DNA from: Photorhabdus thracensis
Lineage (GTDB): Bacteria; Pseudomonadota; Gammaproteobacteria; Enterobacterales; Enterobacteriaceae
NCBI RefSeq assembly: GCF_001010285.1
Contig: NZ_CP011104.1
Coordinates: forward strand, 4,898,001 to 4,962,000
Reading direction: 5' to 3'
Length of the DNA stretch: 64,000 nucleotides
Shown here: positions 1-64,000 of the stretch, piece by piece
How the letters are laid out: each line of letters begins with the position of its first letter
How positions within the stretch are numbered: the first letter of the stretch is position 1
The notes under the pieces: model-generated
Databases searched by the model: none
Told to the model about the DNA's origin: nothing
The model's input: only the letters and a program-made list of their open reading frames with translations
Translations under genes and position numbers: made by a program

Positions 1-570
1 CCATTCGATAACCGACGCCACCAATGTCTGTACATAACGTTCAGCAAAAGCAGCATCAATCTTTTCCAGTTGTTCTGACGTAATCGACAATAGCTTTCTT
101 TTATTGCTAGCGCCTTGCGGATAGTGTTCTCTGGCAGCGAGAAAATCATGACTTTGAATATTGCCCTGATAGTTGGTGGCAATTTTATCTATCGGCCCCA
201 TAAAGCAGTGAATTTCCCAGTCACTGAGTACGTTGAGAAAATCCCAGATATTGCGCGGATCATAAAACCGAAAAAAGACCGGTTTATCCTGACCGGGCAA
301 CAATACTTGTAAATGCTTACGCAGATGCCGACGTAATGTTTTCATGTCCGCCTGAGTACTCAAGTAAATTCCCCAAGGCGTTTTCCACTCCTCCAGATAA
401 AGTTTAAACCTTTCTGTGACCTCCACTAAATAAGGCGCAACCTTAAGCAATTCAGGCGGTAAAGATTCATCGTAAAGACAGGTGTAAGGGGGCTTAAAAT
501 GCCCTAATATAAGCAGCAACCTTGATTCTGTTGCAGCGTCAACGACGGCATAAAGTTTTTCTTTAATCAT
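1..570 (-). CDS. DUF4123 domain protein (T6SS effector adaptor), partial
   Basis: Translating the minus strand from the ATG at 570 gives 190 open residues that run off the left edge. The stretch LPGQDKPVFFRFYDPRNIWD, followed shortly by MGPIDKI, is the pattern of DUF4123 proteins, which act as chaperones or adaptors loading effectors onto VgrG spikes. The gene overlaps the 3' end of vgrG by 8 bp, the usual tight coupling in vgrG-adaptor-effector operons, so the cognate effector is expected just beyond the left edge. The C-terminal part is not visible. Family call is from motif recognition. Confidence 0.8.
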   Translation of the reverse strand, partial: MIKEKLYAVVDAATESRLLLILGHFKPPYTCLYDESLPPELLKVAPYLVEVTERFKLYLEEWKTPWGIYLSTQADMKTLRRHLRKHLQVLLPGQDKPVFFRFYDPRNIWDFLNVLSDWEIHCFMGPIDKIATNYQGNIQSHDFLAAREHYPQGASNKRKLLSITSEQLEKIDAAFAERYVQTLVASVIEW

Positions 571-2536
571 TGTGATTTTTCTCCATCGGACAATGTGCAA
601 CAAACATCGAACCGGCATGAGCGGCACTTTGCAAAATAGCCGGATTAACCGGTTGTAATAAGACGCCGGGATTGCCCCCCGAATTTAGGTTAATAGACGG
701 ACCTTTAATATCCACACCACCAGCATGAATGACGATAAAACTATTACCCACTTCTAGGGTAATTTTACCGCCGCTTTTCACTGTGATGTCATCATGGGTA
801 TCGATACTGAATACGCCCTGTATTTTCTGTATCACATCGCCTTTAACCTGCAAGGCTTTGTCACCGTCAACCTGAGCAATATAATCACCGGTAGTTTTAT
901 GATCCTGTTGTCCTTCAACTGTCACTTTACGGTTATTGGCAACCGCCAGTTCGTCATCATGTCCAATAACGGTTGTGCGGTTGTAATTAATTTTCTCATC
1001 CCGGGAATTACGCACCTGAATCGCCAGATTTTTCTGCGCATGAATAAACACCTCTTCCCGGTCTTTTTCATCCTCAAACCGCAGTTCATTAAACCCATCC
1101 CCTTTATGGGTTTTTGAACGAATTGACATCTGGGTTTTTGCTATCGGTAACGGGTTCGGCACAATATTGCTGGCATGATAGGTGCGCCCAATAATAATCG
1201 GCTGGTCCGGGTCACCATACAAAAAATCCACCAGCACTTCCTGACCCACGCGCGGGATGGCGATCATGCCCCAGCGCTTGCCGGCCCAAGCCTGGCTGAC
1301 TCTAATCCAGCAGGAGCTGTGATCATTAAATTTGCCATATTCGTCCCAGGCAAACTGCACCCGTACCCGCCCATATTCATCACAAAAGATTTCTTCCCCT
1401 TCCGGACCAACAACGGTCGCAATTTGCAGACCATCAATGCGCGGTTTCGGGTAAGGTGAAGGACGCCATACCCGGTTACAGTCACCAAAGGTGAAGCTGT
1501 TGGTTAAAGTGGTCCCCCTCTCGCCAAAACGGGATCCATCCGCCTGCGGTTGTCTGCCGTGATGACTGATTTCAATCACTTGCCAGAGAGCATTAAATTT
1601 CTCTTTCGGATGATCGGTAAGCGTAAACCCCGAAGCTGCCGAAAGGACAAAACAGTCGCTTTCCCCGTGACCGAGCATCGCGTCACGGCGGAGGGCTTCC
1701 AGACGATATTGACTGATCCGCTGACCAGTCTCGTCTTTATAGCGCCCGGGAAAATCATAGTAATCGTAACTGTGCAGATCTGAGCGTTGATGGTTAAGCT
1801 GACGTTCATGATAGAAATACTCGGCGGCCCAGACGGGATTTTTAAAGGTACGATCGCGCAAAAAAACACGCGCAATGCCGACCTGCTCACGCCAGCGAAA
1901 TTGATTGATACAGCATTGGCTTCCTGTCTCATCCCTTCCTGGATGGTAGGGCAGTGAATGGTTACCATTTATTCGATGAGAATCAAAAAAAACCACTAAG
2001 GGTTCACCCTGCTCTGGGTTGAATACAAAGTAATAAAATATCCCTTCATCCGCCAATAAGCGCTGGAGAAACGTCAGGTCGCTCTCATCATACTGAACAC
2101 AAAATTCCCGCTCAGGATGTTCATAACGCAGGTGACAAACGAAGTTCCTGACTCCATTTTCTTTCAGCAATTTTCCGACAATATCGGCAACGGATTGGCG
2201 CTGAAAAATGCGGGAATTAACCCGTAATCCCGCACGCCATAAACCCGGATGCAGTGTCAGGGAATAATGACTGCGATGGCGACCTGTCGTGCTTTGTTCA
2301 AACTGAGTCACCATCCCGGTCACACTGCGTTCCAGTTGCCCGTCGCGATAAACGGTCAGTGTGGCGGCATTATCCAGCACATCGGCAAAATCAATATCCG
2401 GGTCAGCGCTGGTTAACGCGGCTTCCAGGCAAAATAATGTTGACAGCGCTTCATTAAGGGTGAATTCAACCACAGCAAAAGTTTGCTCCGGGAGATTACC
2501 TACGGTGAGGGTAAAAACCAGTCCTGAATCCGCCAT
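563..2536 (-). CDS. vgrG: VgrG / TssI, type VI secretion spike protein
   Basis: 657 residues, the usual length for a VgrG without a fused effector. The N-terminal half is the phage gp27-like hub (for example FCVQYDESDLTFLQRLLADEGIFYYF). Residues around 380-470 form the gp5-like OB fold, with DEYGRVRVQFAWD, CWIRVSQAWAGKRWG and VGQEVLVDFLYGDPDQPII. The C-terminal part carries the short repeats of the gp5 beta-helix and ends soon after them, with no extra toxin domain. The trimer forms the puncturing tip of the T6SS tube. It lies directly upstream of a DUF4123 adaptor gene (8-bp overlap). No other T6SS structural gene is in the window, so this looks like an orphan vgrG module. Confidence 0.95.
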   Translation of the reverse strand: MADSGLVFTLTVGNLPEQTFAVVEFTLNEALSTLFCLEAALTSADPDIDFADVLDNAATLTVYRDGQLERSVTGMVTQFEQSTTGRHRSHYSLTLHPGLWRAGLRVNSRIFQRQSVADIVGKLLKENGVRNFVCHLRYEHPEREFCVQYDESDLTFLQRLLADEGIFYYFVFNPEQGEPLVVFFDSHRINGNHSLPYHPGRDETGSQCCINQFRWREQVGIARVFLRDRTFKNPVWAAEYFYHERQLNHQRSDLHSYDYYDFPGRYKDETGQRISQYRLEALRRDAMLGHGESDCFVLSAASGFTLTDHPKEKFNALWQVIEISHHGRQPQADGSRFGERGTTLTNSFTFGDCNRVWRPSPYPKPRIDGLQIATVVGPEGEEIFCDEYGRVRVQFAWDEYGKFNDHSSCWIRVSQAWAGKRWGMIAIPRVGQEVLVDFLYGDPDQPIIIGRTYHASNIVPNPLPIAKTQMSIRSKTHKGDGFNELRFEDEKDREEVFIHAQKNLAIQVRNSRDEKINYNRTTVIGHDDELAVANNRKVTVEGQQDHKTTGDYIAQVDGDKALQVKGDVIQKIQGVFSIDTHDDITVKSGGKITLEVGNSFIVIHAGGVDIKGPSINLNSGGNPGVLLQPVNPAILQSAAHAGSMFVAHCPMEKNHND

Positions 2537-3269
2537 TATATTCCTCCTGACAGAGCGAGGTTGACGCTCAGGAAATGAAAGAAATCGCTTAAAATAACCA
2601 TAATCTCACCTTACATTGACTCAAAAGATTACCGAACCTGTTTTACCGGCAGGTTAATCAGCCCAGCTTTTATCCACCCTATTTCGACCGAGCGCTTACC
2701 CATTCCTACAGCCTAAAATTATCAACCGCCATCGGTTTGGTTAACTAACATACGAATGGGAGAATAGAAAAGGGAAGGAAAAATCGACTTATTTTTTCGA
2801 AAAAACAAGATTTTCTTCTGGCAAGAATAGGAATTCATGCAGGATATTAATAAATAACTCTAACGTATTGAATGAGTTACAATTAACGATATCGACTCAA
2901 TTGAATTAACAAGAATCTCTGGCCTGAACCAGCAATAAAAACACAGTAGCAGATCTGTTTTCTCAGCCAATATTAACACTGCTACCATAACTATTTAGCT
3001 GGCTAACAATATTTTCAAAAATAAAATTCAAAAGTGATAATATCGGTGCCTTGAGATTCTAGCCATTTTTTGGATTCATGCTATTCCATTATTCCCTCTA
3101 TCTATTGAATTAGAACTTAAACATGATGAATTCATTTATCTTATTTATTTTAAATCACTGACAAATTTCAATATTTAACTATTCAGAAGAAGTGTTAAGT
3201 TAAATTTCGCAAATAAGATTACCTGCACCACATGCAGAAAAACAACCAAAACCATAAGGAAAAAATAAT
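2537..3269. other. AT-rich intergenic region
   Basis: About 730 bases with no convincing reading frame on either strand. It should hold the promoter of the leftward vgrG operon and of the rightward gene at 3270. The stretch at about 2870-2940, ending in CTGGCCTGAACCAG, resembles the sequence around the hairpin at 3754-3785, in keeping with local duplication. No clear promoter can be named. Confidence 0.5.
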
Positions 3270-3590
3270 ATGCAAACACAACTTATAATTATAAACCCTG
3301 ATCAAACCTTTGAGATTTATGTTAATGGAAATATATTAGTACCTTCTGGACAAGAGCCTAATTTCATTATAAAAAACAAAGGTCCAGCACCAATTAGAGC
3401 AGCAAATTATTGGGCATCACCATTCGGAAGTTACAACCTGTATACTTTTATAGATATCCAGCCCGGCGAAATTAAAGAATTATTAAGACCGCCTAACCCT
3501 ATTTACTTCTATAAAGTGACAGCCATCAATCTCAGTAATATCGAACACGCAGAAGTTGAAGTTACTAAACTCATCACTCTCATCAGATAA
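3270..3590 (+). CDS. small protein of unknown function
   Basis: 106 residues beginning MQTQLIIINPDQTFEIYVNG. The ATG is preceded by AAGGAA at good spacing. There is no signal peptide or membrane segment; alternating hydrophobic residues suggest a small beta-rich protein. I do not recognise the family. A second copy of its 5' end lies 43 bp downstream, so the gene has been tandemly duplicated. It sits between the vgrG module and flgL with opposite orientation to both. Confidence 0.65.
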   Translation: MQTQLIIINPDQTFEIYVNGNILVPSGQEPNFIIKNKGPAPIRAANYWASPFGSYNLYTFIDIQPGEIKELLRPPNPIYFYKVTAINLSNIEHAEVEVTKLITLIR

Positions 3591-3632
3591 TAACAGCTAA
3601 ATAGTTGTAATAATTAATAAGGAAACAATAGC

Positions 3633-3719
3633 ATGAAAACACGACTCATCTTCATAAATCCTAATCAAGTCTTTGAGGTTTATACTGGTGGAAATATAAT
3701 GAATACTCGAAATACTTAA
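3633..3719 (+). pseudogene. truncated duplicate of the 3270 gene
   Basis: A 28-codon frame (MKTRLIFINPNQVFEVYTGG...) that matches the first 22 or so residues of the upstream gene position by position and then breaks off. The ribosome binding region (AAGGAAACAATAGC before ATG) is also kept. It is best read as the 5' remnant of a tandem gene copy. Confidence 0.75.
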
Positions 3720-3753
3720 TGGATTTCAATTAAATACAAATCAATTAAATTGA

Positions 3754-3785
3754 AAATAATCGCTGGCCTAAACCAGCGATTATTT
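3754..3785. terminator. hairpin terminator downstream of flgL
   Basis: A perfect 13-bp inverted repeat (arms 3754-3766 and 3773-3785, AAATAATCGCTGG) with a 6-base loop. It lies 26 bp beyond the flgL stop codon and is followed on the minus strand by TTTTCAATTT. It could also end transcription from the 3270 side. Confidence 0.75.
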
Positions 3786-3811
3786 AGCAAGAGATAAGTA
3801 AGAAAACAGAA

Positions 3812-4777
3812 TTAACGATAAATCTCAAACAGCGACATGCCTTTCATATCGGTAAATGTTTTATATGATGCCTGAAGCGCAGCTTGTTGCTGATAATAAT
3901 TAGAAATCGTCGAGTTCCATTCCACATCGACCAGCTCACTCAAACGGCTTTTATTTGCCAGGCTACGTTCTGCACCCAGGCTGTTTAATTCTTCAATTTC
4001 TTTCAGTTGTAAACCAAGTACTGATTCCACAGAAGAAATATTATTCAGCGCATTACGGGCACCACGGTTTGCCTTATTCAGCAATTCCAACGCATCATCA
4101 CGGGTTTCTTGATCTGCCCCTTGAAGTGGCGTTCTTAATGATCGAATCGCCATGTCAATGGTTTTGAAGATATCAGATTCACTGGGGCTACCATCCGGCT
4201 CTTTTACCGGGTTACTGGTAGAAGAGAGAAACACCTGCTCCCCAGTATGCCCGATAATCATAGAACGGTTGCTATCCACTTTCTGAGTCACTTCCTCATA
4301 ACCACCGTTGTAACTGACGACACCGCTTTTACTCTCATCAAAAGGTTTTACATCCGTTTTATAGCCGGAAAAAATATAGCGGCCATTACCATCAGTCGAA
4401 TTACCCAGATTAACCAGTTGTTCTTTAAAACCTTCCAGTTGGATAGCCAGCGAGTTACGGTCTTCATCACTCAATATACCGTTTACTGTGGCGACAAGGC
4501 TTTCACTAACATTTTGTACGACACCAACGGATTTGGATACGACGCTTAATTGCATAGAAACCGCGTTCTTGGCAAATGAACGAGCCGTCATATATTGCTG
4601 ATTCTGAGATTCTGCCTGGGCTATCATCACTCCCTGAGACGCAGCCATAGGATCATCTGACGGGTTTATCACTCTCTGACCACTGGATAGCTGTGCTCCC
4701 TGCTGCATCCATTTTGACTGAGCCAAAGTGATGCCAATCATTTTCTGGTCGTACAATATATTGGTACTTACACGCAC
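3812..4777 (-). CDS. flgL: FlgL, flagellar hook-filament junction protein
   Basis: 321 residues, close to the enterobacterial length of about 317. The N-terminus (MRVSTNILYDQKMIGI, then LSSGQRVINPSDDP) and the C-terminus (QQQAALQASYKTFTDMKG) are the flagellin-like coiled termini of the HAP3 family. The protein forms the second junction ring between hook and filament and is exported by the flagellar type III system. It is last in the leftward flg block, 79 bp after flgK and probably transcribed with it. Confidence 0.97.
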   Translation of the reverse strand: MRVSTNILYDQKMIGITLAQSKWMQQGAQLSSGQRVINPSDDPMAASQGVMIAQAESQNQQYMTARSFAKNAVSMQLSVVSKSVGVVQNVSESLVATVNGILSDEDRNSLAIQLEGFKEQLVNLGNSTDGNGRYIFSGYKTDVKPFDESKSGVVSYNGGYEEVTQKVDSNRSMIIGHTGEQVFLSSTSNPVKEPDGSPSESDIFKTIDMAIRSLRTPLQGADQETRDDALELLNKANRGARNALNNISSVESVLGLQLKEIEELNSLGAERSLANKSRLSELVDVEWNSTISNYYQQQAALQASYKTFTDMKGMSLFEIYR

Positions 4778-4856
4778 GATATCACTCCTTTCAAATATTC
4801 AGCTAAACGCCCAGGATATCTGACTATCCTCAGGCTATTTTTAATGAATGCCACGT

Positions 4857-6494
4857 TTATCGAAGATCTAAAATGGCATTAAACAGCGTTGAGGCGGTTT
4901 GGATCACTTGCGCGTTCGCCAGATAATATTGCTGCAAACCCTGCAACGCGCCGTACTCTTCATCCATGTTGACACCAGAAACAGATTGCTGTTCAGCATA
5001 AAGCTGCTTAGTAATATTGTTCTGAGTTTTTAAATCAACATTGGCGGTGTTGGTCTGGTTACCAATCGTACTGACCATCGAAGCATAAGCGCCGGAAAAT
5101 GAGGCTTTACCATCGACCAGTTTTTTACTCTGCAATTCAGCGAGTTTTTTGACATTGACGTTATCACTTGGCCCGGAGTCTTTAGTACCGGCAGCAGCAA
5201 ATTGTGACGCATCTTTAACATTAACTTCCATGTCGCCAATAACACCGCTGACCGCTCTCAGTGTGTATTGGTCATTCACTTGTGCATTAGTTGAATTAAT
5301 TTCAACTTTCAATCCATCAAATTCCAGTGTATTACCCGTCACTTTGGCAGAAATATCGGCTTTATCAGAGGCACGTTGTATTTTCCAATTAGCACCATCG
5401 TAGCTGATATGGTAATCACTGGCTTTTACCGCCGTGGTATCTGCGTATTCCACTTTAAAATCGGCAGAACCTTTATTTTTGCTATTGGAAATAACATCCG
5501 GGTTATTAAATGTGAAGAAATCTTCACCCGGTTTGCCCTTCAAATCAAAACCAGCACGGTGAACCTGATTAAATTGATCGCCCAATACCAAGGCTAATTG
5601 GTTTAACTGATTACGGGAATTATCCAGCACTTCACTACGCGCCCGTAATGTGCCACTTAATTCACCTTGATTAATGAATTTTTCATTAATCTCAACCACG
5701 TCACCAAAACCACGATCATAACCCAACGTGATACGGCTACTATCCGCATTGGATGAAATAGGTTCTACTTTGTATGCGGTTGTCCCCTGAACCAGCGTCA
5801 ACCCACCGGCAAAAGTCACATTATAAGAGCCATCCTGCTGAGTTACGCTCACACCAACCAGCTTATTCAGCCCATTGACCAATTGATCCCGCTGATCAAG
5901 CAATGCGTTTGGTTCAGCACTACTACCGCCCTTCATTCGGGTAATTTCACCATTCAGTTTGGCTATTTGCTCAGCATAGTTATTGATGGAATCAACACTA
6001 TCCGTTATGCCCTTATTGATGTTGTTTTCCATATTACGCAGGAAGGTATCCGCACTTTTCAACTGGTTTACCAGCCCCTTTGCGTTACCGATAGTTGTTG
6101 TTCTGGCTGCGTCATCTTCAGCATTACTGATGACATTTCTTAAACTGGTAAAGAAGTCATCAATGGTGTTTGAAAGACTATTCGCTTTATCTGCAAGCAA
6201 ATTATCAATCTGGGAAATTTGCTGGGAATATGTGGTCAATGCACCTTGTTTCGCCTGAGAGGCAGAAAGCTGATTATTAATGAATTCATTATATTGACGG
6301 TTAATACTGGTGACAGTAACACCATTTCCCATAAAGCCAATGGATGTCATCGTACCACCATTTTGATTTATAACTGTTGATTGCCGGTTATAACCGGGAA
6401 CACGGGCGTTTGTGACGTTATTACTCACTGTTCCCAGAGCAATCTGAGCAGCCTGAAGGCCACTCATCGCGGTATTAATAAGACTGTTGGACAT
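4857..6494 (-). CDS. flgK: FlgK, flagellar hook-associated protein 1
   Basis: 545 residues, almost the same as the E. coli protein. The N-terminus MSNSLINTAMSGLQAAQIAL with NNVTNARVPGYNRQ is the flagellar rod/hook N-terminal motif, and the C-terminus (GLQQYYLANAQVIQTASTLF) is the matching coiled end. It forms the first hook-filament junction layer, below FlgL. A sigma-28-type promoter lies 93 bp upstream, so flgK-flgL can be expressed as a late operon apart from the rest of the block. Confidence 0.98.
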   Translation of the reverse strand: MSNSLINTAMSGLQAAQIALGTVSNNVTNARVPGYNRQSTVINQNGGTMTSIGFMGNGVTVTSINRQYNEFINNQLSASQAKQGALTTYSQQISQIDNLLADKANSLSNTIDDFFTSLRNVISNAEDDAARTTTIGNAKGLVNQLKSADTFLRNMENNINKGITDSVDSINNYAEQIAKLNGEITRMKGGSSAEPNALLDQRDQLVNGLNKLVGVSVTQQDGSYNVTFAGGLTLVQGTTAYKVEPISSNADSSRITLGYDRGFGDVVEINEKFINQGELSGTLRARSEVLDNSRNQLNQLALVLGDQFNQVHRAGFDLKGKPGEDFFTFNNPDVISNSKNKGSADFKVEYADTTAVKASDYHISYDGANWKIQRASDKADISAKVTGNTLEFDGLKVEINSTNAQVNDQYTLRAVSGVIGDMEVNVKDASQFAAAGTKDSGPSDNVNVKKLAELQSKKLVDGKASFSGAYASMVSTIGNQTNTANVDLKTQNNITKQLYAEQQSVSGVNMDEEYGALQGLQQYYLANAQVIQTASTLFNAILDLR

Positions 6495-6586
6495 CAGTAG
6501 ATCCTTTTGCGTTTTAGTTATGTCTCCGCTGGTGGCGGCAAATAACCCTTCAGATTAGGTAAAAACAGTGTCTGTACTGTTATAAT

Positions 6587-6613
6587 TTATCGGCTAAACT
6601 CAATAAAACTTGA
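6587..6613 (-). promoter_or_regulatory. sigma-28 (FliA) promoter for flgKL
   Basis: On the minus strand the sequence reads TCAAGTTT-N11-GCCGATAA, against the FliA consensus TAAAGTTT-N11-GCCGATAA. It lies in the 58 non-coding bases and flanking leader upstream of flgK, between flgJ and flgK, pointing toward flgK. Confidence 0.85.
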
Positions 6614-6625
6614 GCAAAATGTGGA

Positions 6626-7567
6626 TCAGAACAGTTTACTCAAATCGTGGGTATACGCTTTTACCGCCTGTTCTCCTGCACCTTTCAGCTGTTGAATAAC
6701 AGAGACCAGTTTTTTCGCATAGCCGGGATCGGTTGCATAGCCCGCCTGTTGCAGAGAATAAGCCCCCTGCTCCGGCGTAGCTGAACTGGCAACGTTGGCG
6801 TAACGGGGGCTTTCTGTCAGTAATTTGACGTAATCGGTAATCGCTTCTACGTAAGAACCATACACACGGAAGTTATCCTTCATTTTCTGTGGTTCGCCGT
6901 TAATATATTCCGTAGTCAAGATATTGGTTACCGGCCCTCTCCAGCCTTTACCCGCTTTAATACCAAACAAATTATGGCTTGGCTTACCGTCGGCAGTCAG
7001 GATTTCCCTTTGCCCCCAGCCCGACTCCAGCGCAGCCTGAGCGATAATCAGCAAATGAGGAATACCACTGCGTTGGCTAGCTATTTGAGCGGGAATAGAG
7101 AGCGTAGAAACAAAGTTGGTACTGTTCAGGGGGAGTGGCTTAGGTGCAGCAGCAGATTTTGGCACCGTCCGGCGGATAAATTGCTCAAGCGCCGGTCTTG
7201 GCAATGTTTGCAAAACTTCGTTATCCAGTGTCATGGGCATTTTCCCAGCCATTTCACTGGGCGCGGTATTGACGTTAGAAAGCTGCTTTAGCAGCATATC
7301 GGCAAAACCCAGCCCCTTCTGAGACATATTCTGAGCAATTTGTTGATCGTACATCGAAGTATAAAGACGTGTCTGTTCACTGCTCAGCAGGCCATCTTTA
7401 GGCAGAGCTGAACGCATACTTTTCAGCATTATCTCAACAAAGATGCCTTCCATTTGTTGGGCTACCTGCCGTAGCCCTTGCGGCGAATCTTTTGCCAAAC
7501 TGGATTTCAGCGCGTTAACCGACTGTACATCATAAGCTGCACCGGACAGGGTTGAAAAATCACTCAT
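6626..7567 (-). CDS. flgJ: FlgJ, rod-capping protein and peptidoglycan hydrolase
   Basis: The start is placed at the ATG at 7567 ([15 protein letters not shown]), whose first base is the last base of the flgI stop codon. This gives 313 residues, the standard length. Residues about 1-120 are the rod-cap domain (QMEGIFVEIMLKSMRSALPKDG). Residues about 155-313 are a glucosaminidase-type domain with IAQAALESGWGQREI (catalytic Glu in ALESGWG) and NLFGIKAGKGWRG. It is exported to the periplasm, where it caps the growing rod and opens the peptidoglycan. Confidence 0.97.
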   Translation of the reverse strand: MSDFSTLSGAAYDVQSVNALKSSLAKDSPQGLRQVAQQMEGIFVEIMLKSMRSALPKDGLLSSEQTRLYTSMYDQQIAQNMSQKGLGFADMLLKQLSNVNTAPSEMAGKMPMTLDNEVLQTLPRPALEQFIRRTVPKSAAAPKPLPLNSTNFVSTLSIPAQIASQRSGIPHLLIIAQAALESGWGQREILTADGKPSHNLFGIKAGKGWRGPVTNILTTEYINGEPQKMKDNFRVYGSYVEAITDYVKLLTESPRYANVASSATPEQGAYSLQQAGYATDPGYAKKLVSVIQQLKGAGEQAVKAYTHDLSKLF

Positions 7568-8676
7568 CAGATGATCTCCAGTTTTGCCCGCAGACAACCC
7601 GCACTTTCCATTGCCTGTAAGATCGACATTAAATCATTCGGTGTAGCACCCAATGCATTCAGTGCCTGAATAACACTATTCAAACTCGCGCTGGCATTAA
7701 CCTTCTGCAATGCCCCTCCCTGTTCACGGACAGCCACACTGGGATTACGGGTGACAACGGTCGCGCCACCTGCGAATGGGGTATTTGGCTGATTAACAAC
7801 AACCTGATTATCAACAGTGACAGAAAGATTTCCCTGAGCAACGGCACAACTATCCAGCATAACATTACGATTCATCACCACCGAGCCGGTGCGGGAGTTA
7901 ATAATCACTTTGGCATCACCCGCATCAACACGGATAGTCAGGTTCTGCACATGAGAAAGGAATTTAACCTGCTCGCTCTTATCCTTCGGCATACGTAATT
8001 GCACCGTGCGGGCATCCAGCGGCGTTGCTGTCCCCGTTCCGCGCATACGATTGATCACGTCGCTGATTTGCTGTGCCAGGGAGAAATCTTCGTTATTTAA
8101 CTGCAAATTAAGTATGCCATTCTCACCAAACTGTGTTGGCAACTCACGCTCAATAACCGCACCGTTACTAATCCGGCCCCCCGCCAGCTGATTCACTTTC
8201 ACACTGCTGCCACCAGAACTGGCACCCGCGCCGCCAACCAGAATATTGCCCTGAGCCAGAGCGTATATCTGATTATCAATACCTTTTAGTGGTGTCATCA
8301 GCAAAGTACCGCCACGCAAGCTTTTGGCATTGCCCAGAGAAGAAACCACCACATCAATATTCTGTCCGGCACGGCCAAATGGCGGTAATTTTGCCGTTAC
8401 CATCACAGCCGCTACGTTTTTCAACTGCATGTTGGTTCCCGGAGGAACGGTAATCCCCAACTGGGATAACATATTGCTTAAACTCTGAGTGGTAAATGGC
8501 GTCTGTGTGGTCTGGTCACCGGTCCCATCCAATCCGACAACCAAACCATAACCGATCAACGCATTTTCCCTCACCCCTTGTACCGTAGTCAGATCACGGA
8601 TACGTTCCGCCGATGCCGGGGTTGTCATCAGAGTCAGCAATGCAAGAAGAAGGCTGACAGCAAATTGTTTTATCAT
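7567..8676 (-). CDS. flgI: FlgI, flagellar P-ring protein
   Basis: The chosen start is the ATG at 8676 ([20 protein letters not shown]). It follows an AAGGGGG ribosome site at normal spacing, gives 369 residues (E. coli 365) and avoids overlapping flgH. A classical signal peptide ends at TTPASA before [21 protein letters not shown]. FlgI polymers form the P ring around the rod in the peptidoglycan layer, with FlgA as the assembly chaperone. It is translationally coupled to flgJ. Confidence 0.97.
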
Positions 8677-8689
8677 AACCATCCCCCTT

Positions 8690-9442
8690 TTAAAACGGTG
8701 AAACATTCAAGAAGAAACGCTGTAACCAGCCCATATTCTGCGCTTCATTAATATACCCATTCCCCACATATTCAATGCGGGCATCAGCCACCTGATTGGA
8801 ACTGACGGTGTTATTCGCATTAATTGTCCGTGGGTTAACGACACCGGAGAAACGGATAAACTCTGTTCCCTGATTGATAGCGATCTGCTTTTCACCAATA
8901 ACGTGTAAGTTGCCGTTTGCCAGTAATTTATCAACCGTAACAGTAATCGTACCTCTGAACGTGTTATTGGCATTAGCGCCACCTTTCCCGCCGAAAGTAT
9001 TATCACCCTCCATGTCCAAATCGGTTTTATCTCCACCAATTAACCCCTTAAGGAAACGAGGAGTCAGTGTCGCAGAAAAAGCCGTTTTTCCGTTACGGCT
9101 GGCATTAGCAGAAGAACTTTTGCTGGCGCTGACATTTTCCTGCAAGGTAATCGTCAGAGTATCGCCAATATTTCGGGGGCGGCGATCTTCAAATAACGGC
9201 TGATAACCATAATAAACAGGCTGCATTGCCTGAAAAATGGCGCCATTCGGTACTGGCGCAGTTGCCGCGGAAGGTGCTGCGGTTGTGGCCCCCCCAACCA
9301 GAGGTTTTTGCGGGATATAGGCACAGCCCGTGAGTGACAATACCGCCAGTGCTATACTGCAACGCCATTTATTTGTCGCATTTTTCCGTAAATTGCGGGA
9401 CTGACAAACAGCGCTGGTCTCGGCAACAGCCATTGTATCCAT
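8690..9442 (-). CDS. flgH: FlgH, flagellar L-ring lipoprotein
   Basis: 250 residues from the ATG at 9442; an alternative ATG three codons in (9433) is possible. The lipobox LTGC puts the lipidated Cys at residue 40, followed by [11 protein letters not shown]. The rest ([50 protein letters not shown]) is the outer-membrane L-ring protein. The region before the signal peptide is about 18 residues longer than in E. coli, so the true start could lie further in. It is 13 bp from flgI. Confidence 0.96.
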
Positions 9443-9514
9443 CTTCGATGCTCTTAATTTATCTCTGAATAACGGGGAAACTACGTTCCCCCGTGGTTCT
9501 GATTGATGATTAGG

Positions 9515-10297
9515 TTACAACTGAGTCAGCTTTTGCAGCATCTGATCAGAAGTTGACACAGCCTTACTGTTAACTTCATAAGCACGCTGAGTCTGAATCA
9601 TATTGACCAATTCTTCAGCGATATTGACGTTAGATGTCTCTACATATTTATGCACGAGCAACCCAGCGCCATTTATTCCTGGTGTATTTTCAATCGGTAC
9701 GCCAGAGCTGTTGGTCTCCAGATAAAGGTTTTCACCAATACTTTCCAACCCGCTGTCATTGATAAAAGTTGTCAGGGTAAATTGCCCAACTTGCTGAGGT
9801 GCCGATTGCCCCTGTACTTTCACACTGACAACACCATCACGGCTAATGGCGATATCCGTCGCGTTATCAGGAATGGTAATGGTAGGGAATATCAAAAAAC
9901 CGCTAGCGGTAGTCAACTGCCCGTTTTGATCTTCCTGAAATGAACCGTCGCGAGTGTAAGCACTGGTACCATCAGGTAGCTGAACCTGAAAGAAACCCTT
10001 CCCTCTAATGGCAACATTACGAATGTTATTAGTTTCAGATAAGTTTCCCTGACTATGTATACGTTCTGTTGCTACCGGACGCACCCCGGTACCTATTTGT
10101 AAACCAGAAGGTAAGAGGGTTTGTTCCGATGACATCGCCCCTGGTTGACGAATGGTCTGGTAAAGCAGATCTTCAAAAACGGCACGCTGGCGTTTAAAAC
10201 CATTGGTGCTGACGTTTGCCAGGTTATTGGCAATCACATCCATATTGGTTTGCTGGGCATCCAGCCCAGTTTTAGCAATCCATAATGATCGGATCAT
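9515..10297 (-). CDS. flgG: FlgG, flagellar distal rod protein
   Basis: 260 residues, the same length as in E. coli. It opens with [20 protein letters not shown] and [24 protein letters not shown] (rod N-terminal motif) and closes with [21 protein letters not shown] (rod C-terminal motif). It builds the distal rod outside the P ring. It lies 23 bp after flgF and 72 bp before flgH. Confidence 0.98.
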
Positions 10298-10320
10298 CGA
10301 TTTTATCCTCTGTGTCTAAA

Positions 10321-11076
10321 TCAACTCATTGATAACAGCTGATTAGCACGTTGTGCATTTTCATCTGAGCTATGGATGACTTTCATCTGCATTTCAAAAC
10401 GACGGGCATTGGCAATCATATTCACCATACTTTCCATCGGGTTGACGTTACTTCCTTCAAGCGTACCAGGCATTAATTTCACCTCATCGCTGGCAGGTAA
10501 GACATCACCCTGTAACGCTTGTGCCTGTTCAGTCATATGGAAGAGACCATCATCACCACGGACAAGTTGATTGTTCTCTGGTTTCACCATTTTCAATCGA
10601 CCAAGTTGCCCTGATAATGTTGGCGGATCACCGGAAACCAGTGCAGATAGCGAACCATCAGCTGCCAAGGTTAATTCAGCGTGCGGAGGAACCTCTATCG
10701 GGCCATTCTCACCCATCAACAAGTTACCTTGAACAGTTAACTGACCTTCCGCTGAAATCTGAATGCTGCCGTTACGCGTATAAGCCTCAGAACCATCTTC
10801 AAGCTGAACCGCCAGATATCCTCCCTGCCCAATCGCCACATCCAGCGGACGCGCGGTATAGTTCATCGGCCCCTGACGATGGTCAGCACCCGGTGTTGAA
10901 GCCACAACCAAAGTGCGGGTGTTATAGGCAGCCCCTTCAACAGGAACCGCTCGCAATGCAGCCAGTTGTGCCTTAAAACCCGGCGTTGACGCATTTGCCA
11001 GATTATTCGCCGTCACTGCCTGATGTTCCAGTGTCTGACGAGCACCGCCCATTGCGGTATAGATGACATGATCCAT
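10321..11076 (-). CDS. flgF: FlgF, flagellar proximal rod protein
   Basis: 251 residues starting MDHVIYTAMGGARQTLEHQA with NNLANASTPGFKAQLAALRA, and ending with NVNPMESMVNMIANARRFEM, the paired rod motifs. It is a component of the proximal rod, exported through the flagellar type III apparatus. It is part of the leftward flg operon, 18 bp after flgE. Confidence 0.97.
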   Translation of the reverse strand: MDHVIYTAMGGARQTLEHQAVTANNLANASTPGFKAQLAALRAVPVEGAAYNTRTLVVASTPGADHRQGPMNYTARPLDVAIGQGGYLAVQLEDGSEAYTRNGSIQISAEGQLTVQGNLLMGENGPIEVPPHAELTLAADGSLSALVSGDPPTLSGQLGRLKMVKPENNQLVRGDDGLFHMTEQAQALQGDVLPASDEVKLMPGTLEGSNVNPMESMVNMIANARRFEMQMKVIHSSDENAQRANQLLSMS

Positions 11077-11094
11077 AATGCTATCCTGAAACTA

Positions 11095-12309
11095 TCAGCG
11101 CAAACTGACCAGAGTTTGCAGGATCTGATCCTGAGTTTTAATGGTCTGAGCATTGGATTGATAGTTGCGCTGAGTCACGATCATATTGACCAGTTCCTGA
11201 CCCATATCAACGTTGGATGATTCCAATGTACCACTGAGCAATTTACCAAAACTACCTGAGTCCGCAGTTCCCACCACCGGACTACCTGAAGCACCGGTTT
11301 CTGACCACACGTTGTCACCCTGCGCTGCCAGCCCTTCCGGGTTAGCAAAGTTAGTCAGTACAATCTGACCAAGCAGTTGAGATTGCTGATTGGAGTAGGT
11401 ACCGATGACACGACCATCATTCTCAATACGGTAGCCACTAAACTGACCAGCGGCATAACCGTTCTGGGTGGGTTTGGTTACGCTGTCAGCATCAATTTTT
11501 TGTTGCCGGCTGTTATTAAAATTAATAGTAATATCCGAAGCCAAAGAACCATTCAGCGAAGGAACATTAAACGTGAACTGGTTATCATTACCAATGACTC
11601 TACCGTTACCATCAAATTTCAAGGTTCCAAGTGAAGCTTCTTTAGCACCGGCCACATCCCCATCCCGCGCATAAACTTGCCATTCGTTATCATTTGTTTT
11701 TACAAAGAAAACGTTAATACCATGCGGGTTGCCCAGACTGTCGAAAACCGTGATCGTGTTAGGGTAGTTATAAGAGTCTGGCTTGTCTGGCGAGAAAGCT
11801 TCCGTTGGTACTTTATGCATCGAATTAAGGTTCACTTGCATAGTCACCGCGGTTGTCGCTTTAGCCAGCAACATATCCTGAGATACAGTAATCGCTACCG
11901 GGTTAGCGCCCTTCTGAACCTGTGGTACCCCCCCATTGATACTCACTGCTGGATAGCCTGTCAGCTTCATGCCTTGCATGTTGATAATGTTACGGTTCTC
12001 GTCCATTTTGAACTGGCCGTTACGGGAGTAGAAGATCCCGCCATTATTATCTTGCATACGGAAAAAACCATTTTCCGTGATTGCCAAGTCGAGAGAGCGG
12101 TTGGTGGTAGTTGGCGTACCATCTTTAAAGTTCTGGTTAATACCCGACATTTTTACACCCAGCCCCACCTGAGAACCGGCAAAGATGTCAGCAAAAGCAG
12201 CAGTACTGGATTTAAAACCATATGTCGCTGCATTAGCGATATTATTACCTATAACATCCAGATTAGCTGACGCTGCATTCAAACCACTCACTGCTTGTGA
12301 AAAAGCCAT
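11095..12309 (-). CDS. flgE: FlgE, flagellar hook protein
   Basis: 404 residues (E. coli 402). The N-terminus has FSQAVSGLNAASANLDVIGN and NIANAATYGFKSSTAAFADI. The C-terminus has SSNVDMGQELVNMIVTQRNY and ends QDQILQTLVSLR. The protein polymerises into the universal-joint hook under the FlgD cap. It follows flgD by 27 bp. Confidence 0.98.
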   Translation of the reverse strand: MAFSQAVSGLNAASANLDVIGNNIANAATYGFKSSTAAFADIFAGSQVGLGVKMSGINQNFKDGTPTTTNRSLDLAITENGFFRMQDNNGGIFYSRNGQFKMDENRNIINMQGMKLTGYPAVSINGGVPQVQKGANPVAITVSQDMLLAKATTAVTMQVNLNSMHKVPTEAFSPDKPDSYNYPNTITVFDSLGNPHGINVFFVKTNDNEWQVYARDGDVAGAKEASLGTLKFDGNGRVIGNDNQFTFNVPSLNGSLASDITINFNNSRQQKIDADSVTKPTQNGYAAGQFSGYRIENDGRVIGTYSNQQSQLLGQIVLTNFANPEGLAAQGDNVWSETGASGSPVVGTADSGSFGKLLSGTLESSNVDMGQELVNMIVTQRNYQSNAQTIKTQDQILQTLVSLR

Positions 12310-12336
12310 ATTACTCTCCGTTAAAATGCTTGTTTG

Positions 12337-13029
12337 TTAAAGAATCTGACGTACCTGATCCATCGTGACGGTACCAAACCGCCCTAAATCTAACTTAGCT
12401 CCGTCCGTGTCACGGGTAACGCCCTTCACAACAGCGAACATCAGTGGCTGAAACACTCTCTGCTCGCCTTTATAACTGGCTGCAATGGTAATTTCATAAG
12501 CGCCATCCGCAGCTGTAGTGCCATCTTCTTTTGTACCATTCCAAGTAAAGTTATGGGCCCCCGCGTCCAACGAACCGATATCAATTTGGCGTACCACAGC
12601 CCCTTGTTTATCCGTAATGGTCACTTTCACACTATCCGCCGGTCTTTCCAACTCAATACCAAATGGTGTGGTACTGATCCCCCCTTCCTCGCTAGACCCC
12701 ACCAGAATAGTATCTCCGGGGATCATAACGCCCCGACCAATCAAAGCTGATGCCTGTAAAGACTGGCTATTATTAATTTGACCGACAATAGACCCCAGCG
12801 TGGTATTCAACTTTTCGATCCCTTCTAGCGTGTTAATCTGCGCCAAATGGGATGTCAACTCATTGTTCTGCATCGGGTTAGTTGGATCTTGGTTTCTTAT
12901 TTGTGCAATCAGCAGTTGCATAAAGTTGCTGTTCAGCTCTTTGCTGTTCTTCTTTGTATCGCTGGACGATGCCAACTCCCCAACAGTGGTGTTATCCAGC
13001 GATTCATTCATTAAACTCGATATTCCCAT
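12337..13029 (-). CDS. flgD: FlgD, hook-capping scaffold protein
   Basis: 230 residues (E. coli 231). The N-terminal part FMQLLIAQIRNQDPTNPMQN and NELTSHLAQINTLEGIEKLN is diagnostic. The C-terminal half holds the tudor/FN3-like region (HNFTWNGTKEDGTTAADGAY). It is needed to assemble FlgE and leaves when the hook is finished. It is 12 bp after flgC. Confidence 0.97.
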   Translation of the reverse strand: MGISSLMNESLDNTTVGELASSSDTKKNSKELNSNFMQLLIAQIRNQDPTNPMQNNELTSHLAQINTLEGIEKLNTTLGSIVGQINNSQSLQASALIGRGVMIPGDTILVGSSEEGGISTTPFGIELERPADSVKVTITDKQGAVVRQIDIGSLDAGAHNFTWNGTKEDGTTAADGAYEITIAASYKGEQRVFQPLMFAVVKGVTRDTDGAKLDLGRFGTVTMDQVRQIL

Positions 13030-13041
13030 GAGTCGCTCCTG

Positions 13042-13446
13042 TTACTGACCTAACGTTAATGTTTTCAACATGATCGATTTGGTTGTATTCAACACCTCAA
13101 CGTTAGCTTGATAGCTGCGGGAAGCCGAAATGGTGTTGATCATTTCCCCGACCACATCAACGTTTGGCATACGCACATAGCCTTTTTCATCGGCCAATGG
13201 GTGACCTGGCTGATACTCAAGGCGGAAAGGGGTGGGATCATCAACAATTTCGCTGACCCGAACACCGCCTGTTTCCTGCCCTGCCGGAGCAGTGACACGA
13301 AAAACCACCTGTTTCGCCCGATATGGCTGACCATCAGGCCCCGAAACGCTATCGACATTCGCCATATTGCTGGCACTGACATTTAATCGTTGGGATTGAG
13401 CTGATAAAGCCGAACCGGCAATATCAAAAACACTGAGTAAAGACAT
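13042..13446 (-). CDS. flgC: FlgC, flagellar proximal rod protein
   Basis: 134 residues, family-typical length. It opens [20 protein letters not shown] with [12 protein letters not shown] and ends with a [20 protein letters not shown] motif. It is a proximal rod subunit. It is 5 bp from flgB and 12 bp from flgD. Confidence 0.97.
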
Positions 13447-13451
13447 AGCCT

Positions 13452-13865
13452 TTATCCTTGCTGTAAGACTGCCATCATGCTTTTAACCTGGGAGCTGGTC
13501 GCCGTCAGTTCAGCCTGATATTTCAGGCTGTTATCCATAAAATTACCGCGTTCCATATCCATATCCACTGTGTTGCCATCCATCGCCGCCTGATAAGGCA
13601 CCCGATACAGCAAGTCCATCTCCATTCTCTTCTGAGGCTGAATTGGAATATGCCGATCCGATGTCAGCGTCAGCCCGATCCCGTTTCCGGTGACCCGACC
13701 GTGCGCAATGGTTTTTTTCAGTTGTGTGGCGAAATCAATATCCCGCGCCTGGTATCCTGGAGTATCCGCATTGGCGATATTCGCGGACAATATTTCCTGT
13801 CGCCGTGATCGCAATGACAAAGCTTCCTGCTGAAAATGAAAGGCTGCATCTAATTTATCGAGCAT
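13452..13865 (-). CDS. flgB: FlgB, flagellar proximal rod protein
   Basis: 137 residues (E. coli 138). [20 protein letters not shown] and [20 protein letters not shown] are characteristic, as is the end ([20 protein letters not shown]). It is the first gene of the leftward operon, with the flgB/flgA divergent promoter region immediately upstream. Confidence 0.97.
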
Positions 13866-14096
13866 ACTCCTCCCTCTTGATGTGACGTACCTGTGTTATG
13901 AACCTTAATAGCGCAGTTCGCGATCGCGAAATTCGCAGTAAACAGAATAAACGCAGAAGAAAAAGCCTATCGGATGAATAGACGCTAATTGAATTGCTAT
14001 TTATCCCATTGACCGATATTCAATGCAGGTACACTGTGCGCCACCCAACAGCCGCGGATTTATCTACTTTATTGACAGAATAATGAGAACGAGAAA
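13866..14096. promoter_or_regulatory. divergent flgB / flgA promoter region
   Basis: 231 bases between divergently transcribed flgB and flgA, the only non-coding interval that can carry both promoters. In enterobacteria these are FlhDC-dependent class II promoters. I see AT-rich candidate boxes but cannot place FlhDC sites or -10 elements with confidence. No sigma-28 motif is present. Confidence 0.6.
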
Positions 14097-14756
14097 ATGC
14101 AAGCTATAAAGATTATCGGGCTATTCGCGTTTTTCTTTATGACTCCGATGGTATGGGGAAATAATCTGCCTCAGACCATAACGCATTATTTTCAGCAGAT
14201 ACACAGGGATAATCATCAAAAAATTTCTGTTGAAATCAGAACACCGGAACAGCAATGGCCTCAGTGTGAATCACCGGAAATTCACCCCGCTGTTGGTGGT
14301 CAAAACTGGGGAAATATCTCTTTACCCATCGTTTGTCATCAAAAACGCAAATTTATTCAGGTCGCTGTCAGCGTTACAGGACATTATTGGGTTACCCGCC
14401 GAGCACTCTCCCGTAATGATGTTTTATCAGAGAAAGATTTTCAGATCAGAAGCGGATTGCTGGAAAAACTACCGAGCGATCTGATTGTTAACAAAAATGA
14501 AATAAAAAACAGTGTTGCTATACGCAACATTCCGGCAGGGCAGGCAATTACCCGCAACATGTTACGTCGCCCGTGGGCTGTACGGGCAGGTCAGAATGTG
14601 GGGGTGATTGTGCAGGGCAAGGGTTTTCAGATTCGCAATGAAGGGAAAGCTATTAATAACGCGGCAACTTCTGATAAAGTCAGGGTTCGAATGAATTCAG
14701 GGCACGTTATAACCGGCCAGGCATTAGAAAACGGCAGTGTAAAAATCATGTTATAA
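14097..14756 (+). CDS. flgA: FlgA, P-ring assembly chaperone
   Basis: 219 residues (E. coli 219). A signal peptide (MQAIKIIGLFAFFFMTPMVW, cleaved near GN) is followed by the periplasmic chaperone. The C-terminal SAF-like domain shows RRALSRNDVLSEKDFQIRSG, VAIRNIPAGQAITRNMLRRP and GKAINNAATSDKVRVRMNSG. It assists FlgI polymerisation around the rod. It is transcribed divergently from flgB and followed by flgM. Confidence 0.97.
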   Translation: MQAIKIIGLFAFFFMTPMVWGNNLPQTITHYFQQIHRDNHQKISVEIRTPEQQWPQCESPEIHPAVGGQNWGNISLPIVCHQKRKFIQVAVSVTGHYWVTRRALSRNDVLSEKDFQIRSGLLEKLPSDLIVNKNEIKNSVAIRNIPAGQAITRNMLRRPWAVRAGQNVGVIVQGKGFQIRNEGKAINNAATSDKVRVRMNSGHVITGQALENGSVKIML

Positions 14757-14761
14757 GTTGC

Positions 14762-14788
14762 TAAAGTTTTCTTTTACTGTGCCGATAT
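14762..14788 (+). promoter_or_regulatory. sigma-28 (FliA) promoter for flgMN
   Basis: TAAAGTTT-N11-GCCGATAT, a near-perfect match to the FliA consensus, lies 5 bp after the flgA stop and about 95 bp before flgM. It would give the class III expression expected for the anti-sigma factor and its partner chaperone. Confidence 0.92.
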
Positions 14789-14881
14789 AACCAGCAGAGC
14801 ATGATTTGCAGGTATGCAAATGGCATGTAACCTGCTCCGATCCATAGGTGAACCTATGCCTGGCCATAAAGGATAATGATT

Positions 14882-15184
14882 ATGAGTATCGAACGCACTC
14901 AACCCTTATTAGCTATCGCTGCTGTTCAACAGCGACCTACTAATGAAAGCGCCCAGGGCACCCGAAAAACCTCCGGCGTTACGTTAAAAAGCAGTGATGC
15001 GCAAGTAAAACTGAGCGAAGCACAAACAAAACTGGTTCAGCCGAGCAGCCAGGATATCAACATCCAAAAGGTGCAAAAGCTGAAAGAAGCTGTCGCTCAG
15101 GGAACCTTAAAAATGAACAGCGGTAAAATCGCAGACGCTCTGCTCAGAGAAGCCGCCGAAAACTTTCCGTATTATAAAAAGTAA
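14882..15184 (+). CDS. flgM: FlgM, anti-sigma-28 factor
   Basis: 100 residues from the ATG at 14882 (MSIERTQPLLAIAAV). An upstream ATG at 14876 is rejected because AAAGGA is only 2 bases from it but 8 bases from 14882. The C-terminal helices (DINIQKVQKLKEAVAQGTLK and SGKIADALLREA) bind FliA. FlgM holds FliA inactive until the hook is complete and it is secreted. It is 11 bp from flgN. Confidence 0.96.
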   Translation: MSIERTQPLLAIAAVQQRPTNESAQGTRKTSGVTLKSSDAQVKLSEAQTKLVQPSSQDINIQKVQKLKEAVAQGTLKMNSGKIADALLREAAENFPYYKK

Positions 15185-15195
15185 TTAAACCCATT

Positions 15196-15636
15196 ATGGA
15201 AGAACTTCAGCAATTACTCGAACAGCAAGTTACCTATTTAACCTCGCTGACCCAAACAATGGCGGAAGAGCAACGTATTCTGTGCGAGGGTTTTATTGAA
15301 GCACGAGATTTACACCGGGTAACAGAACGAAAAAACTTTTTGTTATCCGCGTTTGGCCATTCAGAACAACAGCGTCTTAATTTAAGCAAAGAGTTAAAGA
15401 CCATCGCGCCTTACGATAAGCAGCCTATGCTCGCCACATTGTGGCAACAGATCGACAAAGCAACTATCCAGGTTCGTGATTTAAACGCCCATAATGGTCT
15501 GTTGTTAGCCCAGCATCTTGAGTTAAATAGTAAAGCTATCGCTTTTCTAAAAAGCCACCACAGCCCCTCTCTTTATGGTTCTGACGGCCAGGCTACCCGT
15601 CACTCCATGTTTTCCGGCCATAAAGTCCAGGTTTGA
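15196..15636 (+). CDS. flgN: FlgN, export chaperone for FlgK and FlgL
   Basis: 146 residues, all helical in character (EELQQLLEQQVTYLTSLTQT, LCEGFIEARDLHRVTERKNF), matching FlgN in length and position directly after flgM. It delivers the hook-associated proteins to the export gate. A strong terminator follows immediately. Confidence 0.93.
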   Translation: MEELQQLLEQQVTYLTSLTQTMAEEQRILCEGFIEARDLHRVTERKNFLLSAFGHSEQQRLNLSKELKTIAPYDKQPMLATLWQQIDKATIQVRDLNAHNGLLLAQHLELNSKAIAFLKSHHSPSLYGSDGQATRHSMFSGHKVQV

Positions 15637-15643
15637 TTCAGCG

Positions 15644-15675
15644 CATTACCGCCCATCGCGGTAGTGCCGTTTTTT
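15644..15675 (+). terminator. rho-independent terminator after flgN
   Basis: A nine-base-pair stem (15644-15652 with 15658-15666, one G-T wobble) is followed by T6 at 15670-15675, eight bases after the flgN stop. This closes the flgAMN transcript. Confidence 0.88.
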
Positions 15676-15971
15676 ATTGTTTTGATAGTATTTATCAGCG
15701 CCACCTTCCTGTTCAACCCGAGCTTCGTAGCTGCTCACGGAGTCCTCAGGTATGAATAATTCAGACGAAAAGTATTGTGAAACTGTTATTGCAATCAGGG
15801 AAGAAAAGATTAGCAAAAATCACCATTTGTAAGTCAATGTAACAATTGCATAACTATAATGTTTTGCGTGTTACGAAAATATATTGCAGAATAGGAATAA
15901 ACGACAACGGGTATTGACAATATAATTTTTAATTACTCAACGTACGAGTTTCAACTTCAGGAACAATATTG
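15676..15971. other. intergenic region
   Basis: About 300 AT-rich bases without a supported gene. It marks the boundary between the conserved flagellar block and inserted accessory DNA, and must contain the promoter of the 15972 gene. No specific site is identifiable. Confidence 0.5.
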
Positions 15972-17102
15972 ATGCACAAGCAACTAAAAAAAAGAAAATC
16001 GAGCGGACAACAGATACCAAAAACGCCTCAGCAACAATTCAAAGCTTACTGGAAGTCCATCGAAAAATACCAATTGAAGATCGCCAAGCTACAACAGCAA
16101 CAAGACGACTTGTTCATGCGCTTTCAACAAGAGGTTTTACCGGTAGAGCATCAATATATACAGTCCAGATATGATAAAGCGGCACGGTTGCTTTCATTTG
16201 CCGATAAAAAATCGCTGGGGAAAAACCAACGGAGAGAATTATTTTTCTGGATAGAAGAGGAGCTTGCTGAGTTATGTGCTTACCCCTTTAACGAAAACCT
16301 TGATCTCAATAAGTTGACCGATTACTTTTCCAATCTTCATACGTTGAAAGAAGAGGAAGCTCCAACACCAGAACAGATGGCTGATATCCGGCAGACTTTG
16401 GATGAATATTTTGATTTTAATGAAGAAATATCTGATGAAGAATTACTTGATATGATGAAAAATCCTGAAAAAATGCGTGCCACCATAGAACAGCATTTTC
16501 AACGGGAATCAGAACATTTCTACGATGAATATGATGCAGAAGATACCGATGATTTCAACCCTGCGGAAGAAGACCAGAGAAAACTGGATGATTTATTTAA
16601 ATCGCAGGAAGTAAGCCAAATGTATAGAAAAATAGCCAAGGTATTACATCCGGATCGTGAACAGGATTTAGATGAGAAAAAGAAAAAAAACCAGTTGATG
16701 GTACAGTTATCAAAAGCCAAGAAAGATAATGATGTCTGGACGATAATAAACATGTACTACGAATACATTGATCCAACTTTCAGTTTTAACAGTCGGGATA
16801 TATCCGACATCAATAAGTTGCTAAAAGCACGTATAGATATACTAGCCAGTGAGCTTAATCAGCTAAAAAAATCTGATTCGTTACCAGGCATGATTTGGAG
16901 CACACTGGGAGGTGAAACATCGAAGGCAATAGAAAATAACCTCCGCGAACACTGCAAAAAATTGCGGCAAAATATAGAAAACGAAATCCAACTGCGCGAA
17001 AGCCTGCGTTCACTCACCGTACTAAAAAGCTACCTTGCGGAACGACGTGATGCCTTTGAACTTCAACAGGATATTATCGACTATCTTTTCAAACAATATT
17101 GA
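15972..17102 (+). CDS. J-domain-like protein
   Basis: 376 residues from the ATG at 15972, with AGGAA upstream. The N-terminus is basic and Gln-rich, and the middle is a strongly acidic region with coiled-coil character. Around residues 213-255 there is YRKIAKVLHPDREQDLDE with HPD at about 226-228, the loop by which J-domains stimulate DnaK-type ATPases, followed by LSKAKKDNDVWTIINMYYEY. The J-domain is not at the N-terminus and has no Gly/Phe or zinc-finger region, so this is a class C-like co-chaperone of unknown client. It is monocistronic. Confidence 0.7.
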   Translation: MHKQLKKRKSSGQQIPKTPQQQFKAYWKSIEKYQLKIAKLQQQQDDLFMRFQQEVLPVEHQYIQSRYDKAARLLSFADKKSLGKNQRRELFFWIEEELAELCAYPFNENLDLNKLTDYFSNLHTLKEEEAPTPEQMADIRQTLDEYFDFNEEISDEELLDMMKNPEKMRATIEQHFQRESEHFYDEYDAEDTDDFNPAEEDQRKLDDLFKSQEVSQMYRKIAKVLHPDREQDLDEKKKKNQLMVQLSKAKKDNDVWTIINMYYEYIDPTFSFNSRDISDINKLLKARIDILASELNQLKKSDSLPGMIWSTLGGETSKAIENNLREHCKKLRQNIENEIQLRESLRSLTVLKSYLAERRDAFELQQDIIDYLFKQY

Positions 17103-17104
17103 AT

Positions 17105-17132
17105 CCGCTGAATCTGCCGGAAATTTCAGCGG
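17105..17132 (+). terminator. hairpin after the J-domain gene
   Basis: An 8-bp stem (CCGCTGAA with TTCAGCGG) begins two bases after the stop codon. No T-run follows, so termination is likely but not certain. Confidence 0.55.
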
Positions 17133-17154
17133 CTCACACATCAGGCTCAAGGGT

Positions 17155-17260
17155 ATCCCCTATGGATTTCAAGATGCATCGTGACGGCAAGGGAGCGAAT
17201 CCCCGGGTGCATAGCGAACTATGTGACCGGGGTGAGGGATATATAAAGGGTACTACTACG
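17155..17260. repeat. palindromic intergenic repeat
   Basis: An imperfect palindrome at 17201-17232 has arms CCCCGG / CCGGGG and CATAG / CTATG around a short loop. It is embedded in a conserved-looking context (GATGCATCGTGACGGCAAGG before it). From memory this resembles a short dispersed intergenic repeat of Photorhabdus and Xenorhabdus genomes; only one copy is in this window. Confidence 0.5.
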
Positions 17261-17332
17261 CTGTAACAGCCCGCATCCATGCGTGGACAAAGTGCCGAGG
17301 ATACAGGATAACGTCCAGTTTAGTGATTTTAG

Positions 17333-18850
17333 TCACCATTTGACATTCTCAAAAACATAAACTGCACCGGCTTCGGATTTAGAATCGACACTCTCTGACG
17401 CTGCACCAACTACCAAACTCGTCCCCACCTTATTCAGGCTGACAGATCCACCAAAAGTATCTAAATTGCCTGAATTGCCTGAAGGATCCAAAATCTCCAT
17501 AGGTGTTTCCATATTCCACTCATCATTCAAACAGGTATACACATACACCCTTGAAGACGCCCCCACTACCAGGCGATCTCCCGCATCATTCAGTTCGAGA
17601 GAATCGCCAAAATATACATCACTTGCAGGGGCCGAAAACTTAATGGGATTTTCTCTATCCCAGATCCCATTTGTGCGCGTATACAGATAAACCGCCCTAA
17701 CAATATCAGTGGATTTATAAAATCCCCCCACTGCCAGACGATCTCCCTCTGCATTCAGGCTAAAAACCTTGCCAAAACCGGATGAGCTATCTTCAGAGTC
17801 TTTGAGCTTAATGGGGTTTTCTCTATTCCAGATCCCATTCGTGCGTGTATACACATAAATAGTGCTTATTGTGAAATCATCGTAACCATGCACCGCCAGA
17901 CAGTTTCCTGCGGCACTCAGGGCGACAGCCTTGCCAAACTCATAAGAACTCGAAGGGACCGGAAACTTAATGGGATTTTCTCTATTCCAGATCCCGTTCG
18001 TGCGTGTAAACATATAGAACGTAGAATGTAACGTAGGTGGTTTGTATTCGCACCCAGCCACCAGACAGTCTCCTGCTGCACTCAAGCTGATACCCAAGCC
18101 AAAGATTTCAGTGCGGCTCGGAGCCGGAAACCAAACGGGCTTTATTACATCCCAGACGCCATTTGTGCGCATATGTACACCAACCCTCTTTTCGGAACTA
18201 TTGGCCCCACTAGCTGCCAACGCCAAGCAACCTCCCGCCGCATCCAGACAGACATCCCATGAAAATCCATAATGATCACTTTGATAAGACTCAAGCACAA
18301 TAGGCGTGCTTGTATTCCACTCACCACTCTTCCGGCGCGTATATACACAGACTTTATTAATCATCCCAACCGCTAAACAGTCTCCCGCGGCATTCAGGCT
18401 AACAGAATGGCCAAAGCGCTCCTTCGCTTTAGAGGAAGGAGAAACAATACGCGTTATCATAGTACGTTTCAAACCCAACACCTGCGTGATCTCCATCCGC
18501 TCCCGACGCGATAAACTGAAAAAATCCGTAAACTGAATCTGCCGATCAGCATCCAATTTCAGATACCCTCCTCCATCAAAAGAGAGCCCACCTTCTGGCT
18601 TCAGTGATAGTGCCAAAGCCCCCTGTTCAAGGTTTAACCCACCAGAATGGTGAGTGTTGAGGGCCAATTTTCCTTGACCATCTCGTTTCAGTCCTGTAGT
18701 TGGGCCATCACCCTGAGCGCCGTCAATGATTTCATATACCTTATATGCCTCATCAATCAAATGGGAAAAGGCTTCAGGCATGAGCCGAACACCAGACTTA
18801 AAACTCGCTTTCAATGAGTCAACAGTACTAATTTCTTTATCAGTCATCAT
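17333..18850 (-). CDS. fibre-shaft/beta-propeller (FG-GAP-like) repeat protein
   Basis: 505 residues. After an N-terminal helical segment, residues about 50-105 carry short repeats of the form GLxxxxGxLxL (TTGLKRDGQGKLALN, GGLNLEQGALALSLK, GGLSFDGGGYLKLD) like the triple-beta-spiral shaft of adenovirus-type tail fibres. Residues about 135-505 hold six or seven repeats of the pattern FG-SVSLNAAGDCLAVG followed by VYVYTRTNGIWN, an FG-GAP-like propeller. No signal peptide. It shares this architecture with the genes at 18883 and 19324, lies in one leftward cluster with them and probably arose by duplication. Function unknown; a carbohydrate- or receptor-binding head on a trimeric stalk is plausible. 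Confidence 0.72.
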   Translation of the reverse strand: MMTDKEISTVDSLKASFKSGVRLMPEAFSHLIDEAYKVYEIIDGAQGDGPTTGLKRDGQGKLALNTHHSGGLNLEQGALALSLKPEGGLSFDGGGYLKLDADRQIQFTDFFSLSRRERMEITQVLGLKRTMITRIVSPSSKAKERFGHSVSLNAAGDCLAVGMINKVCVYTRRKSGEWNTSTPIVLESYQSDHYGFSWDVCLDAAGGCLALAASGANSSEKRVGVHMRTNGVWDVIKPVWFPAPSRTEIFGLGISLSAAGDCLVAGCEYKPPTLHSTFYMFTRTNGIWNRENPIKFPVPSSSYEFGKAVALSAAGNCLAVHGYDDFTISTIYVYTRTNGIWNRENPIKLKDSEDSSSGFGKVFSLNAEGDRLAVGGFYKSTDIVRAVYLYTRTNGIWDRENPIKFSAPASDVYFGDSLELNDAGDRLVVGASSRVYVYTCLNDEWNMETPMEILDPSGNSGNLDTFGGSVSLNKVGTSLVVGAASESVDSKSEAGAVYVFENVKW

Positions 18851-18882
18851 ATTTCCTCAAAAGCCGTATTAGGCAGTCACCG

Positions 18883-19305
18883 TCATCTGTTTTCTGTTCC
18901 CTGTTTTCTGCCTTCTGTCTCAGCATTCAATAACAACTTGGCAATTTGTTCCCGCGTCTCCTCAGGAAGCAATTTAAAAGCTTGTGCCGAAACTGCTACA
19001 GTACCATCCGCTGACACTGCCCCAGATTTATCCAACATCAATCCCCCATTGGGCTGTAGCCTTAACGCAAGCCCCTCCGGTTTCACCGCGATGCCATCAC
19101 CAGTCTTAACCACCAAACGGTTGTCGATAACCTGCAACCCAACTCCCGGATGATAAGCCTGATCACCATCCTGCCAACCAAAAAGCTGTCGCCACAACGT
19201 GGCCCAATCAATTAATGAATAAAATGCTGCCTCAGTCGGGATCTTGCCAGGGGCGAAGTGAGCACTAAGCTGGCTGACCGTTTCATCTGTTATCTCTTTC
19301 GCCAT
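18883..19305 (-). CDS. fibre-shaft-like protein without propeller
   Basis: 140 residues. It has the same layout as the N-terminal part of its neighbours: a helical start with FAPGKIPTEAAFYSLIDWAT, then shaft-like repeats GVGLQVIDNRLVVKTGDGIA, EGLALRLQPNGGLMLDKSGA and a tail LLPEETREQIAKLLLNAE, which matches the segment just before the propeller in the other two. It thus corresponds to the stalk alone. It lies 18 bp downstream of the 19324 gene and 32 bp upstream of the 17333 gene. Confidence 0.68.
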   Translation of the reverse strand: MAKEITDETVSQLSAHFAPGKIPTEAAFYSLIDWATLWRQLFGWQDGDQAYHPGVGLQVIDNRLVVKTGDGIAVKPEGLALRLQPNGGLMLDKSGAVSADGTVAVSAQAFKLLPEETREQIAKLLLNAETEGRKQGTENR

Positions 19306-19323
19306 CGTTTTTTCCTCATTTAG

Positions 19324-20898
19324 CTAGTCGTAAAGGTAAACTTTCCCTTCTCCACTCTTCCAGCCACTGGAGCCAATCGCCAACGTATTGCCATCACCAC
19401 TAAGGCAAACACCGGCGCCAAATTTATGGTTTGATTCCCCATCCAACTCCAGTAATTTGCCCTGCATAATCCATTGCTCATCCTGATAGATAAGCCACCA
19501 TACCGCACCGGTTTGCACACCTGTGTCATTTTTACCAACAGGTGTTGACACCACCAGTACCTGGCCGTCGCCACTCAAAGACAACTCGCTGCCAAACCTT
19601 TCCCCGGCAGTCACCGCTTCTCTCAGTATCCCTATAACTTGCCATACATTACAGTGACGCTGGTATAAATAGACCGCACCAATATTGTTCTTCTCTCCGG
19701 GGCACCCCACCGCCAGAATATTGCCGCTATCGCTCAGGCTAAGACTGGCGCCAAAGCCGTCACTGCTGATGAGTAAAGGAGAAGTCAGCGAATTGAGTGG
19801 CGGTCGCGGCTGCCAGTATGCCGCCCCGTGACGATGAAATATCGTCACTTCACCGTTATTATCATTACGCCCAGTTGCCGCCACTGCCAAGGTTGAACCA
19901 TCCGCACTCAAGCTTAGTTTGCCGCCAAACATATCGCCCTGTGCCGGAGAAGATAAGGTCAGACGCTCACCAAGTTGTGACCATTTCTTCCCGTCATACT
20001 GATAAAGATACACGGCGCCGCAGTTAGTCAATGAACCCGATCTCCAGCCATAAGAACCTACCGCTAATAGTGTGCCATCAGCGCTCAAGCCCACAGCGCA
20101 ACCGAAATGCTGCTGAACGTTCGCCTCACTAAGCCAAAGTTTGGCAGATTTCTCCCACGTGCCATTTTCCAATTTGCGATAAACGAACACCGAACCATGC
20201 CCACCATCACTGTTTCGGTTATCAATACCCACCGCGAGAACATTACCATTTCGATTCAGACTTAACGCTCTGCCGCTATAACCACTAACGTAATCAGCGA
20301 ATTGCTGCCGCCAACCGTTATCGGTATAAGAAAATAGATATACAGGTTCCTTTCCTTCTGCCCCACTAAGCGCGATAGTTTTCCCATCGCCGCTGACACT
20401 GACAACAGCGCCAAGGTTTTTATTGTTACCGTTGGCCGGCAAGTCAAACACGGGCAACTGCACTTTACTCGCTGCCATCTCCTCAGCATGAATCAGCCAA
20501 CAGTAAAGTTCCCTTTTTTGTTCTTCTGTAAAACTCTCAAACAGTGCCAGCGACAATTTAAACTCGGGGCGTAATCCCAATTCGCCATTAATAAACTGTA
20601 AGCCGCTGCTCTTATCAATATTGACAGCAATTTCACGGTCTTCCCTGATATGCACCCCTTCACCGGGATTCACTAAGAGTAAATTCACCTCATCCAGATC
20701 CCGGTTCAATCCTGCCCCTGGATTATTGTCGGGCTGATCAAGATCCAGCCCGGCTAAACGCCGACCTTCCGCCGCTATTTGCACCAATTGAGTATAATTT
20801 TCACTTTTCGGCAGGGAATATAATTTAAACCAAGATTTAACCTCCTCTTTATTCAACAGATTATTCTCGCTGGATGTAGATGCCTTGTTGTGAGCCAT
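19324..20898 (-). CDS. fibre-shaft/beta-propeller (FG-GAP-like) repeat protein
   Basis: 524 residues. The N-terminus has a helical segment and shaft-like repeats (GAGLNRDLDEVNLLLVNPGE, SSGLQFINGELGLRPE). Then come about seven propeller blades with the signature FGGKLSLSADGSTLAVAATG, GAVYLYQ and similar (residues about 160-524). It is the first gene of a three-gene leftward cluster. There is no signal peptide, so export, if any, would be non-classical or by phage-tail-like particles. The blades differ in detail from the 17333 paralogue (Tyr- and Trp-rich strand ends), suggesting diversified ligand binding. Confidence 0.72.
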   Translation of the reverse strand: MAHNKASTSSENNLLNKEEVKSWFKLYSLPKSENYTQLVQIAAEGRRLAGLDLDQPDNNPGAGLNRDLDEVNLLLVNPGEGVHIREDREIAVNIDKSSGLQFINGELGLRPEFKLSLALFESFTEEQKRELYCWLIHAEEMAASKVQLPVFDLPANGNNKNLGAVVSVSGDGKTIALSGAEGKEPVYLFSYTDNGWRQQFADYVSGYSGRALSLNRNGNVLAVGIDNRNSDGGHGSVFVYRKLENGTWEKSAKLWLSEANVQQHFGCAVGLSADGTLLAVGSYGWRSGSLTNCGAVYLYQYDGKKWSQLGERLTLSSPAQGDMFGGKLSLSADGSTLAVAATGRNDNNGEVTIFHRHGAAYWQPRPPLNSLTSPLLISSDGFGASLSLSDSGNILAVGCPGEKNNIGAVYLYQRHCNVWQVIGILREAVTAGERFGSELSLSGDGQVLVVSTPVGKNDTGVQTGAVWWLIYQDEQWIMQGKLLELDGESNHKFGAGVCLSGDGNTLAIGSSGWKSGEGKVYLYD

Positions 20899-21016
20899 TT
20901 AATACCTCCAATGCAGAATGACAGATAAATTAACGTTGCCACACGCCGTTCTATTCTTTTACTTTCCAAATAAACAATATTCTGGCTTTATCCCTCTCTC
21001 GATACTTTTCTTTATC

Positions 21017-21523
21017 CTAATTGGCCGCTTTATCGGTAAACTTTGCCGGATCGTCTGGCGTAGCAATATGTTTAACCCCCGAACCGGGCATTTCCTCTCT
21101 TGGTACAAACAGCACCTCTGCGGCTTTTAGTTGCTCGTACTCTTTCTTACTCCAGAAGAAGTCTTTATCGGCAAACTTCGCCAAATCATCGGGTGTAGCA
21201 ACATGTTTAATACCCACACCGAGTATTTTTTCTGCTGGTATAAACAACACCCTCGCAGCTTCCATCTGTTCGTAGGTTTTCTCATTCCAGTAGTATTCTT
21301 CATCGACAAACTTCGCCAAATCATCGGGCGTAGCGACATGTTTAATACCCAGACCAGGTGGCGTTTCTCCTGCTGGCGTAAACAATACCTCTGCAATTTT
21401 CATCTGCTCATAGGTTTCTTTATTCCAGAAGAGGGCTTGATCGGCAAACTTCACCAAATCATCGGGCGTGGCAACATGTATCACGACAATACCTTCCTGA
21501 TATAGCGGCGGTTCAATGGACAT
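21017..21523 (-). CDS. protein of three and a half 45-46-residue repeats
   Basis: 168 residues made almost entirely of tandem repeats starting at residues 16, 62, 107 and 152, each beginning HVATPDDLAKFADK and continuing with FFWSKKEYEQLKAAEVLFVP. The last copy is cut after HIATPDDPAKFTDKAAN. DNA identity between the copies is high, so the repeats are young or kept alike by recombination. No signal peptide. Function unknown. It lies 118 bp upstream of the propeller cluster on the same strand and may be co-transcribed with it. Confidence 0.65.
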   Translation of the reverse strand: MSIEPPLYQEGIVVIHVATPDDLVKFADQALFWNKETYEQMKIAEVLFTPAGETPPGLGIKHVATPDDLAKFVDEEYYWNEKTYEQMEAARVLFIPAEKILGVGIKHVATPDDLAKFADKDFFWSKKEYEQLKAAEVLFVPREEMPGSGVKHIATPDDPAKFTDKAAN

Positions 21524-22690
21524 AATGTTTTCCTCATCAGAAACCCATTCTTAGTTACCCTGCGATTTGAAACGATTTAACTTCGCTTATTGCCTCAGGT
21601 ACACTACCGCCCTCGAAAAATATGTTCCCGATAACACTTATTTAATATTTAACTTGACTATGTCACTGGTTTTTCGTAAGGCACAACCTGATATAATTAA
21701 GCATTGTGGAAAAGTGAATTTTTGCCAGTTATTTAATAAAAAATTAATTGCTTTTTTTTCATAAAATTTCACATGAAAAGATATCGCTTAAATAATATTT
21801 TCCTCACCACTATTATCGTAACAACAATAAATTTAATTAGTTTTAAATCGACTCATAAAAAACATATTGAGAAAACACAAAATAACCGATAACACACTAA
21901 AATAGCATCTTCTTCACATAACAATTTGATTTTTATAAAATAAAAAACTTCATTTTAATCATTAAGGAAAATCGCCAATATATTTAAATAATATCAAAAT
22001 CATAATTACCCACATTAAATAATTTAGAATCTGAAAATGATAAAATAATAGTTAATAAAAACCGTTTTTTGTCTGTCAGCGTAGTCTTAAAACCTGGGAA
22101 AAAGGACAAACGCATCATGAAAAAACAGGTAAAAGTTTTAATCAATAAAGATAAAAAAAGTGATTAAAGCTTTTATATAAAAGGCGGATTTAACTCAATA
22201 AATACACTTTTAAAAGGGATAGTTAACTGCATTGAATCGAAGCCCATTAACCATTAACAGAGAGTTGAAAAGAAATAAGCACGCATAAATTATTATCTAA
22301 ACAGGATCATACTCAGGTGTTTTCTCGCGGTTATTATACACAGAAAAATATAAAAATAACGCAATAAAAAAGGGATAAAACGGTTAATATGGCAGGATTT
22401 AAGCCATGAAAAAAGAATTGATTATCCGAAAAAACGTAAAGAGGTATCTTTACCATCAGGTTATTTACTGGCTGATTTATGAAGATAAAAAACAGGTATG
22501 ATTAACGTTGGTTAAACGTGAAACACGATATCCCATGATGATTAAATCTAATAAAAAGCAAATGTTAAAAGCGGTAAAAACAATCGTTAAAACTTTATAC
22601 CGATTAAATCCAGGAGTCAGGGCCGGTCTAAAAATGTGAGATCTCGCCCAGCCCGCTATCAAGATCAATAAGACCTTAATGGCCTTAAAA
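21524..22690. other. long AT-rich region with only very small frames
   Basis: About 1.17 kb of very AT-rich DNA without a supported gene. Three tiny Lys-rich frames with plausible starts are visible on the plus strand: about 22117-22167 (16 residues, MKKQVKVLINKDKKSD), about 22406-22501 (31 residues, MKKELIIRKNVKRYLYHQVI...) and about 22535-22639 (34 residues, ending LYRLNPGVRAGLKM). None has a recognised family and they may be chance frames. Confidence 0.45.
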
Positions 22691-22697
22691 AAACCGC

Positions 22698-22775
22698 AAA
22701 TGAGTCAAATAAAATTAACATTCGACTCATTTAGTGAGTAGAATAGAAGTCTTAATAGAAGTCTTATTTGACTCA
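22698..22775. promoter_or_regulatory. probable operator upstream of fic
   Basis: Just before the fic start there is a perfect 10-bp inverted repeat (TGAGTCAAAT at 22701-22710, ATTTGACTCA at 22766-22775). Between its arms lie the palindrome ACTCA-N5-TGAGT at 22725-22739 and a tandem 12-mer (AATAGAAGTCTT at 22742 and 22754). All share the GAGTC/GACTC half-site. Since Fic proteins of this type carry a C-terminal DNA-binding domain, autoregulation is a reasonable inference. Confidence 0.6.
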
Positions 22776-22787
22776 CAGGTGAAATCA

Positions 22788-23354
22788 ATGTTGATATGGG
22801 AACAACATAATTGGCCTGAATTCCATTGGAATGCCGACGTTATTGCACCGTTACTACGAGGCGTGCATTTCAACCAAGGATTGTTATTAGGCAAATCTGA
22901 GTATGAAGACGCCAGGCAAGCAACGCTTGATAGCCTGCTATCCAGCATAATCTATTCCAGCGAAATTGAAGGCGAGAGATTGAACGCGGCTTCTGTACGC
23001 TCGTCATTGGCGAACAGGTTGGGCATCACGGAAGAAAAACCTTATCCAACAACAGAAAGAACTGACGGCATTACCGAGGTCGCCCTTGATGTGATAGAAA
23101 ACAGTGACTCCGATCTGACCCTTGAGCATATCCTCAGGTGGCATCAGTTGATGTTCCCCGCAGGATATACCCTGTTCAATCCGATACAAGGAGGTCAGTT
23201 ACGCGAAGGGGTGACAGAAGTGGTATCCGGTCGTCTGGATAAGCCGACTGTTCACCTTGAAGCGCCACCACCGGAAAAAGTCGTCGCCGAAGTACTTCAA
23301 TTTATAAAATGGTTCAATAAATCCCGAACAGATGCCAGTCTCGATCCCATCGTT
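22788..23354 (+). pseudogene. Fic family protein, 5' part (interrupted)
   Basis: 189 codons from the ATG at 22788, with AGGTGA 6 bases before it. The N-terminal domain WEQHNWPEFHWNADVIAPLL (DUF4172 type) is followed by SSEIEGERL, the inhibitory helix motif (S/T)xxxE(G/N) that blocks the Fic active site in cis. The frame is lost at LDPIV, where a TnpB-bearing element has inserted just before the catalytic Fic motif. The remainder resumes at 24727. An intact gene would encode an AMP-transferase of about 365 residues. Confidence 0.85.
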
Positions 23355-24726
23355 AGCAAAAACCGCCGTAAACCCTTGCCCAGTGCGAGCAGGGATATCA
23401 GGCGAAAAGCCCAAAGGGCTTTAAGGCGGGCTACTGCGACGTCTCCTGACTGAATTGATATCTGCCGGTAAAACAGGCTAAAATGAATGCACTTTATCAA
23501 TGAGTGTTGAATATGTTAAGAGCGACCAAAGTCCGCCTCTACCCCACACCCGAACAGGCCGAGTATCTTAACGGCCAGTTCGGTGCGGTCCGTTTTGCGT
23601 ACAACAAGGCGCTGTACATCAAAAAGCATACTTACAAACGTCACGGCGTAAGTTTAAATCCGCGCAAAGACCTCAAACCGTTACTGGCGGTCGCGAAGAA
23701 ATCCCGCAAGTATGCCTGGCTCAAGGCATATGATGCTCTCGCGTTACAGCAGGCGGTGCTCAATCTGCATACTGCGTTTGATAATTTCTTCAATCCGAAG
23801 TTGCGCGCCCAATTTCCCACGTTCAAACGCAAACAGGGCAAGCAATCGAGTTATCACTGTGTTGGGGTGAAAGTGCTGGAGGGTGCGGTGAAGCTCCCGA
23901 AATTGTCACCGATAAAGGCGCGCATACACCGAGAAATTGAAGGGGAAGTGAAGAGCATTACGCTCTCTCGCACCGCCACGGGAAAATATTTCGCCGCTAT
24001 CCTGTGTGACGATGGAAAAGATGCGCGGGAAAAGCCGGGCGTTATCACCCGCGTGACCGGTTGCGATATGGGTTTGTCCCACTATCTTATCGAGTCGAAT
24101 GGGGAGAAGGTCAATAACCCGCGTCACCTTATCAACGCCACCCGTAACCTGCGTCGAAAGCAGAAATCGCTGTCCCGCAAACAAAAGGGCAGCGCTAACC
24201 GTAGCAAGGCCCGATTACGTCTGGCGGCAGTCCATGAGCGGATAGCCAATGCCCGCGCCGATTTTCAACACAAACTCTCCCGAACAATGGTTGACGAAAA
24301 CCAAGCGATAATTGTTGAGACGCTGAAATCGGCCAACATGATGAAGAATCACCACCTTGCCCACGCTATCGGGGATGCGGGCTGGAATAGTTTCCTGATG
24401 AAATTGGAATACAAAGCCGCAGCAGCGGGGGTCCACCTGGTGAAACTGGATCAGTGGTTCGCCAGTTCGAAAACCTGTCATTGCTGCGGTCACAAAATGC
24501 CGGAAATGCCGCTGCATAAGCGGATCTGGCAATGCCCTTTCTGTCGAGTCGAACATGATCGCGATATCAATGCGGCGCTCAACATCCAGCGCAAGGGCAT
24601 AACAGCATTACAGGCGGCGGGACTCGTCGTTTCTGCCCATGGAGGCCAGTGTAAATCCGTCATAAAGACGGTTGCGGCCTGAGAAGTGGGAAGCCTCACC
24701 GTTTTTTACGGCGGGGAGCAGTCACG
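23355..24726 (+). mobile_element. IS200/IS605-type element with tnpB only (IS1341-like)
   Basis: The insert splits fic cleanly: LDPIV before and AAIAHLWFVTIHPLEDGNGR after. It encodes only the OrfB/TnpB protein, with no tnpA. Both ends carry the sequence CCGCCGTAAA (left near 23363; on the opposite strand at the right near 24705), and the right end holds the hairpin GCCTCACCGTTTTTTACGGC. The exact ends are uncertain by a few bases. Without tnpA it would have to be mobilised in trans. Confidence 0.8.
23513..24682 (+). CDS. tnpB: TnpB, RNA-guided nuclease of IS605 family
   Basis: 389 residues from the ATG at 23513; a GTG at 23504 is an alternative start. It has the N-terminal HTH-like region LRATKVRLYPTPEQAEYLNG, the RuvC-like acidic residues in GCDMGLSHYLIES (Asp), AIIVETLKSANMMKN (Glu) and CRVEHDRDINAALNI (Asp), and the zinc finger CHCCGH...CPFC. 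All catalytic residues are present, so the protein could be active. TnpB proteins use an RNA made from the element's right end (here about 24600-24726) to cut target DNA and help the element persist. Confidence 0.88.
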   Translation: MLRATKVRLYPTPEQAEYLNGQFGAVRFAYNKALYIKKHTYKRHGVSLNPRKDLKPLLAVAKKSRKYAWLKAYDALALQQAVLNLHTAFDNFFNPKLRAQFPTFKRKQGKQSSYHCVGVKVLEGAVKLPKLSPIKARIHREIEGEVKSITLSRTATGKYFAAILCDDGKDAREKPGVITRVTGCDMGLSHYLIESNGEKVNNPRHLINATRNLRRKQKSLSRKQKGSANRSKARLRLAAVHERIANARADFQHKLSRTMVDENQAIIVETLKSANMMKNHHLAHAIGDAGWNSFLMKLEYKAAAAGVHLVKLDQWFASSKTCHCCGHKMPEMPLHKRIWQCPFCRVEHDRDINAALNIQRKGITALQAAGLVVSAHGGQCKSVIKTVAA

Positions 24727-25251
24727 GCGGCAATTGCTCATTTATGGTTTGTGACAATCCACCCCTTAGAAGACGGAAACGGGCGCGTTACCCGATTTTT
24801 GACAGACCTTGCACTTATCCAAGCCGAAAACCGCTCAATCCGTTTCTACGCAATGTCAATCAGTATTTGTGAGCATCGTAAGATGTATTACGAAATCCTT
24901 GAAAGCACTCAGAAAGGCAGCTTGGATATTACCGCCTGGATAGTTTGGTTTCTGAAAATACTGAATGAAACCTTAATAAACAAACTGAAAGAAATTAATC
25001 GGGTTGTGTTAAAAGCTAAGTTTTGGCGGCAGATAGATCAGACCCAATTGACTAAAGAACAGGCAAAAGTATTAAACCGTATGCTGGACGGTGATTTTGA
25101 GCAGGGTATTAACAGCAGCCAATATCAAAAAGTGGCGAAGGTAAGTCGCCCCACGGCAACAAGACATTTGGCACATTTGGTTGAACTAGGCTGTTTAGAA
25201 AGCACCGGAGCTGGCGGTCGTAGCACCCGTTACATTCTCAATTACATTTGA
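24727..25251 (+). pseudogene. Fic family protein, 3' part (interrupted)
   Basis: 175 codons resume the fic frame: AAIAHLWFVTIHPLEDGNGR carries the catalytic motif HPxx(D/E)GNGRxxR. A C-terminal winged-helix-like region follows (NSSQYQKVAKVSRPTATRHL, AHLVELGCLESTGAGGRSTR). The active-site His and the phosphate loop are intact, but this part is separated from its N-terminal half by the TnpB element. Confidence 0.85.
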
Positions 25252-25296
25252 ATTTATCCGGGATGATGTAATTGTAGCTAAACATAAGGAATATTA

Positions 25297-25434
25297 TTAA
25301 ATTCCGCTCATCATAATGAACATGTCATGCGAAATGCCCATGATTTTACAAGCTTTGGATATATTGTTAAGTTCTTCCGCCAGACTCAGCAAGCCAGCTT
25401 TATATTTGATGATGGGATTAATAGTATGGAACAT
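25297..25434 (-). pseudogene. IS481-type transposase, N-terminal remnant
   Basis: 45 codons on the minus strand (MFHTINPIIKYKAGLLSLAE, ELNNISKACKIMGISHDMF) that look like the first HTH segment of IS481-type transposases and then end in a stop. The rest of the element is gone. Confidence 0.6.
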
Positions 25435-25556
25435 GAGAGTTACCTCACGTTTTGTTTAAGATTTCAACATCTATATCAAAACCGGTAACTCTCAATCTTT
25501 CAAATTCCTGTATCAGATCAAGTCACGCCTAATACACATTAAACTAACTTAATCGA

Positions 25557-25976
25557 TTATTTTCCAAATATCTTGGTCTTAGCCGGTATTCCGTTTGAGA
25601 ATTTTGTACTACTCCAGTCTATCTGATTAGGTGGTATACCGAATTTTTTCCATGTTAAATTAATGGGTACTCCAAGTATGCATGCAGCAATAAATCGATG
25701 CTGACCATCCAATATATGGGTAAGCCCTGTCTGGTTATTACGCCAGACAACGATTGATATTGGATTTCCCTTTGTTTTAAAGCTTGCTATTTTTTCATCG
25801 ACAACTTTTTGAAAAACTTCTGCCTGAGCGGGTAGTGGTGCTGAATTTCCAATATCATTTCGTCCTACAGGGCTGCCTTTTAATATTGATGTATCATATG
25901 TATCCTCATTTCCTTTTAGTTGAGTTCCGTTTTCTGTTTTTCCTGATGTTACGGGTTTTAACATATTTTTATACAT
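25557..25976 (-). CDS. ParB/sulfiredoxin-like domain protein
   Basis: 139 residues. The central HILDGQHRFIAACILGVPIN resembles the DGxHRxxAA box of the ParB/Srx fold, a phosphate-handling fold also found as a toxin tip in polymorphic toxin systems. The N-terminus (KPVTSGKTENGTQLKG...) is low in structure and the C-terminus ends SNGIPAKTKIFGK. It could be a free-standing toxin end or the relic of a larger toxin. No immunity gene is obvious beside it. The neighbourhood is AT-rich accessory DNA next to flhA. Confidence 0.55.
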   Translation of the reverse strand: MYKNMLKPVTSGKTENGTQLKGNEDTYDTSILKGSPVGRNDIGNSAPLPAQAEVFQKVVDEKIASFKTKGNPISIVVWRNNQTGLTHILDGQHRFIAACILGVPINLTWKKFGIPPNQIDWSSTKFSNGIPAKTKIFGK

Positions 25977-26300
25977 ATTTAACTCTCATCCTTTTGAATT
26001 GTTTAGGGCATCAGATATTACTGAATTTTCCTTTTTCGTCACCCAATTTTATGTATTATTTTTTATCTTTCCTTTATCATTATTATTCTTTAATTCAACA
26101 TTCGACTCTTTAGTTTGTTATTTATTATCCTTGCCCAATATGATTTGATCTATTTTTGATCTATTTCGGAAATTTTTTATATTCAGATAATATTAAAATC
26201 AAAACTAACAACATTAAATAATTAACTGTCATGACAGAGAAAACAATTAAATCCAACCTACTCACAAGCTCACTAATGATTATTATTTAATAATGAAAAA
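25977..26300. other. AT-rich intergenic region
   Basis: About 320 bases with no supported gene, between the ParB-like gene and the flhBA terminators. It must contain the promoter for the ParB-like gene. Nothing specific is recognised. Confidence 0.45.
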
Positions 26301-26301
26301 A

Positions 26302-26326
26302 CCGAAGTGAATAAAAACCACTTCGG
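26302..26326 (-). terminator. rho-independent terminator of flhBA
   Basis: A perfect 8-bp stem (CCGAAGTG / CACTTCGG) with a 9-base loop, followed on the minus strand by six T residues. It is the stronger of two hairpins downstream of flhA. Confidence 0.85.
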
Positions 26327-26407
26327 CGGTACTTGTAAAGGAAAATATGATAAAAGAAAAATCTCACTTTTATCCTAAACGGGCAATTTTTTTTAAAAGA
26401 ATATTAA

Positions 26408-26432
26408 GGGCCATTTCGAAAATAAATGGCCC
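26408..26432 (-). terminator. hairpin just downstream of flhA
   Basis: A perfect 9-bp stem (GGGCCATTT / AAATGGCCC) around a 7-base loop, 18 bp past the flhA stop. The following minus-strand sequence TTAATATTCTTTT is only a weak T-run. It probably protects the mRNA end or terminates in part. Confidence 0.65.
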
Positions 26433-26450
26433 ATTATTTTATTGATATGA

Positions 26451-28532
26451 TTATCCATTACCACCAATGGTTGCTGTCATACGGATTTGACGGTTATCAC
26501 TGATTTCAAGATTAGATAAAACCACTAACTGAGGTAAAGTCCTTCGCAAGAAACGCGATAACAGCGGACGTAATGCATGATTAACCAACAGTACCGGAGG
26601 AGCACCCAACATTTCCTGACGTTGCAGTGCTTCCGTTGCCTGCCGTTGCAGATTATCCGCCAATCCTGGCTCCAAACCACCACCGTTTTGCAACGCCTGA
26701 ATCAATAAGCGCTCAAGACCGGCATCTAAGCCGATAACCTGGATTTCCTGCGCTCCAGGGAACCACTGTTGAGCTATCGCCCGGCCAAGCGCGATTCTGA
26801 CCACAGATGTCAGCTCATAAGGATCAGTTTGTCCTGGAGCATGTTCAGCCAGTGTCTCAATAATTGTCCGCATATCCCGGATCGGCACTTGTTCGGACAA
26901 CAAGTTTTGCAGAACCTTATGCAAGGTTGTCAAACTGACGATATCGGGAATAAAGTCTTCCGTCAGTTTAGGCATCTCCTGACTGACGCGTTCAAACAGT
27001 TGTTGAGCTTCCTGACGGCCAAACAGTTCATTAGCATATTGCGTCAACAGATGATTCATATGAGTAGCCACAACCGTACTGGCAGCAACCACTGTATAAC
27101 CCTGAACCTGCGCCTGTTCTCTGAGGCTGTCATCAATCCAAACCGCAGAGAGCCCAAAAGCCGGATCTTTGGTGATATCACCTTGCAATTCCCCCACTGC
27201 ACCACCAGGGTTAATTGCCAGCCAGCGCCCCGGATGGGCTTCACCACGACCAATTTCTACCCCTTTCATTAGAATACGGTAGCCAGCCGGAGCCAGTTCA
27301 AGGTTGTCACGGATATGAACCACCGGTGGTAAATATCCCATCTCCTGAGCAAATTTCTTCCGAATGCCACTGATTCGCCCCAGTAATTCGCCATTTTGAC
27401 GAAAATCAACCATCGGGATCAGGCGATATCCCACTTCCATCCCCAGCGGATCTTCAAGCTGAACATCAGACCATGAAGCTTCTGATGCCTGCTGTTGCTC
27501 TTCCACTTTTGGTTTTTCCGCATTCATCACCGGGCCATCAGCACGGCGATAGAGATACCAACCAAGACCTGCTAACGCCGCAGTGAACAGCAGGAAAACA
27601 AAATTGGGCATTCCCGGAACCATACCCAATAATCCGAGAACCCCCGCACTCAACATCAACACACGGGGATTATCGAACAGTTGAGTCACCATCTGCTGAC
27701 CAACATCCTGATCCGTCGCCACGCGGGTAACAATCACACCTGCCGCGGTCGAAATAATCAGGGCAGGTAACTGCGCCACCAGGCCATCACCAATGGTTAA
27801 CAGGGTATAAGCTTCCCCCGCATCCCCCAGACTCATACCATGCTGGGCCACACCAACAATTAAGCCGCCGACGACATTGATAACCAAGATCATTAATCCG
27901 GCAATCGCATCGCCACGCACAAACTTACTGGCGCCATCCATCGAACCATAGAAATCCGATTCCTGCGTCACTTCCGCACGGCGTTTCTTCGCTTCCTCTT
28001 CACCAATTAATCCGGCATTCAGGTCAGCGTCAATCGCCATCTGTTTACCTGGCATACCATCCAGCACAAAACGGGCACCAACTTCAGCAATACGCCCTGC
28101 ACCTTTGGTAATCACCATAAAGTTAATCAATACCAAGATAACAAATACCACAATACCGATAGCAAAATTGCCGCCAACTAGAAAGTGACCGAATGCCTCT
28201 ACAACGCGCCCTGCTGCCGCAGAGCCAGTATGCCCTTCCAATAAAATGATACGGGTTGAAGCCACGTTAAGAGACAAACGCAGTAAAGTGGAAAACAGCA
28301 ATATTGTCGGAAATGCGGCAAAATCCAGAGTACGCCGGGTAAACATCGCCACCAGCAACACCATAATTGATAGCGCGATATTAAACGTAAACAGCAAATC
28401 CAACATGAATGGTGGCAACGGCAATACCATCATTGACAAGATCATGAGGATCAATACCGGCCCGGCAAGAATTTGCCATTGCGAGCCTTTCATATTGCCC
28501 GGTAAACGAAATATAGAGGCCAGATTAGCCAT
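26451..28532 (-). CDS. flhA: FlhA, flagellar export gate protein
   Basis: 693 residues (E. coli 692). The N-terminal half is the membrane domain with about eight hydrophobic segments (PVLILMILSMMVLPLPPFML and others) and the FHIPEP-type loop region (DGMPGKQMAIDADLNAGLIG, EEEAKKRRAEVTQESDFYGS). The C-terminal half is the cytoplasmic substrate-docking ring. It forms the nonameric export gate with FlhB. Its start overlaps the flhB stop by 8 bp. No flhE follows; the gene is closed by terminators instead. Confidence 0.98.
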   Translation of the reverse strand: MANLASIFRLPGNMKGSQWQILAGPVLILMILSMMVLPLPPFMLDLLFTFNIALSIMVLLVAMFTRRTLDFAAFPTILLFSTLLRLSLNVASTRIILLEGHTGSAAAGRVVEAFGHFLVGGNFAIGIVVFVILVLINFMVITKGAGRIAEVGARFVLDGMPGKQMAIDADLNAGLIGEEEAKKRRAEVTQESDFYGSMDGASKFVRGDAIAGLMILVINVVGGLIVGVAQHGMSLGDAGEAYTLLTIGDGLVAQLPALIISTAAGVIVTRVATDQDVGQQMVTQLFDNPRVLMLSAGVLGLLGMVPGMPNFVFLLFTAALAGLGWYLYRRADGPVMNAEKPKVEEQQQASEASWSDVQLEDPLGMEVGYRLIPMVDFRQNGELLGRISGIRKKFAQEMGYLPPVVHIRDNLELAPAGYRILMKGVEIGRGEAHPGRWLAINPGGAVGELQGDITKDPAFGLSAVWIDDSLREQAQVQGYTVVAASTVVATHMNHLLTQYANELFGRQEAQQLFERVSQEMPKLTEDFIPDIVSLTTLHKVLQNLLSEQVPIRDMRTIIETLAEHAPGQTDPYELTSVVRIALGRAIAQQWFPGAQEIQVIGLDAGLERLLIQALQNGGGLEPGLADNLQRQATEALQRQEMLGAPPVLLVNHALRPLLSRFLRRTLPQLVVLSNLEISDNRQIRMTATIGGNG

Positions 28533-29676
28533 GACGATTATTTTCTCCAGCGAAATCCAGTGCTGGCGGCACTGGCAGATTTTCAGGTTTCTTCGGCTTC
28601 AAGCCGCCTTCCCGTTTCCAACGTTTCAATTGGTAGACCCAGGCAAGCACTTCCGCTACCGCCGCGTAAAGTGTCGCGGGGATATGCCCCCCAACTTCAC
28701 TATGGCGATAAAGCGCCCTGGCAAGTGGCGGCGCCTCAAGTAATGGAATGCGGTTTTCTGTACCCATTTCTTTAATCCGCAATGCAATGATCCCAGCCCC
28801 TTTCGCCAATACCCTTGGCGCACTCATCGCTTTTTCGTCATATTTCAGGGCGACGGCATAGTGAGTTGGGTTGGTGACAATCACATCCGCTTTCGGTACA
28901 TCCGCCATCATCCGCTGACGGGCGGCTGCCCGTTGTTGTTGACGGATACGCGCTTTAACATGTGGATCCCCCTCTTGTTCTTTAAATTCATCCTTTATTT
29001 CCTGTCGGGTCATTCTCAGTTTTTTCAGATGGCTGTATATCTGGTAAACGACATCGAAAGCCACCATCGGTATCAACATGAAAACCACCACATAACCGGC
29101 AAATACCAGCATTTGCATTGCATCATCCAGCGCCAGCAGAGGTGGTTGCGCGATCAGCCGTAACATGGCAGGCCAGTTCATCCAAAGAAATAAAGCAGCG
29201 CCAATTCCGACAAACCCTGCTTTAAGCAACGCTTTGAATAATTCAGCTAACGCATTCATTGAAAAAATACGTTTCAGACCAGAAATAGGATTCAATTTTT
29301 TCGCATCAAATTTGATGGATTTTGTACTGAATACTAATCCACCCAATAGCGCCGGAGCGCTTAACGCAACGAACACTAATCCAGCAAAAACCGGCAACAA
29401 AGCCCAAACAGCTTGCCGGAGCAACCTGCCAATTTGCTGAACCATCTGCTTATCATTGCTGACCATGCTGTGATCGAAGTTAAAACCTTCAAACACCATC
29501 AGCGACAATTCATGAGTAATTGATTGACCGCTCATCCAGAGCAAACTCAGGCCACTGGTCAGCATCAATATAGAACTCAGCTCTCTGGAGCGGGCTATCT
29601 GCCCCTCTTTCCGGGCTTTTTCCCGTTTATGGGGCGTAGGTTCTTCTGTTTTCTCAAGATCGCTATCTTCAGCCAC
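28525..29676 (-). CDS. flhB: FlhB, flagellar export specificity switch
   Basis: 383 residues (E. coli 382). It starts with MAEDSDLEKTEEPTPHKREK, has four membrane segments and a cytoplasmic C-terminal domain with the self-cleaving NPTH motif in DVIVTNPTHYAVALKY. Cleavage there switches export from rod/hook to filament substrates. It is first of the two-gene flhBA operon. A chemotaxis gene such as cheZ, often found upstream, is not present here. Confidence 0.98.
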   Translation of the reverse strand: MAEDSDLEKTEEPTPHKREKARKEGQIARSRELSSILMLTSGLSLLWMSGQSITHELSLMVFEGFNFDHSMVSNDKQMVQQIGRLLRQAVWALLPVFAGLVFVALSAPALLGGLVFSTKSIKFDAKKLNPISGLKRIFSMNALAELFKALLKAGFVGIGAALFLWMNWPAMLRLIAQPPLLALDDAMQMLVFAGYVVVFMLIPMVAFDVVYQIYSHLKKLRMTRQEIKDEFKEQEGDPHVKARIRQQQRAAARQRMMADVPKADVIVTNPTHYAVALKYDEKAMSAPRVLAKGAGIIALRIKEMGTENRIPLLEAPPLARALYRHSEVGGHIPATLYAAVAEVLAWVYQLKRWKREGGLKPKKPENLPVPPALDFAGENNRHG

Positions 29677-29941
29677 AGCTTTCCTTGTCAGCGTCTAAAA
29701 CGTTGTTGGTCAGAAAATATGGAATTAAATAGCTGCTAGCATGACAAAAGAGAAAAAATTCGATGGCTGGAACAATGAGAAATTTGGCGGGGTATTTGTG
29801 GGATCAAGGCGAATGACAAGGCTGGTGCAAAACAATGACGACCTAATTTGGATAAAGCATTTCGTACCTTCGCTCCGGTAATAAGATCCTGTTTGCGGTG
29901 ATGCTCTTAATGAAGCCGTTTCTATTTATCAACTATACAAA
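29677..29941. other. region upstream of flhB
   Basis: About 265 bases with no supported gene. It must carry the flhB promoter, but I cannot mark an FlhDC site. The sequence turns into degraded mobile DNA further right. Confidence 0.5.
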
Positions 29942-30160
29942 AAAGACAGGCCAGAGCCACTTTTAACTGTTCTTCGCCACTTAAATATTTTACCGGTTTT
30001 AATGCCTCTTCCCCACGAATACGCAACTGTGCAAGACGTGTCCGGTATTGATCTTCCCGCCATCCCGGTGCCTGTATTTAAAAGTTATACAGCGCCGACT
30101 GTAATTTATCGAGAATTGAGCGGCCAGATTCGGGCGATAAAGGTCTTGGATCCCACTTAG
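29942..30160 (-). pseudogene. degraded reading frame of unknown family
   Basis: The minus strand gives coding-like pieces with a frameshift and an internal stop: KWDPRPLSPESGR, then SILDKLQSALYNF, a stop, then IQAPGWREDQYRTRLAQLRI and LKPVKYLSGEEQLKVALACL. Amino-acid composition is protein-like, but I do not recognise the family. Confidence 0.45.
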
Positions 30161-30286
30161 TACTACAGCCGTAGATACCAGAAAGTTGCATTTTCCTTGA
30201 TGCTCACCACTCTGAGAAACCGCATGAATTAAGCTTTTCTATGAGTGTCTTTTCTGTTGAAAAAAGTAAGTACGGCTGTAGTATTA
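30157..30286. repeat. 130-bp MITE-like element
   Basis: Terminal inverted repeats of 16 bases (TAGTACTACAGCCGTA at 30158-30173; TACGGCTGTAGTATTA at 30271-30286, one mismatch) enclose about 100 bases with no coding capacity. The layout is that of a miniature inverted-repeat element. The right end abuts the IS5-like element. Confidence 0.5.
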
Positions 30287-30867
30287 GAACCTATCCCAAT
30301 AAGGAATTGTCATATTCTATAACGGATAATTTTGAAGGCATAGAGAATATGGCAAACAACAAATGGCGGCTCAGTGATGAACTTTGGGGAAAAATGGCGC
30401 CACTTATTCCCGAACATAAAACTCAGCATCCGCTGGGCACACATCGTAAACGTGTTGATAACCGTGCCGCTATGGATGCCATCTTCTTTGTGCTCAGAAC
30501 GGGCTGCCAATGGAACGCCCTGAATGCAACAGGAATATGCTCGTCAAGTTCGGCTCACCGTCGTTTTCAGGAATGGCGTGACGCAGGCGTTTTTGAACGC
30601 TTCTGGCAGAACGGTTTACTGGCCTGCAAGCATCTCGCGATCATCGACAAAGTCGGCACTACGAGCTGCACATCCAGTCTCGCAAGGAAGAGCCAAAATA
30701 CGGACTTTAAAGCTCAAAGATGGGTTGTCGAGAGGACTCATATCTGGATGAATCGCTTTCGCCGGATACTGACCCGATGGGAAAAGAAGGTCGAAAACTA
30801 TGAAACTATGTTACATTTTGCATGCGGGATTATAGTCTGGAACAAAACCCTATTGGGATAGGCTCTT
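30286..30867 (+). mobile_element. IS5-family element with internal deletion
   Basis: Inverted ends AGAACCTATCCCAATAAGG (30286-30304) and, on the minus strand, AGAGCCTATCCCAATAGGG (30848-30866) enclose a shortened transposase frame. The element is about 580 bp against a usual 800-900 bp, so the central part is lost. Confidence 0.75.
30349..30861 (+). pseudogene. IS5-type transposase, internally deleted
   Basis: The frame starts ANNKWRLSDELWGKMAPLIP and keeps the DUF4096-type N-terminus (RKRVDNRAAMDAIFFVLRTG, CQWNALNATGICSSSSAHRR). After HLAIIDKVGTT it jumps to the C-terminal VVERTHIWMNRFRRILTRWE. The catalytic middle, including the first Asp region with its usual GG motif, is missing. The frame stays open across the deletion, but no active protein is expected. 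Confidence 0.78.
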
Positions 30868-30918
30868 AGTACACCTGTATTAACAGTTAATACAATAAGT
30901 ATACCTCAAGCCAACAGA

Positions 30919-31250
30919 TCAGGCCACATCATCACCCGCATTTGACTGCATCAGCACCAGAAAGAAATCGGACTGCGTCTGCGTATCATCCAGCGCGGGA
31001 AAGTCTGCCTGGGAAAAACTGGTGGCGTCCCGGGCCGAAACTACGCGCTCATCCTCAATAAAGGTTTTCCTCACGCCATTCACTTTCTTGCTGTATGAGT
31101 GCCGGAAGACTGCCGAATATCGCCCGTCCTCATCCAGAAAGACGCAGGTATCCCAGCGATGGTTTCCTTTTTTTCGGAAATGGTGGTAGACCTGACGGCC
31201 GTGCCTTTGGGTTTGGTGCCTTGAAAATGGCCGATATGTCAGATTTGGAA
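30919..31250 (-). pseudogene. C-terminal remnant of an unidentified protein
   Basis: About 110 codons are open on the minus strand without a start codon: GRQVYHHFRKKGNHRWDTCV, FLDEDGRYSAVFRHSYSKKV, then a stop after MQSNAGDDVA. It looks like the true C-terminus of a larger protein whose 5' part was removed by the adjoining Tn3 fragment. Family not recognised. Confidence 0.45.
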
Positions 31251-31533
31251 CTCAACCAGCTTCGCGCAATACGGGAGGATTTTATTCGGGTTGATACGCT
31301 TTGTGCTGCCAATGAAATAGTCAGTAATCATATTCATTCACTGGCGAATGGAACCTCATGGATGACAAAATATCGGCCTGAACGAGTACGAAGGCCATTC
31401 GCTGTACGACATGATTTACAACAATAAAACGGATATTGATATCCATATGGTGGCAGGAGATAACCACTCATTGAAGGGGTCTAACGGTACGAAAAGTCAC
31501 TCTAAGACCGAATTTCGTCTTTTTATTTCCTGA
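31225..31533 (+). pseudogene. Tn3-family transposase fragment
   Basis: Two pieces in different frames match the catalytic half of Tn3-type TnpA: MSDLELNQLRAIREDFIRVD...ANEIVSNHIHSLANG, then NEYEGHSLYDMIYNNKTDID and MVAGDNHSLKGSNG, where EYEGH and the GD/NH block are typical. It differs in sequence from the Tn3-like transposase at 49556, so it comes from another element. Confidence 0.65.
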
Positions 31534-31590
31534 TGAGAAAATGAAGAATCACTTTCTCTCTTCAGTGGTAGTGTCTACCCCGCAGTAAAG

Positions 31591-31635
31591 TTATCGGGTC
31601 GCGCAGGGGGAAAGTTCCCTTGCGCGACCCGATAA
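31591..31635. repeat. palindrome related to the group II intron 3' end
   Basis: Perfect 15-bp arms (TTATCGGGTCGCGCA) around a 15-base centre with a further short pairing (GGGAA/TTCCC). From 31601 rightward about 40 bases match, with one difference, the 3' end and downstream flank of the intron at 57615 (GCGCAGGGGG...CGACCCGATAACCCCT). It is probably a leftover of an intron 3' end. Confidence 0.6.
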
Positions 31636-31677
31636 CCCCTGATAAATCCCGCTGAAAAAATAATTATAAGTTTCCGG

Positions 31678-32055
31678 TCAATGAATCGGCTGATAACTCA
31701 CATTAAGACGTTTAGCCAATCTCTCAAGTCGCTTATCCAATGTCCAAAGTCTTGCTCCTGGCGTTATTAAGGTTGATGCCAGCAACGTAATATCAATAAA
31801 ACCACATCCAAGCCCGTACAGTTTTTCGTTTTCAATAAATGCCATCACTTCGGCAATACTGGCCTGATGGCTCGGTGGTAAGAAACCTAGATCACCAAGT
31901 GTTCGCAGTCTTGGAGCCGGAGGGGTACCACATGCTATCTCTGCCAATACCATTGGATGAATCAGAACCAGATCCCGGCTCAGCAACTGAATCAACCCGT
32001 CATTCCGGTTCTTGAAATGGTCAACCCAGACGGATGTATCAACCAAAATAGTCAT
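31678..32055 (-). CDS. vapC: VapC-type PIN-domain toxin
   Basis: 125 residues. PIN-domain acidic residues are visible in LVDTSVWVDHF (Asp6), HPMVLAEIACG (Glu), GCGFIDITLLAS (Asp) and LWTLDKRLERLAKR (Asp). These proteins are RNases that cut tRNA or other RNA when freed from their antitoxin. The ATG overlaps the antitoxin stop (ATGA), as usual for coupled pairs. Confidence 0.9.
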   Translation of the reverse strand: MTILVDTSVWVDHFKNRNDGLIQLLSRDLVLIHPMVLAEIACGTPPAPRLRTLGDLGFLPPSHQASIAEVMAFIENEKLYGLGCGFIDITLLASTLITPGARLWTLDKRLERLAKRLNVSYQPIH

Positions 32056-32258
32056 TATGAGGATGACTCCTCGCGGCGGCGGGGAATCATCTGCATTTCA
32101 GGCGATGTACCTCCGAGCGAAGCGAGCCGCTTTGCCGCCTGCACCTGAACAAACGTTTTTACCGCTTCCCGGAAAATATCAGCTTTGTCCATGCTAGGAT
32201 CGGCCATTTCCAGCGCTTGTGCATACAGCACATCATCAATCGTGACAGTAGTTCGCAT
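32055..32258 (-). CDS. vapB: VapB-type antitoxin
   Basis: 67 residues: [20 protein letters not shown] is a ribbon-helix-helix-like DNA-binding start, and the C-terminal tail ([20 protein letters not shown]) would wrap the toxin. A GAGGT ribosome site lies just before the ATG and directly abuts the large palindrome at 32271-32314, the likely autoregulatory operator. Confidence 0.9.
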
Positions 32259-32270
32259 TTGATTACCTCA

Positions 32271-32314
32271 TTGATTCAAATATTGATGCAATATTGCATC
32301 AATATCTGAATCAA
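32271..32314. promoter_or_regulatory. 44-bp palindromic operator of vapBC
   Basis: A two-fold symmetric sequence centred at 32292/32293. The inner 26 bp (32280-32305, arms ATATTGATGCAAT) is a perfect palindrome, and the outer 8-mers TTGATTCA / TGAATCAA add a second symmetric pair, with one mismatched pair between them. It begins 13 bases upstream of the vapB ATG, where binding would block transcription. Confidence 0.82.
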
Positions 32315-32319
32315 TGCAA

Positions 32320-33069
32320 GAGCATAAATCATTGGGGCAATTGCGTTAACCTGTCACCATTTAGTGTCTGGAAAATCACCCCAGAAGAAAACTGCTGGCC
32401 CAATTATCCTCGCAAGGGATGCAGGCTAATCAACAAATTACCTTCTTATCAGATGGCGCTGATAATCTCAGGGATCTGCAATTTAATTTGTACCCTGAAT
32501 CCCAGTATGTGCTCGACTGGTTTCATATCACAATGCGCCTGACAGTCTTAAAACAATATGCCAAAGGGGTATCAAAAGACGCCCCTGAACTCGGAGCAGA
32601 ATTATCAGACGTTTTAACCAGCACAAAATGGTCTATCTGGCATGGGAATGTCGATAAGGCATTAGAATATTTGGATCATTGTGCCTTGATATGTGATGAC
32701 GATACATTGCATTATGAAAACCATAAATCGCTGTTAAAACATATCGATGAAATGTATACCTATATTGAAAATAACCGCATGATGATCCCGAATTATGGTG
32801 AAATGTACCGATATGGCGAACCGATTTCTTCATCATTTGTTGAATCGACGATCAATGAAGTCATCGCTAAACGGATGGTGAAAAAGCAGAAAATGCAATG
32901 GAGTCAACAAGGAGCGCATTACTTACTTCAGACACGCACAGCGGTACTTAATGATGATTTGAAAACCCAATTTGAGCATTGGTATCCGGGCATAAAATTA
33001 GGTGACGAAACGGAGCATTATTGGACAGAAACGGTTGCTGCATAAATGCCCCAAGGTTTTTTATGCTCT
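32320..33069 (+). mobile_element. ISKra4-like element remnant
   Basis: Both ends carry related inverted sequence: GAGCATAAATCATTGGGGCA at 32320-32339 and, on the minus strand from about 33068, GAGCATAAA with TTGGGGCA. Only the C-terminal part of the transposase remains, so most of the 5' portion has been deleted while both termini persist. Confidence 0.65.
32365..33045 (+). pseudogene. ISKra4-family transposase, C-terminal part
   Basis: The open frame carries NQQITFLSDGADNLRDLQFN, LDWFHITMRLTVLKQYAKGV, PISSSFVESTINEVIAKRMV and a KKQKMQWSQQGAHYLLQTRT C-terminus, all typical of ISKra4 transposases (DDE type). About half of the usual length is missing at the N-terminus, and the first codons have no natural start. 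Confidence 0.78.
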
Positions 33070-33081
33070 CCAAATTAGCTT

Positions 33082-33158
33082 AATGAGGAAAATGGATGGC
33101 ATTATGATTCACAATGAAAGGAACAAACCCCGTTATTTTCAACGAGGTTTGTCAGCGG
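33082..33158 (+). repeat. 77-bp direct repeat, copy 1
   Basis: Runs from AATGAGGAAAATG to TTTGTCAGCGG and contains a hairpin (AAACCCCGTT / AACGAGGTTT). A near-identical copy lies 1600 bp downstream at 34682-34758, the two flanking the IS1182-like transposase. Confidence 0.75.
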
Positions 33159-33260
33159 TCTGAAGCCGCTGGCGCGGCTTCAGATTATTGACAAAGTGCT
33201 GGTTTTTTATCCGGCATTTTGTTTTAATTAAGTTCCGTTCACTCAACGGAGCTTGCCACC

Positions 33261-34654
33261 ATGTTAAGACCCCCCCCTCTCCAGACTTTCCCGCCAGAAA
33301 CGCTCTCGCTTGACGAGCTGGTCCCTAAAAATCATTTGGTCCGTCAAGTCGATGCTGCCATTGATTTCGAATTTATCCGCGAATTAGTCGCCCCGTTGTA
33401 TTGCCACAATAATGGCCGTCCTGCTATCGATCCGGTCATGCTGATTAAAATGATGTGACTCGGCTACTTGTTTGGCGTCCCCAGTGAACGCCGTCTGGTA
33501 CAGGAAATTCAGGTTAATGTGGCTTACCGCTGGTTTCTGCGCCTCGGACTGACAGAAAAGGTCCCTGATGCCTCAACCCTGAGCCAGAACCGCCGCCGCC
33601 GTTTCAATCATACCGCGGTCTTCCAACAGATTTTTGACCACATTGTTGAACAGGCGATAGCCAAAGGATTTGTGGGCGGACACGTACTCTATACCGACAG
33701 CACCCACCTGAAAGCCAGTGCCAATCCGCATAAATCGGAGAATGTCATGCGGTCGGTTCCCCCCGGCGCCTATGTTGACGCACTGGATAAAGCCGTCACT
33801 CAAGACCGGGCGGCAGCTGGAAAAAAAGCCTGAAGCCAGCCCTAAAGGAACGGCAGAGAAAGACGAAGGTCAGTACCGTCGATCCGGAAAGCGGGTTTAT
33901 GCACCGGACCAACAAACCCAGGGGGTTCTTTTACCTTGACCACCGTACCGTGGATGGGCAAGTCGGTATTATCACCGATACCTACGCCACACCGGGTAAT
34001 GTCCACGACAGCCAGCCTTTTATCAAGCGTTTGACGCGTCAGTTAGAGCGTTTTGCTCTCAATCCCCTCGCGGTTGGGTTGGATGCGGGCTATTTTACGG
34101 CCCCGGTTTGTTATCTGACGGAACAGTTAGGCATTATCCCCATCATAGGTTATCGCCGGCCGAATAAGGGACCAAATACCTTTCAGAAGAAACATTTCAC
34201 CTATGACCAGCTACAGGATTGTTATGTCTGCCCGCAGGGAGAAAAACTGATTTATACCACAACCGACCGTCAGGGATACCGGCATTATCAGGCCCCGGCG
34301 GCTATCTGCCAGTGTTGCCCGCAGCGTGATGCCTGCACGCACGCGAAAGGCGGAAAAACGATAACCCGTCATATCTGGGAGGCCAGTAAAGAGCAGGCCA
34401 GAGAAAACCGGCTAACGGAATGGGGTAAAAAAGTTTACAAGCGACGAAAGGAAACAATAGAGCGCAGTTTTGCGGATGCGAAGCAACATCACGGGCACCG
34501 TTATGCCCATTTTCGCGGGTTGCAGAAGGTGCAAATACAGTGTCTTTTGGCGGCAACTGCCCAAAATATCAAGAAGATAGCCTTGCTGGTCGCGATGCTT
34601 TGTTGTTTTTATCTCTGGAGGGCGAGCCAGTCAATGCCCGCGAAGCGAAAATAA
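33261..34654 (+). pseudogene. IS1182-family transposase with stop and frameshift
   Basis: The frame opens with MLRPPPLQTFPPETLSLDEL and reads through an in-frame TGA at 33456 (IKMM-stop-LGYLFGVPSERRLVQEI). It continues to about 33825, where the frame shifts at a run of seven A. The rest is GFFYLDHRTVDGQVGIITDT, GLDAGYFTAPVCYLTEQLGI, and KERIERSFADAKQ-like KETIERSFADAKQHHGHRYA. All DDE regions are present but split over frames. The stop makes programmed frameshifting alone insufficient, so I treat it as inactive. Confidence 0.82.
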
Positions 34655-34681
34655 CGCCCTGACGGGCGATTGAATCGGGTC

Positions 34682-34758
34682 AATGAGGAAAATGAGTTGT
34701 ATTATGATTCGTAATGAAAGGAACAAACCCCATTATTTTCAATGGGGTTTGTCAGCGG
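34682..34758 (+). repeat. 77-bp direct repeat, copy 2
   Basis: Second copy of the 33082 repeat. Its hairpin (AAACCCCATT / AATGGGGTTT) is perfectly paired, with compensatory differences relative to copy 1. Confidence 0.75.
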
Positions 34759-34956
34759 CTTTTGTCTTGACAGAATAACGTTAGTAAAGCAGAAGAGATC
34801 TGACATACGGCTCCTTCTCCATCATTCAAAAATCCTCACTAATATTTTTGGTGGTTTATCACACCTAACTCACTGTAAAACAACAAATCACCAAAACGCC
34901 GGCGACAGGTTACGGCAGTTGATCAATGCCATCATGATAAATAGTTGCAACAGATA

Positions 34957-34997
34957 GGGGGTTTGGGTGACCGGATAGGTCTACTCACCCAACCCCC
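34957..34997 (-). terminator. hairpin at the end of the orphan CDI gene
   Basis: GGGTGA/TCACCC extended by GGGGG/CCCCC with one bulged T gives a stem of about 13 pairs. It overlaps the stop codon of the 34985 gene. No long T-run follows, so its role as a terminator is likely but not proven. Confidence 0.55.
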
Positions 34998-35518
34998 CAT
35001 AAAGGATCTTTCCCTTGCAATTTAGCGCCTGCATACGCACCAGTAATACTCGCTATTTCTGTAAACCAAAACCCTTTGCCTTGCGTTAATGCCCCTGTTC
35101 CTGTGGCTATCAGTACATCAGTAATGTTCACAGGACCATTTGTCAGTTGATTACTGACATTAGCTGTTTCACTGATTACACCTCCAGCAAAAATACTGCC
35201 TACCGTTGCTCCCGATGGCAGCAACACCGGTGCCACCACTGTGGAAATCCCCGCGCCCCATGCTGTTATCAATCCTCTTACCGGATCTTGTCCTTCCGGG
35301 TGATCGCCTTTGGCATGCTTTGACAATGCCGCTGAAATCTCTTGAGAGGATTTACCTTCATTTGACATAGCGGTCGCCAAGCTGGATGCCGATCGACCGT
35401 AATCTGCCATTCCTTTTGGCAAACTAAGTGCATTATTGTCCGTAACAATGTAAAAACCCTTGTACAATAGCCAAGGTTGGTCCGGTCGTCGATCAGATAG
35501 TGGTATCTTAATTCTCAC
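34985..35518 (-). CDS. orphan CDI-type toxin segment (truncated)
   Basis: 177 residues. From residue 25 it reads VTDNNALSLPKGMADYGRSA and KHAKGDHPEGQDPVRGLITA with hydrophobic Gly-rich stretches, nearly the same as the 35741 protein, but it stops after GAKLQGKDPLWGVG, about 60 residues short of that paralogue. The first 24 residues are unrelated, so the homology starts exactly at a VENN-like junction. This is the pattern of an orphan CdiA C-terminal fragment displaced by recombination. It overlaps the immunity gene by 11 bp. Confidence 0.6.
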   Translation of the reverse strand: MRIKIPLSDRRPDQPWLLYKGFYIVTDNNALSLPKGMADYGRSASSLATAMSNEGKSSQEISAALSKHAKGDHPEGQDPVRGLITAWGAGISTVVAPVLLPSGATVGSIFAGGVISETANVSNQLTNGPVNITDVLIATGTGALTQGKGFWFTEIASITGAYAGAKLQGKDPLWGVG

Positions 35519-35744
35519 GATTTCCTTTCAAACGGGATAAGATCCAGATTCCCACTCCTAATGGTAATCCTATTGCTCCTCCTCTTCTTACTGAATCTAA
35601 AGTATTATTTGCCCATTCAAAATAAAAATGTCCATCTCTTAAGAAAAAAATAACAGCGACTCCAAGTCTAATAAAAAGCAAAGCAAATGTTATAAGGAAA
35701 AAAAATGAAATAGCTAGTTTTATCATAAGCCTAATATCTTTCAT
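35508..35744 (-). CDS. small membrane protein, probable CDI immunity protein
   Basis: 78 residues with two hydrophobic segments (LMIKLAISFFFLITFALLFI and GGAIGLPLGVGIWILSRLKG). It overlaps the upstream toxin-like gene by 4 bp. Immunity proteins against membrane-active CDI toxins are typically small inner-membrane proteins of this size encoded right after the toxin end. Position, coupling and size support that role; the sequence itself is not diagnostic. Confidence 0.55.
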   Translation of the reverse strand: MKDIRLMIKLAISFFFLITFALLFIRLGVAVIFFLRDGHFYFEWANNTLDSVRRGGAIGLPLGVGIWILSRLKGNREN

Positions 35745-36436
35745 TTTTTTCCTTCCCTTGTTTCCAATTGTTTCTGAACTTCCGAGCCGGCTATTTCCGA
35801 TGCTCCAGCTCCCAAAATAGCTCCTGTCAAATTAGATGTTTTATTCAATATTATTGGTTTCAGTTGATTTCCGGCAGTAATAATTTTACTTCCGGTCGAA
35901 CCAACTATATTACCAATAGCTGCCCCCGCCACTGGTGCAAGAGGGTTTTTATCCTGTAGTTTTGCCCCAACATAAGCACCTGTTATACTCGCCACTTCTG
36001 TAAACCAAAACCCTTTGCCTTGCGTTACCGCCCCCGTTCCCGTGGCTATCAGTGCATCAGTCATGTTCACAGAACCATTTGTAAGCTGATTACTAATGTT
36101 GGCTGTTCCACTGATTAGACCTCCAGCAAAAATACTGCCTACCGTTGCTCCCGATGGCAGCACCACCGGTGCCACTACTGTGGACATCCCCGCGCCCCAT
36201 GCTGTTATCAATCCTCTTACCGGATCTTGTCCTTCCGGGTGATCGCCTTTGGCATGTTTTGACAATGCCGCTGAAATCTCTAAAGGAGATTTACCTTCAT
36301 TTAACATCGCGGTAGCCAGACTGGATGCTAATCGACCGTAATCCGCCATGCCTTTGGGTAAGCTCAGTGCATTATTGTCAGTAACAACCCATTCCATTGC
36401 GAAGTGAGCCAGAGAACAGCGATTTTCCCTGTTCAT
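35741..36436 (-). CDS. orphan CdiA-type C-terminal toxin
   Basis: 231 residues; an internal ATG at 36397 (MEWVVTDNN) may be the true start. VTDNNALSLPKGMADYGR resembles the VENN junction that precedes the toxin end of CdiA and other two-partner-secretion hemagglutinins. The C-terminal 130 residues are Gly/Ala-rich and amphipathic (LAPVAGAAIGNIVGSTGSKI, NLTGAILGAGASEIAGSEVQ), as in membrane-inserting CDI toxins. The large N-terminal part of CdiA is absent, so it could act only after recombination into a full gene. Immediately followed by a membrane immunity candidate. Confidence 0.6.
   Translation of the reverse strand: MNRENRCSLAHFAMEWVVTDNNALSLPKGMADYGRLASSLATAMLNEGKSPLEISAALSKHAKGDHPEGQDPVRGLITAWGAGMSTVVAPVVLPSGATVGSIFAGGLISGTANISNQLTNGSVNMTDALIATGTGAVTQGKGFWFTEVASITGAYVGAKLQDKNPLAPVAGAAIGNIVGSTGSKIITAGNQLKPIILNKTSNLTGAILGAGASEIAGSEVQKQLETREGKK
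35967..36400 (-). repeat. about 430-bp direct repeat (second copy at 35010-35443)
   Basis: The DNA of the two CDI-type genes is almost the same from the VTDNNALSLPKG codons through the FWFTE-ASITGAY-GAKLQ codons. The copies are in direct orientation about 957 bp apart with the immunity gene between them. Recombination between them would delete or amplify the immunity gene. Confidence 0.75.
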
Positions 36437-36733
36437 TCAGTCAGTTACAACCCGTTTTTTCCGATGTGCGTTCACCGCCGAACCCAAAACCCCCTGACGC
36501 GCTTTTCGCCCCCGAAGGCCGGTTTTTCCCGCCGCGCTCTGGTCAGGGTAGCGCCTTTTTCGGCAACGGGCGAACGTCGCCCAACTGGCTTGGGCGGCGG
36601 GCGCCCGTTCTGCGGGCGCGGGCGGCATAGAGCCCGCAAGCGGCGCCCCTGCGACGCTCTGAGGCACGGGCGTTTCAGACCGGGCACGGCTTTGCATGAC
36701 CACGCGATTTTGTTCAGGGAAGCCCTCGGGGGG
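36437..36733. other. GC-rich non-coding segment, left part of the GC-rich block
   Basis: An abrupt change to high GC right after the CDI gene. Long frames exist on both strands, but they are Pro/Ala/Arg-rich chance frames of high-GC DNA and I do not call a gene. Composition matches the DNA at 38032-42893 and 44386-44697, so it is probably part of the same imported element, separated by the IS10-like insertion. The two flanks of that insertion are not continuous in coding sense, so a deletion has also occurred. Confidence 0.5.
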
Positions 36734-38031
36734 CTGAGGGATCCCCACAAATCGGTGCTAATAAACCAGCACCATATTTCGGTAGACTCTTGTTAAGTGG
36801 TTAAGAGCATCATTCAGTGATATTTGTTTTAAAATCAGTGGGGAGTGTCGTAAGACGTTCTCCGCTAACGTCAGATATGAGATGACCCGCCGTGATTTGA
36901 TACTGTTGGCCTGATATCTCAGATGTAATCCCTTATTCTCCACGTGATAACCAATCAGCCACAGGACGATTGTGCTCAGGGTTGCCAGTAAGCTCAGTAC
37001 CCGCATTCTACCCGCAGAGCGACTGTGGCTGGCACGAAGACCAAATCCGAAACGCTCACTTTTTTCATCGCGGAAGTTTTGCTCTATCTGCATGCGACGA
37101 CTGTATAACTTGATGATCTCCCGTGGCTTTAAATCATCTATACTACTGAAAATAAGCCAGGCTTCTTTTGCTGACTGCCGATACTCGTTGTCTGTTTTAG
37201 TATACATTGGCCTGCCTTTTGAACGTTTACTTTTCCGCCCTTTAGGTAATTTCTTGTATGTATAAAAATGACCATTAATACGGTTTTTCTTTTCTTTGAC
37301 CAGCGTTCCCGCCCCCATGTATTTCGGCGTTATTGTTCCGGGACAGTCAGAGATTTTCAGCCATATTTCAGGACTATCTGCTAGGTGAAATTGAACGTTA
37401 TTCCTGATCCGCCCAATAAAATCCCAGCCTAATGAGGTAATATGTCGAAACCATGGACTCTTAAATCCTGCGTCTGTGACGATGATGACTCTGGCATCGG
37501 AAGAGACGGCTTTAGCGAGGGAATCAAGAAACTGATTTTGTATTAAGGTGTTATTTTGTTTTTCCGAGGATACAACCCAACTCAATAACGGCATTGCCCG
37601 ACCGTCGCAAAGAAGGCTGGCACGAAGCACATGATACTCCTGCGATGGATAACCGCTCCAGTCCACAGCAATAACGCAAAGAGGCAACTGACGAGTTATC
37701 ATGGCAGTAATATTATTAAAAATCGCAGGAATATCGTTGTGAAGAGCGGTGTTTCCTAACAGGCGATCAACCCTTTTTATCTTGTTTTTGACCTGAGCCT
37801 GTCCGGGCAAAAAACGTCCAATACTGGTTAGCGTAAGAGAAGCGCCATTAATCAAAGCCATAGTGGCATCGATTAATGCATTCTGGCGATATTTATGAAA
37901 CGGTGCTAAGGCATCTTTGAAGAAGTTGTGACATACTTTACGTGCAGGCATAGCAGTGACCTTATTGACTTGGTGGAACAATCAGTAGATCACACAACGC
38001 TATGCTTGTCTATTTTCTGGGGATTCCTCAG
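36734..38031 (-). mobile_element. IS4-family element of the IS10 group
   Basis: Inverted ends CTGAGGGATCCCCA (36734-36747) and CTGAGGAATCCCCA (minus strand from 38031) are of the IS10 type and enclose one intact transposase gene. The element is about 1.3 kb. The 9-base flanks are not identical, so the insertion was followed by a rearrangement. Confidence 0.88.
36758..37981 (-). CDS. IS10-type transposase
   Basis: 407 residues (an internal ATG at 37951, MPARKVCHNFF, is an alternative start). It resembles the Tn10/IS10 transposase: SLTLTSIGRFLPGQAQVKNK, IKRVDRLLGNTALHNDIPAI, CVIAVDWSGYPSQEYHVLRA (first Asp), IIVTDAGFKSPWFRHITSLG (second Asp) and YSRRMQIEQNFRDEKSERFG (catalytic Glu, YREK-like). 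No frame damage is seen, so it may be active. Confidence 0.9.
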   Translation of the reverse strand: MFHQVNKVTAMPARKVCHNFFKDALAPFHKYRQNALIDATMALINGASLTLTSIGRFLPGQAQVKNKIKRVDRLLGNTALHNDIPAIFNNITAMITRQLPLCVIAVDWSGYPSQEYHVLRASLLCDGRAMPLLSWVVSSEKQNNTLIQNQFLDSLAKAVSSDARVIIVTDAGFKSPWFRHITSLGWDFIGRIRNNVQFHLADSPEIWLKISDCPGTITPKYMGAGTLVKEKKNRINGHFYTYKKLPKGRKSKRSKGRPMYTKTDNEYRQSAKEAWLIFSSIDDLKPREIIKLYSRRMQIEQNFRDEKSERFGFGLRASHSRSAGRMRVLSLLATLSTIVLWLIGYHVENKGLHLRYQANSIKSRRVISYLTLAENVLRHSPLILKQISLNDALNHLTRVYRNMVLVY

Positions 38032-40402
38032 CCCCGAAGCCCTGGCTTATCTGGAAAAACGCCGGCTCAACCACCCGGAATTAGTCGCCCAGTTTAAACT
38101 GGGCTTTGCCAACCGCACGTTAGCCTATCGCCTGCCCATCAAGGCGGTGCAGGCCGGCGCACAGATCCGCGCCCGTCTTCGGGCCGTGGGGCTGATGCGC
38201 GACAGCGGGCACGAGCACTTTACCGGTTCGCTGGTGATACCGGTTATCGACCCGAACGGCCAGATCCGCGAGATCTACGGGCGCAAAATCACCGACCGTT
38301 TACGTAAAGGAACGCCGCTGCATCTGTACCTTCCCGGCGCACATGGCGGGATATGGAATGAGCCGGCGCTGATCAGTTCAGGGACGGTCATCCTCTGTGA
38401 ATCCCTGATCGACGCCCTGTCGTTCTGGGTGGCCGGTCACCGCCATGTCACCGCCGCCTATGGGGTGAACGGCTTCACCGATGAGATGCGGCAGGCGTTT
38501 CGGCGGCATGGCGTTAAGCAGGTCTTGATCGCCTACGACAATGATCCGGCAGGCAATGAAGCGGCGGTAAAACTGGCCGCCGAACTCACCGCCGTCGGTA
38601 TCACCGTGTTCCGGGTGGTGTTCCCCGAGGGCATGGATGCCAACGGCTATCTGTGTCAGGTCGCTGAGCCGGAACGGGCCTTCGGGTTGTTGCTCGACAG
38701 TGCCGTGCCGATGCAGGAAGCGGCAGAGGTACAGGCCACCACTGCAACAGAGCGGGCCGCACTGGCTGAACATCAGCCGGTTCCGGTGCCGGAAACAGTC
38801 AGCACATTAGCCGCCGGTATAGCCGCGTTGCCGTCAATGCCGAATGTGGTCTGGGAAACCGGCGCTAACGGCGAGATATCCCTGACGCTGGGCACACAAC
38901 AGTGGGGTATCCGGGGCCTGTCACAGGTGAAAGCCGGGGCGGCGGTGATGAAAGTGAATGTTCAGGTCGTTGATACCGACAGCGGCGTGATGTTTGCCGA
39001 CAGCGTGGACATGATGAGCGCCCGCAGCCGGGGCGGGTATGCGCGGCTGGCCGCCACCGAACTCGGGCTGGCCGAAGGTGACCTGCGCCGGGCACTGGGG
39101 CAGGTGTTGCTGGTACTGGAACAGTGTCAACAGGCCGGCGTCAGTGAACAAACCGAACCCCCACCGGTTCCCGAACTGAGCGAGGACCAGCGGGCTGCGG
39201 CGCTGGCGCTGCTGCAAGACCCGAAACTGAGTGAACGCATCACCGCTGACTTAGCCGCCTGTGGCGTGGTGGGCGAATCCACTAACCTGCTGGCCGGTTA
39301 CTTAGCCGCCGTCAGTCGCAAGCTGGACCGTCCGCTGGCCGTGCTGATACAAAGCAGTTCGGCGGCAGGGAAAAGCAGCTTAATGGATGCGGTACTCAAT
39401 CTGATACCGGAAGAAGAACGGCTGCAATACAGCGCCATGACCGGCCAGAGTCTGTTCTATCTGGGGGAAACCAATCTCCAGCATAAAATCTTAGCCATTG
39501 CCGAAGAGGAAGGCGTCAGGCAGGCCGCCTATGCGCTCAAACTGTTGCAAAGCGACGGCGAACTGACCATTGCCAGCACCGGTAAAGATGACGCCAGCGG
39601 GAATCTGGTGACCAAACAGTACACGGTAAAAGGGCCGGTGATGCTGATGCTCACCACCACCGCGATAGATGTGGATGAAGAGCTGTTAAACCGCTGTCTG
39701 GTGCTGACGGTAAACGAATCGCGGGAGCAGACCGAAGCTATCCACGCCTTGCAGCGCCATAAACAAACGCTGGAAGGTCTACTGGCCGAGAATGAAAAGG
39801 CATATATCACCGAACTGCATCAAAACGCCCAGCGGCTGTTGCGCCCGCTGAATGTGGTTAACCCTTATGCCTCACAGTTAACGTTCATGAGCGATAAAAC
39901 CCGCACCCGACGCGACCACATGAAATATCTCACCCTGATACAAAGTATCGCCCTGCTGCATCAGCACCAGCGCGAGGTGAAGACAGCGGAACACCGGGGC
40001 AAACGGCTTGAATATATCGAAGTCACCAAAGAAGATATCCGCCTGGCGAACCGGCTGGCCCACGAGATATTAGGCCGCACGCTGGATGAGATGTCGCCCC
40101 AGACCCGAAAACTGTTACTGTTGATACAAGCGATGGTGAAAGAGACGGCGACAGCGCAGCAACGCCCGATGAACGCGGTCCGCTTTACCCGCCGGGATAT
40201 CCGCAGTTACACCCAATGGAGCGATAACCAGTTAAAAGTCCATTGTCAGCGACTGGCCGACATGGAATACCTGTTAGTCCACGGCGGCAGCCGGGGCCAT
40301 CTGTTGCAGTATGAACTGCTGTGGAACGGCGACAACGCAGAAGAAGCCCACCTGTGCGGCCTGATTGACCTGACAGCGCCGGAAAAACCGGTAAAACCCT
40401 GA
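37928..40402 (+). CDS. Toprim/P-loop replication protein, 5' end replaced by IS
   Basis: The frame gives 824 residues, but the first 35 come from the IS10-like end; native sequence starts at about 38033 (PEALAYLEKRRLNHPELVAQ). Residues about 100-270 form a primase-type Toprim region with LVIPVIDPNGQIREIYGRKI, VILCESLIDALSFWVAGH (Glu) and QVLIAYDNDPAGNEAAVKLA (DxD-like). Residues about 450-650 hold a P-loop ATPase (VLIQSSSAAGKSSLMDAVLN) with Walker B-like KILAIAEEEG and MLMLTTTAIDVDEELLNRCL. The end is helical/HTH-like. It is a primase-helicase kind of protein lacking its N-terminus (a CHC2 zinc finger would be expected). Phased repeats and a recombinase gene follow. Confidence 0.68.
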   Translation: MTYFTCRHSSDLIDLVEQSVDHTTLCLSIFWGFLSPEALAYLEKRRLNHPELVAQFKLGFANRTLAYRLPIKAVQAGAQIRARLRAVGLMRDSGHEHFTGSLVIPVIDPNGQIREIYGRKITDRLRKGTPLHLYLPGAHGGIWNEPALISSGTVILCESLIDALSFWVAGHRHVTAAYGVNGFTDEMRQAFRRHGVKQVLIAYDNDPAGNEAAVKLAAELTAVGITVFRVVFPEGMDANGYLCQVAEPERAFGLLLDSAVPMQEAAEVQATTATERAALAEHQPVPVPETVSTLAAGIAALPSMPNVVWETGANGEISLTLGTQQWGIRGLSQVKAGAAVMKVNVQVVDTDSGVMFADSVDMMSARSRGGYARLAATELGLAEGDLRRALGQVLLVLEQCQQAGVSEQTEPPPVPELSEDQRAAALALLQDPKLSERITADLAACGVVGESTNLLAGYLAAVSRKLDRPLAVLIQSSSAAGKSSLMDAVLNLIPEEERLQYSAMTGQSLFYLGETNLQHKILAIAEEEGVRQAAYALKLLQSDGELTIASTGKDDASGNLVTKQYTVKGPVMLMLTTTAIDVDEELLNRCLVLTVNESREQTEAIHALQRHKQTLEGLLAENEKAYITELHQNAQRLLRPLNVVNPYASQLTFMSDKTRTRRDHMKYLTLIQSIALLHQHQREVKTAEHRGKRLEYIEVTKEDIRLANRLAHEILGRTLDEMSPQTRKLLLLIQAMVKETATAQQRPMNAVRFTRRDIRSYTQWSDNQLKVHCQRLADMEYLLVHGGSRGHLLQYELLWNGDNAEEAHLCGLIDLTAPEKPVKP

Positions 40403-40414
40403 ATATGACTCACG

Positions 40415-40752
40415 CAAGTTGGACTGACTGAACCGCAAGTTGCCTTCAAGTTGGGATCAAGTTGGGCCCAAGTTGGAGGGCGGGAAACCGGCGTCAGACC
40501 GCAGCAATACTGGGAGGAACGGCTCGCAAGTTGGGGACGGTTGAAAAACACTGTTCCGGCAATAATAAGAAAAAGCCGTCGTATCGTACTGCCAGTACAT
40601 CATAGAACCCGAAAACCCGGAATACGACCGACGCAAGTTGGACTGACTGAACCGCAAGTTGCCCTCAAGTTGGGGTCAAGTTGGGCCCAAGTTGGAGGCC
40701 GGGAAATGGACGCCAGACCGCAGCAATACCGGGCTGAGCGGTCCGCAAGTTG
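40415..40752 (+). repeat. iteron-like array of twelve CAAGTTG repeats
   Basis: Copies of CAAGTTG(G/C) start at 40415, 40436, 40447, 40458, 40469 and 40527, and again at 40634, 40655, 40666, 40677, 40688 and 40745. Steps are 21, 11, 11, 11 and 58 bp in the first set and 21, 11, 11, 11 and 57 in the second; the sets are 219 bp apart. All repeats face the same way and the 11-bp spacing puts them on one face of the helix, as in iteron origins or other multi-protein binding sites. The region between the primase-like gene and the recombinase gene holds no gene. Confidence 0.85.
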
Positions 40753-40863
40753 GGGCAGACAGAAAAGGACTGTTCCGGCCACCTAAGAATCAAGCCATCG
40801 TACCGTCGTGATGTATCACACACCGATAACCATTAACCGCTGTTCCCTACAGGAAATCCCATC

Positions 40864-42279
40864 ATGTCATCACCCGTTAAACATCAATCCAACCCCCGCT
40901 CGCTGACCCTGCGCCAGCATCTGGACGCGTATCTGGATAACCTGCTGTTGCAGGGGGCGAGTCAAAAGAGCCAGTCCGCCCGTCATGAACGGCTGTCACC
41001 GTTCGTCAACTGGTGTGAGGAACAGGGCGTAATATCCGCCGCTCAGGTCACCGAACCGTTACTGGAAAACTGGCAGCAGTATCTGGCCCGGTACCGCAAG
41101 GCCAACGGCCAGCTTTATACGCAGGACAGTCAGCGCCGACGCCTGCGGTCCTTACGCCTGTGGTTCGACTGGTTGCAGCAACAGCACGCTATCCCAACCA
41201 GCCCGGCAACAACCCTCGCCTCGCCAGACAGAAAAAAACGCCCCTCTGTCATGGAGACCCACGGTCAACCCGACGCCATCCCGGCCCGCTTCGCCACCTT
41301 ACGCCAGCATCTGGCGGCCTGGCTGGAAGCCGTGCAGGGACAGGGCTTAAGCGAACGGACCCAAGAGTCCTATGAAGAACGGCTGTTGCCGTTCGTCAAC
41401 TGGTGCGAAGCGCGTGGGGTGATGACCGCACCGCAGGTCAGCCTGCCGTTGCTGGAAAGTTACCAGCGCTGGCTGAGAAGCCACCGTAAAGCGGACGGCC
41501 AGCCCTACACGCCGGGCAGTCAGCGGGACCGCCTGAGTGTCTTACGTCAGTGGTTCCGCTGGCTGTTGCAACGTCACCATATCCTGTATAACCCGGTGGA
41601 CAGTCTGGTGTTGCCGAAGGAAGAAAAACGGCTGCCGGCACAGGTAATGAATGAAGAGGAAACCCACACGGTCTTAGCCGCAACGGATATCAACACCCCA
41701 ACCGGGCTGAGAAATCGCGCTATCCTTGAAGTACTGTGGAGTACCGGTATCCGGCGGATGGAAGTAGCCAGCCTGCTGTTAAGCGAGGTGGACTTCGGGC
41801 GCGGGGTGGTGCTGGTCAGACAGGGTAAAGGCCGTAAAGATAGGGTGGTGCCCATCGGCGAACAGGCGCTGCACTGGTTAAGCCGCTGGCTCAGCGTCCG
41901 GCCCGAGTTAACGCGGCGGGGTGACAGTGGACACCTGTTTATCACCAGGAAAGGCCGGGGACTGGCAAAGGGCACGTTAACCTGGATAGCCGCCGACAGC
42001 ATCCGTAAACAGGCGCAACTGACTAAACCGGGGGCCTGTCATCTGTTCCGCCACTCAATGGCAACCCAGATGCTGGAGAACGGCGCGGACACCCGGCACA
42101 TCCAGGCGATACTGGGGCATGAGAAACTGGAGACGACGCAAATCTATACGCGGGTGGCCATCGGTCACTTAAAGCAAGTGCATGAGCAGACCCACCCGGC
42201 AGAACGGCAGTCAAAGCAGGCCACGCCAGACGACAAGCAGGCGGAGAGTGACAAGCCGGACAGCCCGAAGCCGGTCTGA
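40864..42279 (+). CDS. tyrosine recombinase with duplicated core-binding domain
   Basis: 471 residues, against about 300 for XerC/D-type enzymes. Residues about 14-125 and 146-262 are two similar SAM-like core-binding domains: TLRQHLDAYLDNLLLQGASQ ... LSPFVNWCEEQGV, and TLRQHLAAWLEAVQGQGLSE ... LLPFVNWCEARGV. The catalytic domain has all expected residues: STGIRRMEVASLLLSEV (Arg), RQGKGRKDRVVPI (Lys), CHLFRHSMATQMLENGA (HxxR), ILGHEKLETTQIYTRV (His and Tyr). It probably moves or resolves the GC-rich element and may act on the inverted dif-like sites 190 bp downstream. GC-rich, unlike the host genes. Confidence 0.85.
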   Translation: MSSPVKHQSNPRSLTLRQHLDAYLDNLLLQGASQKSQSARHERLSPFVNWCEEQGVISAAQVTEPLLENWQQYLARYRKANGQLYTQDSQRRRLRSLRLWFDWLQQQHAIPTSPATTLASPDRKKRPSVMETHGQPDAIPARFATLRQHLAAWLEAVQGQGLSERTQESYEERLLPFVNWCEARGVMTAPQVSLPLLESYQRWLRSHRKADGQPYTPGSQRDRLSVLRQWFRWLLQRHHILYNPVDSLVLPKEEKRLPAQVMNEEETHTVLAATDINTPTGLRNRAILEVLWSTGIRRMEVASLLLSEVDFGRGVVLVRQGKGRKDRVVPIGEQALHWLSRWLSVRPELTRRGDSGHLFITRKGRGLAKGTLTWIAADSIRKQAQLTKPGACHLFRHSMATQMLENGADTRHIQAILGHEKLETTQIYTRVAIGHLKQVHEQTHPAERQSKQATPDDKQAESDKPDSPKPV

Positions 42280-42893
42280 ACGTGCTGTGTTGCCGGACAA
42301 TCTTAATGTTAGCCGGTTCCCTGTGAGCGCGTGGGGTGCAGTGAAAGGCAGACTGCGCGCGTCCCTGCGCACAGACTGCCTCCCTACCTACGGCGTGCCC
42401 GGCGGTAAATGACGTCCGCCCGGCGCTAAACTCCGGCGTTCGCGGTGACAATCGTTGCCGGTCAGCCGCCATTCAACATAATGTGGCATTAAGCGAAATG
42501 GGCCTACACGGCCCACAACGCTTAACGGCACATTATGTCGGCACCGCCCACCCATGGGCGCTGCGCGGTTACCTTGGCCCCGGTGCGCGGCTGGCCGCCG
42601 GGTTGAGCTTCTCAGCCCCAGAGGCGCACCGGGCTGCGCCCGCTGCTGTCAGCCGCGGTGCCCAAACCCGCCGCCGCAGTCGCCGCCGTCCGTGGCGGCT
42701 CCGGGGCGAAAATCCGCCTTAAACCGTTGTCGGTCAGTCCGTCAAGGTCAACCGCCCTGAAGGCAGGCCAGCAAGCTGGCGCAATTTATGGCCCCCGCCC
42801 AACCCTGCTGCACTGGCTGCGTCCGGCTCGCAGTCGCAGGCTCCTCGCTCGTTCCCGTACTCGCCATCTCCGCCCCGTCCGCCCCCGCGAGCG
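42280..42893. other. GC-rich non-coding DNA downstream of the recombinase
   Basis: About 610 bases of high-GC DNA without a convincing gene; the visible frames are compositional. It contains the inverted dif-like pair at 42471-42542. It is cut at 42893 by the IS50-like element and continues at 44386. Confidence 0.55.
42471..42542. promoter_or_regulatory. inverted pair of dif-like recombination sites
   Basis: Plus-strand ATTCAACATAA-TGTGGCA-TTAAGCGAAAT and, facing it on the minus strand, GCCGACATAA-TGTGCCG-TTAAGCGTTG. Each has two 10-11-bp half-sites around a 7-bp centre, and the left half-site differs from the XerD half of dif (ATTTAACATAA) at one base. Because the two sites face each other, the whole also forms a hairpin with GGGCC/GGCCC next to the loop (42500-42514). 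Confidence 0.6.
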
Positions 42894-44385
42894 CTGTCTC
42901 TTGATCAGATCTCCAAATCAACTGATTTAGCCAGCAAATAGCCGTCTATCAGGGTTTGCAGCCGAAACCAACCTTCCCAAAGTCGTTCCCATCCGACTCG
43001 ACCCGTGCGTTTGGAATCGTACCAGCCGGCCAGTTTTCCCAGATTGATGAAGGCCCAATGCAAGCTCGGGGCTTTTTTCGGCACACGGCATTTTTCTTGT
43101 TTTGACCACAGTAATTTCCACGCCAGGGGGCTTAATACTGTCTCACAGCTCTCTTTCTCTGCTTCTTCTTTGTTCAGACCCTTAAAACGCAGCTGGTGTA
43201 TCCGTACCGCAATAAAGGCCAGCAGCACTATCATCCGCTCCAGATTATCTTTGCTTTGCATACGCAGCGCTTCTACCTGCGTGCCGCCCGTTTTCCACGC
43301 TTTGTGAAATTCTTCTATCAGCCAGCGGCGCTCGTAATAACTGAATATTTTATGGGCGTCTTCCTGACTGTTGACGGGTTCGGAGGTCAGAAGATGCCAG
43401 CAAAGCCCATCCTCCGGACCTTTTTCGTAGCAACCGACATAAAATATCCGCACCGCTTCACCGCTTTTTCCTTCGGGGATTTTCAACGTCACTTCGGCAT
43501 AACGGATATCACAATGCGCGACACGCGCCTGACGCCCGCCTTTCTGTCTGATCTGAACTAATCGTTCTCCAGCACTCTGTAACTGGCTGATAAAGTCATA
43601 AAGTTTATCCTGACTTTCCTCAATACGCCGGTTTTGCATCGAACGGATGACGAAACGGTGTTTTTGGCTCGTTTTATAACGCAGATATTCAATGATATCG
43701 GCTTCACGGTCACAGACAGAAATCACGTTGGCCATCTGCTCCCCTAACCGGCTGTCGACGGCTTGTGAGGCCCGTTCCCACTTATAACTCTCTTTCCCTT
43801 CATAAGGGCGTGTGTCGCGTTGTCGGCTTTTGCCATAATCACTGACATCTCGACACCAGCGCTGTTGCTCTATCAACCCCACGACCTGTTGTTCTTCAGG
43901 CGCAAATAACAACACCGAGTGTACCTGCATGCCCCGGGATTTTTCCGTCGAGGTGGTATAGCCGAGTTCATCGGCGACCGACGCGTGGGAAAATGACAGG
44001 GTTGTCGTGTCTTCCAGCGCTAACAGGCAACGATAACGTTGAGCGTGAGCGACGGTGGCGGTAAATCCGGCTTCGGCGATGGCCTGAGGCGCAATGGCGG
44101 AATTTCGGGTCAGTCGGTAGGCCGCTTCAACATCGGCAGGAGAGTCAAGAGATTGCACGAGCGATTGTCCTATATGGTTAGCCAACGAACAGGCCACTTT
44201 CACCAGGCGGTTGGTACGGCGTTTATCACCTAATTCCGCATGTTGAAACGTGTCATTTGCCCATTGTTCAGCGCAGGTTGAAAACATAAAGATTACCTCA
44301 AGTCGTGTTTGTTATTGAGATCAATCTATGAGGAAAAAGTTCAATAACGAGGGGGCAGGTTAAAATATTTGTGTAGGAAAGACAG
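42894..44385 (-). mobile_element. IS50-like element (IS4 family, Tn5 relative)
   Basis: The left end CTGTCTCTTGATCAGATCT (42894-42912) equals the inside end of IS50 base for base. The right end, CTGTCTTTCCTACACAAAT on the minus strand from 44385, matches 14 of 19 bases of the IS50 outside end. The 8-mer CGCGAGCG occurs on both sides (42886-42893 and 44386-44393) as a target duplication. Length about 1.49 kb. Confidence 0.9.
42905..44287 (-). CDS. IS50/Tn5-type transposase
   Basis: 460 residues (Tn5 476). AEQWANDTFQHAELGDKRRT, LALEDTTTLSFSHASVADEL (first Asp), VISVCDREADIIEYLRYKTS (second Asp) and YYERRWLIEEFHKAWKTGGT (YREK box with catalytic Glu) are all intact. The stop codon lies inside the inside end, as in IS50. 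An internal start that would make the Tn5-style inhibitor protein cannot be fixed. It looks functional. Confidence 0.93.
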   Translation of the reverse strand: MFSTCAEQWANDTFQHAELGDKRRTNRLVKVACSLANHIGQSLVQSLDSPADVEAAYRLTRNSAIAPQAIAEAGFTATVAHAQRYRCLLALEDTTTLSFSHASVADELGYTTSTEKSRGMQVHSVLLFAPEEQQVVGLIEQQRWCRDVSDYGKSRQRDTRPYEGKESYKWERASQAVDSRLGEQMANVISVCDREADIIEYLRYKTSQKHRFVIRSMQNRRIEESQDKLYDFISQLQSAGERLVQIRQKGGRQARVAHCDIRYAEVTLKIPEGKSGEAVRIFYVGCYEKGPEDGLCWHLLTSEPVNSQEDAHKIFSYYERRWLIEEFHKAWKTGGTQVEALRMQSKDNLERMIVLLAFIAVRIHQLRFKGLNKEEAEKESCETVLSPLAWKLLWSKQEKCRVPKKAPSLHWAFINLGKLAGWYDSKRTGRVGWERLWEGWFRLQTLIDGYLLAKSVDLEI

Positions 44386-44697
44386 CGCGAGCGGGGGCTC
44401 CCCGCTGAAAAGCTTCACCTGCGGGCTTCGCCAGCCCGCACCCGGCCAACCCGCGTCAGCGGCGCAGACAAGCTGCACCGCCGCCACGGGTTCCCAATAA
44501 AACCCGGTTCCGGCAGGCAAAGCGGGGCGAAACCCGGCGCTGACGTCGGGGAAAAAATGCGCTAACATCGGGAAAGTGCCCGTCGGGGCCAGTTGGCATG
44601 TTCTTTAACAGGGTGGGAAAAAGCGGCGGAGAAAAAGGCTGCTAAATCAGGGGGAAAGGTCCGCTAAACTGTATGATGGCGTCGGGATAGTCCCTAA
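44386..44697. other. GC-rich non-coding segment, right part of the GC-rich block
   Basis: A continuation of the GC-rich DNA after the IS50-like insertion, down to the junction with the intron fragment at 44698. No gene recognised; the frame on the minus strand at 44341-44568 is compositional and crosses the IS end. The right boundary of the imported element may lie in or next to this segment. Confidence 0.5.
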
Positions 44698-44907
44698 GAC
44701 CACCATCTGCGCGATGCGAACCGCTGGCGGCATATAACTGCCCGAGGCCATTCTGTTCCAGAGTTTGTACAAGTTCCCCGCGAGGTTCTTCTCAAATTCC
44801 TCAATCGATTGACCATCGATTCCAGCGCTGCCTTTGTTGGCTTTTACCTTCTTGTACGCTCTCCAGACAGCCTGTCTGGATAACGCAAACGGTTTGGACT
44901 GGCTCAC
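44698..44907 (-). pseudogene. group II intron reverse transcriptase, N-terminal fragment
   Basis: The first 70 residues (MSQSKPFALSRQAVWRAYKK, GSAGIDGQSIEEFEKNLAGN, SYMPPAVRIAQMVV) are identical to the complete protein at 57678-58874. The polymerase active site is missing. Confidence 0.88.
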
Positions 44908-45325
44908 AGGTTCCTCCCACTTGTGCAGTTGACCCGTAATACAACCCCAACGACTGGCCCCCTTCGCTCCACGTCCATTACAGACGCTTCATCACTACTA
45001 CGGAGCCATCTGCCCCTGTGACCCGCATCGGTACTCAGGCGCTTGCCGGTTTTCTGCTTGACGCCGCTCCCTTCACATCGGGACGACAGGTTCCCACGTT
45101 CCATGCCAGAGCCTGTGTTGTGCTCATGCTGTCTATATGCCGGATGCCGCCCAGCCAGTAACCAGATAACCGCTGGACTTATCACACGCCGCTTAGAAAG
45201 CGCGTTTTTGACATCATCTTGTTCCTTTCGACACTGCATCTACAGTTCACTCTCGTTCATCTTCACAACACATACATGGCGCATCTGACTGCGCCTTTTC
45301 CCTGACGCTCACCACCACCGCTCTT
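44698..45325 (-). mobile_element. group II intron, 5' fragment
   Basis: These 628 bases match 58665-59292 base for base wherever I compared them. They contain the 5' RNA domains and the first 70 codons of the intron protein, then stop abruptly at IAQMVV, where unrelated GC-rich DNA begins. The 3' part, with the catalytic RNA core, is missing, so the copy is dead. Confidence 0.9.
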
Positions 45326-45602
45326 AACGGCAGCAGCTCAGGGTAGTTTGAAGGCTGCGTCTGGACACCGCCTCCGAGGGGCCGACCCTCATCTCTCGCA
45401 CAGCATTGCACCCTTTATTTGCCACAGGGTGCATTCGTGGCACACCTACGCCGGAATCCCAGAAAATTCTGTCACTCTGATTTTACCCTCCAGACCAGTG
45501 AAGTTATCATCACCATTCTTTTCAGAAGATCACTGAGTTGTCCGACAAACGAATGTTTTCCGACAACCTGCGCCAATGTTGTCATGTACAACTGTTTGCT
45601 CC
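45326..45602. other. intergenic region before the toxin-antitoxin pair
   Basis: About 280 bases without a supported gene between the intron fragment and the operator of the 45653 antitoxin. Its origin is not recognised. Confidence 0.45.
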
Positions 45603-45622
45603 ATTAGCACATATGTGCTAAT
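45603..45622. promoter_or_regulatory. 20-bp palindromic operator of the toxin-antitoxin pair
   Basis: ATTAGCACATATGTGCTAAT is a perfect palindrome 30 bases upstream of the antitoxin start, the expected place for autoregulation by the antitoxin or the complex. Confidence 0.82.
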
Positions 45623-45652
45623 GTGGGAATGTGTAATTTTGGAGATTATCCC

Positions 45653-45904
45653 ATGAGTCGCCTAACCATCGACATAACAGACCAGCAGCACCAAAGCCTG
45701 AAAGCGCTGGCTGCCTTGCAGGGCAAGACCATCAAGCAATATGCGCTGGAAAGGCTGTTTCCCGGCGATGTTGATGCCAATCAGGCATGGAAGGAGCTGA
45801 AAACCCTGCTCGGTACCCGCATCCACGAGGGACTTGCTGGCAATGTGTCTACCAAGAGCATCAGCGAAATTCTCGATGAAGAACTGACCGAGGGCCGGGC
45901 TTGA
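45653..45904 (+). CDS. ParD/RelB-like antitoxin
   Basis: 83 residues from the ATG at 45653, with GGAG 8 bases upstream; a GTG at 45623 is less likely because it abuts the operator. SRLTIDITDQQHQSLKALAA and QGKTIKQYALERLF is a ribbon-helix-helix DNA-binding region, and the C-terminal half would bind the toxin. It partners with the next gene, which starts inside its stop codon. Confidence 0.85.
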   Translation: MSRLTIDITDQQHQSLKALAALQGKTIKQYALERLFPGDVDANQAWKELKTLLGTRIHEGLAGNVSTKSISEILDEELTEGRA

Positions 45905-46212
45905 CTGGCTACGTTCTCACTGCGGCGGCAGAATCCGACCTGCGCGGCATCATCCGCTACACCCGCAAGCAATGGGGCGATGCTCAGGTGCGCCGCTACA
46001 TTGCTATGTTGGAACAAGGTATCGCCAGCCTCGCCGATGGCCGGGGTGTGTTCAAAGACATGAGTGCGCTTTTTCCGGGTCTACGGATGAGGCGGTACGA
46101 ACATCATTACGTCTTCTGTCTACCGCGTGAGGGAGCGCCTGCTCTGATAGTGGCTATTTTCCATGAACGCATGGACCTGATGACACGACTGGCTGACCGG
46201 CTCAAAGAGTGA
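45901..46212 (+). CDS. ParE/RelE-like toxin
   Basis: 103 residues from a TTG start that overlaps the antitoxin stop (TTGA). The antitoxin frame leads straight into it and no ATG lies near, so translation depends on the upstream gene, which keeps toxin below antitoxin. YVLTAAAESDLRGIIRYTRK, QWGDAQVRRYIAMLEQGIAS and YEHHYVFCLPREGAPALIVA fit the ParE fold. ParE toxins act on gyrase; whether this one does is unknown. Confidence 0.85.
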   Translation: MTGYVLTAAAESDLRGIIRYTRKQWGDAQVRRYIAMLEQGIASLADGRGVFKDMSALFPGLRMRRYEHHYVFCLPREGAPALIVAIFHERMDLMTRLADRLKE

Positions 46213-46437
46213 TGGCTTGGGCAGCCATGATCGAAATGGCGGCTGGTGACACGATTGTTGGGTCTACCCCTACTTGGGGTTCTACGCCAGAACCGCCGAA
46301 ATTTCCGGCCTGTAAAAGTACGCTCTCTATCCGGAGGAAACACGCATACTCCCGGATACCTGCGTTATTATGGGGTTATTCAGACATTGTAATATGGGAC
46401 TACGATAATGAGCCATTCTTGTAATGAAAAGAAAAAA

Positions 46438-46482
46438 ATCACCAGAAGAATTATACATTCCTGCATTATTCCATCTGGTGAT
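46438..46482 (-). terminator. terminator of the passenger operon
   Basis: ATCACCAGA pairs with TCTGGTGAT, with further partial pairing of the GAAT/ATTC parts. On the minus strand it is followed by TTTTTTTC. It ends the leftward transcript of the regulator and NTF2-like genes. Confidence 0.8.
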
Positions 46483-46493
46483 ATACGAGCATG

Positions 46494-46894
46494 TTATTTT
46501 TTTAGTTGTCTTATGATGTCAGCCGTATCATAATGTGCATGTTTTTCCATAAATAACCCATCCTTCAGTGTTATCATGAACATCAAAGAGAACCGGACTT
46601 TTTTACCACTTCCCGGGTGACCATGAAATTCTTTTTCGTGACCCCTTCAAATATAAGATAGCATGCAACCTTGTCTTCTTTCGCGAATGCCTCGTGTATC
46701 CGCATGGTAAAACCCGGAAATGCATCCATGTTCCCTTTTTCCTGAGTGATAAACTGTTCTCTGTTCAGGGAAGTATCTACCTGTGAAAAGAATTTAAAAT
46801 CAGGATGACAGAGAGCCAGAACTTCATCGTATTTATTATCTTCTATCAGTTGATAGAATTTTTGTACGGTTTTAATATTTTCTTCTGTTTTCAT
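46494..46894 (-). pseudogene. SnoaL/NTF2-like protein, frameshifted
   Basis: The first 98 residues (MKTEENIKTVQKFYQLIEDN, PDFKFFSQVDTSLNREQFIT, GFTMRIHEAFAKEDKVACYL) are a SnoaL-like fold. After REVVKK the frame ends at 46583, but the neighbouring frame continues with VRFSLMFMITLKDGLFMEKH and HYDTADIIRQLKK to a stop at 46494. One base added to the run of six A at about 46600 would restore a protein of about 133 residues. It could be a true mutation or a slippage-prone tract. It follows the AraC-type gene by 19 bp. Confidence 0.75.
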
Positions 46895-46913
46895 TCATCA
46901 CCTCATTTCTGGT

Positions 46914-47894
46914 TTATATTCCTGCCGGAATACCTCCCTCCGGCACAGGATCACTAAATGTTTTTCTCCATTCTGTGGGGCTTACCCCCATTCTCTGACG
47001 AAATACTTGCCTGAACGTAATAACGGACTGAAAACCAGACAGCTCAGCCACTTTTTCAACTGAAATTCCGGTGGCCTCAAGTAATTCCAGACTGCGGCGG
47101 AGACGTTCTGACGTTATCCACTCCACAATTGTCATACCCGTTGCGGTATGAAAGTGCCGTGTCAGCGTTCTCCGGCTCATTGATGTCATTCGCGCCAGCA
47201 TATCAATATCATGTGGTTTATCCAGATTTCCGGCGAGATAATCCAGTAGCATATTAATTCTGTTGTCAGGGGTATTACGGGGAATATCCGGATTCCTGTA
47301 CTGCGCCTGTCCCCCATCTCTGTATGGCGGGATAATCATCCTGCGGGCAATCTGATTGGTTATATGTGTTCCGAAGCGCTGGCGAATAATATACAAACAG
47401 CAATCCAGAGCTGCGGCAGTTCCGGCAGATGTGACAATTCCTCCATCCTCGGCATAGAGTACGTTTACATCCAGCCTGACAGACGGAAAAAGAGACTGAA
47501 AATCTTTTTCTGCTTCCCAGTGTGTCGCTGCGCGCCTGCCATTCAGCAGGCCTGCATACGCCAGAACAAAAGTGCCCAGGCATAAACCAACCAGCTGGCT
47601 GCCATTATTATGTGCACAGACGAGGGCATTCAGAAGCGCCTCCGGTGGGCGTTCATGAATATGCCCCCAGAAAGGGATAATGACAATATCAGCATGTGTT
47701 ATTGCATCAAGCCCGTATTCTGCCTGTACAGCCGTTCCTTCAGACGACCAGATTAATCCGGGGTGCTCTGCGCATAACCGACGGTCAAAGAGCTTTTTTC
47801 CTTTCAGTATTTCCCCGAACAAAATAAACGGGACAGAAAAATGAAAAGTACTGAATCCTTCCGTTACCAGTATTGCAACAGTAACAACCGACAT
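46914..47894 (-). CDS. GlxA-type AraC-family regulator
   Basis: 326 residues. Residues about 5-190 form a DJ-1/PfpI-like domain, with the Cys elbow in QLVGLCLGTFVLAYAGLLNG. The C-terminal 100 residues are the AraC double HTH (LARMTSMSRRTLTRHFHTAT, GMTIVEWITSERLRRSLELL, AELSGFQSVITFRQVFRQRM). It probably controls the adjacent hydrolase and NTF2-like genes in response to a small molecule. It lies 27 bp after the hydrolase gene on the same strand. Confidence 0.92.
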   Translation of the reverse strand: MSVVTVAILVTEGFSTFHFSVPFILFGEILKGKKLFDRRLCAEHPGLIWSSEGTAVQAEYGLDAITHADIVIIPFWGHIHERPPEALLNALVCAHNNGSQLVGLCLGTFVLAYAGLLNGRRAATHWEAEKDFQSLFPSVRLDVNVLYAEDGGIVTSAGTAAALDCCLYIIRQRFGTHITNQIARRMIIPPYRDGGQAQYRNPDIPRNTPDNRINMLLDYLAGNLDKPHDIDMLARMTSMSRRTLTRHFHTATGMTIVEWITSERLRRSLELLEATGISVEKVAELSGFQSVITFRQVFRQRMGVSPTEWRKTFSDPVPEGGIPAGI

Positions 47895-47921
47895 TTCTGA
47901 TATCCCGGAAAAGTAGTGGCG

Positions 47922-48698
47922 TCAGAAAGACACGGAATCTCCATCTGCCGGAGCGGAAACATAATCCTGAATCTGATTATCACGGGCATATGTCATTAAT
48001 TCATCCCGGGCCAGCAGACAATGATTAACAGCCTCCATATGCGTGGCTACAATTTGTGCTTCAGGTAATACCCGGTGTGCCTTAAGAATATCTTCCCTTC
48101 CAAAAATAATCTGTCCGAACCCGAGTACATGTGCCCAGCCTGTATTCATAATAATAACGCCGGGGCTGAATTTTCTCATATTGGCTGCAACGGCATCGAT
48201 CCAGATGGAATCTCCAACAAGATACAGTGTTTTTTCATCCGGATGACTGAATACCACACCAGAGGCTTCACCAAGAAGTTCTGCCATCTGTGGATTAGCG
48301 TATGCCTCATCCGTACCATGCTGGCAGACTGTTCTGATAAGGGATATATCGTCCAGCCTGCTGTTGTCAGATAAAACAATCAGGTTTGTAAACCCCTGAG
48401 CGCTCAGAATATTTGCATCACTTTCATTCTGAACATAAATCAGTTTATTTTTGGGGATCAGATTTACTGCTGCTTCATCCCAGTGATCAGGATGAGTGTG
48501 TGTAACGATGATGGCATCCACATCCAGCAGGATATCCAGGCTGAAAGGCAAATCAACCATAGGAATGCGGATTTCTGAACGGGCGGTACCTTCAAATCCA
48601 GGGTATGCCTCTTTTTTCGCCAGCATGGGATCGACAAGAAATTTCCTGCCCGCAAACGTAATAATCTGTGTGGCGTTACGTACCTGAGTGATTTTCAT
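47922..48698 (-). CDS. metallo-beta-lactamase-fold hydrolase (UlaG-like)
   Basis: 258 residues. The motif VTHTHPDHWDEAA supplies metal ligands, and LVGDSIWIDAV and ATHMEAVNH supply the later Asp and His. The N-terminus IKITQVRNAT-like (MKITQVRNATQIITFAGRKF, LVDPMLAKKEAYPG) is that of UlaG-type lactonases rather than antibiotic beta-lactamases. No signal peptide, so cytoplasmic. The substrate is not predictable. It is the first gene of the leftward passenger operon. Confidence 0.88.
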   Translation of the reverse strand: MKITQVRNATQIITFAGRKFLVDPMLAKKEAYPGFEGTARSEIRIPMVDLPFSLDILLDVDAIIVTHTHPDHWDEAAVNLIPKNKLIYVQNESDANILSAQGFTNLIVLSDNSRLDDISLIRTVCQHGTDEAYANPQMAELLGEASGVVFSHPDEKTLYLVGDSIWIDAVAANMRKFSPGVIIMNTGWAHVLGFGQIIFGREDILKAHRVLPEAQIVATHMEAVNHCLLARDELMTYARDNQIQDYVSAPADGDSVSF

Positions 48699-48814
48699 CC
48701 TGATGCCTCCTGAAATTTAAAAACGGGCGGTTGAATATCTGAGTGGCCCGATGAGGTAATGATAATGCAATCAGGCATTTTCTGGTGATGGTAACGGGTC
48801 ATATTTCGATGTAT

Positions 48815-49408
48815 TCAGGTCATTTCCTGAATCAATCCCCCCCGACGGGCAAGTGTCCGGTAAACCGTTGGTCGTGAGACTGAAAATAATTCTGCCAGAT
48901 CGCTGATCGAATACTGCCCTGTGTCATGCATCCGGCACAGCTCTTTTTGTTGTTTATCAGACAACTTTGGCTGCTTCCCCCGCAGTTTTCCCTCTGCCCG
49001 GGCGATGGCCATTCCTTCACGTGCTCGCAACCGTATCAGGTCACCTTCAAACTCAGCAAAGGTGGCCAGTACGTTAAAGAACATTTTCCCCATCGGGTCG
49101 GCAGGATCGTAGAGAGAGGTTCCCAGCGCCAGCTTCACACCTCTGGCCAGCAGGGCATCGGCAATCTCGCACGCGTCAGGGACCGAACGTGCCAGTCGGT
49201 CAAGTTTTGGAACAACCAGCGTGTCACCGCTGCGCACAGCGGCCAGTGCCTGATCCAGACCGGGTCTCTGCCGGTTTGACCCTGTCAGGCCTTTATCAAT
49301 GTAAATCCGCTCCGGGGAGACGCCGAGTTTCACCAGCGCTTCCTGCTGAGCGGTCAGATCCTGCCTGTCGGTGGAGCAACGGGCATAACCAATCCGTATT
49401 TCAGTCAT
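48815..49408 (-). CDS. tnpR: TnpR, serine resolvase of the Tn3-family element
   Basis: 197 residues from the internal ATG at 49408 (MTEIRIGYARCSTDRQDLTA); longer starts would run into the res region. Ser12 is the catalytic nucleophile. It continues with SGDTLVVPKLDRLARSVPDA and a C-terminal HTH (YSISDLAELFSVSRPTVYRT). It is transcribed divergently from tnpA, as in Tn3, and appears intact. Confidence 0.94.
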   Translation of the reverse strand: MTEIRIGYARCSTDRQDLTAQQEALVKLGVSPERIYIDKGLTGSNRQRPGLDQALAAVRSGDTLVVPKLDRLARSVPDACEIADALLARGVKLALGTSLYDPADPMGKMFFNVLATFAEFEGDLIRLRAREGMAIARAEGKLRGKQPKLSDKQQKELCRMHDTGQYSISDLAELFSVSRPTVYRTLARRGGLIQEMT

Positions 49409-49555
49409 AAAGTGTACGTTTAAGGGGCCATGAAAGAGATTGATACCGTACCAGTTATATGAGACAACGTCAGCAGTGATTTTCTCTGAAGCGCAAAAAT
49501 GCATTTTTACTGTCCGCAGAGCGATCCTCTTACGGACATTGTTTTCGGAGTCAGG
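49409..49555. promoter_or_regulatory. res-like region between tnpR and tnpA
   Basis: 147 bases between the divergent genes. TGTCCG-N16-CGGACA at 49511-49538 is a 28-bp inverted site of the size of a resolvase subsite, and AAAAATGCATTTTT lies just before it. The other two expected subsites cannot be placed with confidence. Confidence 0.65.
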
Positions 49556-52500
49556 ATGACAACTCGTGGTAAAGCAACTGGCAAAAGTGAACGACTGGCG
49601 GTTTTAAACAGTGCCGAGCAGGAAGCGCTGTATGGCCTCCCTGATTTCGATGATGCACAGCGGCTGGAATTCCTGGCTCTGGATGAACCCGAACTGGCGC
49701 TGGCCTGTAGTCGTCAGGGACTTCACGCTCAGATTTATTGCATCCTCCAGATCGCTTACTTTAAAGCCAAACACCTGTTTTTCCGCTTCGGGTGGAGTGA
49801 TGTTAAGGATGACTGAGACTTTATCCTGAGCCGTTATTTTCATGGTGAGTCACTTCCGGACCAGTCCCCCACTAAGCATGAACGCTATACTCAGCGGGAA
49901 AAAATCTGCGCCCTGTATGGTTACCGGCCGTGGTCATCTTCGCTGTCTTCACAACTTGAGCAGCAGGCCGCCCACATTGTTCACCGCGATGTGACTCCCG
50001 GTTTTGTCGCCACTGAGCTGATTATCTGGCTCAACACACATAAAATTATCCGCCCCGGTTACACCACGCTTCAGGAGCTGGTAAGGAAGGCTCTTTCTGA
50101 TGAAAGGCAACGACTGGGTCGTATTCTGACAGAACAGCTTGACGACGCTACTATTGCCGGGCTGGACAAACTGATTGAACGCGATGATACCCTTTCCCGG
50201 CTGGCAGTCCTCAGACAGGATGCACGTGACTTTGGCTGGCGCCAGATGGTCCACGAACGTGAAAAGCGGGCCATACTGGAGCCATTGCACCGAAAAGCCT
50301 GCGACATTTTACCGGCTCTGAATATTTCTCAGCAAAATTTGCTGTACTACGCCAGCCTGGCAAATTTCTATACCGTTTACGATCTCCGCAATCTGAAGCC
50401 TGACGCAATCTGAAGCCTGAGCAGACCCGTCTTTACCTGTTGTGTTATGCCTGGATCCGTTATCGCCAGTTCAGTGACAACCTTGTGGATGCGATGTTTT
50501 TCCATATGAAACAGCTTGAGGATGAGAGCCGCAGCGTGGCTAAACAGTTTATGGCTGACGTGCAGGAAAAACACCGGCGTGAAACCTCTAAAATCGGGTG
50601 TCTGCTGTCGCTTTATGTTGACGACAGCGTTCCGGACCCCACCACCTTTGGCGAAGTCCGTCGGCGTGCCTGGAAAATCATGCCACGGGAGGTGCTGAAA
50701 ACACCGCACAACGCATGAGCGTGAAACCCGTCAGTAAACTGGCTCTACAGTGGCAGGTCGTGGACAATATGACGGCATTAATCCGGCGTCACCTGCGACC
50801 ATTATATCTGTCACTCGATCTCACCAGTGTGATTCAGGACAGTCCGTGGGCTGAGGCGCTGAGCTGGCTCAGAATGGTGTTCAGTAAAAAGCAGACGCTT
50901 TCGCAGCGACCGCTTGAGGAATGTCCTCAGGAAACGTTACCGGAACGGCTGCGCCCGTACCTGCTGGAATCCGGTGAGGATGGCGAACCCGCAGGCCTGA
51001 ATGCCGGGCGCTATGAGTTCTGGCTCTACCAGCAGATTAAGAAAACGCTTTCAGTCTGGAGAGTTCTATCTCAATGACAGTCTCCGGCACAGGCATCTTT
51101 CTGATGAACTGGTCCCTGAAGGGGAGCAGGCTGCTGTGCTGGCTGAGATGAACATCCCCTTTCTGCAGAAGCCGATTAAAATGCAGCGTTCAACCGGGAG
51201 CTGAAGCAGGGGAAGCTGAAACATCTGGAATATGATAAAGAAACACAGAAACTGACCTGGCATAAATCCGTGGTCAGTCATCATAAGGCACAGGAAAAGC
51301 GTTTTTATGAACAGTTGCCATTCTGCGATGTAACCGATGTCTTCCGCTTTGTTAATGAGCAGTGCCGGTTCCTCCCCGCCATGAAGCCGCTGCAACCCCG
51401 TTATGCAAAAAAACACGCTGATGCAGACAGCCTGATGGCGGTCATTGTTGCTCAGGCGATGAATCATGGTAATCATGTGATGGCGCGAACCAGCGACATT
51501 CCATTCCATGTGCTGGAAACCACGTACGAGCAGTACCTTCGTCTGGCGTCACTACTCACTGCCAATGACCGCATCACCGATGCCATAGAAGCGCTGCCGG
51601 TTTTCCCCCCTCTATTCGCTTGATCCTGAAACGCTTTATGGTGCCGTTGACGGGCAAAAATTTGGTGTTGAGCGACCAACAGTAAAGGCCCGACATTCAC
51701 GTAAATACTTCGGACGCGGCAAAGGTATAGTGGCCTATACGCTGCTGTGTAATCACATCCCGATCTATGGATATCTGATTGGTACAAACGAGTATGAAGG
51801 CCACCATGTCTTTGATATCTGGTACCGCAACACCTCTGAGGTGAAACCCACTGCCATTACCGGAGACATGCACAGTATCAATAAAGCCAACTTTGCGATC
51901 CTTCACTGGTTTGGCCTTCGCTTTGAACCTCGTTTTACTGACCTTAATAAACAACTACAGGAGCTGTACTGCGTCAGAGACCCATCAGCATATAAAAAAT
52001 GCCTGATTCAGCCCGCCGGGCAAATTGACCTGGACCTTATCATCCGCGAGAAAAGCAATCTCGATCGCATTGTCGCCACTCTGGGGCTGAAAGAAATGAC
52101 GCAGGGAACGCTGATCCGCAAATTGTGTACGTACCAGCAACCAACCCGACAAGACAGGCAGTATTTGAATATGACCGGCTGGTCCGCAGCATTTACACGC
52201 TGAAGTATCTGCGGGATCCGCAGCTGGAACGCAATGTCCGTCGCTCCCAGAACCGGATTGAATCTTATCACCAGCTTCGCGCCGCAGTCGCCAAAGTAGG
52301 TGGAAAAAAGGAGCTAACCGGGAAAAATGACATTGAAACGGAAATCAGTAATCAGTGCGGGCGATTGATCTCCAACGCGATTGTTTATTACAACTCCGCG
52401 ATCCTGTCGCGACTGCTGGAGCGACTGGAAGCGGAGGGTAACACCAAAGGCATTGAGGCTCTGACTCGGATATCACCGATAGCCTGGCAGCACATTTTGT

Positions 52501-52580
52501 TGAACGGTCATTATACCTTCCAGAGTAGCAATGAAATTATTGACATGGACACACTGGTTGCCGGGCTGAAACTGGGGTAA
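49556..52580 (+). pseudogene. tnpA: Tn3-family transposase TnpA, multiply broken
   Basis: About 1000 codons in pieces: an in-frame TGA at 49814; a 17-bp tandem duplication (CGCAATCTGAAGCCTGA twice, at about 50388-50421) that shifts the frame; shifts near 50700, 51040, 51185 and 51610; and one near 52130. Catalytic blocks are still readable: YGAVDGQKFGVERPTVKARH, GTNEYEGHHVFDIWYRNTSE, PTAITGDMHSINKANFAILH. The C-terminus QCGRLISNAIVYYNSAILSR is complete. It is a young pseudogene, since the protein sequence is otherwise well kept. Confidence 0.92.
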
Positions 52581-52607
52581 CGTAAATTTCGGCGGTTCCG
52601 GCGTAGC

Positions 52608-53984
52608 AATGGCATTCGGTTAACCTCTTGCTGGGGCATCAAAAGAGTTCCATCGGGTTCTGGGACGCATAGATTTTCGTGGATAGTGCCTCCCACACCC
52701 GTTGAGTCATTCCGGCAAGTCCCTCTGAAAGAGCACAATAAAATGATTTTAAATGTTTTTTTATCCCCTGCATCAGCAAAGACAAGTGTTTTACAACGAG
52801 AAACAAACAGTTTTTGAAATTCAATTTCTGTTTATTTTCTCTACTATCAATGCAGTCGCTATCGTTACCTCTGTGATTAATATCATTTTCCGATATCCTT
52901 GCCAGGTTTAGTAATAATATATGCGCTTGGATTTCTTGTCTGACACCTTTCTCACTCTGTGAATGGAAATCCTCAATGCAAAGGATTGACTTTGACAATT
53001 TATATAACTCTTCTATATTCCATCGATGATGATATAAATCATGAAAGGCTTCAGCTTCATAATATCCTTGTTCAACAAGAGTAGTGGCAAGAATATATTC
53101 ACCATTTCGGTCAGTATGCTTTATTAGTCTTAATGTTAAGCATGGGAATTCTGAAAGAAGTTTTCTCTTTCTAAGATCTGACTTTACTGCTTCCGATGGC
53201 GTATAACTAACAATAAGATCATCTGAATTACTGTCAGAAAAATCTCTAATAGCCTTATTCCTGTTTCCCTCCTGTACTCTGAATACGGCATTCAGATTGT
53301 TTTGCATTACTTGATATAGCAAGTAATAGCTAAAGTATCCCCGATCGAAGATCACGATAGCATTGCTATCTAAACACTGGAGATGCTTTTCGACACAAGC
53401 CCTCTCATTATTATGGTTAACAAAATCAACGTCATATATGATCGAATTCAATACATCATAGAGACAACTCATCATTGCATAGGGATAATGTCGTGATGTG
53501 TTTTTGGGTGTTTTATATCCATTTTCCAGCAACCCTCTGGGAATGTTTAATTTTGAGCCATCTATAGCAAACAGTCGATGTCCTTTCCATGTTTCGGGAT
53601 GGGTATTATCTTCCCATACAGAAACGATATTTTTGTTTATGGTTTTTATTGCATCATCAGGTAATTTCATTCTGGCTTCGCACATTGATGAAGCCGAGAC
53701 GGGCTTATGCTGAGGTAACGGTATTTTTTCACGAATGCACTCAGCCCATATTTCATTAATAATATAATAGTATCCGTGGTTATTTTTCCCTGATATGATT
53801 TTTATGAGAAATAGAACAATCAATTTTGTGTCTATTGACCTTTTTCTTTTTCGCCAGGATTTGTCAATTTTTGAGCATGAATCAAAAAAAGTTTTGTTCA
53901 GAAAATGATATATATCCATCAGCATACTCTCCGAGGAAACTTAGATTTTTATAGCATAGTTGTTATCTTAACCGAATGCCATTG
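52608..53984 (-). mobile_element. IS4-family insertion sequence
   Basis: Inverted ends CAATGGCATTCGGTTAA (left, 52608-52624; right on the minus strand from 53984) flank one transposase gene. It sits exactly between the truncated right end of the Tn3-like transposon and the truncated IS66-like tnpC, which suggests it mediated a deletion joining the two. No target duplication is seen. Confidence 0.85.
52639..53925 (-). CDS. IS4-family transposase
   Basis: 428 residues. N-terminal FLIKIISGKNNHGYYYIINE, then RLFAIDGSKLNIPRGLLENG (first Asp), NAIVIFDRGYFSYYLLYQVM (second Asp) and YHHRWNIEELYKLSKSILCI (Glu of the YREK box). AT-rich. No frame damage, so likely active. Confidence 0.9.
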   Translation of the reverse strand: MLMDIYHFLNKTFFDSCSKIDKSWRKRKRSIDTKLIVLFLIKIISGKNNHGYYYIINEIWAECIREKIPLPQHKPVSASSMCEARMKLPDDAIKTINKNIVSVWEDNTHPETWKGHRLFAIDGSKLNIPRGLLENGYKTPKNTSRHYPYAMMSCLYDVLNSIIYDVDFVNHNNERACVEKHLQCLDSNAIVIFDRGYFSYYLLYQVMQNNLNAVFRVQEGNRNKAIRDFSDSNSDDLIVSYTPSEAVKSDLRKRKLLSEFPCLTLRLIKHTDRNGEYILATTLVEQGYYEAEAFHDLYHHRWNIEELYKLSKSILCIEDFHSQSEKGVRQEIQAHILLLNLARISENDINHRGNDSDCIDSRENKQKLNFKNCLFLVVKHLSLLMQGIKKHLKSFYCALSEGLAGMTQRVWEALSTKIYASQNPMELF

Positions 53985-54848
53985 GCCCGCATAAACCCCT
54001 AAAAAGTCAGCAACACAGCGCCCGCTACGGCTCGGCTGGTAGTCGAAAATCACCGCCGGATGAGCCACAAATTCGCCGCTGCGATAGATCCACATGTAGG
54101 ATTTGCTCTGCGCCGGGCGATCCGCTTCGTGGAGTACCTGTACCGGCGTTTCATCCGCACAAATCAGGGGTTCATTGAGCAAGTGTGTCCGCATTTGTTC
54201 GACCAGTACATGTACTTTACGGCCGAGCTGCACACACCCGTTCGCCAGCGTACTGCGGCTTATCTCGATACCGGAACACGCTAAAATATCTGCCTGACGG
54301 TACAGCGGCAGTGCATCGACATATTTGGCGGTCACTATCGCAGCCTGGGTGGCCGGGCTGGCAATCGTCCGGGGCAACAGACTGGGCGGCGCGGGTGCCG
54401 TGATAATTTTGCTGTGCGTCTGCGTCTTTTCACACTGCCGGCAGGCATATTTCGTGCGCTCGTGACGAATAACGCTGACTTTCTGCGGCACGATTTTCAG
54501 GGTTTCAGAGGTTTCGACTCCGCAGGCATGCAACGGTTCACCGCAACAGTCACAGTGCGGCGCATTCAGGGTATAGCGCTGAGCTTCCCGCTCCAGCCCG
54601 GCGGGCAAAGGCTGGCGGCCTTTTTTGTGATGCGCGGGTGCGGGTTTAGGCAGGCTATCCTGCTGTTCAGCCTCATTAAAAGTGCCTTTGTCGGCTTTCT
54701 CGCTCTGTTTGCCGAAACGTTTCGATTTGCTGAGGCTGAGCTGTTCAAGCAACAGTGCGATCTGCCGATCTTTGCCCTGAATATCGGCCTGAAGTTGGTA
54801 AACGAGCGCTTTCAGTTGGTCAATATCATCGGGCAGGTCAGTCATCAC
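53985..54848 (-). pseudogene. tnpC: IS66 TnpC transposase, C-terminally truncated
   Basis: About 288 native residues: the coiled-coil start DDIDQLKALVYQLQADIQGK, the zinc-finger region CDCCGEPLHACGVETSETLK, and LPLYRQADILACSGIEISRS, ADETPVQVLHEADRPAQSKS (first Asp). The remaining 200 or more residues, with the other catalytic acids, are lost at the IS boundary, and the last dozen codons belong to the IS. Confidence 0.88.
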
Positions 54849-54927
54849 TCAGGCTCTCAGGGGAAAAGCCTGAGTGTGACAGCGCAACGGGATCGTGCAA
54901 GTCCAAAAACAGGATCAGTGTCACCGA

Positions 54928-55230
54928 TCACATTTTTAATCCCCGTAAGGGCTGATGTGCGCGGGGATGTGCTAACGCCAGCCCCGATAACAGCCAGTTC
55001 AGTTGCTGGCGTGTAATGTGTACCGTGCCGTCTGACACCGGAGCGGGCCACTGAAAGCGGCCTTTTTCCAGCCGGCGGGAGTAGAGCCAGAAGCCATTGG
55101 TGTCCCATAACAGGATCTTAAGTTTGTCGCGATGACGGTTACAAAAAATAAACCCGACGTCACTGAGCGGATCCAGACCCAGCGCGTCAACCACACTCGC
55201 CAGCCCGTCGATGGATTTGCGCAGTGGATA
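54928..55230 (-). pseudogene. tnpB: IS66 TnpB, 5'-truncated
   Basis: LRKSIDGLASVVDALGLDPL, FCNRHRDKLKILLWDTNGFW and a RRLEKGRFQWP C-terminal part are standard IS66 Orf2. The first 15 or so residues and the start are missing; instead the frame runs into the 3' end of tnpA, so a small deletion has fused the two. Confidence 0.82.
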
Positions 55231-55483
55231 ACCTGGCCGGCAACTCAGCCCGGAGTCCGTTGGGCAGAAAGAGCGTGACGGTGTGTCCGGCCTTGGAATG
55301 TTCCTCAACCACAACGGGATGCAGGCGTTGGGGCTCGTGCTGTTGCCGGAGCTTTTTTGTCCAATAGTAAAATGTGGCCAGATTAATCTCATGGTGCTGG
55401 CAAAACGCCGTCACCGTTAGCCCGCTCTGCTTCTGGGAAGCAATGACTGCCGCCCAGTGTTGCTGTTTTTCAGTGAGTGTCAT
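55187..55483 (-). CDS. tnpA: IS66 TnpA-like protein (end altered)
   Basis: 98 residues: TEKQQHWAAVIASQKQSGLT, VTAFCQHHEINLATFYYWTK is the HTH of IS66 Orf1. The last 15 residues or so (ARLSTAQIHRRAGECG) are read in a second frame through the tnpB junction, so the C-terminus is abnormal. Confidence 0.75.
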   Translation of the reverse strand: MTLTEKQQHWAAVIASQKQSGLTVTAFCQHHEINLATFYYWTKKLRQQHEPQRLHPVVVEEHSKAGHTVTLFLPNGLRAELPARLSTAQIHRRAGECG

Positions 55484-55568
55484 AGTGGTTTGTCTCCTGA
55501 ATAAAAAAGAAAAAACACTATGACAAAAGATTAATCAGTCGGGTATGTGGGGTTAATTAGGCGTTTAC

Positions 55569-55713
55569 GTTTGAACTCTATGAAGAGATTACAATTTTGT
55601 CAAAGTACATAGAGTCAGCAAAAATTAAGGAAAACAAAGTCATATTTTCCGATGAGATAGCAAAGATGTTATACGAAGTATGGTTCGATTTTAATAGAAG
55701 ATTAACGTTATAA
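55569..55713 (+). pseudogene. 3' remnant of a gene cut by the IS66-like element
   Basis: The open frame FELYEEITILSKYIESAKIK, ENKVIFSDEIAKMLYEVWFD, FNRRLTL and stop has no start of its own. It is AT-rich and helix-forming. Family not recognised. Confidence 0.5.
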
Positions 55714-55809
55714 AAGAGAAACAAACTGTAAATTAATTAATGTCCTGAATGAAGTATATTATTATGGTATAAAATAATAAGGCAGTTAAAGAGAATTTGT
55801 GTTCAAAAA

Positions 55810-55944
55810 ATGAGTACACCTGAGTTTTGGTTGCGTCTCCAGAGCGCTTATGACCTACATCAGTTGGAAAATCAAATCGACACGTCCGGGATCGTTTTAT
55901 ATGACGAACAGGACGAAATGTCGCAAATCATCTCAAAGCATTAA
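55810..55944 (+). pseudogene. HigA-type antitoxin, C-terminal remnant
   Basis: 44 codons: [20 protein letters not shown] is the conserved segment after the HTH in HigA/XRE antitoxins. The DNA-binding helix-turn-helix and any toxin gene are missing. Confidence 0.65.
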
Positions 55945-55952
55945 GCAATAGT

Positions 55953-55981
55953 AAATGCGGGGCTACGCCAGCCCTGCATTT
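55953..55981 (+). terminator. hairpin after the HigA remnant
   Basis: A 12-bp stem with one mismatch (AAATGCGGGGCT / AGCCCTGCATTT) nine bases past the stop codon; no clear T-run. Confidence 0.6.
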
Positions 55982-56404
55982 GTTGGCAGTTATCGCAGCT
56001 ACCCGGTCACTACCTCAATACGCATATGGATTAATCTCGTCCGCTCCGAATGAACTCAAACGTCGCACTGTTCAATGGAGCATCTCTGACACGAACCAAT
56101 ATCGGACGTTTTTAGCAAAGATAATTTCTTTGATTTAGCCTGGTTGATACTCTTAATCTATCTTTTGGTTTCTTATTAGTTTTTTATTTTTTTATATTTG
56201 GTGGTATTTATTACCACCATTAAAATTATGATAGCATAATGATCTAAATAAGAAATACTAGATTGATAAGTGTATATTTATTGATACATGTCAATACCTT
56301 AAAACAAACGTATGGTTACAAATAGCTTTCCATAACATTATTATCACATGGTTGACTATTAGAAATATAGAATATTTCTATTCTAAAACGGAGGTTAGTA
56401 TATA
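55982..56404. other. intergenic region before the 56405 gene
   Basis: About 420 bases, first moderately GC-rich and then very AT-rich, with no supported gene. The AT-rich part should carry the promoter of the two-gene unit at 56405. Confidence 0.45.
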
Positions 56405-56830
56405 ATGCCCATTAAAAATGGTAATGTTGATTTTAAAAATGACTGGGGTGAAGATATTGTATCCATGACAATTCGTCATCGTCGTAGTAATGACCCCGAA
56501 AAACAAGAGCAGGTGACGAGATATAATATTGCTTCTGGTGAAGTACATACTAATATACTCTCATTTACTTACGAAACAGGACCTTCTTCTCCATTTGACT
56601 ATTGGTGGATTAAATTTATTACTAATAGTAATCGTATATACACAATAAAAGACAATTTCTACTGTTCTGTAAGCGATGGGGATGACGGAAAAGTTAAGTT
56701 AAGGATTGATGGAAGTACGAACCAAATGTATGTAGACTTTTCTGATTCTAGTGGCTGTACGGAGTCAATTTATCCAGCTTCACTGATCTTTATTGATGAG
56801 CAACAAAAAATCCATACAGTGAATGATTAA
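56405..56830 (+). CDS. beta-sandwich-like protein resembling the 'up-regulated in daf-2' type
   Basis: 141 residues. VDFKNDWGEDIVSMTIRHRR and SFTYETGPSSPFDYWWIKF follow the pattern of a small beta-sandwich domain known from nematode 'up-regulated in daf-2' proteins and bacterial relatives (paired NxT/G...YxTG...DYWW motifs). No signal peptide. GGAGG lies 9 bases upstream of the ATG. It is AT-rich, 38 bp from the next gene and probably co-expressed. The assignment is from memory of the motif; function is unknown. Confidence 0.55.
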   Translation: MPIKNGNVDFKNDWGEDIVSMTIRHRRSNDPEKQEQVTRYNIASGEVHTNILSFTYETGPSSPFDYWWIKFITNSNRIYTIKDNFYCSVSDGDDGKVKLRIDGSTNQMYVDFSDSSGCTESIYPASLIFIDEQQKIHTVND

Positions 56831-56868
56831 TTATTCATATTTTTCAAATAATTAGAAGGATATTATAT

Positions 56869-57507
56869 ATGAATACGGTGCACCTTGATGGTCATGGAGT
56901 TGGTTATATCTCTTCATCTTCACGACGTGACGCTAGTAGAATGATTTCAGACTACATCGGACATGATAATAATAGTTCTAAATTCCAACTCGGACAATAC
57001 AATATGCAGTATTGGAACCAAGACAGCTGGATCAGAGTGAATAACTGTTATGCTTATGCGTGTAATATAAGAGTTGACAATACATTTCCTCATCCAGGGT
57101 ACAATAAATTTGGGCAACCACCTATAAATACAGAAGAGTTTCTGGAAGGTGTGAAACTCGATGGTTTAGTAGAAATCAATGAAAATGATTGGCAACCAGA
57201 GAAACGAGTAAGAGGAGATATCGATAATCCTGCATGGATTGTTGCTCTATGTGATGGCTATACTGAGGACACTAATGAGTACTGGTATCACTTTTACCGA
57301 AAAGTCTGGTCAGGAAATGGCAATGACTGTGGCGGTGGTGAGGAATGTTACTGGGCTCATAAGAATGGAACAGATCCCGTAACGAATAAAATAAAAGGAG
57401 GCTCATCATATATCACTGATCCAAGAGATGATATGAGAAAATATGGCCTAACATACAGAGGGCTCTTTTTAGTTTCCCCGAATATCGTAATTTACGCCCC
57501 ATCTTAA
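56869..57507 (+). CDS. putative cysteine hydrolase (NCYAYA / YHFYR motifs)
   Basis: 212 residues. RVNNCYAYACN (Cys60) and NEYWYHFYRKVWSG (His141), followed by YWAHKNGTDPVTNKI and SSYITDPRD, give the order Cys - His - WxHK - DP seen in small papain- or NlpC/P60-like hydrolases of the 'NCYxYA' type. No signal peptide. AGAAGG before the ATG. Paired with the 56405 gene in AT-rich DNA among mobile elements. Possible effector; the reaction is not predictable. Confidence 0.5.
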   Translation: MNTVHLDGHGVGYISSSSRRDASRMISDYIGHDNNSSKFQLGQYNMQYWNQDSWIRVNNCYAYACNIRVDNTFPHPGYNKFGQPPINTEEFLEGVKLDGLVEINENDWQPEKRVRGDIDNPAWIVALCDGYTEDTNEYWYHFYRKVWSGNGNDCGGGEECYWAHKNGTDPVTNKIKGGSSYITDPRDDMRKYGLTYRGLFLVSPNIVIYAPS

Positions 57508-57614
57508 TCGTAGAGTCTTAAACGTATTCTGATGCTAGCCAATCCTCGGGTCTGTAAGGCACTTATCCATGTACAGGCTCGGGATAACTCCTTGGGGTAT
57601 CCCAAGTAGGGGTT

Positions 57615-59292
57615 ATCGGGTCGCGCAAGGGAACTTCCCCCCTGCGCTCCCACGGAACCGGACGTGACAGTCTCCCGTCATCCGGCTCTTGTCGTTGACC
57701 GTTCGCGCCGCGTACAAATTTCCCAGTGTGCAAACAGACCGGGTTTAACGCTCCGTATCCTGCCTAACCATTCATACGCCTGAGCCAGACTACCGTGTAC
57801 CCGCTTATATTTGCGGGTAACCCATTTAGCAAGGTGCAGATCTACATGACTGGCTATACAGTCCATTGCTGACCGATAAAAGTGCCCATAGTACTTAACC
57901 CAGCCTCGTAACATGGGATTGAGCCATCGTGCCATTACTTCCAGCGACAACGGGGTTTTGTGACTTAAATCCCAGCCCCGTACTGTCTGCCGGATTGCCT
58001 TCGCAGCTCTGGCACTCATTGCTGGCAGGAAATTCACCGATAACTCTCCTTCTTTCGAGACCGACTTTCTTGGCCTGAACGTGTAGCCCAGAAAGTCAAA
58101 GCGCGTCTCTGCGTAATTCCCCCGTCTATCGGCATCCTTGCAATAAACTACCCGGGTCTTCTGAGGATGCAACTCCAGTCCACATTGCGCAAACCGCTGG
58201 CCTAGTTCACTTATTAGTGCTTCGGTCTGCAACTGACTTTGACAGTGGCATACCACATCATCCACGTATCTTTCGAAGGGGACGCTGGGAAACTGACGTT
58301 GCATCCACATGTCAAAGACATAGTGCAGGAACAAATTCGAGATCAGGGGGGAAATCACACCGCCCTGCGACGTTCCACCCTCCCTTGACTGCATTGTTCC
58401 ATCCGGCATGTACACCGACGCGGTTAGCCATCGCTCAATGTAGAGCAACACCCCTCTGCAATCCGTATGCCTGCGCACCGCTCTCATCAGGAGTTCATGA
58501 TCGATGTTATCGAAGAACCCCTTGATGTCCACGTCCAGCAACCAGTCAGTGCGCCAGCATCGTTGCCGGGCTACTCTCAGGGCATCGTGCGCAGATTTGT
58601 GCGGGCGGTCGCCATAGGAGTCAACGTGGAATTGTGGCTCCAGAATCGGCTCCAGCATGTCTTTGACCACCATCTGCGCGATGCGAACCGCTGGCGGCAT
58701 ATAACTGCCCGAGGCCATTCTGTTCCAGAGTTTGTACAAGTTCCCCGCGAGGTTCTTCTCAAATTCCTCAATCGATTGACCATCGATTCCAGCGCTGCCT
58801 TTGTTGGCTTTTACCTTCTTGTACGCTCTCCAGACAGCCTGTCTGGATAACGCAAACGGTTTGGACTGGCTCACAGGTTCCTCCCACTTGTGCAGTTGAC
58901 CCGTAATACAACCCCAACGACTGGCCCCCTTCGCTCCACGTCCATTACAGACGCTTCATCACTACTACGGAGCCATCTGCCCCTGTGACCCGCATCGGTA
59001 CTCAGGCGCTTGCCGGTTTTCTGCTTGACGCCGCTCCCTTCACATCGGGACGACAGGTTCCCACGTTCCATGCCAGAGCCTGTGTTGTGCTCATGCTGTC
59101 TATATGCCGGATGCCGCCCAGCCAGTAACCAGATAACCGCTGGACTTATCACACGCCGCTTAGAAAGCGCGTTTTTGACATCATCTTGTTCCTTTCGACA
59201 CTGCATCTACAGTTCACTCTCGTTCATCTTCACAACACATACATGGCGCATCTGACTGCGCCTTTTCCCTGACGCTCACCACCACCGCTCTT
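57615..59292 (-). mobile_element. group II intron, complete
   Basis: On the minus strand it runs from about 59279 (GTGAGCG; the 13 bases before it, AAGAGCGGTGGTG, are shared by both copies and may be exon or intron) to ...CGACCCGAT at 57615. Domain V is clear at 57655-57688 (GAGCCGGATGACGGG ... GTCCGGTTC), followed by a domain VI-like stem. It carries a reverse transcriptase. The first 628 bp recur at 44698-45325. Confidence 0.88.
57678..58874 (-). CDS. group II intron reverse transcriptase/maturase
   Basis: 398 residues. RT blocks: KANKGSAGIDGQSIEEFEKN, LLDVDIKGFFDNIDHELLM, EGGTSQGGVISPLISNLFLH and the active site RYVDDVVCHCQS. The maturase region is LPAMSARAAKAIRQTVRGWD, RWLNPMLRGWVKYYGHFYRS. 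There is no endonuclease domain at the C-terminus. The stop codon lies inside domain V, so coding and catalytic RNA overlap by about 11 bases. Probably functional. Confidence 0.93.
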   Translation of the reverse strand: MSQSKPFALSRQAVWRAYKKVKANKGSAGIDGQSIEEFEKNLAGNLYKLWNRMASGSYMPPAVRIAQMVVKDMLEPILEPQFHVDSYGDRPHKSAHDALRVARQRCWRTDWLLDVDIKGFFDNIDHELLMRAVRRHTDCRGVLLYIERWLTASVYMPDGTMQSREGGTSQGGVISPLISNLFLHYVFDMWMQRQFPSVPFERYVDDVVCHCQSQLQTEALISELGQRFAQCGLELHPQKTRVVYCKDADRRGNYAETRFDFLGYTFRPRKSVSKEGELSVNFLPAMSARAAKAIRQTVRGWDLSHKTPLSLEVMARWLNPMLRGWVKYYGHFYRSAMDCIASHVDLHLAKWVTRKYKRVHGSLAQAYEWLGRIRSVKPGLFAHWEICTRRERSTTRAG

Positions 59293-59576
59293 TCTAATTT
59301 ACTGTCCGGAATTAGTTGACACGACACATGCCCTTAATGTAATACCATGCGAAAATCAATTTTGTTATTTTTCTAAACTATTTTCGCCATTTATTAACGA
59401 TTAAATACCGGTCTAATCTTTCTGATTGATTAATCCGTTAGACTTTTTATCATCGTTAATTTAATTAAAACGTTATTAAGCACGAGAGAAAGCCAATCAA
59501 CCGACAATACGTTATTTAAAATTTTCGATAAAGAGAAAACATTTCTCATTCTTTAAACGGATTGGTTAATAGACTG
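59293..59576. other. intergenic region between intron and bkd operon
   Basis: About 280 AT-rich bases with no supported gene. It marks the return from mobile to conserved chromosomal DNA. Confidence 0.5.
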
Positions 59577-59608
59577 ATAAATTCCCTGTTGTAAAACAGG
59601 GAATTTAT
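59577..59608 (-). terminator. terminator of the bkd-type operon
   Basis: A perfect 14-bp stem (arms 59577-59590 and 59595-59608, ATAAATTCCCTGTT) with a GTAA-type loop, 20 bp beyond the ketosynthase stop codon. Confidence 0.85.
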
Positions 59609-59628
59609 ACATAAAAGAGAGGCCCCAA

Positions 59629-61479
59629 CTACGGTTTTTCAACCACGGATTCGTTGTTAGGTAACCAGTAACGCCGATGTTCAAAAGCATATTTGGGCAG
59701 CCGAATACGTAACGGTTTCTGCCCAGAAGGCCAGCAAGTGCGCCAATCTATATCCTGACCTTGTAACCATAAGAATCGAGAATCGTCCTCTGCCATATGA
59801 AGCCATTGATCTTCTTTGGTTACAGCAGACGAAGCAAAATCACGTAGTTGGCTCAGGAGATCCTGCCGTGATGTTGCAACAAACAGTGCCCGATGGGGAA
59901 GCGCCGCCCTGCCAAACTGTAATGTCCAGCTAACCGCTTGCAGATCGATGTTTTCATCGTTCTCAATAAAATCTCCCAGCATAACCACCATTTTTTGCAA
60001 CGATGCCTGGCTATTAGCCGCGATGGGATAATAATATCTCTCCGAACTGGCTTTAATCTGTTGCTGAACTTTGGTCGGCGCCTCCTCCAAAATAACATGT
60101 GCGTTGCTTCCACCCAATCCGAAAGAGCTGAGTCCAGCAAAACGTTTTTGCCCTGCATCCACCTGCCAAGCATTTTCCTCTGTAGCCAGTTGTAAGCGCG
60201 TGTCAGCGCTATCAATTTCAGGGTTCAGACGCTGAAATGCCGCGCAAGGCACAATGGATTTATGCTGCAACATCAATAAAACTTTAACAATACCCGCTAA
60301 CCCCGCAGCCCCCTCTAAATGCCCGATATTGGCTTTTACTGAGCCAATATAGCAAGGTTGCCGCATGTTTCCTGACCGATCATGGTTAAAGATTTCATTA
60401 AGCGCATTAAATTCAATTGGATCGCCCAGCGAAGTTCCCGTACCATGCGCCTCCAGGTAACTGATTTGCTCCGCAGAGATTCCAGCCTGTTGCAAACAAT
60501 CATTGACTAATGCAATCTGCTGTTCAGGGTTAGGTGAAGTCAATGAGTTAGCACGCCCACCATGATTTACCGCCGATGCCCGAACGTATCCATAAATAGG
60601 ATCCTGATCCGCCAATGCCTGTTTTTGCGTTTTCAGAAACAGACACACAGCGCCTTCACCACGGACAAAGCCATTCGCGTCCGCGTCAAAAACCCGGCAA
60701 CAACCATCTTTAGATAACATTCCCGCCCGGTAATAAGCGGCCATGTTAAATGTGTTGCTCAACAAATTAATACTGCCAACTATCGCCTGTTGGCATTCCC
60801 CAGAACGCAATGAATTTACCGCTTGAGTCAGCGCCGTTAATCCGCTTGAACACGCGGTATCAATTTGCAAGCTGGGACCAACAAAGTTGTAATAAAATGA
60901 CAATCTGTTTGCCAGCAGGCAATTCAGGGTTCCCGTCGTTGCATAAGCATTTGCCATTGCCATATCAGCCGCGACAAGTTCACGATAATCATTACTGCAC
61001 GAGCCAATAAAAACACCGGTTTTTGATCCCGAATAACTCAGCGGATTAGTCCCGCTATCTTCCATCGCTTGCCAGGTCAGTTCCAATAGTATTCTCTGCT
61101 GCGGATCCATCATGGCAGCCACTCGCGGAGAAATACCAAAGAATGGCGCATCAAAACCATCAATATTATTCAGCATCCCAGCTTTTAATGCTTTTTTAGG
61201 CAGCGGAATAATGTAAGGTTTTCCAGACGCAAGCCGCTGCTCTGGGATCTCTTCTATCACACTGCGTCCGGATCTTATGATCTCCCACATTTGCTCTGGA
61301 GAATCTTCCGCGCCAGGTAGTCGGAAAGCCATGCCCACAATCGCAATAGGCATCTGTTTCGTACCACCTAAATCGCTTACTGATGGAGCCATAGAGCTTA
61401 AATGCTCCAGCAAGGCGGATTTAGCTATCCGCTGTTCCTCCGGGCTGAGTGAATGGTATATGTGATACAGATTATCCAT
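59629..61479 (-). CDS. bkdC: BkdC-like ketosynthase (polyketide synthase KS)
   Basis: 616 residues. Residues about 40-465 are a type I-like beta-ketoacyl synthase: MPIAIVGMAFRLPGAEDSPE, active-site DTACSSG with Cys210, EAHGTGTSLGDP with His345 and KANIGHLEGAAG with His387, all intact. After FGLGGSNAHVILEEA there is no acyltransferase, only a short linker ending PKYAFEHRRYWL, as found behind AT domains. In Photorhabdus the BkdABC system makes the branched beta-ketoacyl unit for isopropylstilbene; this enzyme would condense isovaleryl- or related acyl starter with malonyl units on the partner carrier domain. It overlaps bkdB by 8 bp. Confidence 0.85.
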   Translation of the reverse strand: MDNLYHIYHSLSPEEQRIAKSALLEHLSSMAPSVSDLGGTKQMPIAIVGMAFRLPGAEDSPEQMWEIIRSGRSVIEEIPEQRLASGKPYIIPLPKKALKAGMLNNIDGFDAPFFGISPRVAAMMDPQQRILLELTWQAMEDSGTNPLSYSGSKTGVFIGSCSNDYRELVAADMAMANAYATTGTLNCLLANRLSFYYNFVGPSLQIDTACSSGLTALTQAVNSLRSGECQQAIVGSINLLSNTFNMAAYYRAGMLSKDGCCRVFDADANGFVRGEGAVCLFLKTQKQALADQDPIYGYVRASAVNHGGRANSLTSPNPEQQIALVNDCLQQAGISAEQISYLEAHGTGTSLGDPIEFNALNEIFNHDRSGNMRQPCYIGSVKANIGHLEGAAGLAGIVKVLLMLQHKSIVPCAAFQRLNPEIDSADTRLQLATEENAWQVDAGQKRFAGLSSFGLGGSNAHVILEEAPTKVQQQIKASSERYYYPIAANSQASLQKMVVMLGDFIENDENIDLQAVSWTLQFGRAALPHRALFVATSRQDLLSQLRDFASSAVTKEDQWLHMAEDDSRFLWLQGQDIDWRTCWPSGQKPLRIRLPKYAFEHRRYWLPNNESVVEKP

Positions 61480-62986
61480 GCTTACCTCCCTCTATGAGGC
61501 GCTGCAATCCTAATGCGGCTTCACCATCAAGACAACGCACCGCATTAATAAAGTCATCTAAGGAATGTTTCTTTTCGGCCACTTCGGTTCTGGAAATGTC
61601 AAGATACTCAATCAACCGATGCGGTGAGCTATAACGCCAAAACAGCGTAGGCGATAATTTCCGGCGAAAATGTACTGACATCAGTTCCGCAAGTTTTACC
61701 GCTTTTAGCGAATCAATGCCCAAATCAGCCCAGGTGCGTTGCATCATGGATTCAGTAAAATCCTCGTCCCAATTCAGGAAGTCAGCCAGGAGCGTGCGTA
61801 ACTGCCCGGCAACCGGTTTAGCGGATTGACCTTCCATCTGATGTGCGACAGATTGCGGCCCGGACAGAACGCGAACTTCAGCAGCAATCTCTGTAAGAAA
61901 TTCAGCCGCTTCTACCCCATTCAGCAAATAGTGATTGAATGCCAGAACGAGGTTCATTTCTTTGTTGTGCGGAGCACCGATGAACAATGTTGACTGAGAT
62001 GGCGGCACGATAAGCGGCACAGCCGAAGTGGCGCCATCGCTGCCGGTATACGAGATCATCATGGGAACATCTATATCGACGGGCATTCTTTCAGCATCGG
62101 GATCAAGTACACTATTCAGATGTTGCCTGAACTCAAAAAAGTCCATGGTCTGTGTTCCAGGCACTTTTAATGAACTCAAATCACCTTTTTCATCCAGAAA
62201 AGCAATACCCAGATTGATATCGGTATAAGTATGATAACGCTCTTGATCCAGCGGCCTTGAGCGCAGCATCGGGAATTTTTTCAGCGCCTGAGAAACTGCG
62301 TAAGTGATTACCTGAAACGGTGTTATCCACTCTTGCTGCCCGGAGTTCTCGGTTAGATGACGAATGGCGTTATCAACCAGCTCAATCGACAGTGGTTTAG
62401 CTGCCCAACAAGGTTGCACCGTACCGCTATTCAGCCGTAACGCACGATTAAGGCGCTGCTGATCTTTTGACAGGAAACCAATATTGTCATCTTTGGCATG
62501 GCCATTTTCCGGCAATTTGGTTTCGCTGTGCTTCAGGTAGTCATCAATGTGGCTGGGCAATAATGTCCCGTATTTTTCCGCCAGTTGATTAAGAATGTGC
62601 GGCTCAATTTGGTGTTCTTGTGCATACAGACGGGTTTTGGGCGGAATACGCGCAGGAGGAGCAGATACCTCAGGAGCAACCTCCACTTTCTCCACACTAA
62701 CCGGCAGAGGCGTCAACTCTTCACTAACAGGGGAAGGCTCCGCCAACTCACCGGCGGCTCTGATGACCGCAATAGCCGACCCAACAGGGATAATATCATT
62801 TTCCGCAGCCAGCCATTTTTCCAGGATCCCCTCAACATCAGATTCAATGGTAAAAGCGGCCTTATCCGTCTCCATTTCATAAACAGGTTCATCACGCTTG
62901 ACATGATCTCCCACCTGCTTAAGTAGCTGGGTGATGACGACTTCAGTGGTTCCTTCTCCCATCGGGGGAATAAGCAACTGTGCCAT
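61472..62986 (-). CDS. bkdB: BkdB-like E2 component fused to an acyl carrier domain
   Basis: 504 residues. Residues 1-80 are a lipoyl domain (EMETDKAAF with lipoyl Lys42) and about 110-155 a peripheral-subunit-binding domain (PPKTRLYAQEHQIEPHILNQ). Residues about 190-370 are an E2 acyltransferase-like domain. Residues about 390-470 form an acyl carrier domain with DLGIDSLKAVKLAELM (phosphopantetheine Ser near 425). The E2 motif usually HxxxDG reads NHYLLNG, so the catalytic Asp is Asn. The fusion would let acyl groups made by the dehydrogenase pass to the carrier domain for the ketosynthase. Confidence 0.88.
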   Translation of the reverse strand: MAQLLIPPMGEGTTEVVITQLLKQVGDHVKRDEPVYEMETDKAAFTIESDVEGILEKWLAAENDIIPVGSAIAVIRAAGELAEPSPVSEELTPLPVSVEKVEVAPEVSAPPARIPPKTRLYAQEHQIEPHILNQLAEKYGTLLPSHIDDYLKHSETKLPENGHAKDDNIGFLSKDQQRLNRALRLNSGTVQPCWAAKPLSIELVDNAIRHLTENSGQQEWITPFQVITYAVSQALKKFPMLRSRPLDQERYHTYTDINLGIAFLDEKGDLSSLKVPGTQTMDFFEFRQHLNSVLDPDAERMPVDIDVPMMISYTGSDGATSAVPLIVPPSQSTLFIGAPHNKEMNLVLAFNHYLLNGVEAAEFLTEIAAEVRVLSGPQSVAHQMEGQSAKPVAGQLRTLLADFLNWDEDFTESMMQRTWADLGIDSLKAVKLAELMSVHFRRKLSPTLFWRYSSPHRLIEYLDISRTEVAEKKHSLDDFINAVRCLDGEAALGLQRLIEGGKHG

Positions 62987-62995
62987 AAGTTCTCC

Positions 62996-64000
62996 TTAGC
63001 TCATTACCGCATATACGGAGGCCAAAATGTCATCCGTGCCGGGCAAAACAGCTTTCTCTAAACAAGGATTAAAAGGAATATGAATATCTTCACGCGTTAC
63101 CAAGCGCGGAGGCGCCAGTAAAGAGAAGAAATTGTCATTCTCATCCAAAAGATCAGCAACAATGGATGCGCCAACACTGGCCGTCCGGGTATCCTCTTGT
63201 ACAACGATAAGCCGCCCGGTTTTGCGTAAAGATTCCGCAATCCGTTGTTTATCCCAAGGTACCAGACTACGTAATTCAATCACTTCAATGTCAATATTGT
63301 TTTTTTCCGCCTGAAGAGCAGCCATAGTCGCAAGTTGAACGGTGTTTCCCCAGGCAACCAGCGTAATATCCTTTCCTGACCTGACGATATTTGCCTGGCC
63401 GAGAGGCACTGGACTCACCTGCCGGCGCTCATGACGCTCTCTCATAAGGTGTTTAGGGATCAGGATCAGACTCGGCATATCCAGACTTAACGCTGTACGG
63501 AACAACCCAATAGTGTCGGCTGGTGTCGTTGGAACAAGAACATTAATACCGGGAATATGCGCTAAGATACCATCCGAGCTCTGGCTGTGCCATATACCGC
63601 CTCCTGGGAGATAAGCACCATAAGGAGCATATATCACCACCGGACAGCGCCATTTCCCCACCGTTCTCCAACTTAAAGTGCCAAGTTGTGACTGTAACTG
63701 GTTGAGGCCCAGCCCAACAAAGTCGATAAATTGCAGTTCAACAATCGGACGCCAGCCACAAGCGGATAAACCAACAGATGAGCCGATAATCGTGGCTTCA
63801 GAAAGGGGAGCATTAATAACGCGATCAGGATAGCGGGTGGATAAGCCACGGGTGAAACCAAAAACACCCCCTTTAGGATCCTCAATATCCTCGCCAAATA
63901 ACAGTACATTCGGATTCTGACTCAATGCTTCGTCTAAAACCTGATTTACCGCTTTAAACTGTGTCTCTTCAGCTTCCATTTCAATATGTACAACAGGAGC
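62996..64000 (-). CDS. bkdA: BkdA-like branched-chain 2-oxoacid dehydrogenase E1, partial
   Basis: The frame is open to the right edge (APVVHIEMEAEETQFKAVNQ reads through the first visible ATG), so the protein probably begins further right and may be an alpha-beta fusion. The visible 335 residues are the E1 beta part: NVLLFGEDIEDPKGGVFGFT, RVINAPLSEATIIGSSVGLS, APYGAYLPGGGIWHSQSSDG, and the transketolase C-terminal domain (ITLVAWGNTVQLATMAALQA). It decarboxylates branched 2-oxoacids and loads the E2 lipoyl group. It is 9 bp upstream of bkdB. Confidence 0.88.
   Translation of the reverse strand, partial: APVVHIEMEAEETQFKAVNQVLDEALSQNPNVLLFGEDIEDPKGGVFGFTRGLSTRYPDRVINAPLSEATIIGSSVGLSACGWRPIVELQFIDFVGLGLNQLQSQLGTLSWRTVGKWRCPVVIYAPYGAYLPGGGIWHSQSSDGILAHIPGINVLVPTTPADTIGLFRTALSLDMPSLILIPKHLMRERHERRQVSPVPLGQANIVRSGKDITLVAWGNTVQLATMAALQAEKNNIDIEVIELRSLVPWDKQRIAESLRKTGRLIVVQEDTRTASVGASIVADLLDENDNFFSLLAPPRLVTREDIHIPFNPCLEKAVLPGTDDILASVYAVMS

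What the first reader, a model, noticed from the sequence alone, without database searches (positions are those of the whole stretch)
36437..44697. Remains of an integrative, possibly replicating element: Toprim/ATPase gene, phased iterons, unusual recombinase, dif-like sites
Seen: one GC-rich block with a primase-like Toprim plus P-loop protein, a repeat array with helical phasing directly after it, a tyrosine recombinase, and inverted recombination-like sites, interrupted by IS10- and IS50-like insertions. Known: iteron-type origins combine a replication protein with phased direct repeats, and integrases usually lie next to their attachment sites. Inference: the block is a damaged mobile element that can replicate and integrate, of a type I do not recognise.
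Basis: partly seen in the sequence, partly recalled or inferred. Interest (0 to 1): 0.8.

Follow-up and report, generated by a model that had tools for sequence, protein, structure and literature searches.

The report
Mobile plasmids that swap toxin tips
The window holds the wreck of a small plasmid-like mobile element whose relatives insert at the boundary between the fixed body and the replaceable tip of bacterial weapon genes and bring a new toxin tip with its antidote, which could explain how bacteria change their weapons.

Summary
The window copy is a broken member of a multi-copy family: the host genome has 14 long primase copies, each beside a recombinase. A full unit (about 7.4 kb) carries an Rhs toxin tip and immunity gene, SymE-like and XRE genes, a DnaG-type primase fused to an MCM-like ATPase, phased iterons, a XerC/D-like recombinase and a dif-like site. 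Its left end is the DPxGL codons that separate Rhs core from tip; its right end abuts the DPxGL of the displaced tip. A sister branch uses the VENN-type boundary of CdiA. In other genera DPxGL lies at 25 of 27 readable left and 22 of 27 right ends. Empty sites exist in E. coli rhs, an IS, a phage terminase and an intron RT gene; the last three share only GAT or GACC with the element. Two circular plasmid records are built of such units. Best reading: integrative plasmids that replace toxin tips by site-specific recombination. The window copy sits in an intron RT gene, has lost its left part, and is fused to a relic of a CdiA-type element. Activity is inferred.

The parts
35741..36385 (-). orphan CdiA C-terminal tip fragment beginning at a VENN-type motif (VTDNNALS)
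   Evidence: named from the motif and by likeness to the 3.0-Mb CdiA-like locus; no Pfam hit
36386..36733 (-). relic of the right end of a second, CdiA-type element
   Evidence: 36372-36736 is 87% identical to the right end of the CdiA-inserted copies at 3.0 Mb; junction read
36734..38031 (-). IS10-like insertion sequence (transposase 36758-37981) joining the two relics; no matching target duplication seen at its flanks
   Evidence: NCBIfam IS4_2 E 1.4e-104; terminal repeats; flanks read by eye
38032..40402 (+). primase-helicase gene without its N-terminal zinc-finger part (about 135 of 925 residues of the full-length relative)
40415..40752 (+). 12 iterons CAAGTTG with helical phasing, probable origin region
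40864..42279 (+). XerC/D-like tyrosine recombinase, open frame, residues R297/R298 K322 H393 R396 H419 Y428 present (catalytic roles assigned from recalled knowledge of the family)
42471..42499 (-). dif-like site (11 + 7 + 11 bp), similar position after the recombinase in many relatives
42894..44385 (-). IS50-like insertion in the non-coding 3' region, 8-bp target duplication 42886-42893 / 44386-44393
44386..44697 (+). right end of the Rhs-type element; its last 25 bases recur in 11 places of the host genome (this one included, one with 3 mismatches)
44698..44701 (+). GACC shared by element end and target
44698..45350 (-). group II intron reverse transcriptase gene fragment: the target into which this copy was inserted
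   Evidence: NCBIfam TIGR04416 E 1e-15
58661..59292 (-). second copy of the same intron RT gene, uninterrupted at the site (GACC at 58665-58668): empty-site reference

Best explanation
This is a broken copy of an integrative plasmid family that replaces the toxin tips of polymorphic weapon genes. Proposed cycle. (1) The unit leaves the chromosome as a circle in which its right end meets the start of its own tip gene (attP). (2) The circle is maintained by a DnaG-type primase fused to an MCM-like ATPase acting at phased iterons; multimers may be resolved at the dif-like site. (3) The XerC/D-like recombinase joins attP to GA(CC)-type sites, above all the DPxGL codons at the end of the Rhs core. 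(4) The incoming tip then continues the core frame, its immunity gene follows, and the old tip with its immunity gene is pushed downstream behind the element as an orphan. Repeats of the event stack units into arrays. A sister branch does this at the VENN-type boundary of CdiA. Shown by sequence: unit structure, ends, empty and filled sites, in-frame junctions, arrays, circular records, conserved catalytic residues, iteron/primase co-variation. Inferred: that this recombinase makes the joints, that the primase protein starts replication at the iterons, the role of the dif-like site, silence of the orphans, and any movement today.
For: 14 of 14 long primase copies of the host genome pair with the recombinase. 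A 7377-bp unit is 100% identical at 784 kb and 2.70 Mb with different flanks and starts at the DPxGL codon. Empty sites: six uninterrupted copies of the IS end read CAG-GATAAG where the 784-kb copy reads CAG-GATCC...CTAA-GATAAG; two flanks map side by side (300/301) in an intact phage terminase gene, sharing GACC; the intron RT gene has an uninterrupted copy in the same window. E. coli Ec-U9-1 versus KW21 at one rhs locus: 7,789 extra bp in KW21 between two GACCC sites; similarity resumes exactly at GACCC on the right and on the left runs 74 bp past it, as the two tips start alike; the Ec-U9-1 tip and its immunity gene are the orphan behind the element in KW21. DPxGL-type codons at 25 of 27 left and 22 of 27 right ends; opposite-strand control 2 of 27 each. 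CdiA-type junctions. S. flexneri 8,758-bp circle: started at its junction, its last base maps to the last base before GACCC in E. coli SCU-113; Lonsdalea 11,289-bp circle of two units. Iterons follow primase type: A type in 32 of 38 A-primase loci, B type in 20 of 23 B-primase loci. Catalytic residues invariant in 44 aligned recombinases.
Against: No experiment. Free circles look rare: in E. coli 0 of 199 places lie on plasmids. A circular record can be a mis-assembled tandem array. Of 26 plasmid records with a match 15 were listed and 5 inspected; 3 of these 5 carry the element inside a plasmid of 170-475 kb. The Shigella circle also holds an IS and a 159-codon piece of Rhs core. The stretch shared with off-target sites is only 3-4 bp, short for a tyrosine recombinase. 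In 3 of 11 right ends of the host genome the target is not an Rhs gene. Two further right ends lie inside the Rhs core, about 140 codons before DPxGL, so a second site or a hybrid is needed. KW21 differs from Ec-U9-1 by more than one unit, so it is not a single-step insertion, and the core gene is annotated as frameshifted in KW21 and with an internal stop in SCU-113. The terminase case needs a later exchange between two copies or an assembly error. In one search the motif was missed at 5 of 27 right and 2 of 27 left ends. 3 of 38 A-primase loci carry B-type iterons, and 3 more have fewer than three A-type ones. The MCM-like part of the model is weak in places (residues 600-682).
Confidence: 0.82

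Rival explanations
1. Tips are exchanged by ordinary homologous recombination and tandem duplication in rhs/cdi arrays; the primase and recombinase genes are passengers of an element that once inserted there.
For: Models of this type are offered in PMC3150448 (passages read). Tandem copies are long and nearly identical, and right ends of two kinds occur with identical recombinases.
Against: Insertions into an IS, a phage terminase and an intron RT gene share only GAT or GACC with the element and stop at the same bases as at rhs. The unit in the IS carries its tip and immunity gene along.
Confidence: 0.1
2. An integron-like cassette system: the recombinase acts on a folded single strand and the units are gene cassettes, some without the backbone.
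For: XerC/D-like recombinase, very short shared stretch, stacked units, and two short units with tip + immunity gene + tail only (host genome 478551-477711; KW21 16331-17178). IntI4 is among the structure-database sequence hits.
Against: Of eight right-end strands folded (window and three relatives), seven have z between -1.5 and 0.05 and one -2.1. The recombinase travels inside the full unit with a replication gene, and no fixed platform was seen. A folded site elsewhere is not excluded.
Confidence: 0.06
3. An element that uses the host XerC/XerD at its dif-like site, the recombinase and the Rhs ends having other roles.
For: Dif-like score >=15 of 22 in 28 of 39 sequences versus 19 of 312 shuffles.
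Against: None of the junctions read lies at a dif-like site; it sits inside the unit, and Rhs-type ends are at GA-start sites. Copies at chromosomal dif were not searched for.
Confidence: 0.04
4. A phage satellite or prophage remnant.
For: Some copies abut phage terminase genes.
Against: No match to the primase in 50,697 phage records at E 1e-30; the terminase gene is a target and that holds the IS, so they are not parts of the unit.
Confidence: 0.02

Closest known systems
Orphan cdiA-CT/cdiI and rhs-CT modules ('silent cassettes') in CDI and Rhs loci (PMC3150448, passages read)
   Same: Same boundaries (VENN, PxxxxDPxGL), same stacking of displaced tips with immunity genes.
   Different: The passages propose recombination, partly after tandem duplication, and call the mechanisms of exchange unknown; 'recombinase' and 'integrase' do not occur in its text.
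Polymorphic toxin tip replacement by standalone cassettes (PMC3482391, passages read)
   Same: A tip and its immunity gene replace the old tip in one event; XerC/D genes are noted near polyimmunity loci.
   Different: No mobile unit, ends, circle or target sequence in the passages read; 'primase', 'Toprim' and 'integrase' do not occur in the first 300,000 characters, which is what is held.
rAID systems of Bacteroidales (PMC12247911, a preprint, passages read)
   Same: A tyrosine recombinase next to arrays of interbacterial immunity genes.
   Different: As described in the passages, orphan immunity genes only; no toxin tips and no integration into the toxin gene.
Integrative plasmids and SCCmec-type islands (recalled; MCM-like helicases of mobile elements in PMC5862659, passages read)
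   Same: Site-specific integration in a gene end, own replication proteins, MCM-like ATPase.
   Different: Here the gene end that is brought in changes the product; the primase is DnaG-type and not archaeo-eukaryotic; the target is a weapon gene.
NCBIfam NF002331 (PRK01287) 'site-specific tyrosine recombinase XerC' subfamily
   Same: The window recombinase scores 619.9 bits against a cut-off of 371.
   Different: The family name suggests housekeeping XerC; here the protein sits in a mobile unit.

Membership tests
Integrative plasmid | site-specific integration by an own tyrosine recombinase | tested here: inconclusive
   Catalytic residues invariant in 44 sequences, exact ends and empty sites; activity not tested.
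Integrative plasmid | autonomous circular form with own replication gene and origin | tested here: inconclusive
   Two circular records made of units with no other replication gene annotated; iterons conserved and co-varying with primase type; replication not tested and mis-assembly possible.
Integron cassette | attC-type folded recombination site | tested here: inconclusive
   Right ends fold about as well as shuffles in 7 of 8 strands; other parts of the unit were not folded.
Integron cassette | integrase at a fixed platform, cassettes without their own integrase | tested here: not met
   Recombinase lies inside each full unit; two short units without it exist.
IMEX / dif-exploiting element | integration at chromosomal dif through host XerCD | tested here: not met
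   None of the junctions read lies at a dif-like site; chromosomal dif sites were not searched.
Integrative conjugative element | relaxase and conjugation genes | tested here: not met
   None among the ORFs of the 7.4-kb unit as read by eye; both small circles typed non-mobilizable.
Polymorphic toxin orphan module | tip plus immunity gene starting at DPxGL or VENN | tested here: met
   toxin domains Tox-ART-HYD1, WHH with Colicin-DNase, Tox-HNH-EHHH, Tox-GHH in 4 of 9 tips scanned.
XerC/D-type tyrosine recombinase | R-K-H-x-x-R-H-Y set and XerC/D-like sequence | tested here: met
   (XerD 1a0p E 1.5e-66).
DnaG primase | CHC2 zinc finger and Toprim acidic residues | tested here: met
   C40 H43 C61 C64, E259 D305 D307 invariant in 53 aligned sequences, 2au3 E 5.8e-40; the window copy lacks the zinc finger.
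MCM helicase | MCM-type AAA+ fold | tested here: inconclusive

The most novel reading that the evidence does not exclude
A dedicated weapon-retooling system of Proteobacteria, with relatives on Leptospira plasmids: replicating circles that use the toxin genes' own core/tip boundary as attachment site, deliver a new in-frame toxin tip with its antidote, archive the old one downstream, and move short backbone-less tip cassettes in trans, as integrons do for resistance genes.
Probability: 0.5. Interest if true: 0.95.

Novelty: new variant of a known kind. Interest (0 to 1): 0.87.

Why it matters
Rhs and CdiA weapons are known for swapping their toxin tips at sharp boundaries, and the 2011 paper on the orphan modules says of the exchanges it saw that the mechanisms are unknown (PMC3150448, passage). 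This family offers a concrete, testable agent: a recombinase, its site, a circle and a replication module. It would explain why immunity genes come along, why displaced tips pile up in arrays, and why several assemblies break exactly at the boundary. The primase/MCM-like fusion with matching iterons may be a new replicon type for small plasmids.

Tried and rejected
Reading the 36.4-44.7 kb block as one element: rejected, because 36372-36736 matches only the CdiA-type copies at 3.0 Mb among the host stretches compared, and lies on the other strand.

Dif-like inverted repeats as the ends: rejected, because they lie inside the unit.

An attC-like fold of the right end: both strands folded for the window and three relatives, no clear support.

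Phage origin: no primase match in the phage collection.

Short contigs as circles: of 40 whole short contigs only L027 (38 bp) and L039 (12 bp) have matching ends, and tandem arrays explain this equally.

A VENN-type motif in other C-type or distant loci: the pattern found it with an open frame in L073 only; L085 and L118 gave none, one L127 hit has no supporting context, and L117 uses another boundary.

Papers: ten searches. Listings were seen, and passages of PMC3482391, PMC3150448, PMC12247911 and PMC5862659; no paper was read whole. None of the listed titles or abstract starts describes such an element. The library holds only open-licence papers, so absence there is weak evidence.

Rows left out of counts: 45 of 72 loci at each end were not counted, for lack of flank or because the gene end was missing or unknown; gene limits were typed in. 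The misses are L026, L032, L040, L060, L066 (right) and L079, L080 (left); L026, L040, L060 and L066 have a DPxGL motif further downstream. One search counts 63 of 72 loci (38 A, 23 B, 2 C), those with both genes on one strand close together. Of 54 intact primase frames one, L076, was left out of alignment A1. Alignment A2 holds 42 of the 59 recombinase frames, the longer ones chosen by hand, plus the window and one C-type copy. One search used 39 sequences with enough length; some of its 28 high scorers (L059, L083, L089) lie elsewhere or have another spacing and may be chance. Primase types A/B/C are best-hit labels, not a tree. Searches are samples with strict E-values (1e-150, 1e-100). The SymE-like name of the host-genome ORF is recalled; its E. 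coli, Shigella and Lonsdalea counterparts are so annotated. That the host is a Photorhabdus is inferred from the closest hits.
Full report
WHAT IS IN THE WINDOW. The Toprim/P-loop ORF, the repeat array, the recombinase, the two IS elements and a dif-like site are all there. The Toprim protein matches relatives from residue 35; a full-length relative in the same genome has 925 residues and starts with a CHC2-like zinc finger. The window copy therefore lacks about 135 residues, replaced by an IS10-like element (36734-38031) whose flanks show no matching target duplication by eye, as expected for a rearrangement. An IS50-like element (42894-44385, 8-bp target duplication) sits in the non-coding 3' part.

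A MULTI-COPY FAMILY. The host genome (one contig, 5,147,098 bp) has 21 matches to the primase: 14 long ones and 7 short ones to residues 1-44, the part that seems to come from the IS end. Of 22 recombinase matches, 14 lie next to the 14 long primase matches, one each. Copies fall into three types: A (9 copies, recombinase 471 aa, like the window), B (3, 351 aa) and C (2, 376 aa). Several lie in tandem, primase to primase 7.0-7.9 kb apart, including clusters A, A, B and A, B, B in ascending coordinates.

THE ENDS. A 7377-bp stretch is 100% identical between the copies at 784 kb and 2.70 Mb, whose flanks differ. Its left end begins with the codons D-P of DPIGLAGG, the known boundary between the constant Rhs core and its variable toxin tip (motif PxxxxDPxGL: PMC3150448, passages). 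Its right end is ...GGGATAGTCCCTAA. Of 11 places in the host genome with this right end (10 exact, one with 3 mismatches; reversed-pattern control 0), 8 are followed by the DPxGL codons of an orphan tip, one by an IS, one by a phage terminase gene and one, the window copy, by a group II intron RT gene. Two more copies have a different right end inside the Rhs core, about 140 codons upstream of DPxGL. The unit thus carries a tip and immunity gene at its left end, in frame with the core in front of it (open cores of 1286, 1286 and 1313 codons in L011, L016 and L015), and leaves the previous tip as an orphan behind it.

EMPTY SITES. (i) Six uninterrupted copies of the IS end hit by the 784-kb unit read GAGCCCACCCTCAG-GA-TAAGTACGG; the filled one keeps both sides and shares only GAT with the ends of the unit. 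(ii) The left flank of the 489-kb array and the right flank of the 2.70-Mb copy are two halves of one phage terminase gene: in a translated comparison they map to positions 301 onward and up to 300 of an intact Providencia phage gene, with GACC shared. That they now lie 2.2 Mb apart implies a later exchange between copies or an assembly error. (iii) The RT gene cut by the window copy has an uninterrupted copy in the same window: GTCTTT-GACC-ACCATCTG. (iv) E. coli: at the rhs locus between ansP and pptA, strain Ec-U9-1 has core + tip X + immunity gene WP_023155668.1; strain KW21 has core (annotated frameshifted) + another tip with Imm8, a second tip, SymE, HTH, primase and xerC, and then tip X with WP_023155668.1 as an orphan. 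On the right the two genomes align again exactly from GACCC; on the left the alignment runs 74 bp past the GACCC at the end of the core, because the tips start alike; 7,789 bp lie between the two GACCC sites of KW21. This is more than one unit, so at least two events. A34 is a second strain in which likeness to tip X begins at GACCC with Rhs core in front, there split in several frames. SCU-113 has one unit more than KW21.

OTHER GENERA. A scan of genome contigs (one genome for each of 84,980 species) with the window protein gave 93 confirmed stretches, of which the best 80 were kept as 72 loci: Photorhabdus, Xenorhabdus, Pectobacterium, Brenneria, Dickeya, Serratia, Citrobacter, Samsonia, Edaphovirga, Methylibium, Massilia and MAGs. 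Where enough flank exists, DPx[GN][LIFVM] occurs on the coding strand 1.0-2.6 kb before the primase in 25 of 27 loci and 0.4-1.3 kb after the recombinase in 22 of 27, against 2 of 27 on the opposite strand in each case. Some use the second DPxGL of the Rhs tail, 22 residues on (L044, L047, L050 and the 1.29-Mb copy). In a sample of the host's order 12 of 394 genomes (E 1e-150), and of the phylum 7 of 398 (E 1e-100), have the primase or a large part of it, own genome included. In E. coli 55 of 5,426 genomes hold a close relative (megablast), 199 places, all chromosomal.

CDIA BRANCH. The C-type copies at 3.0 Mb form an exact tandem repeat of period 7,350 bp (7,152 bp compared) inside a CdiA-like gene. 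The left junction is AGKNA-IENNYLS, a VENN-type boundary, and the right end ...GGAATGCGTTGTT is followed by ATTGAGAATAAC again, then in the last copy by another tip start (ATTGAAAATAACTCAATG). The window's left relic is such a right end, followed by an orphan tip VTDNNALS. One MAG locus (L073) has an AVNNYL variant upstream; L085 gave none with that pattern. On a Pseudomonas aeruginosa plasmid the unit lies in a two-partner-secretion haemagglutinin gene with a second, partly fetched unit behind it, at a different boundary.

CIRCLES. Of 26 plasmid records with a match 15 were listed; two of these are under 12 kb and built of units. The Shigella flexneri SWHIN_104 record (8,758 bp) has HTH, SymE, an immunity-like hypothetical gene, ISEc1, xerC and an unannotated primase across the record start; it also holds a 159-codon piece of Rhs core. 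Started at its end/tip junction it matches E. coli SCU-113: bases 1-4532 at 24137-28668 (98.8%) and bases 4523-8758 at 19890-24136 (99.0%) or 28737-32966 (92.6%), where 24136 and 32966 are the last bases before GACCC of the chromosomal array. It is thus what excision between two such sites would give. The Lonsdalea populi record (11,289 bp) is two units of 3,825 and 7,464 bp with two end/tip junctions preceded by 10 and 7 in-frame codons, so no core there. Both could also arise by collapse of tandem arrays in assembly.

CARGO. Two units whose backbones are 93.5% identical (1.29 Mb and 784 kb) do not align in their first 0.85-0.88 kb, the tip and immunity gene. Of 9 tips scanned, 4 have a Pfam toxin domain: Tox-ART-HYD1, WHH with Colicin-DNase, Tox-HNH-EHHH and Tox-GHH. 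Two short units have only tip, immunity gene and a tail like the right end, by pattern with 3 mismatches in the host genome (478551-477711) and by eye in KW21 (16331-17178); they are candidates for cassettes moved in trans.

HOW IT LIKELY WORKS. The recombinase is XerC/D-like with an invariant catalytic set. By eye, the right end resembles the Rhs core in front of DPxGL (GTCGG or CAG in register), so circle and target may look alike to the enzyme, which would explain the preference for rhs and the rarer use of other GA(CC) sites. These steps are inference. Two things fit less well: the very short shared stretch, and the second insertion point inside the core.

NOVELTY. Tip swapping and orphan modules are known. 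A self-replicating element with its own recombinase that uses the boundary as its attachment site was not found in ten full-text searches of the open library (listed under Tried and rejected). As a kind it is nearest to integrative plasmids, hence 'new variant of a known kind'.

Noticed in passing
window 45623-46212: ParD/ParE toxin-antitoxin pair just beyond the intron fragment. RelE/ParE-type pairs sit next to xerC in related units on Salmonella, Lonsdalea and Pseudomonas plasmids, but here the pair lies outside the element.
   Followed up: partly
window 34985-35518 and 35741-36385: Two similar CdiA-like tip fragments with VTDNNALS in a row, on the minus strand: a small orphan array.
   Followed up: partly
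host genome 494 kb and 2.70 Mb (L009, L016): Halves of one phage terminase gene lie at two distant element copies: element-mediated rearrangement or assembly error.
   Followed up: partly
host genome 2259889 and 2319603 (L012, L015): Two units end inside the Rhs core, about 140 codons before DPxGL, with a different right end; contigs L027 and L031 start or end at a similar core sequence.
   Followed up: partly
L119 16331-17178; L009 (host genome 477711-478551): Backbone-less units of about 0.85 kb: tip, immunity gene, short tail.
   Followed up: partly
L118 and other Leptospira plasmid records: Primase relatives at 39-41% identity in the listed records; in L118 beside a tyrosine recombinase and behind a very large peptidase M23 gene. 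Target boundary not determined.
   Followed up: no
NCBIfam NF002331 / PRK01287: The window recombinase scores well above this family's cut-off under the name XerC, and E. coli, Shigella and Lonsdalea relatives are annotated xerC: the label hides a mobile-element enzyme. Other members were not checked.
   Followed up: no
L010 (host genome 780.2-790.7 kb): The IS that received the 784-kb unit itself interrupts a second phage terminase gene: nested insertions.
   Followed up: partly
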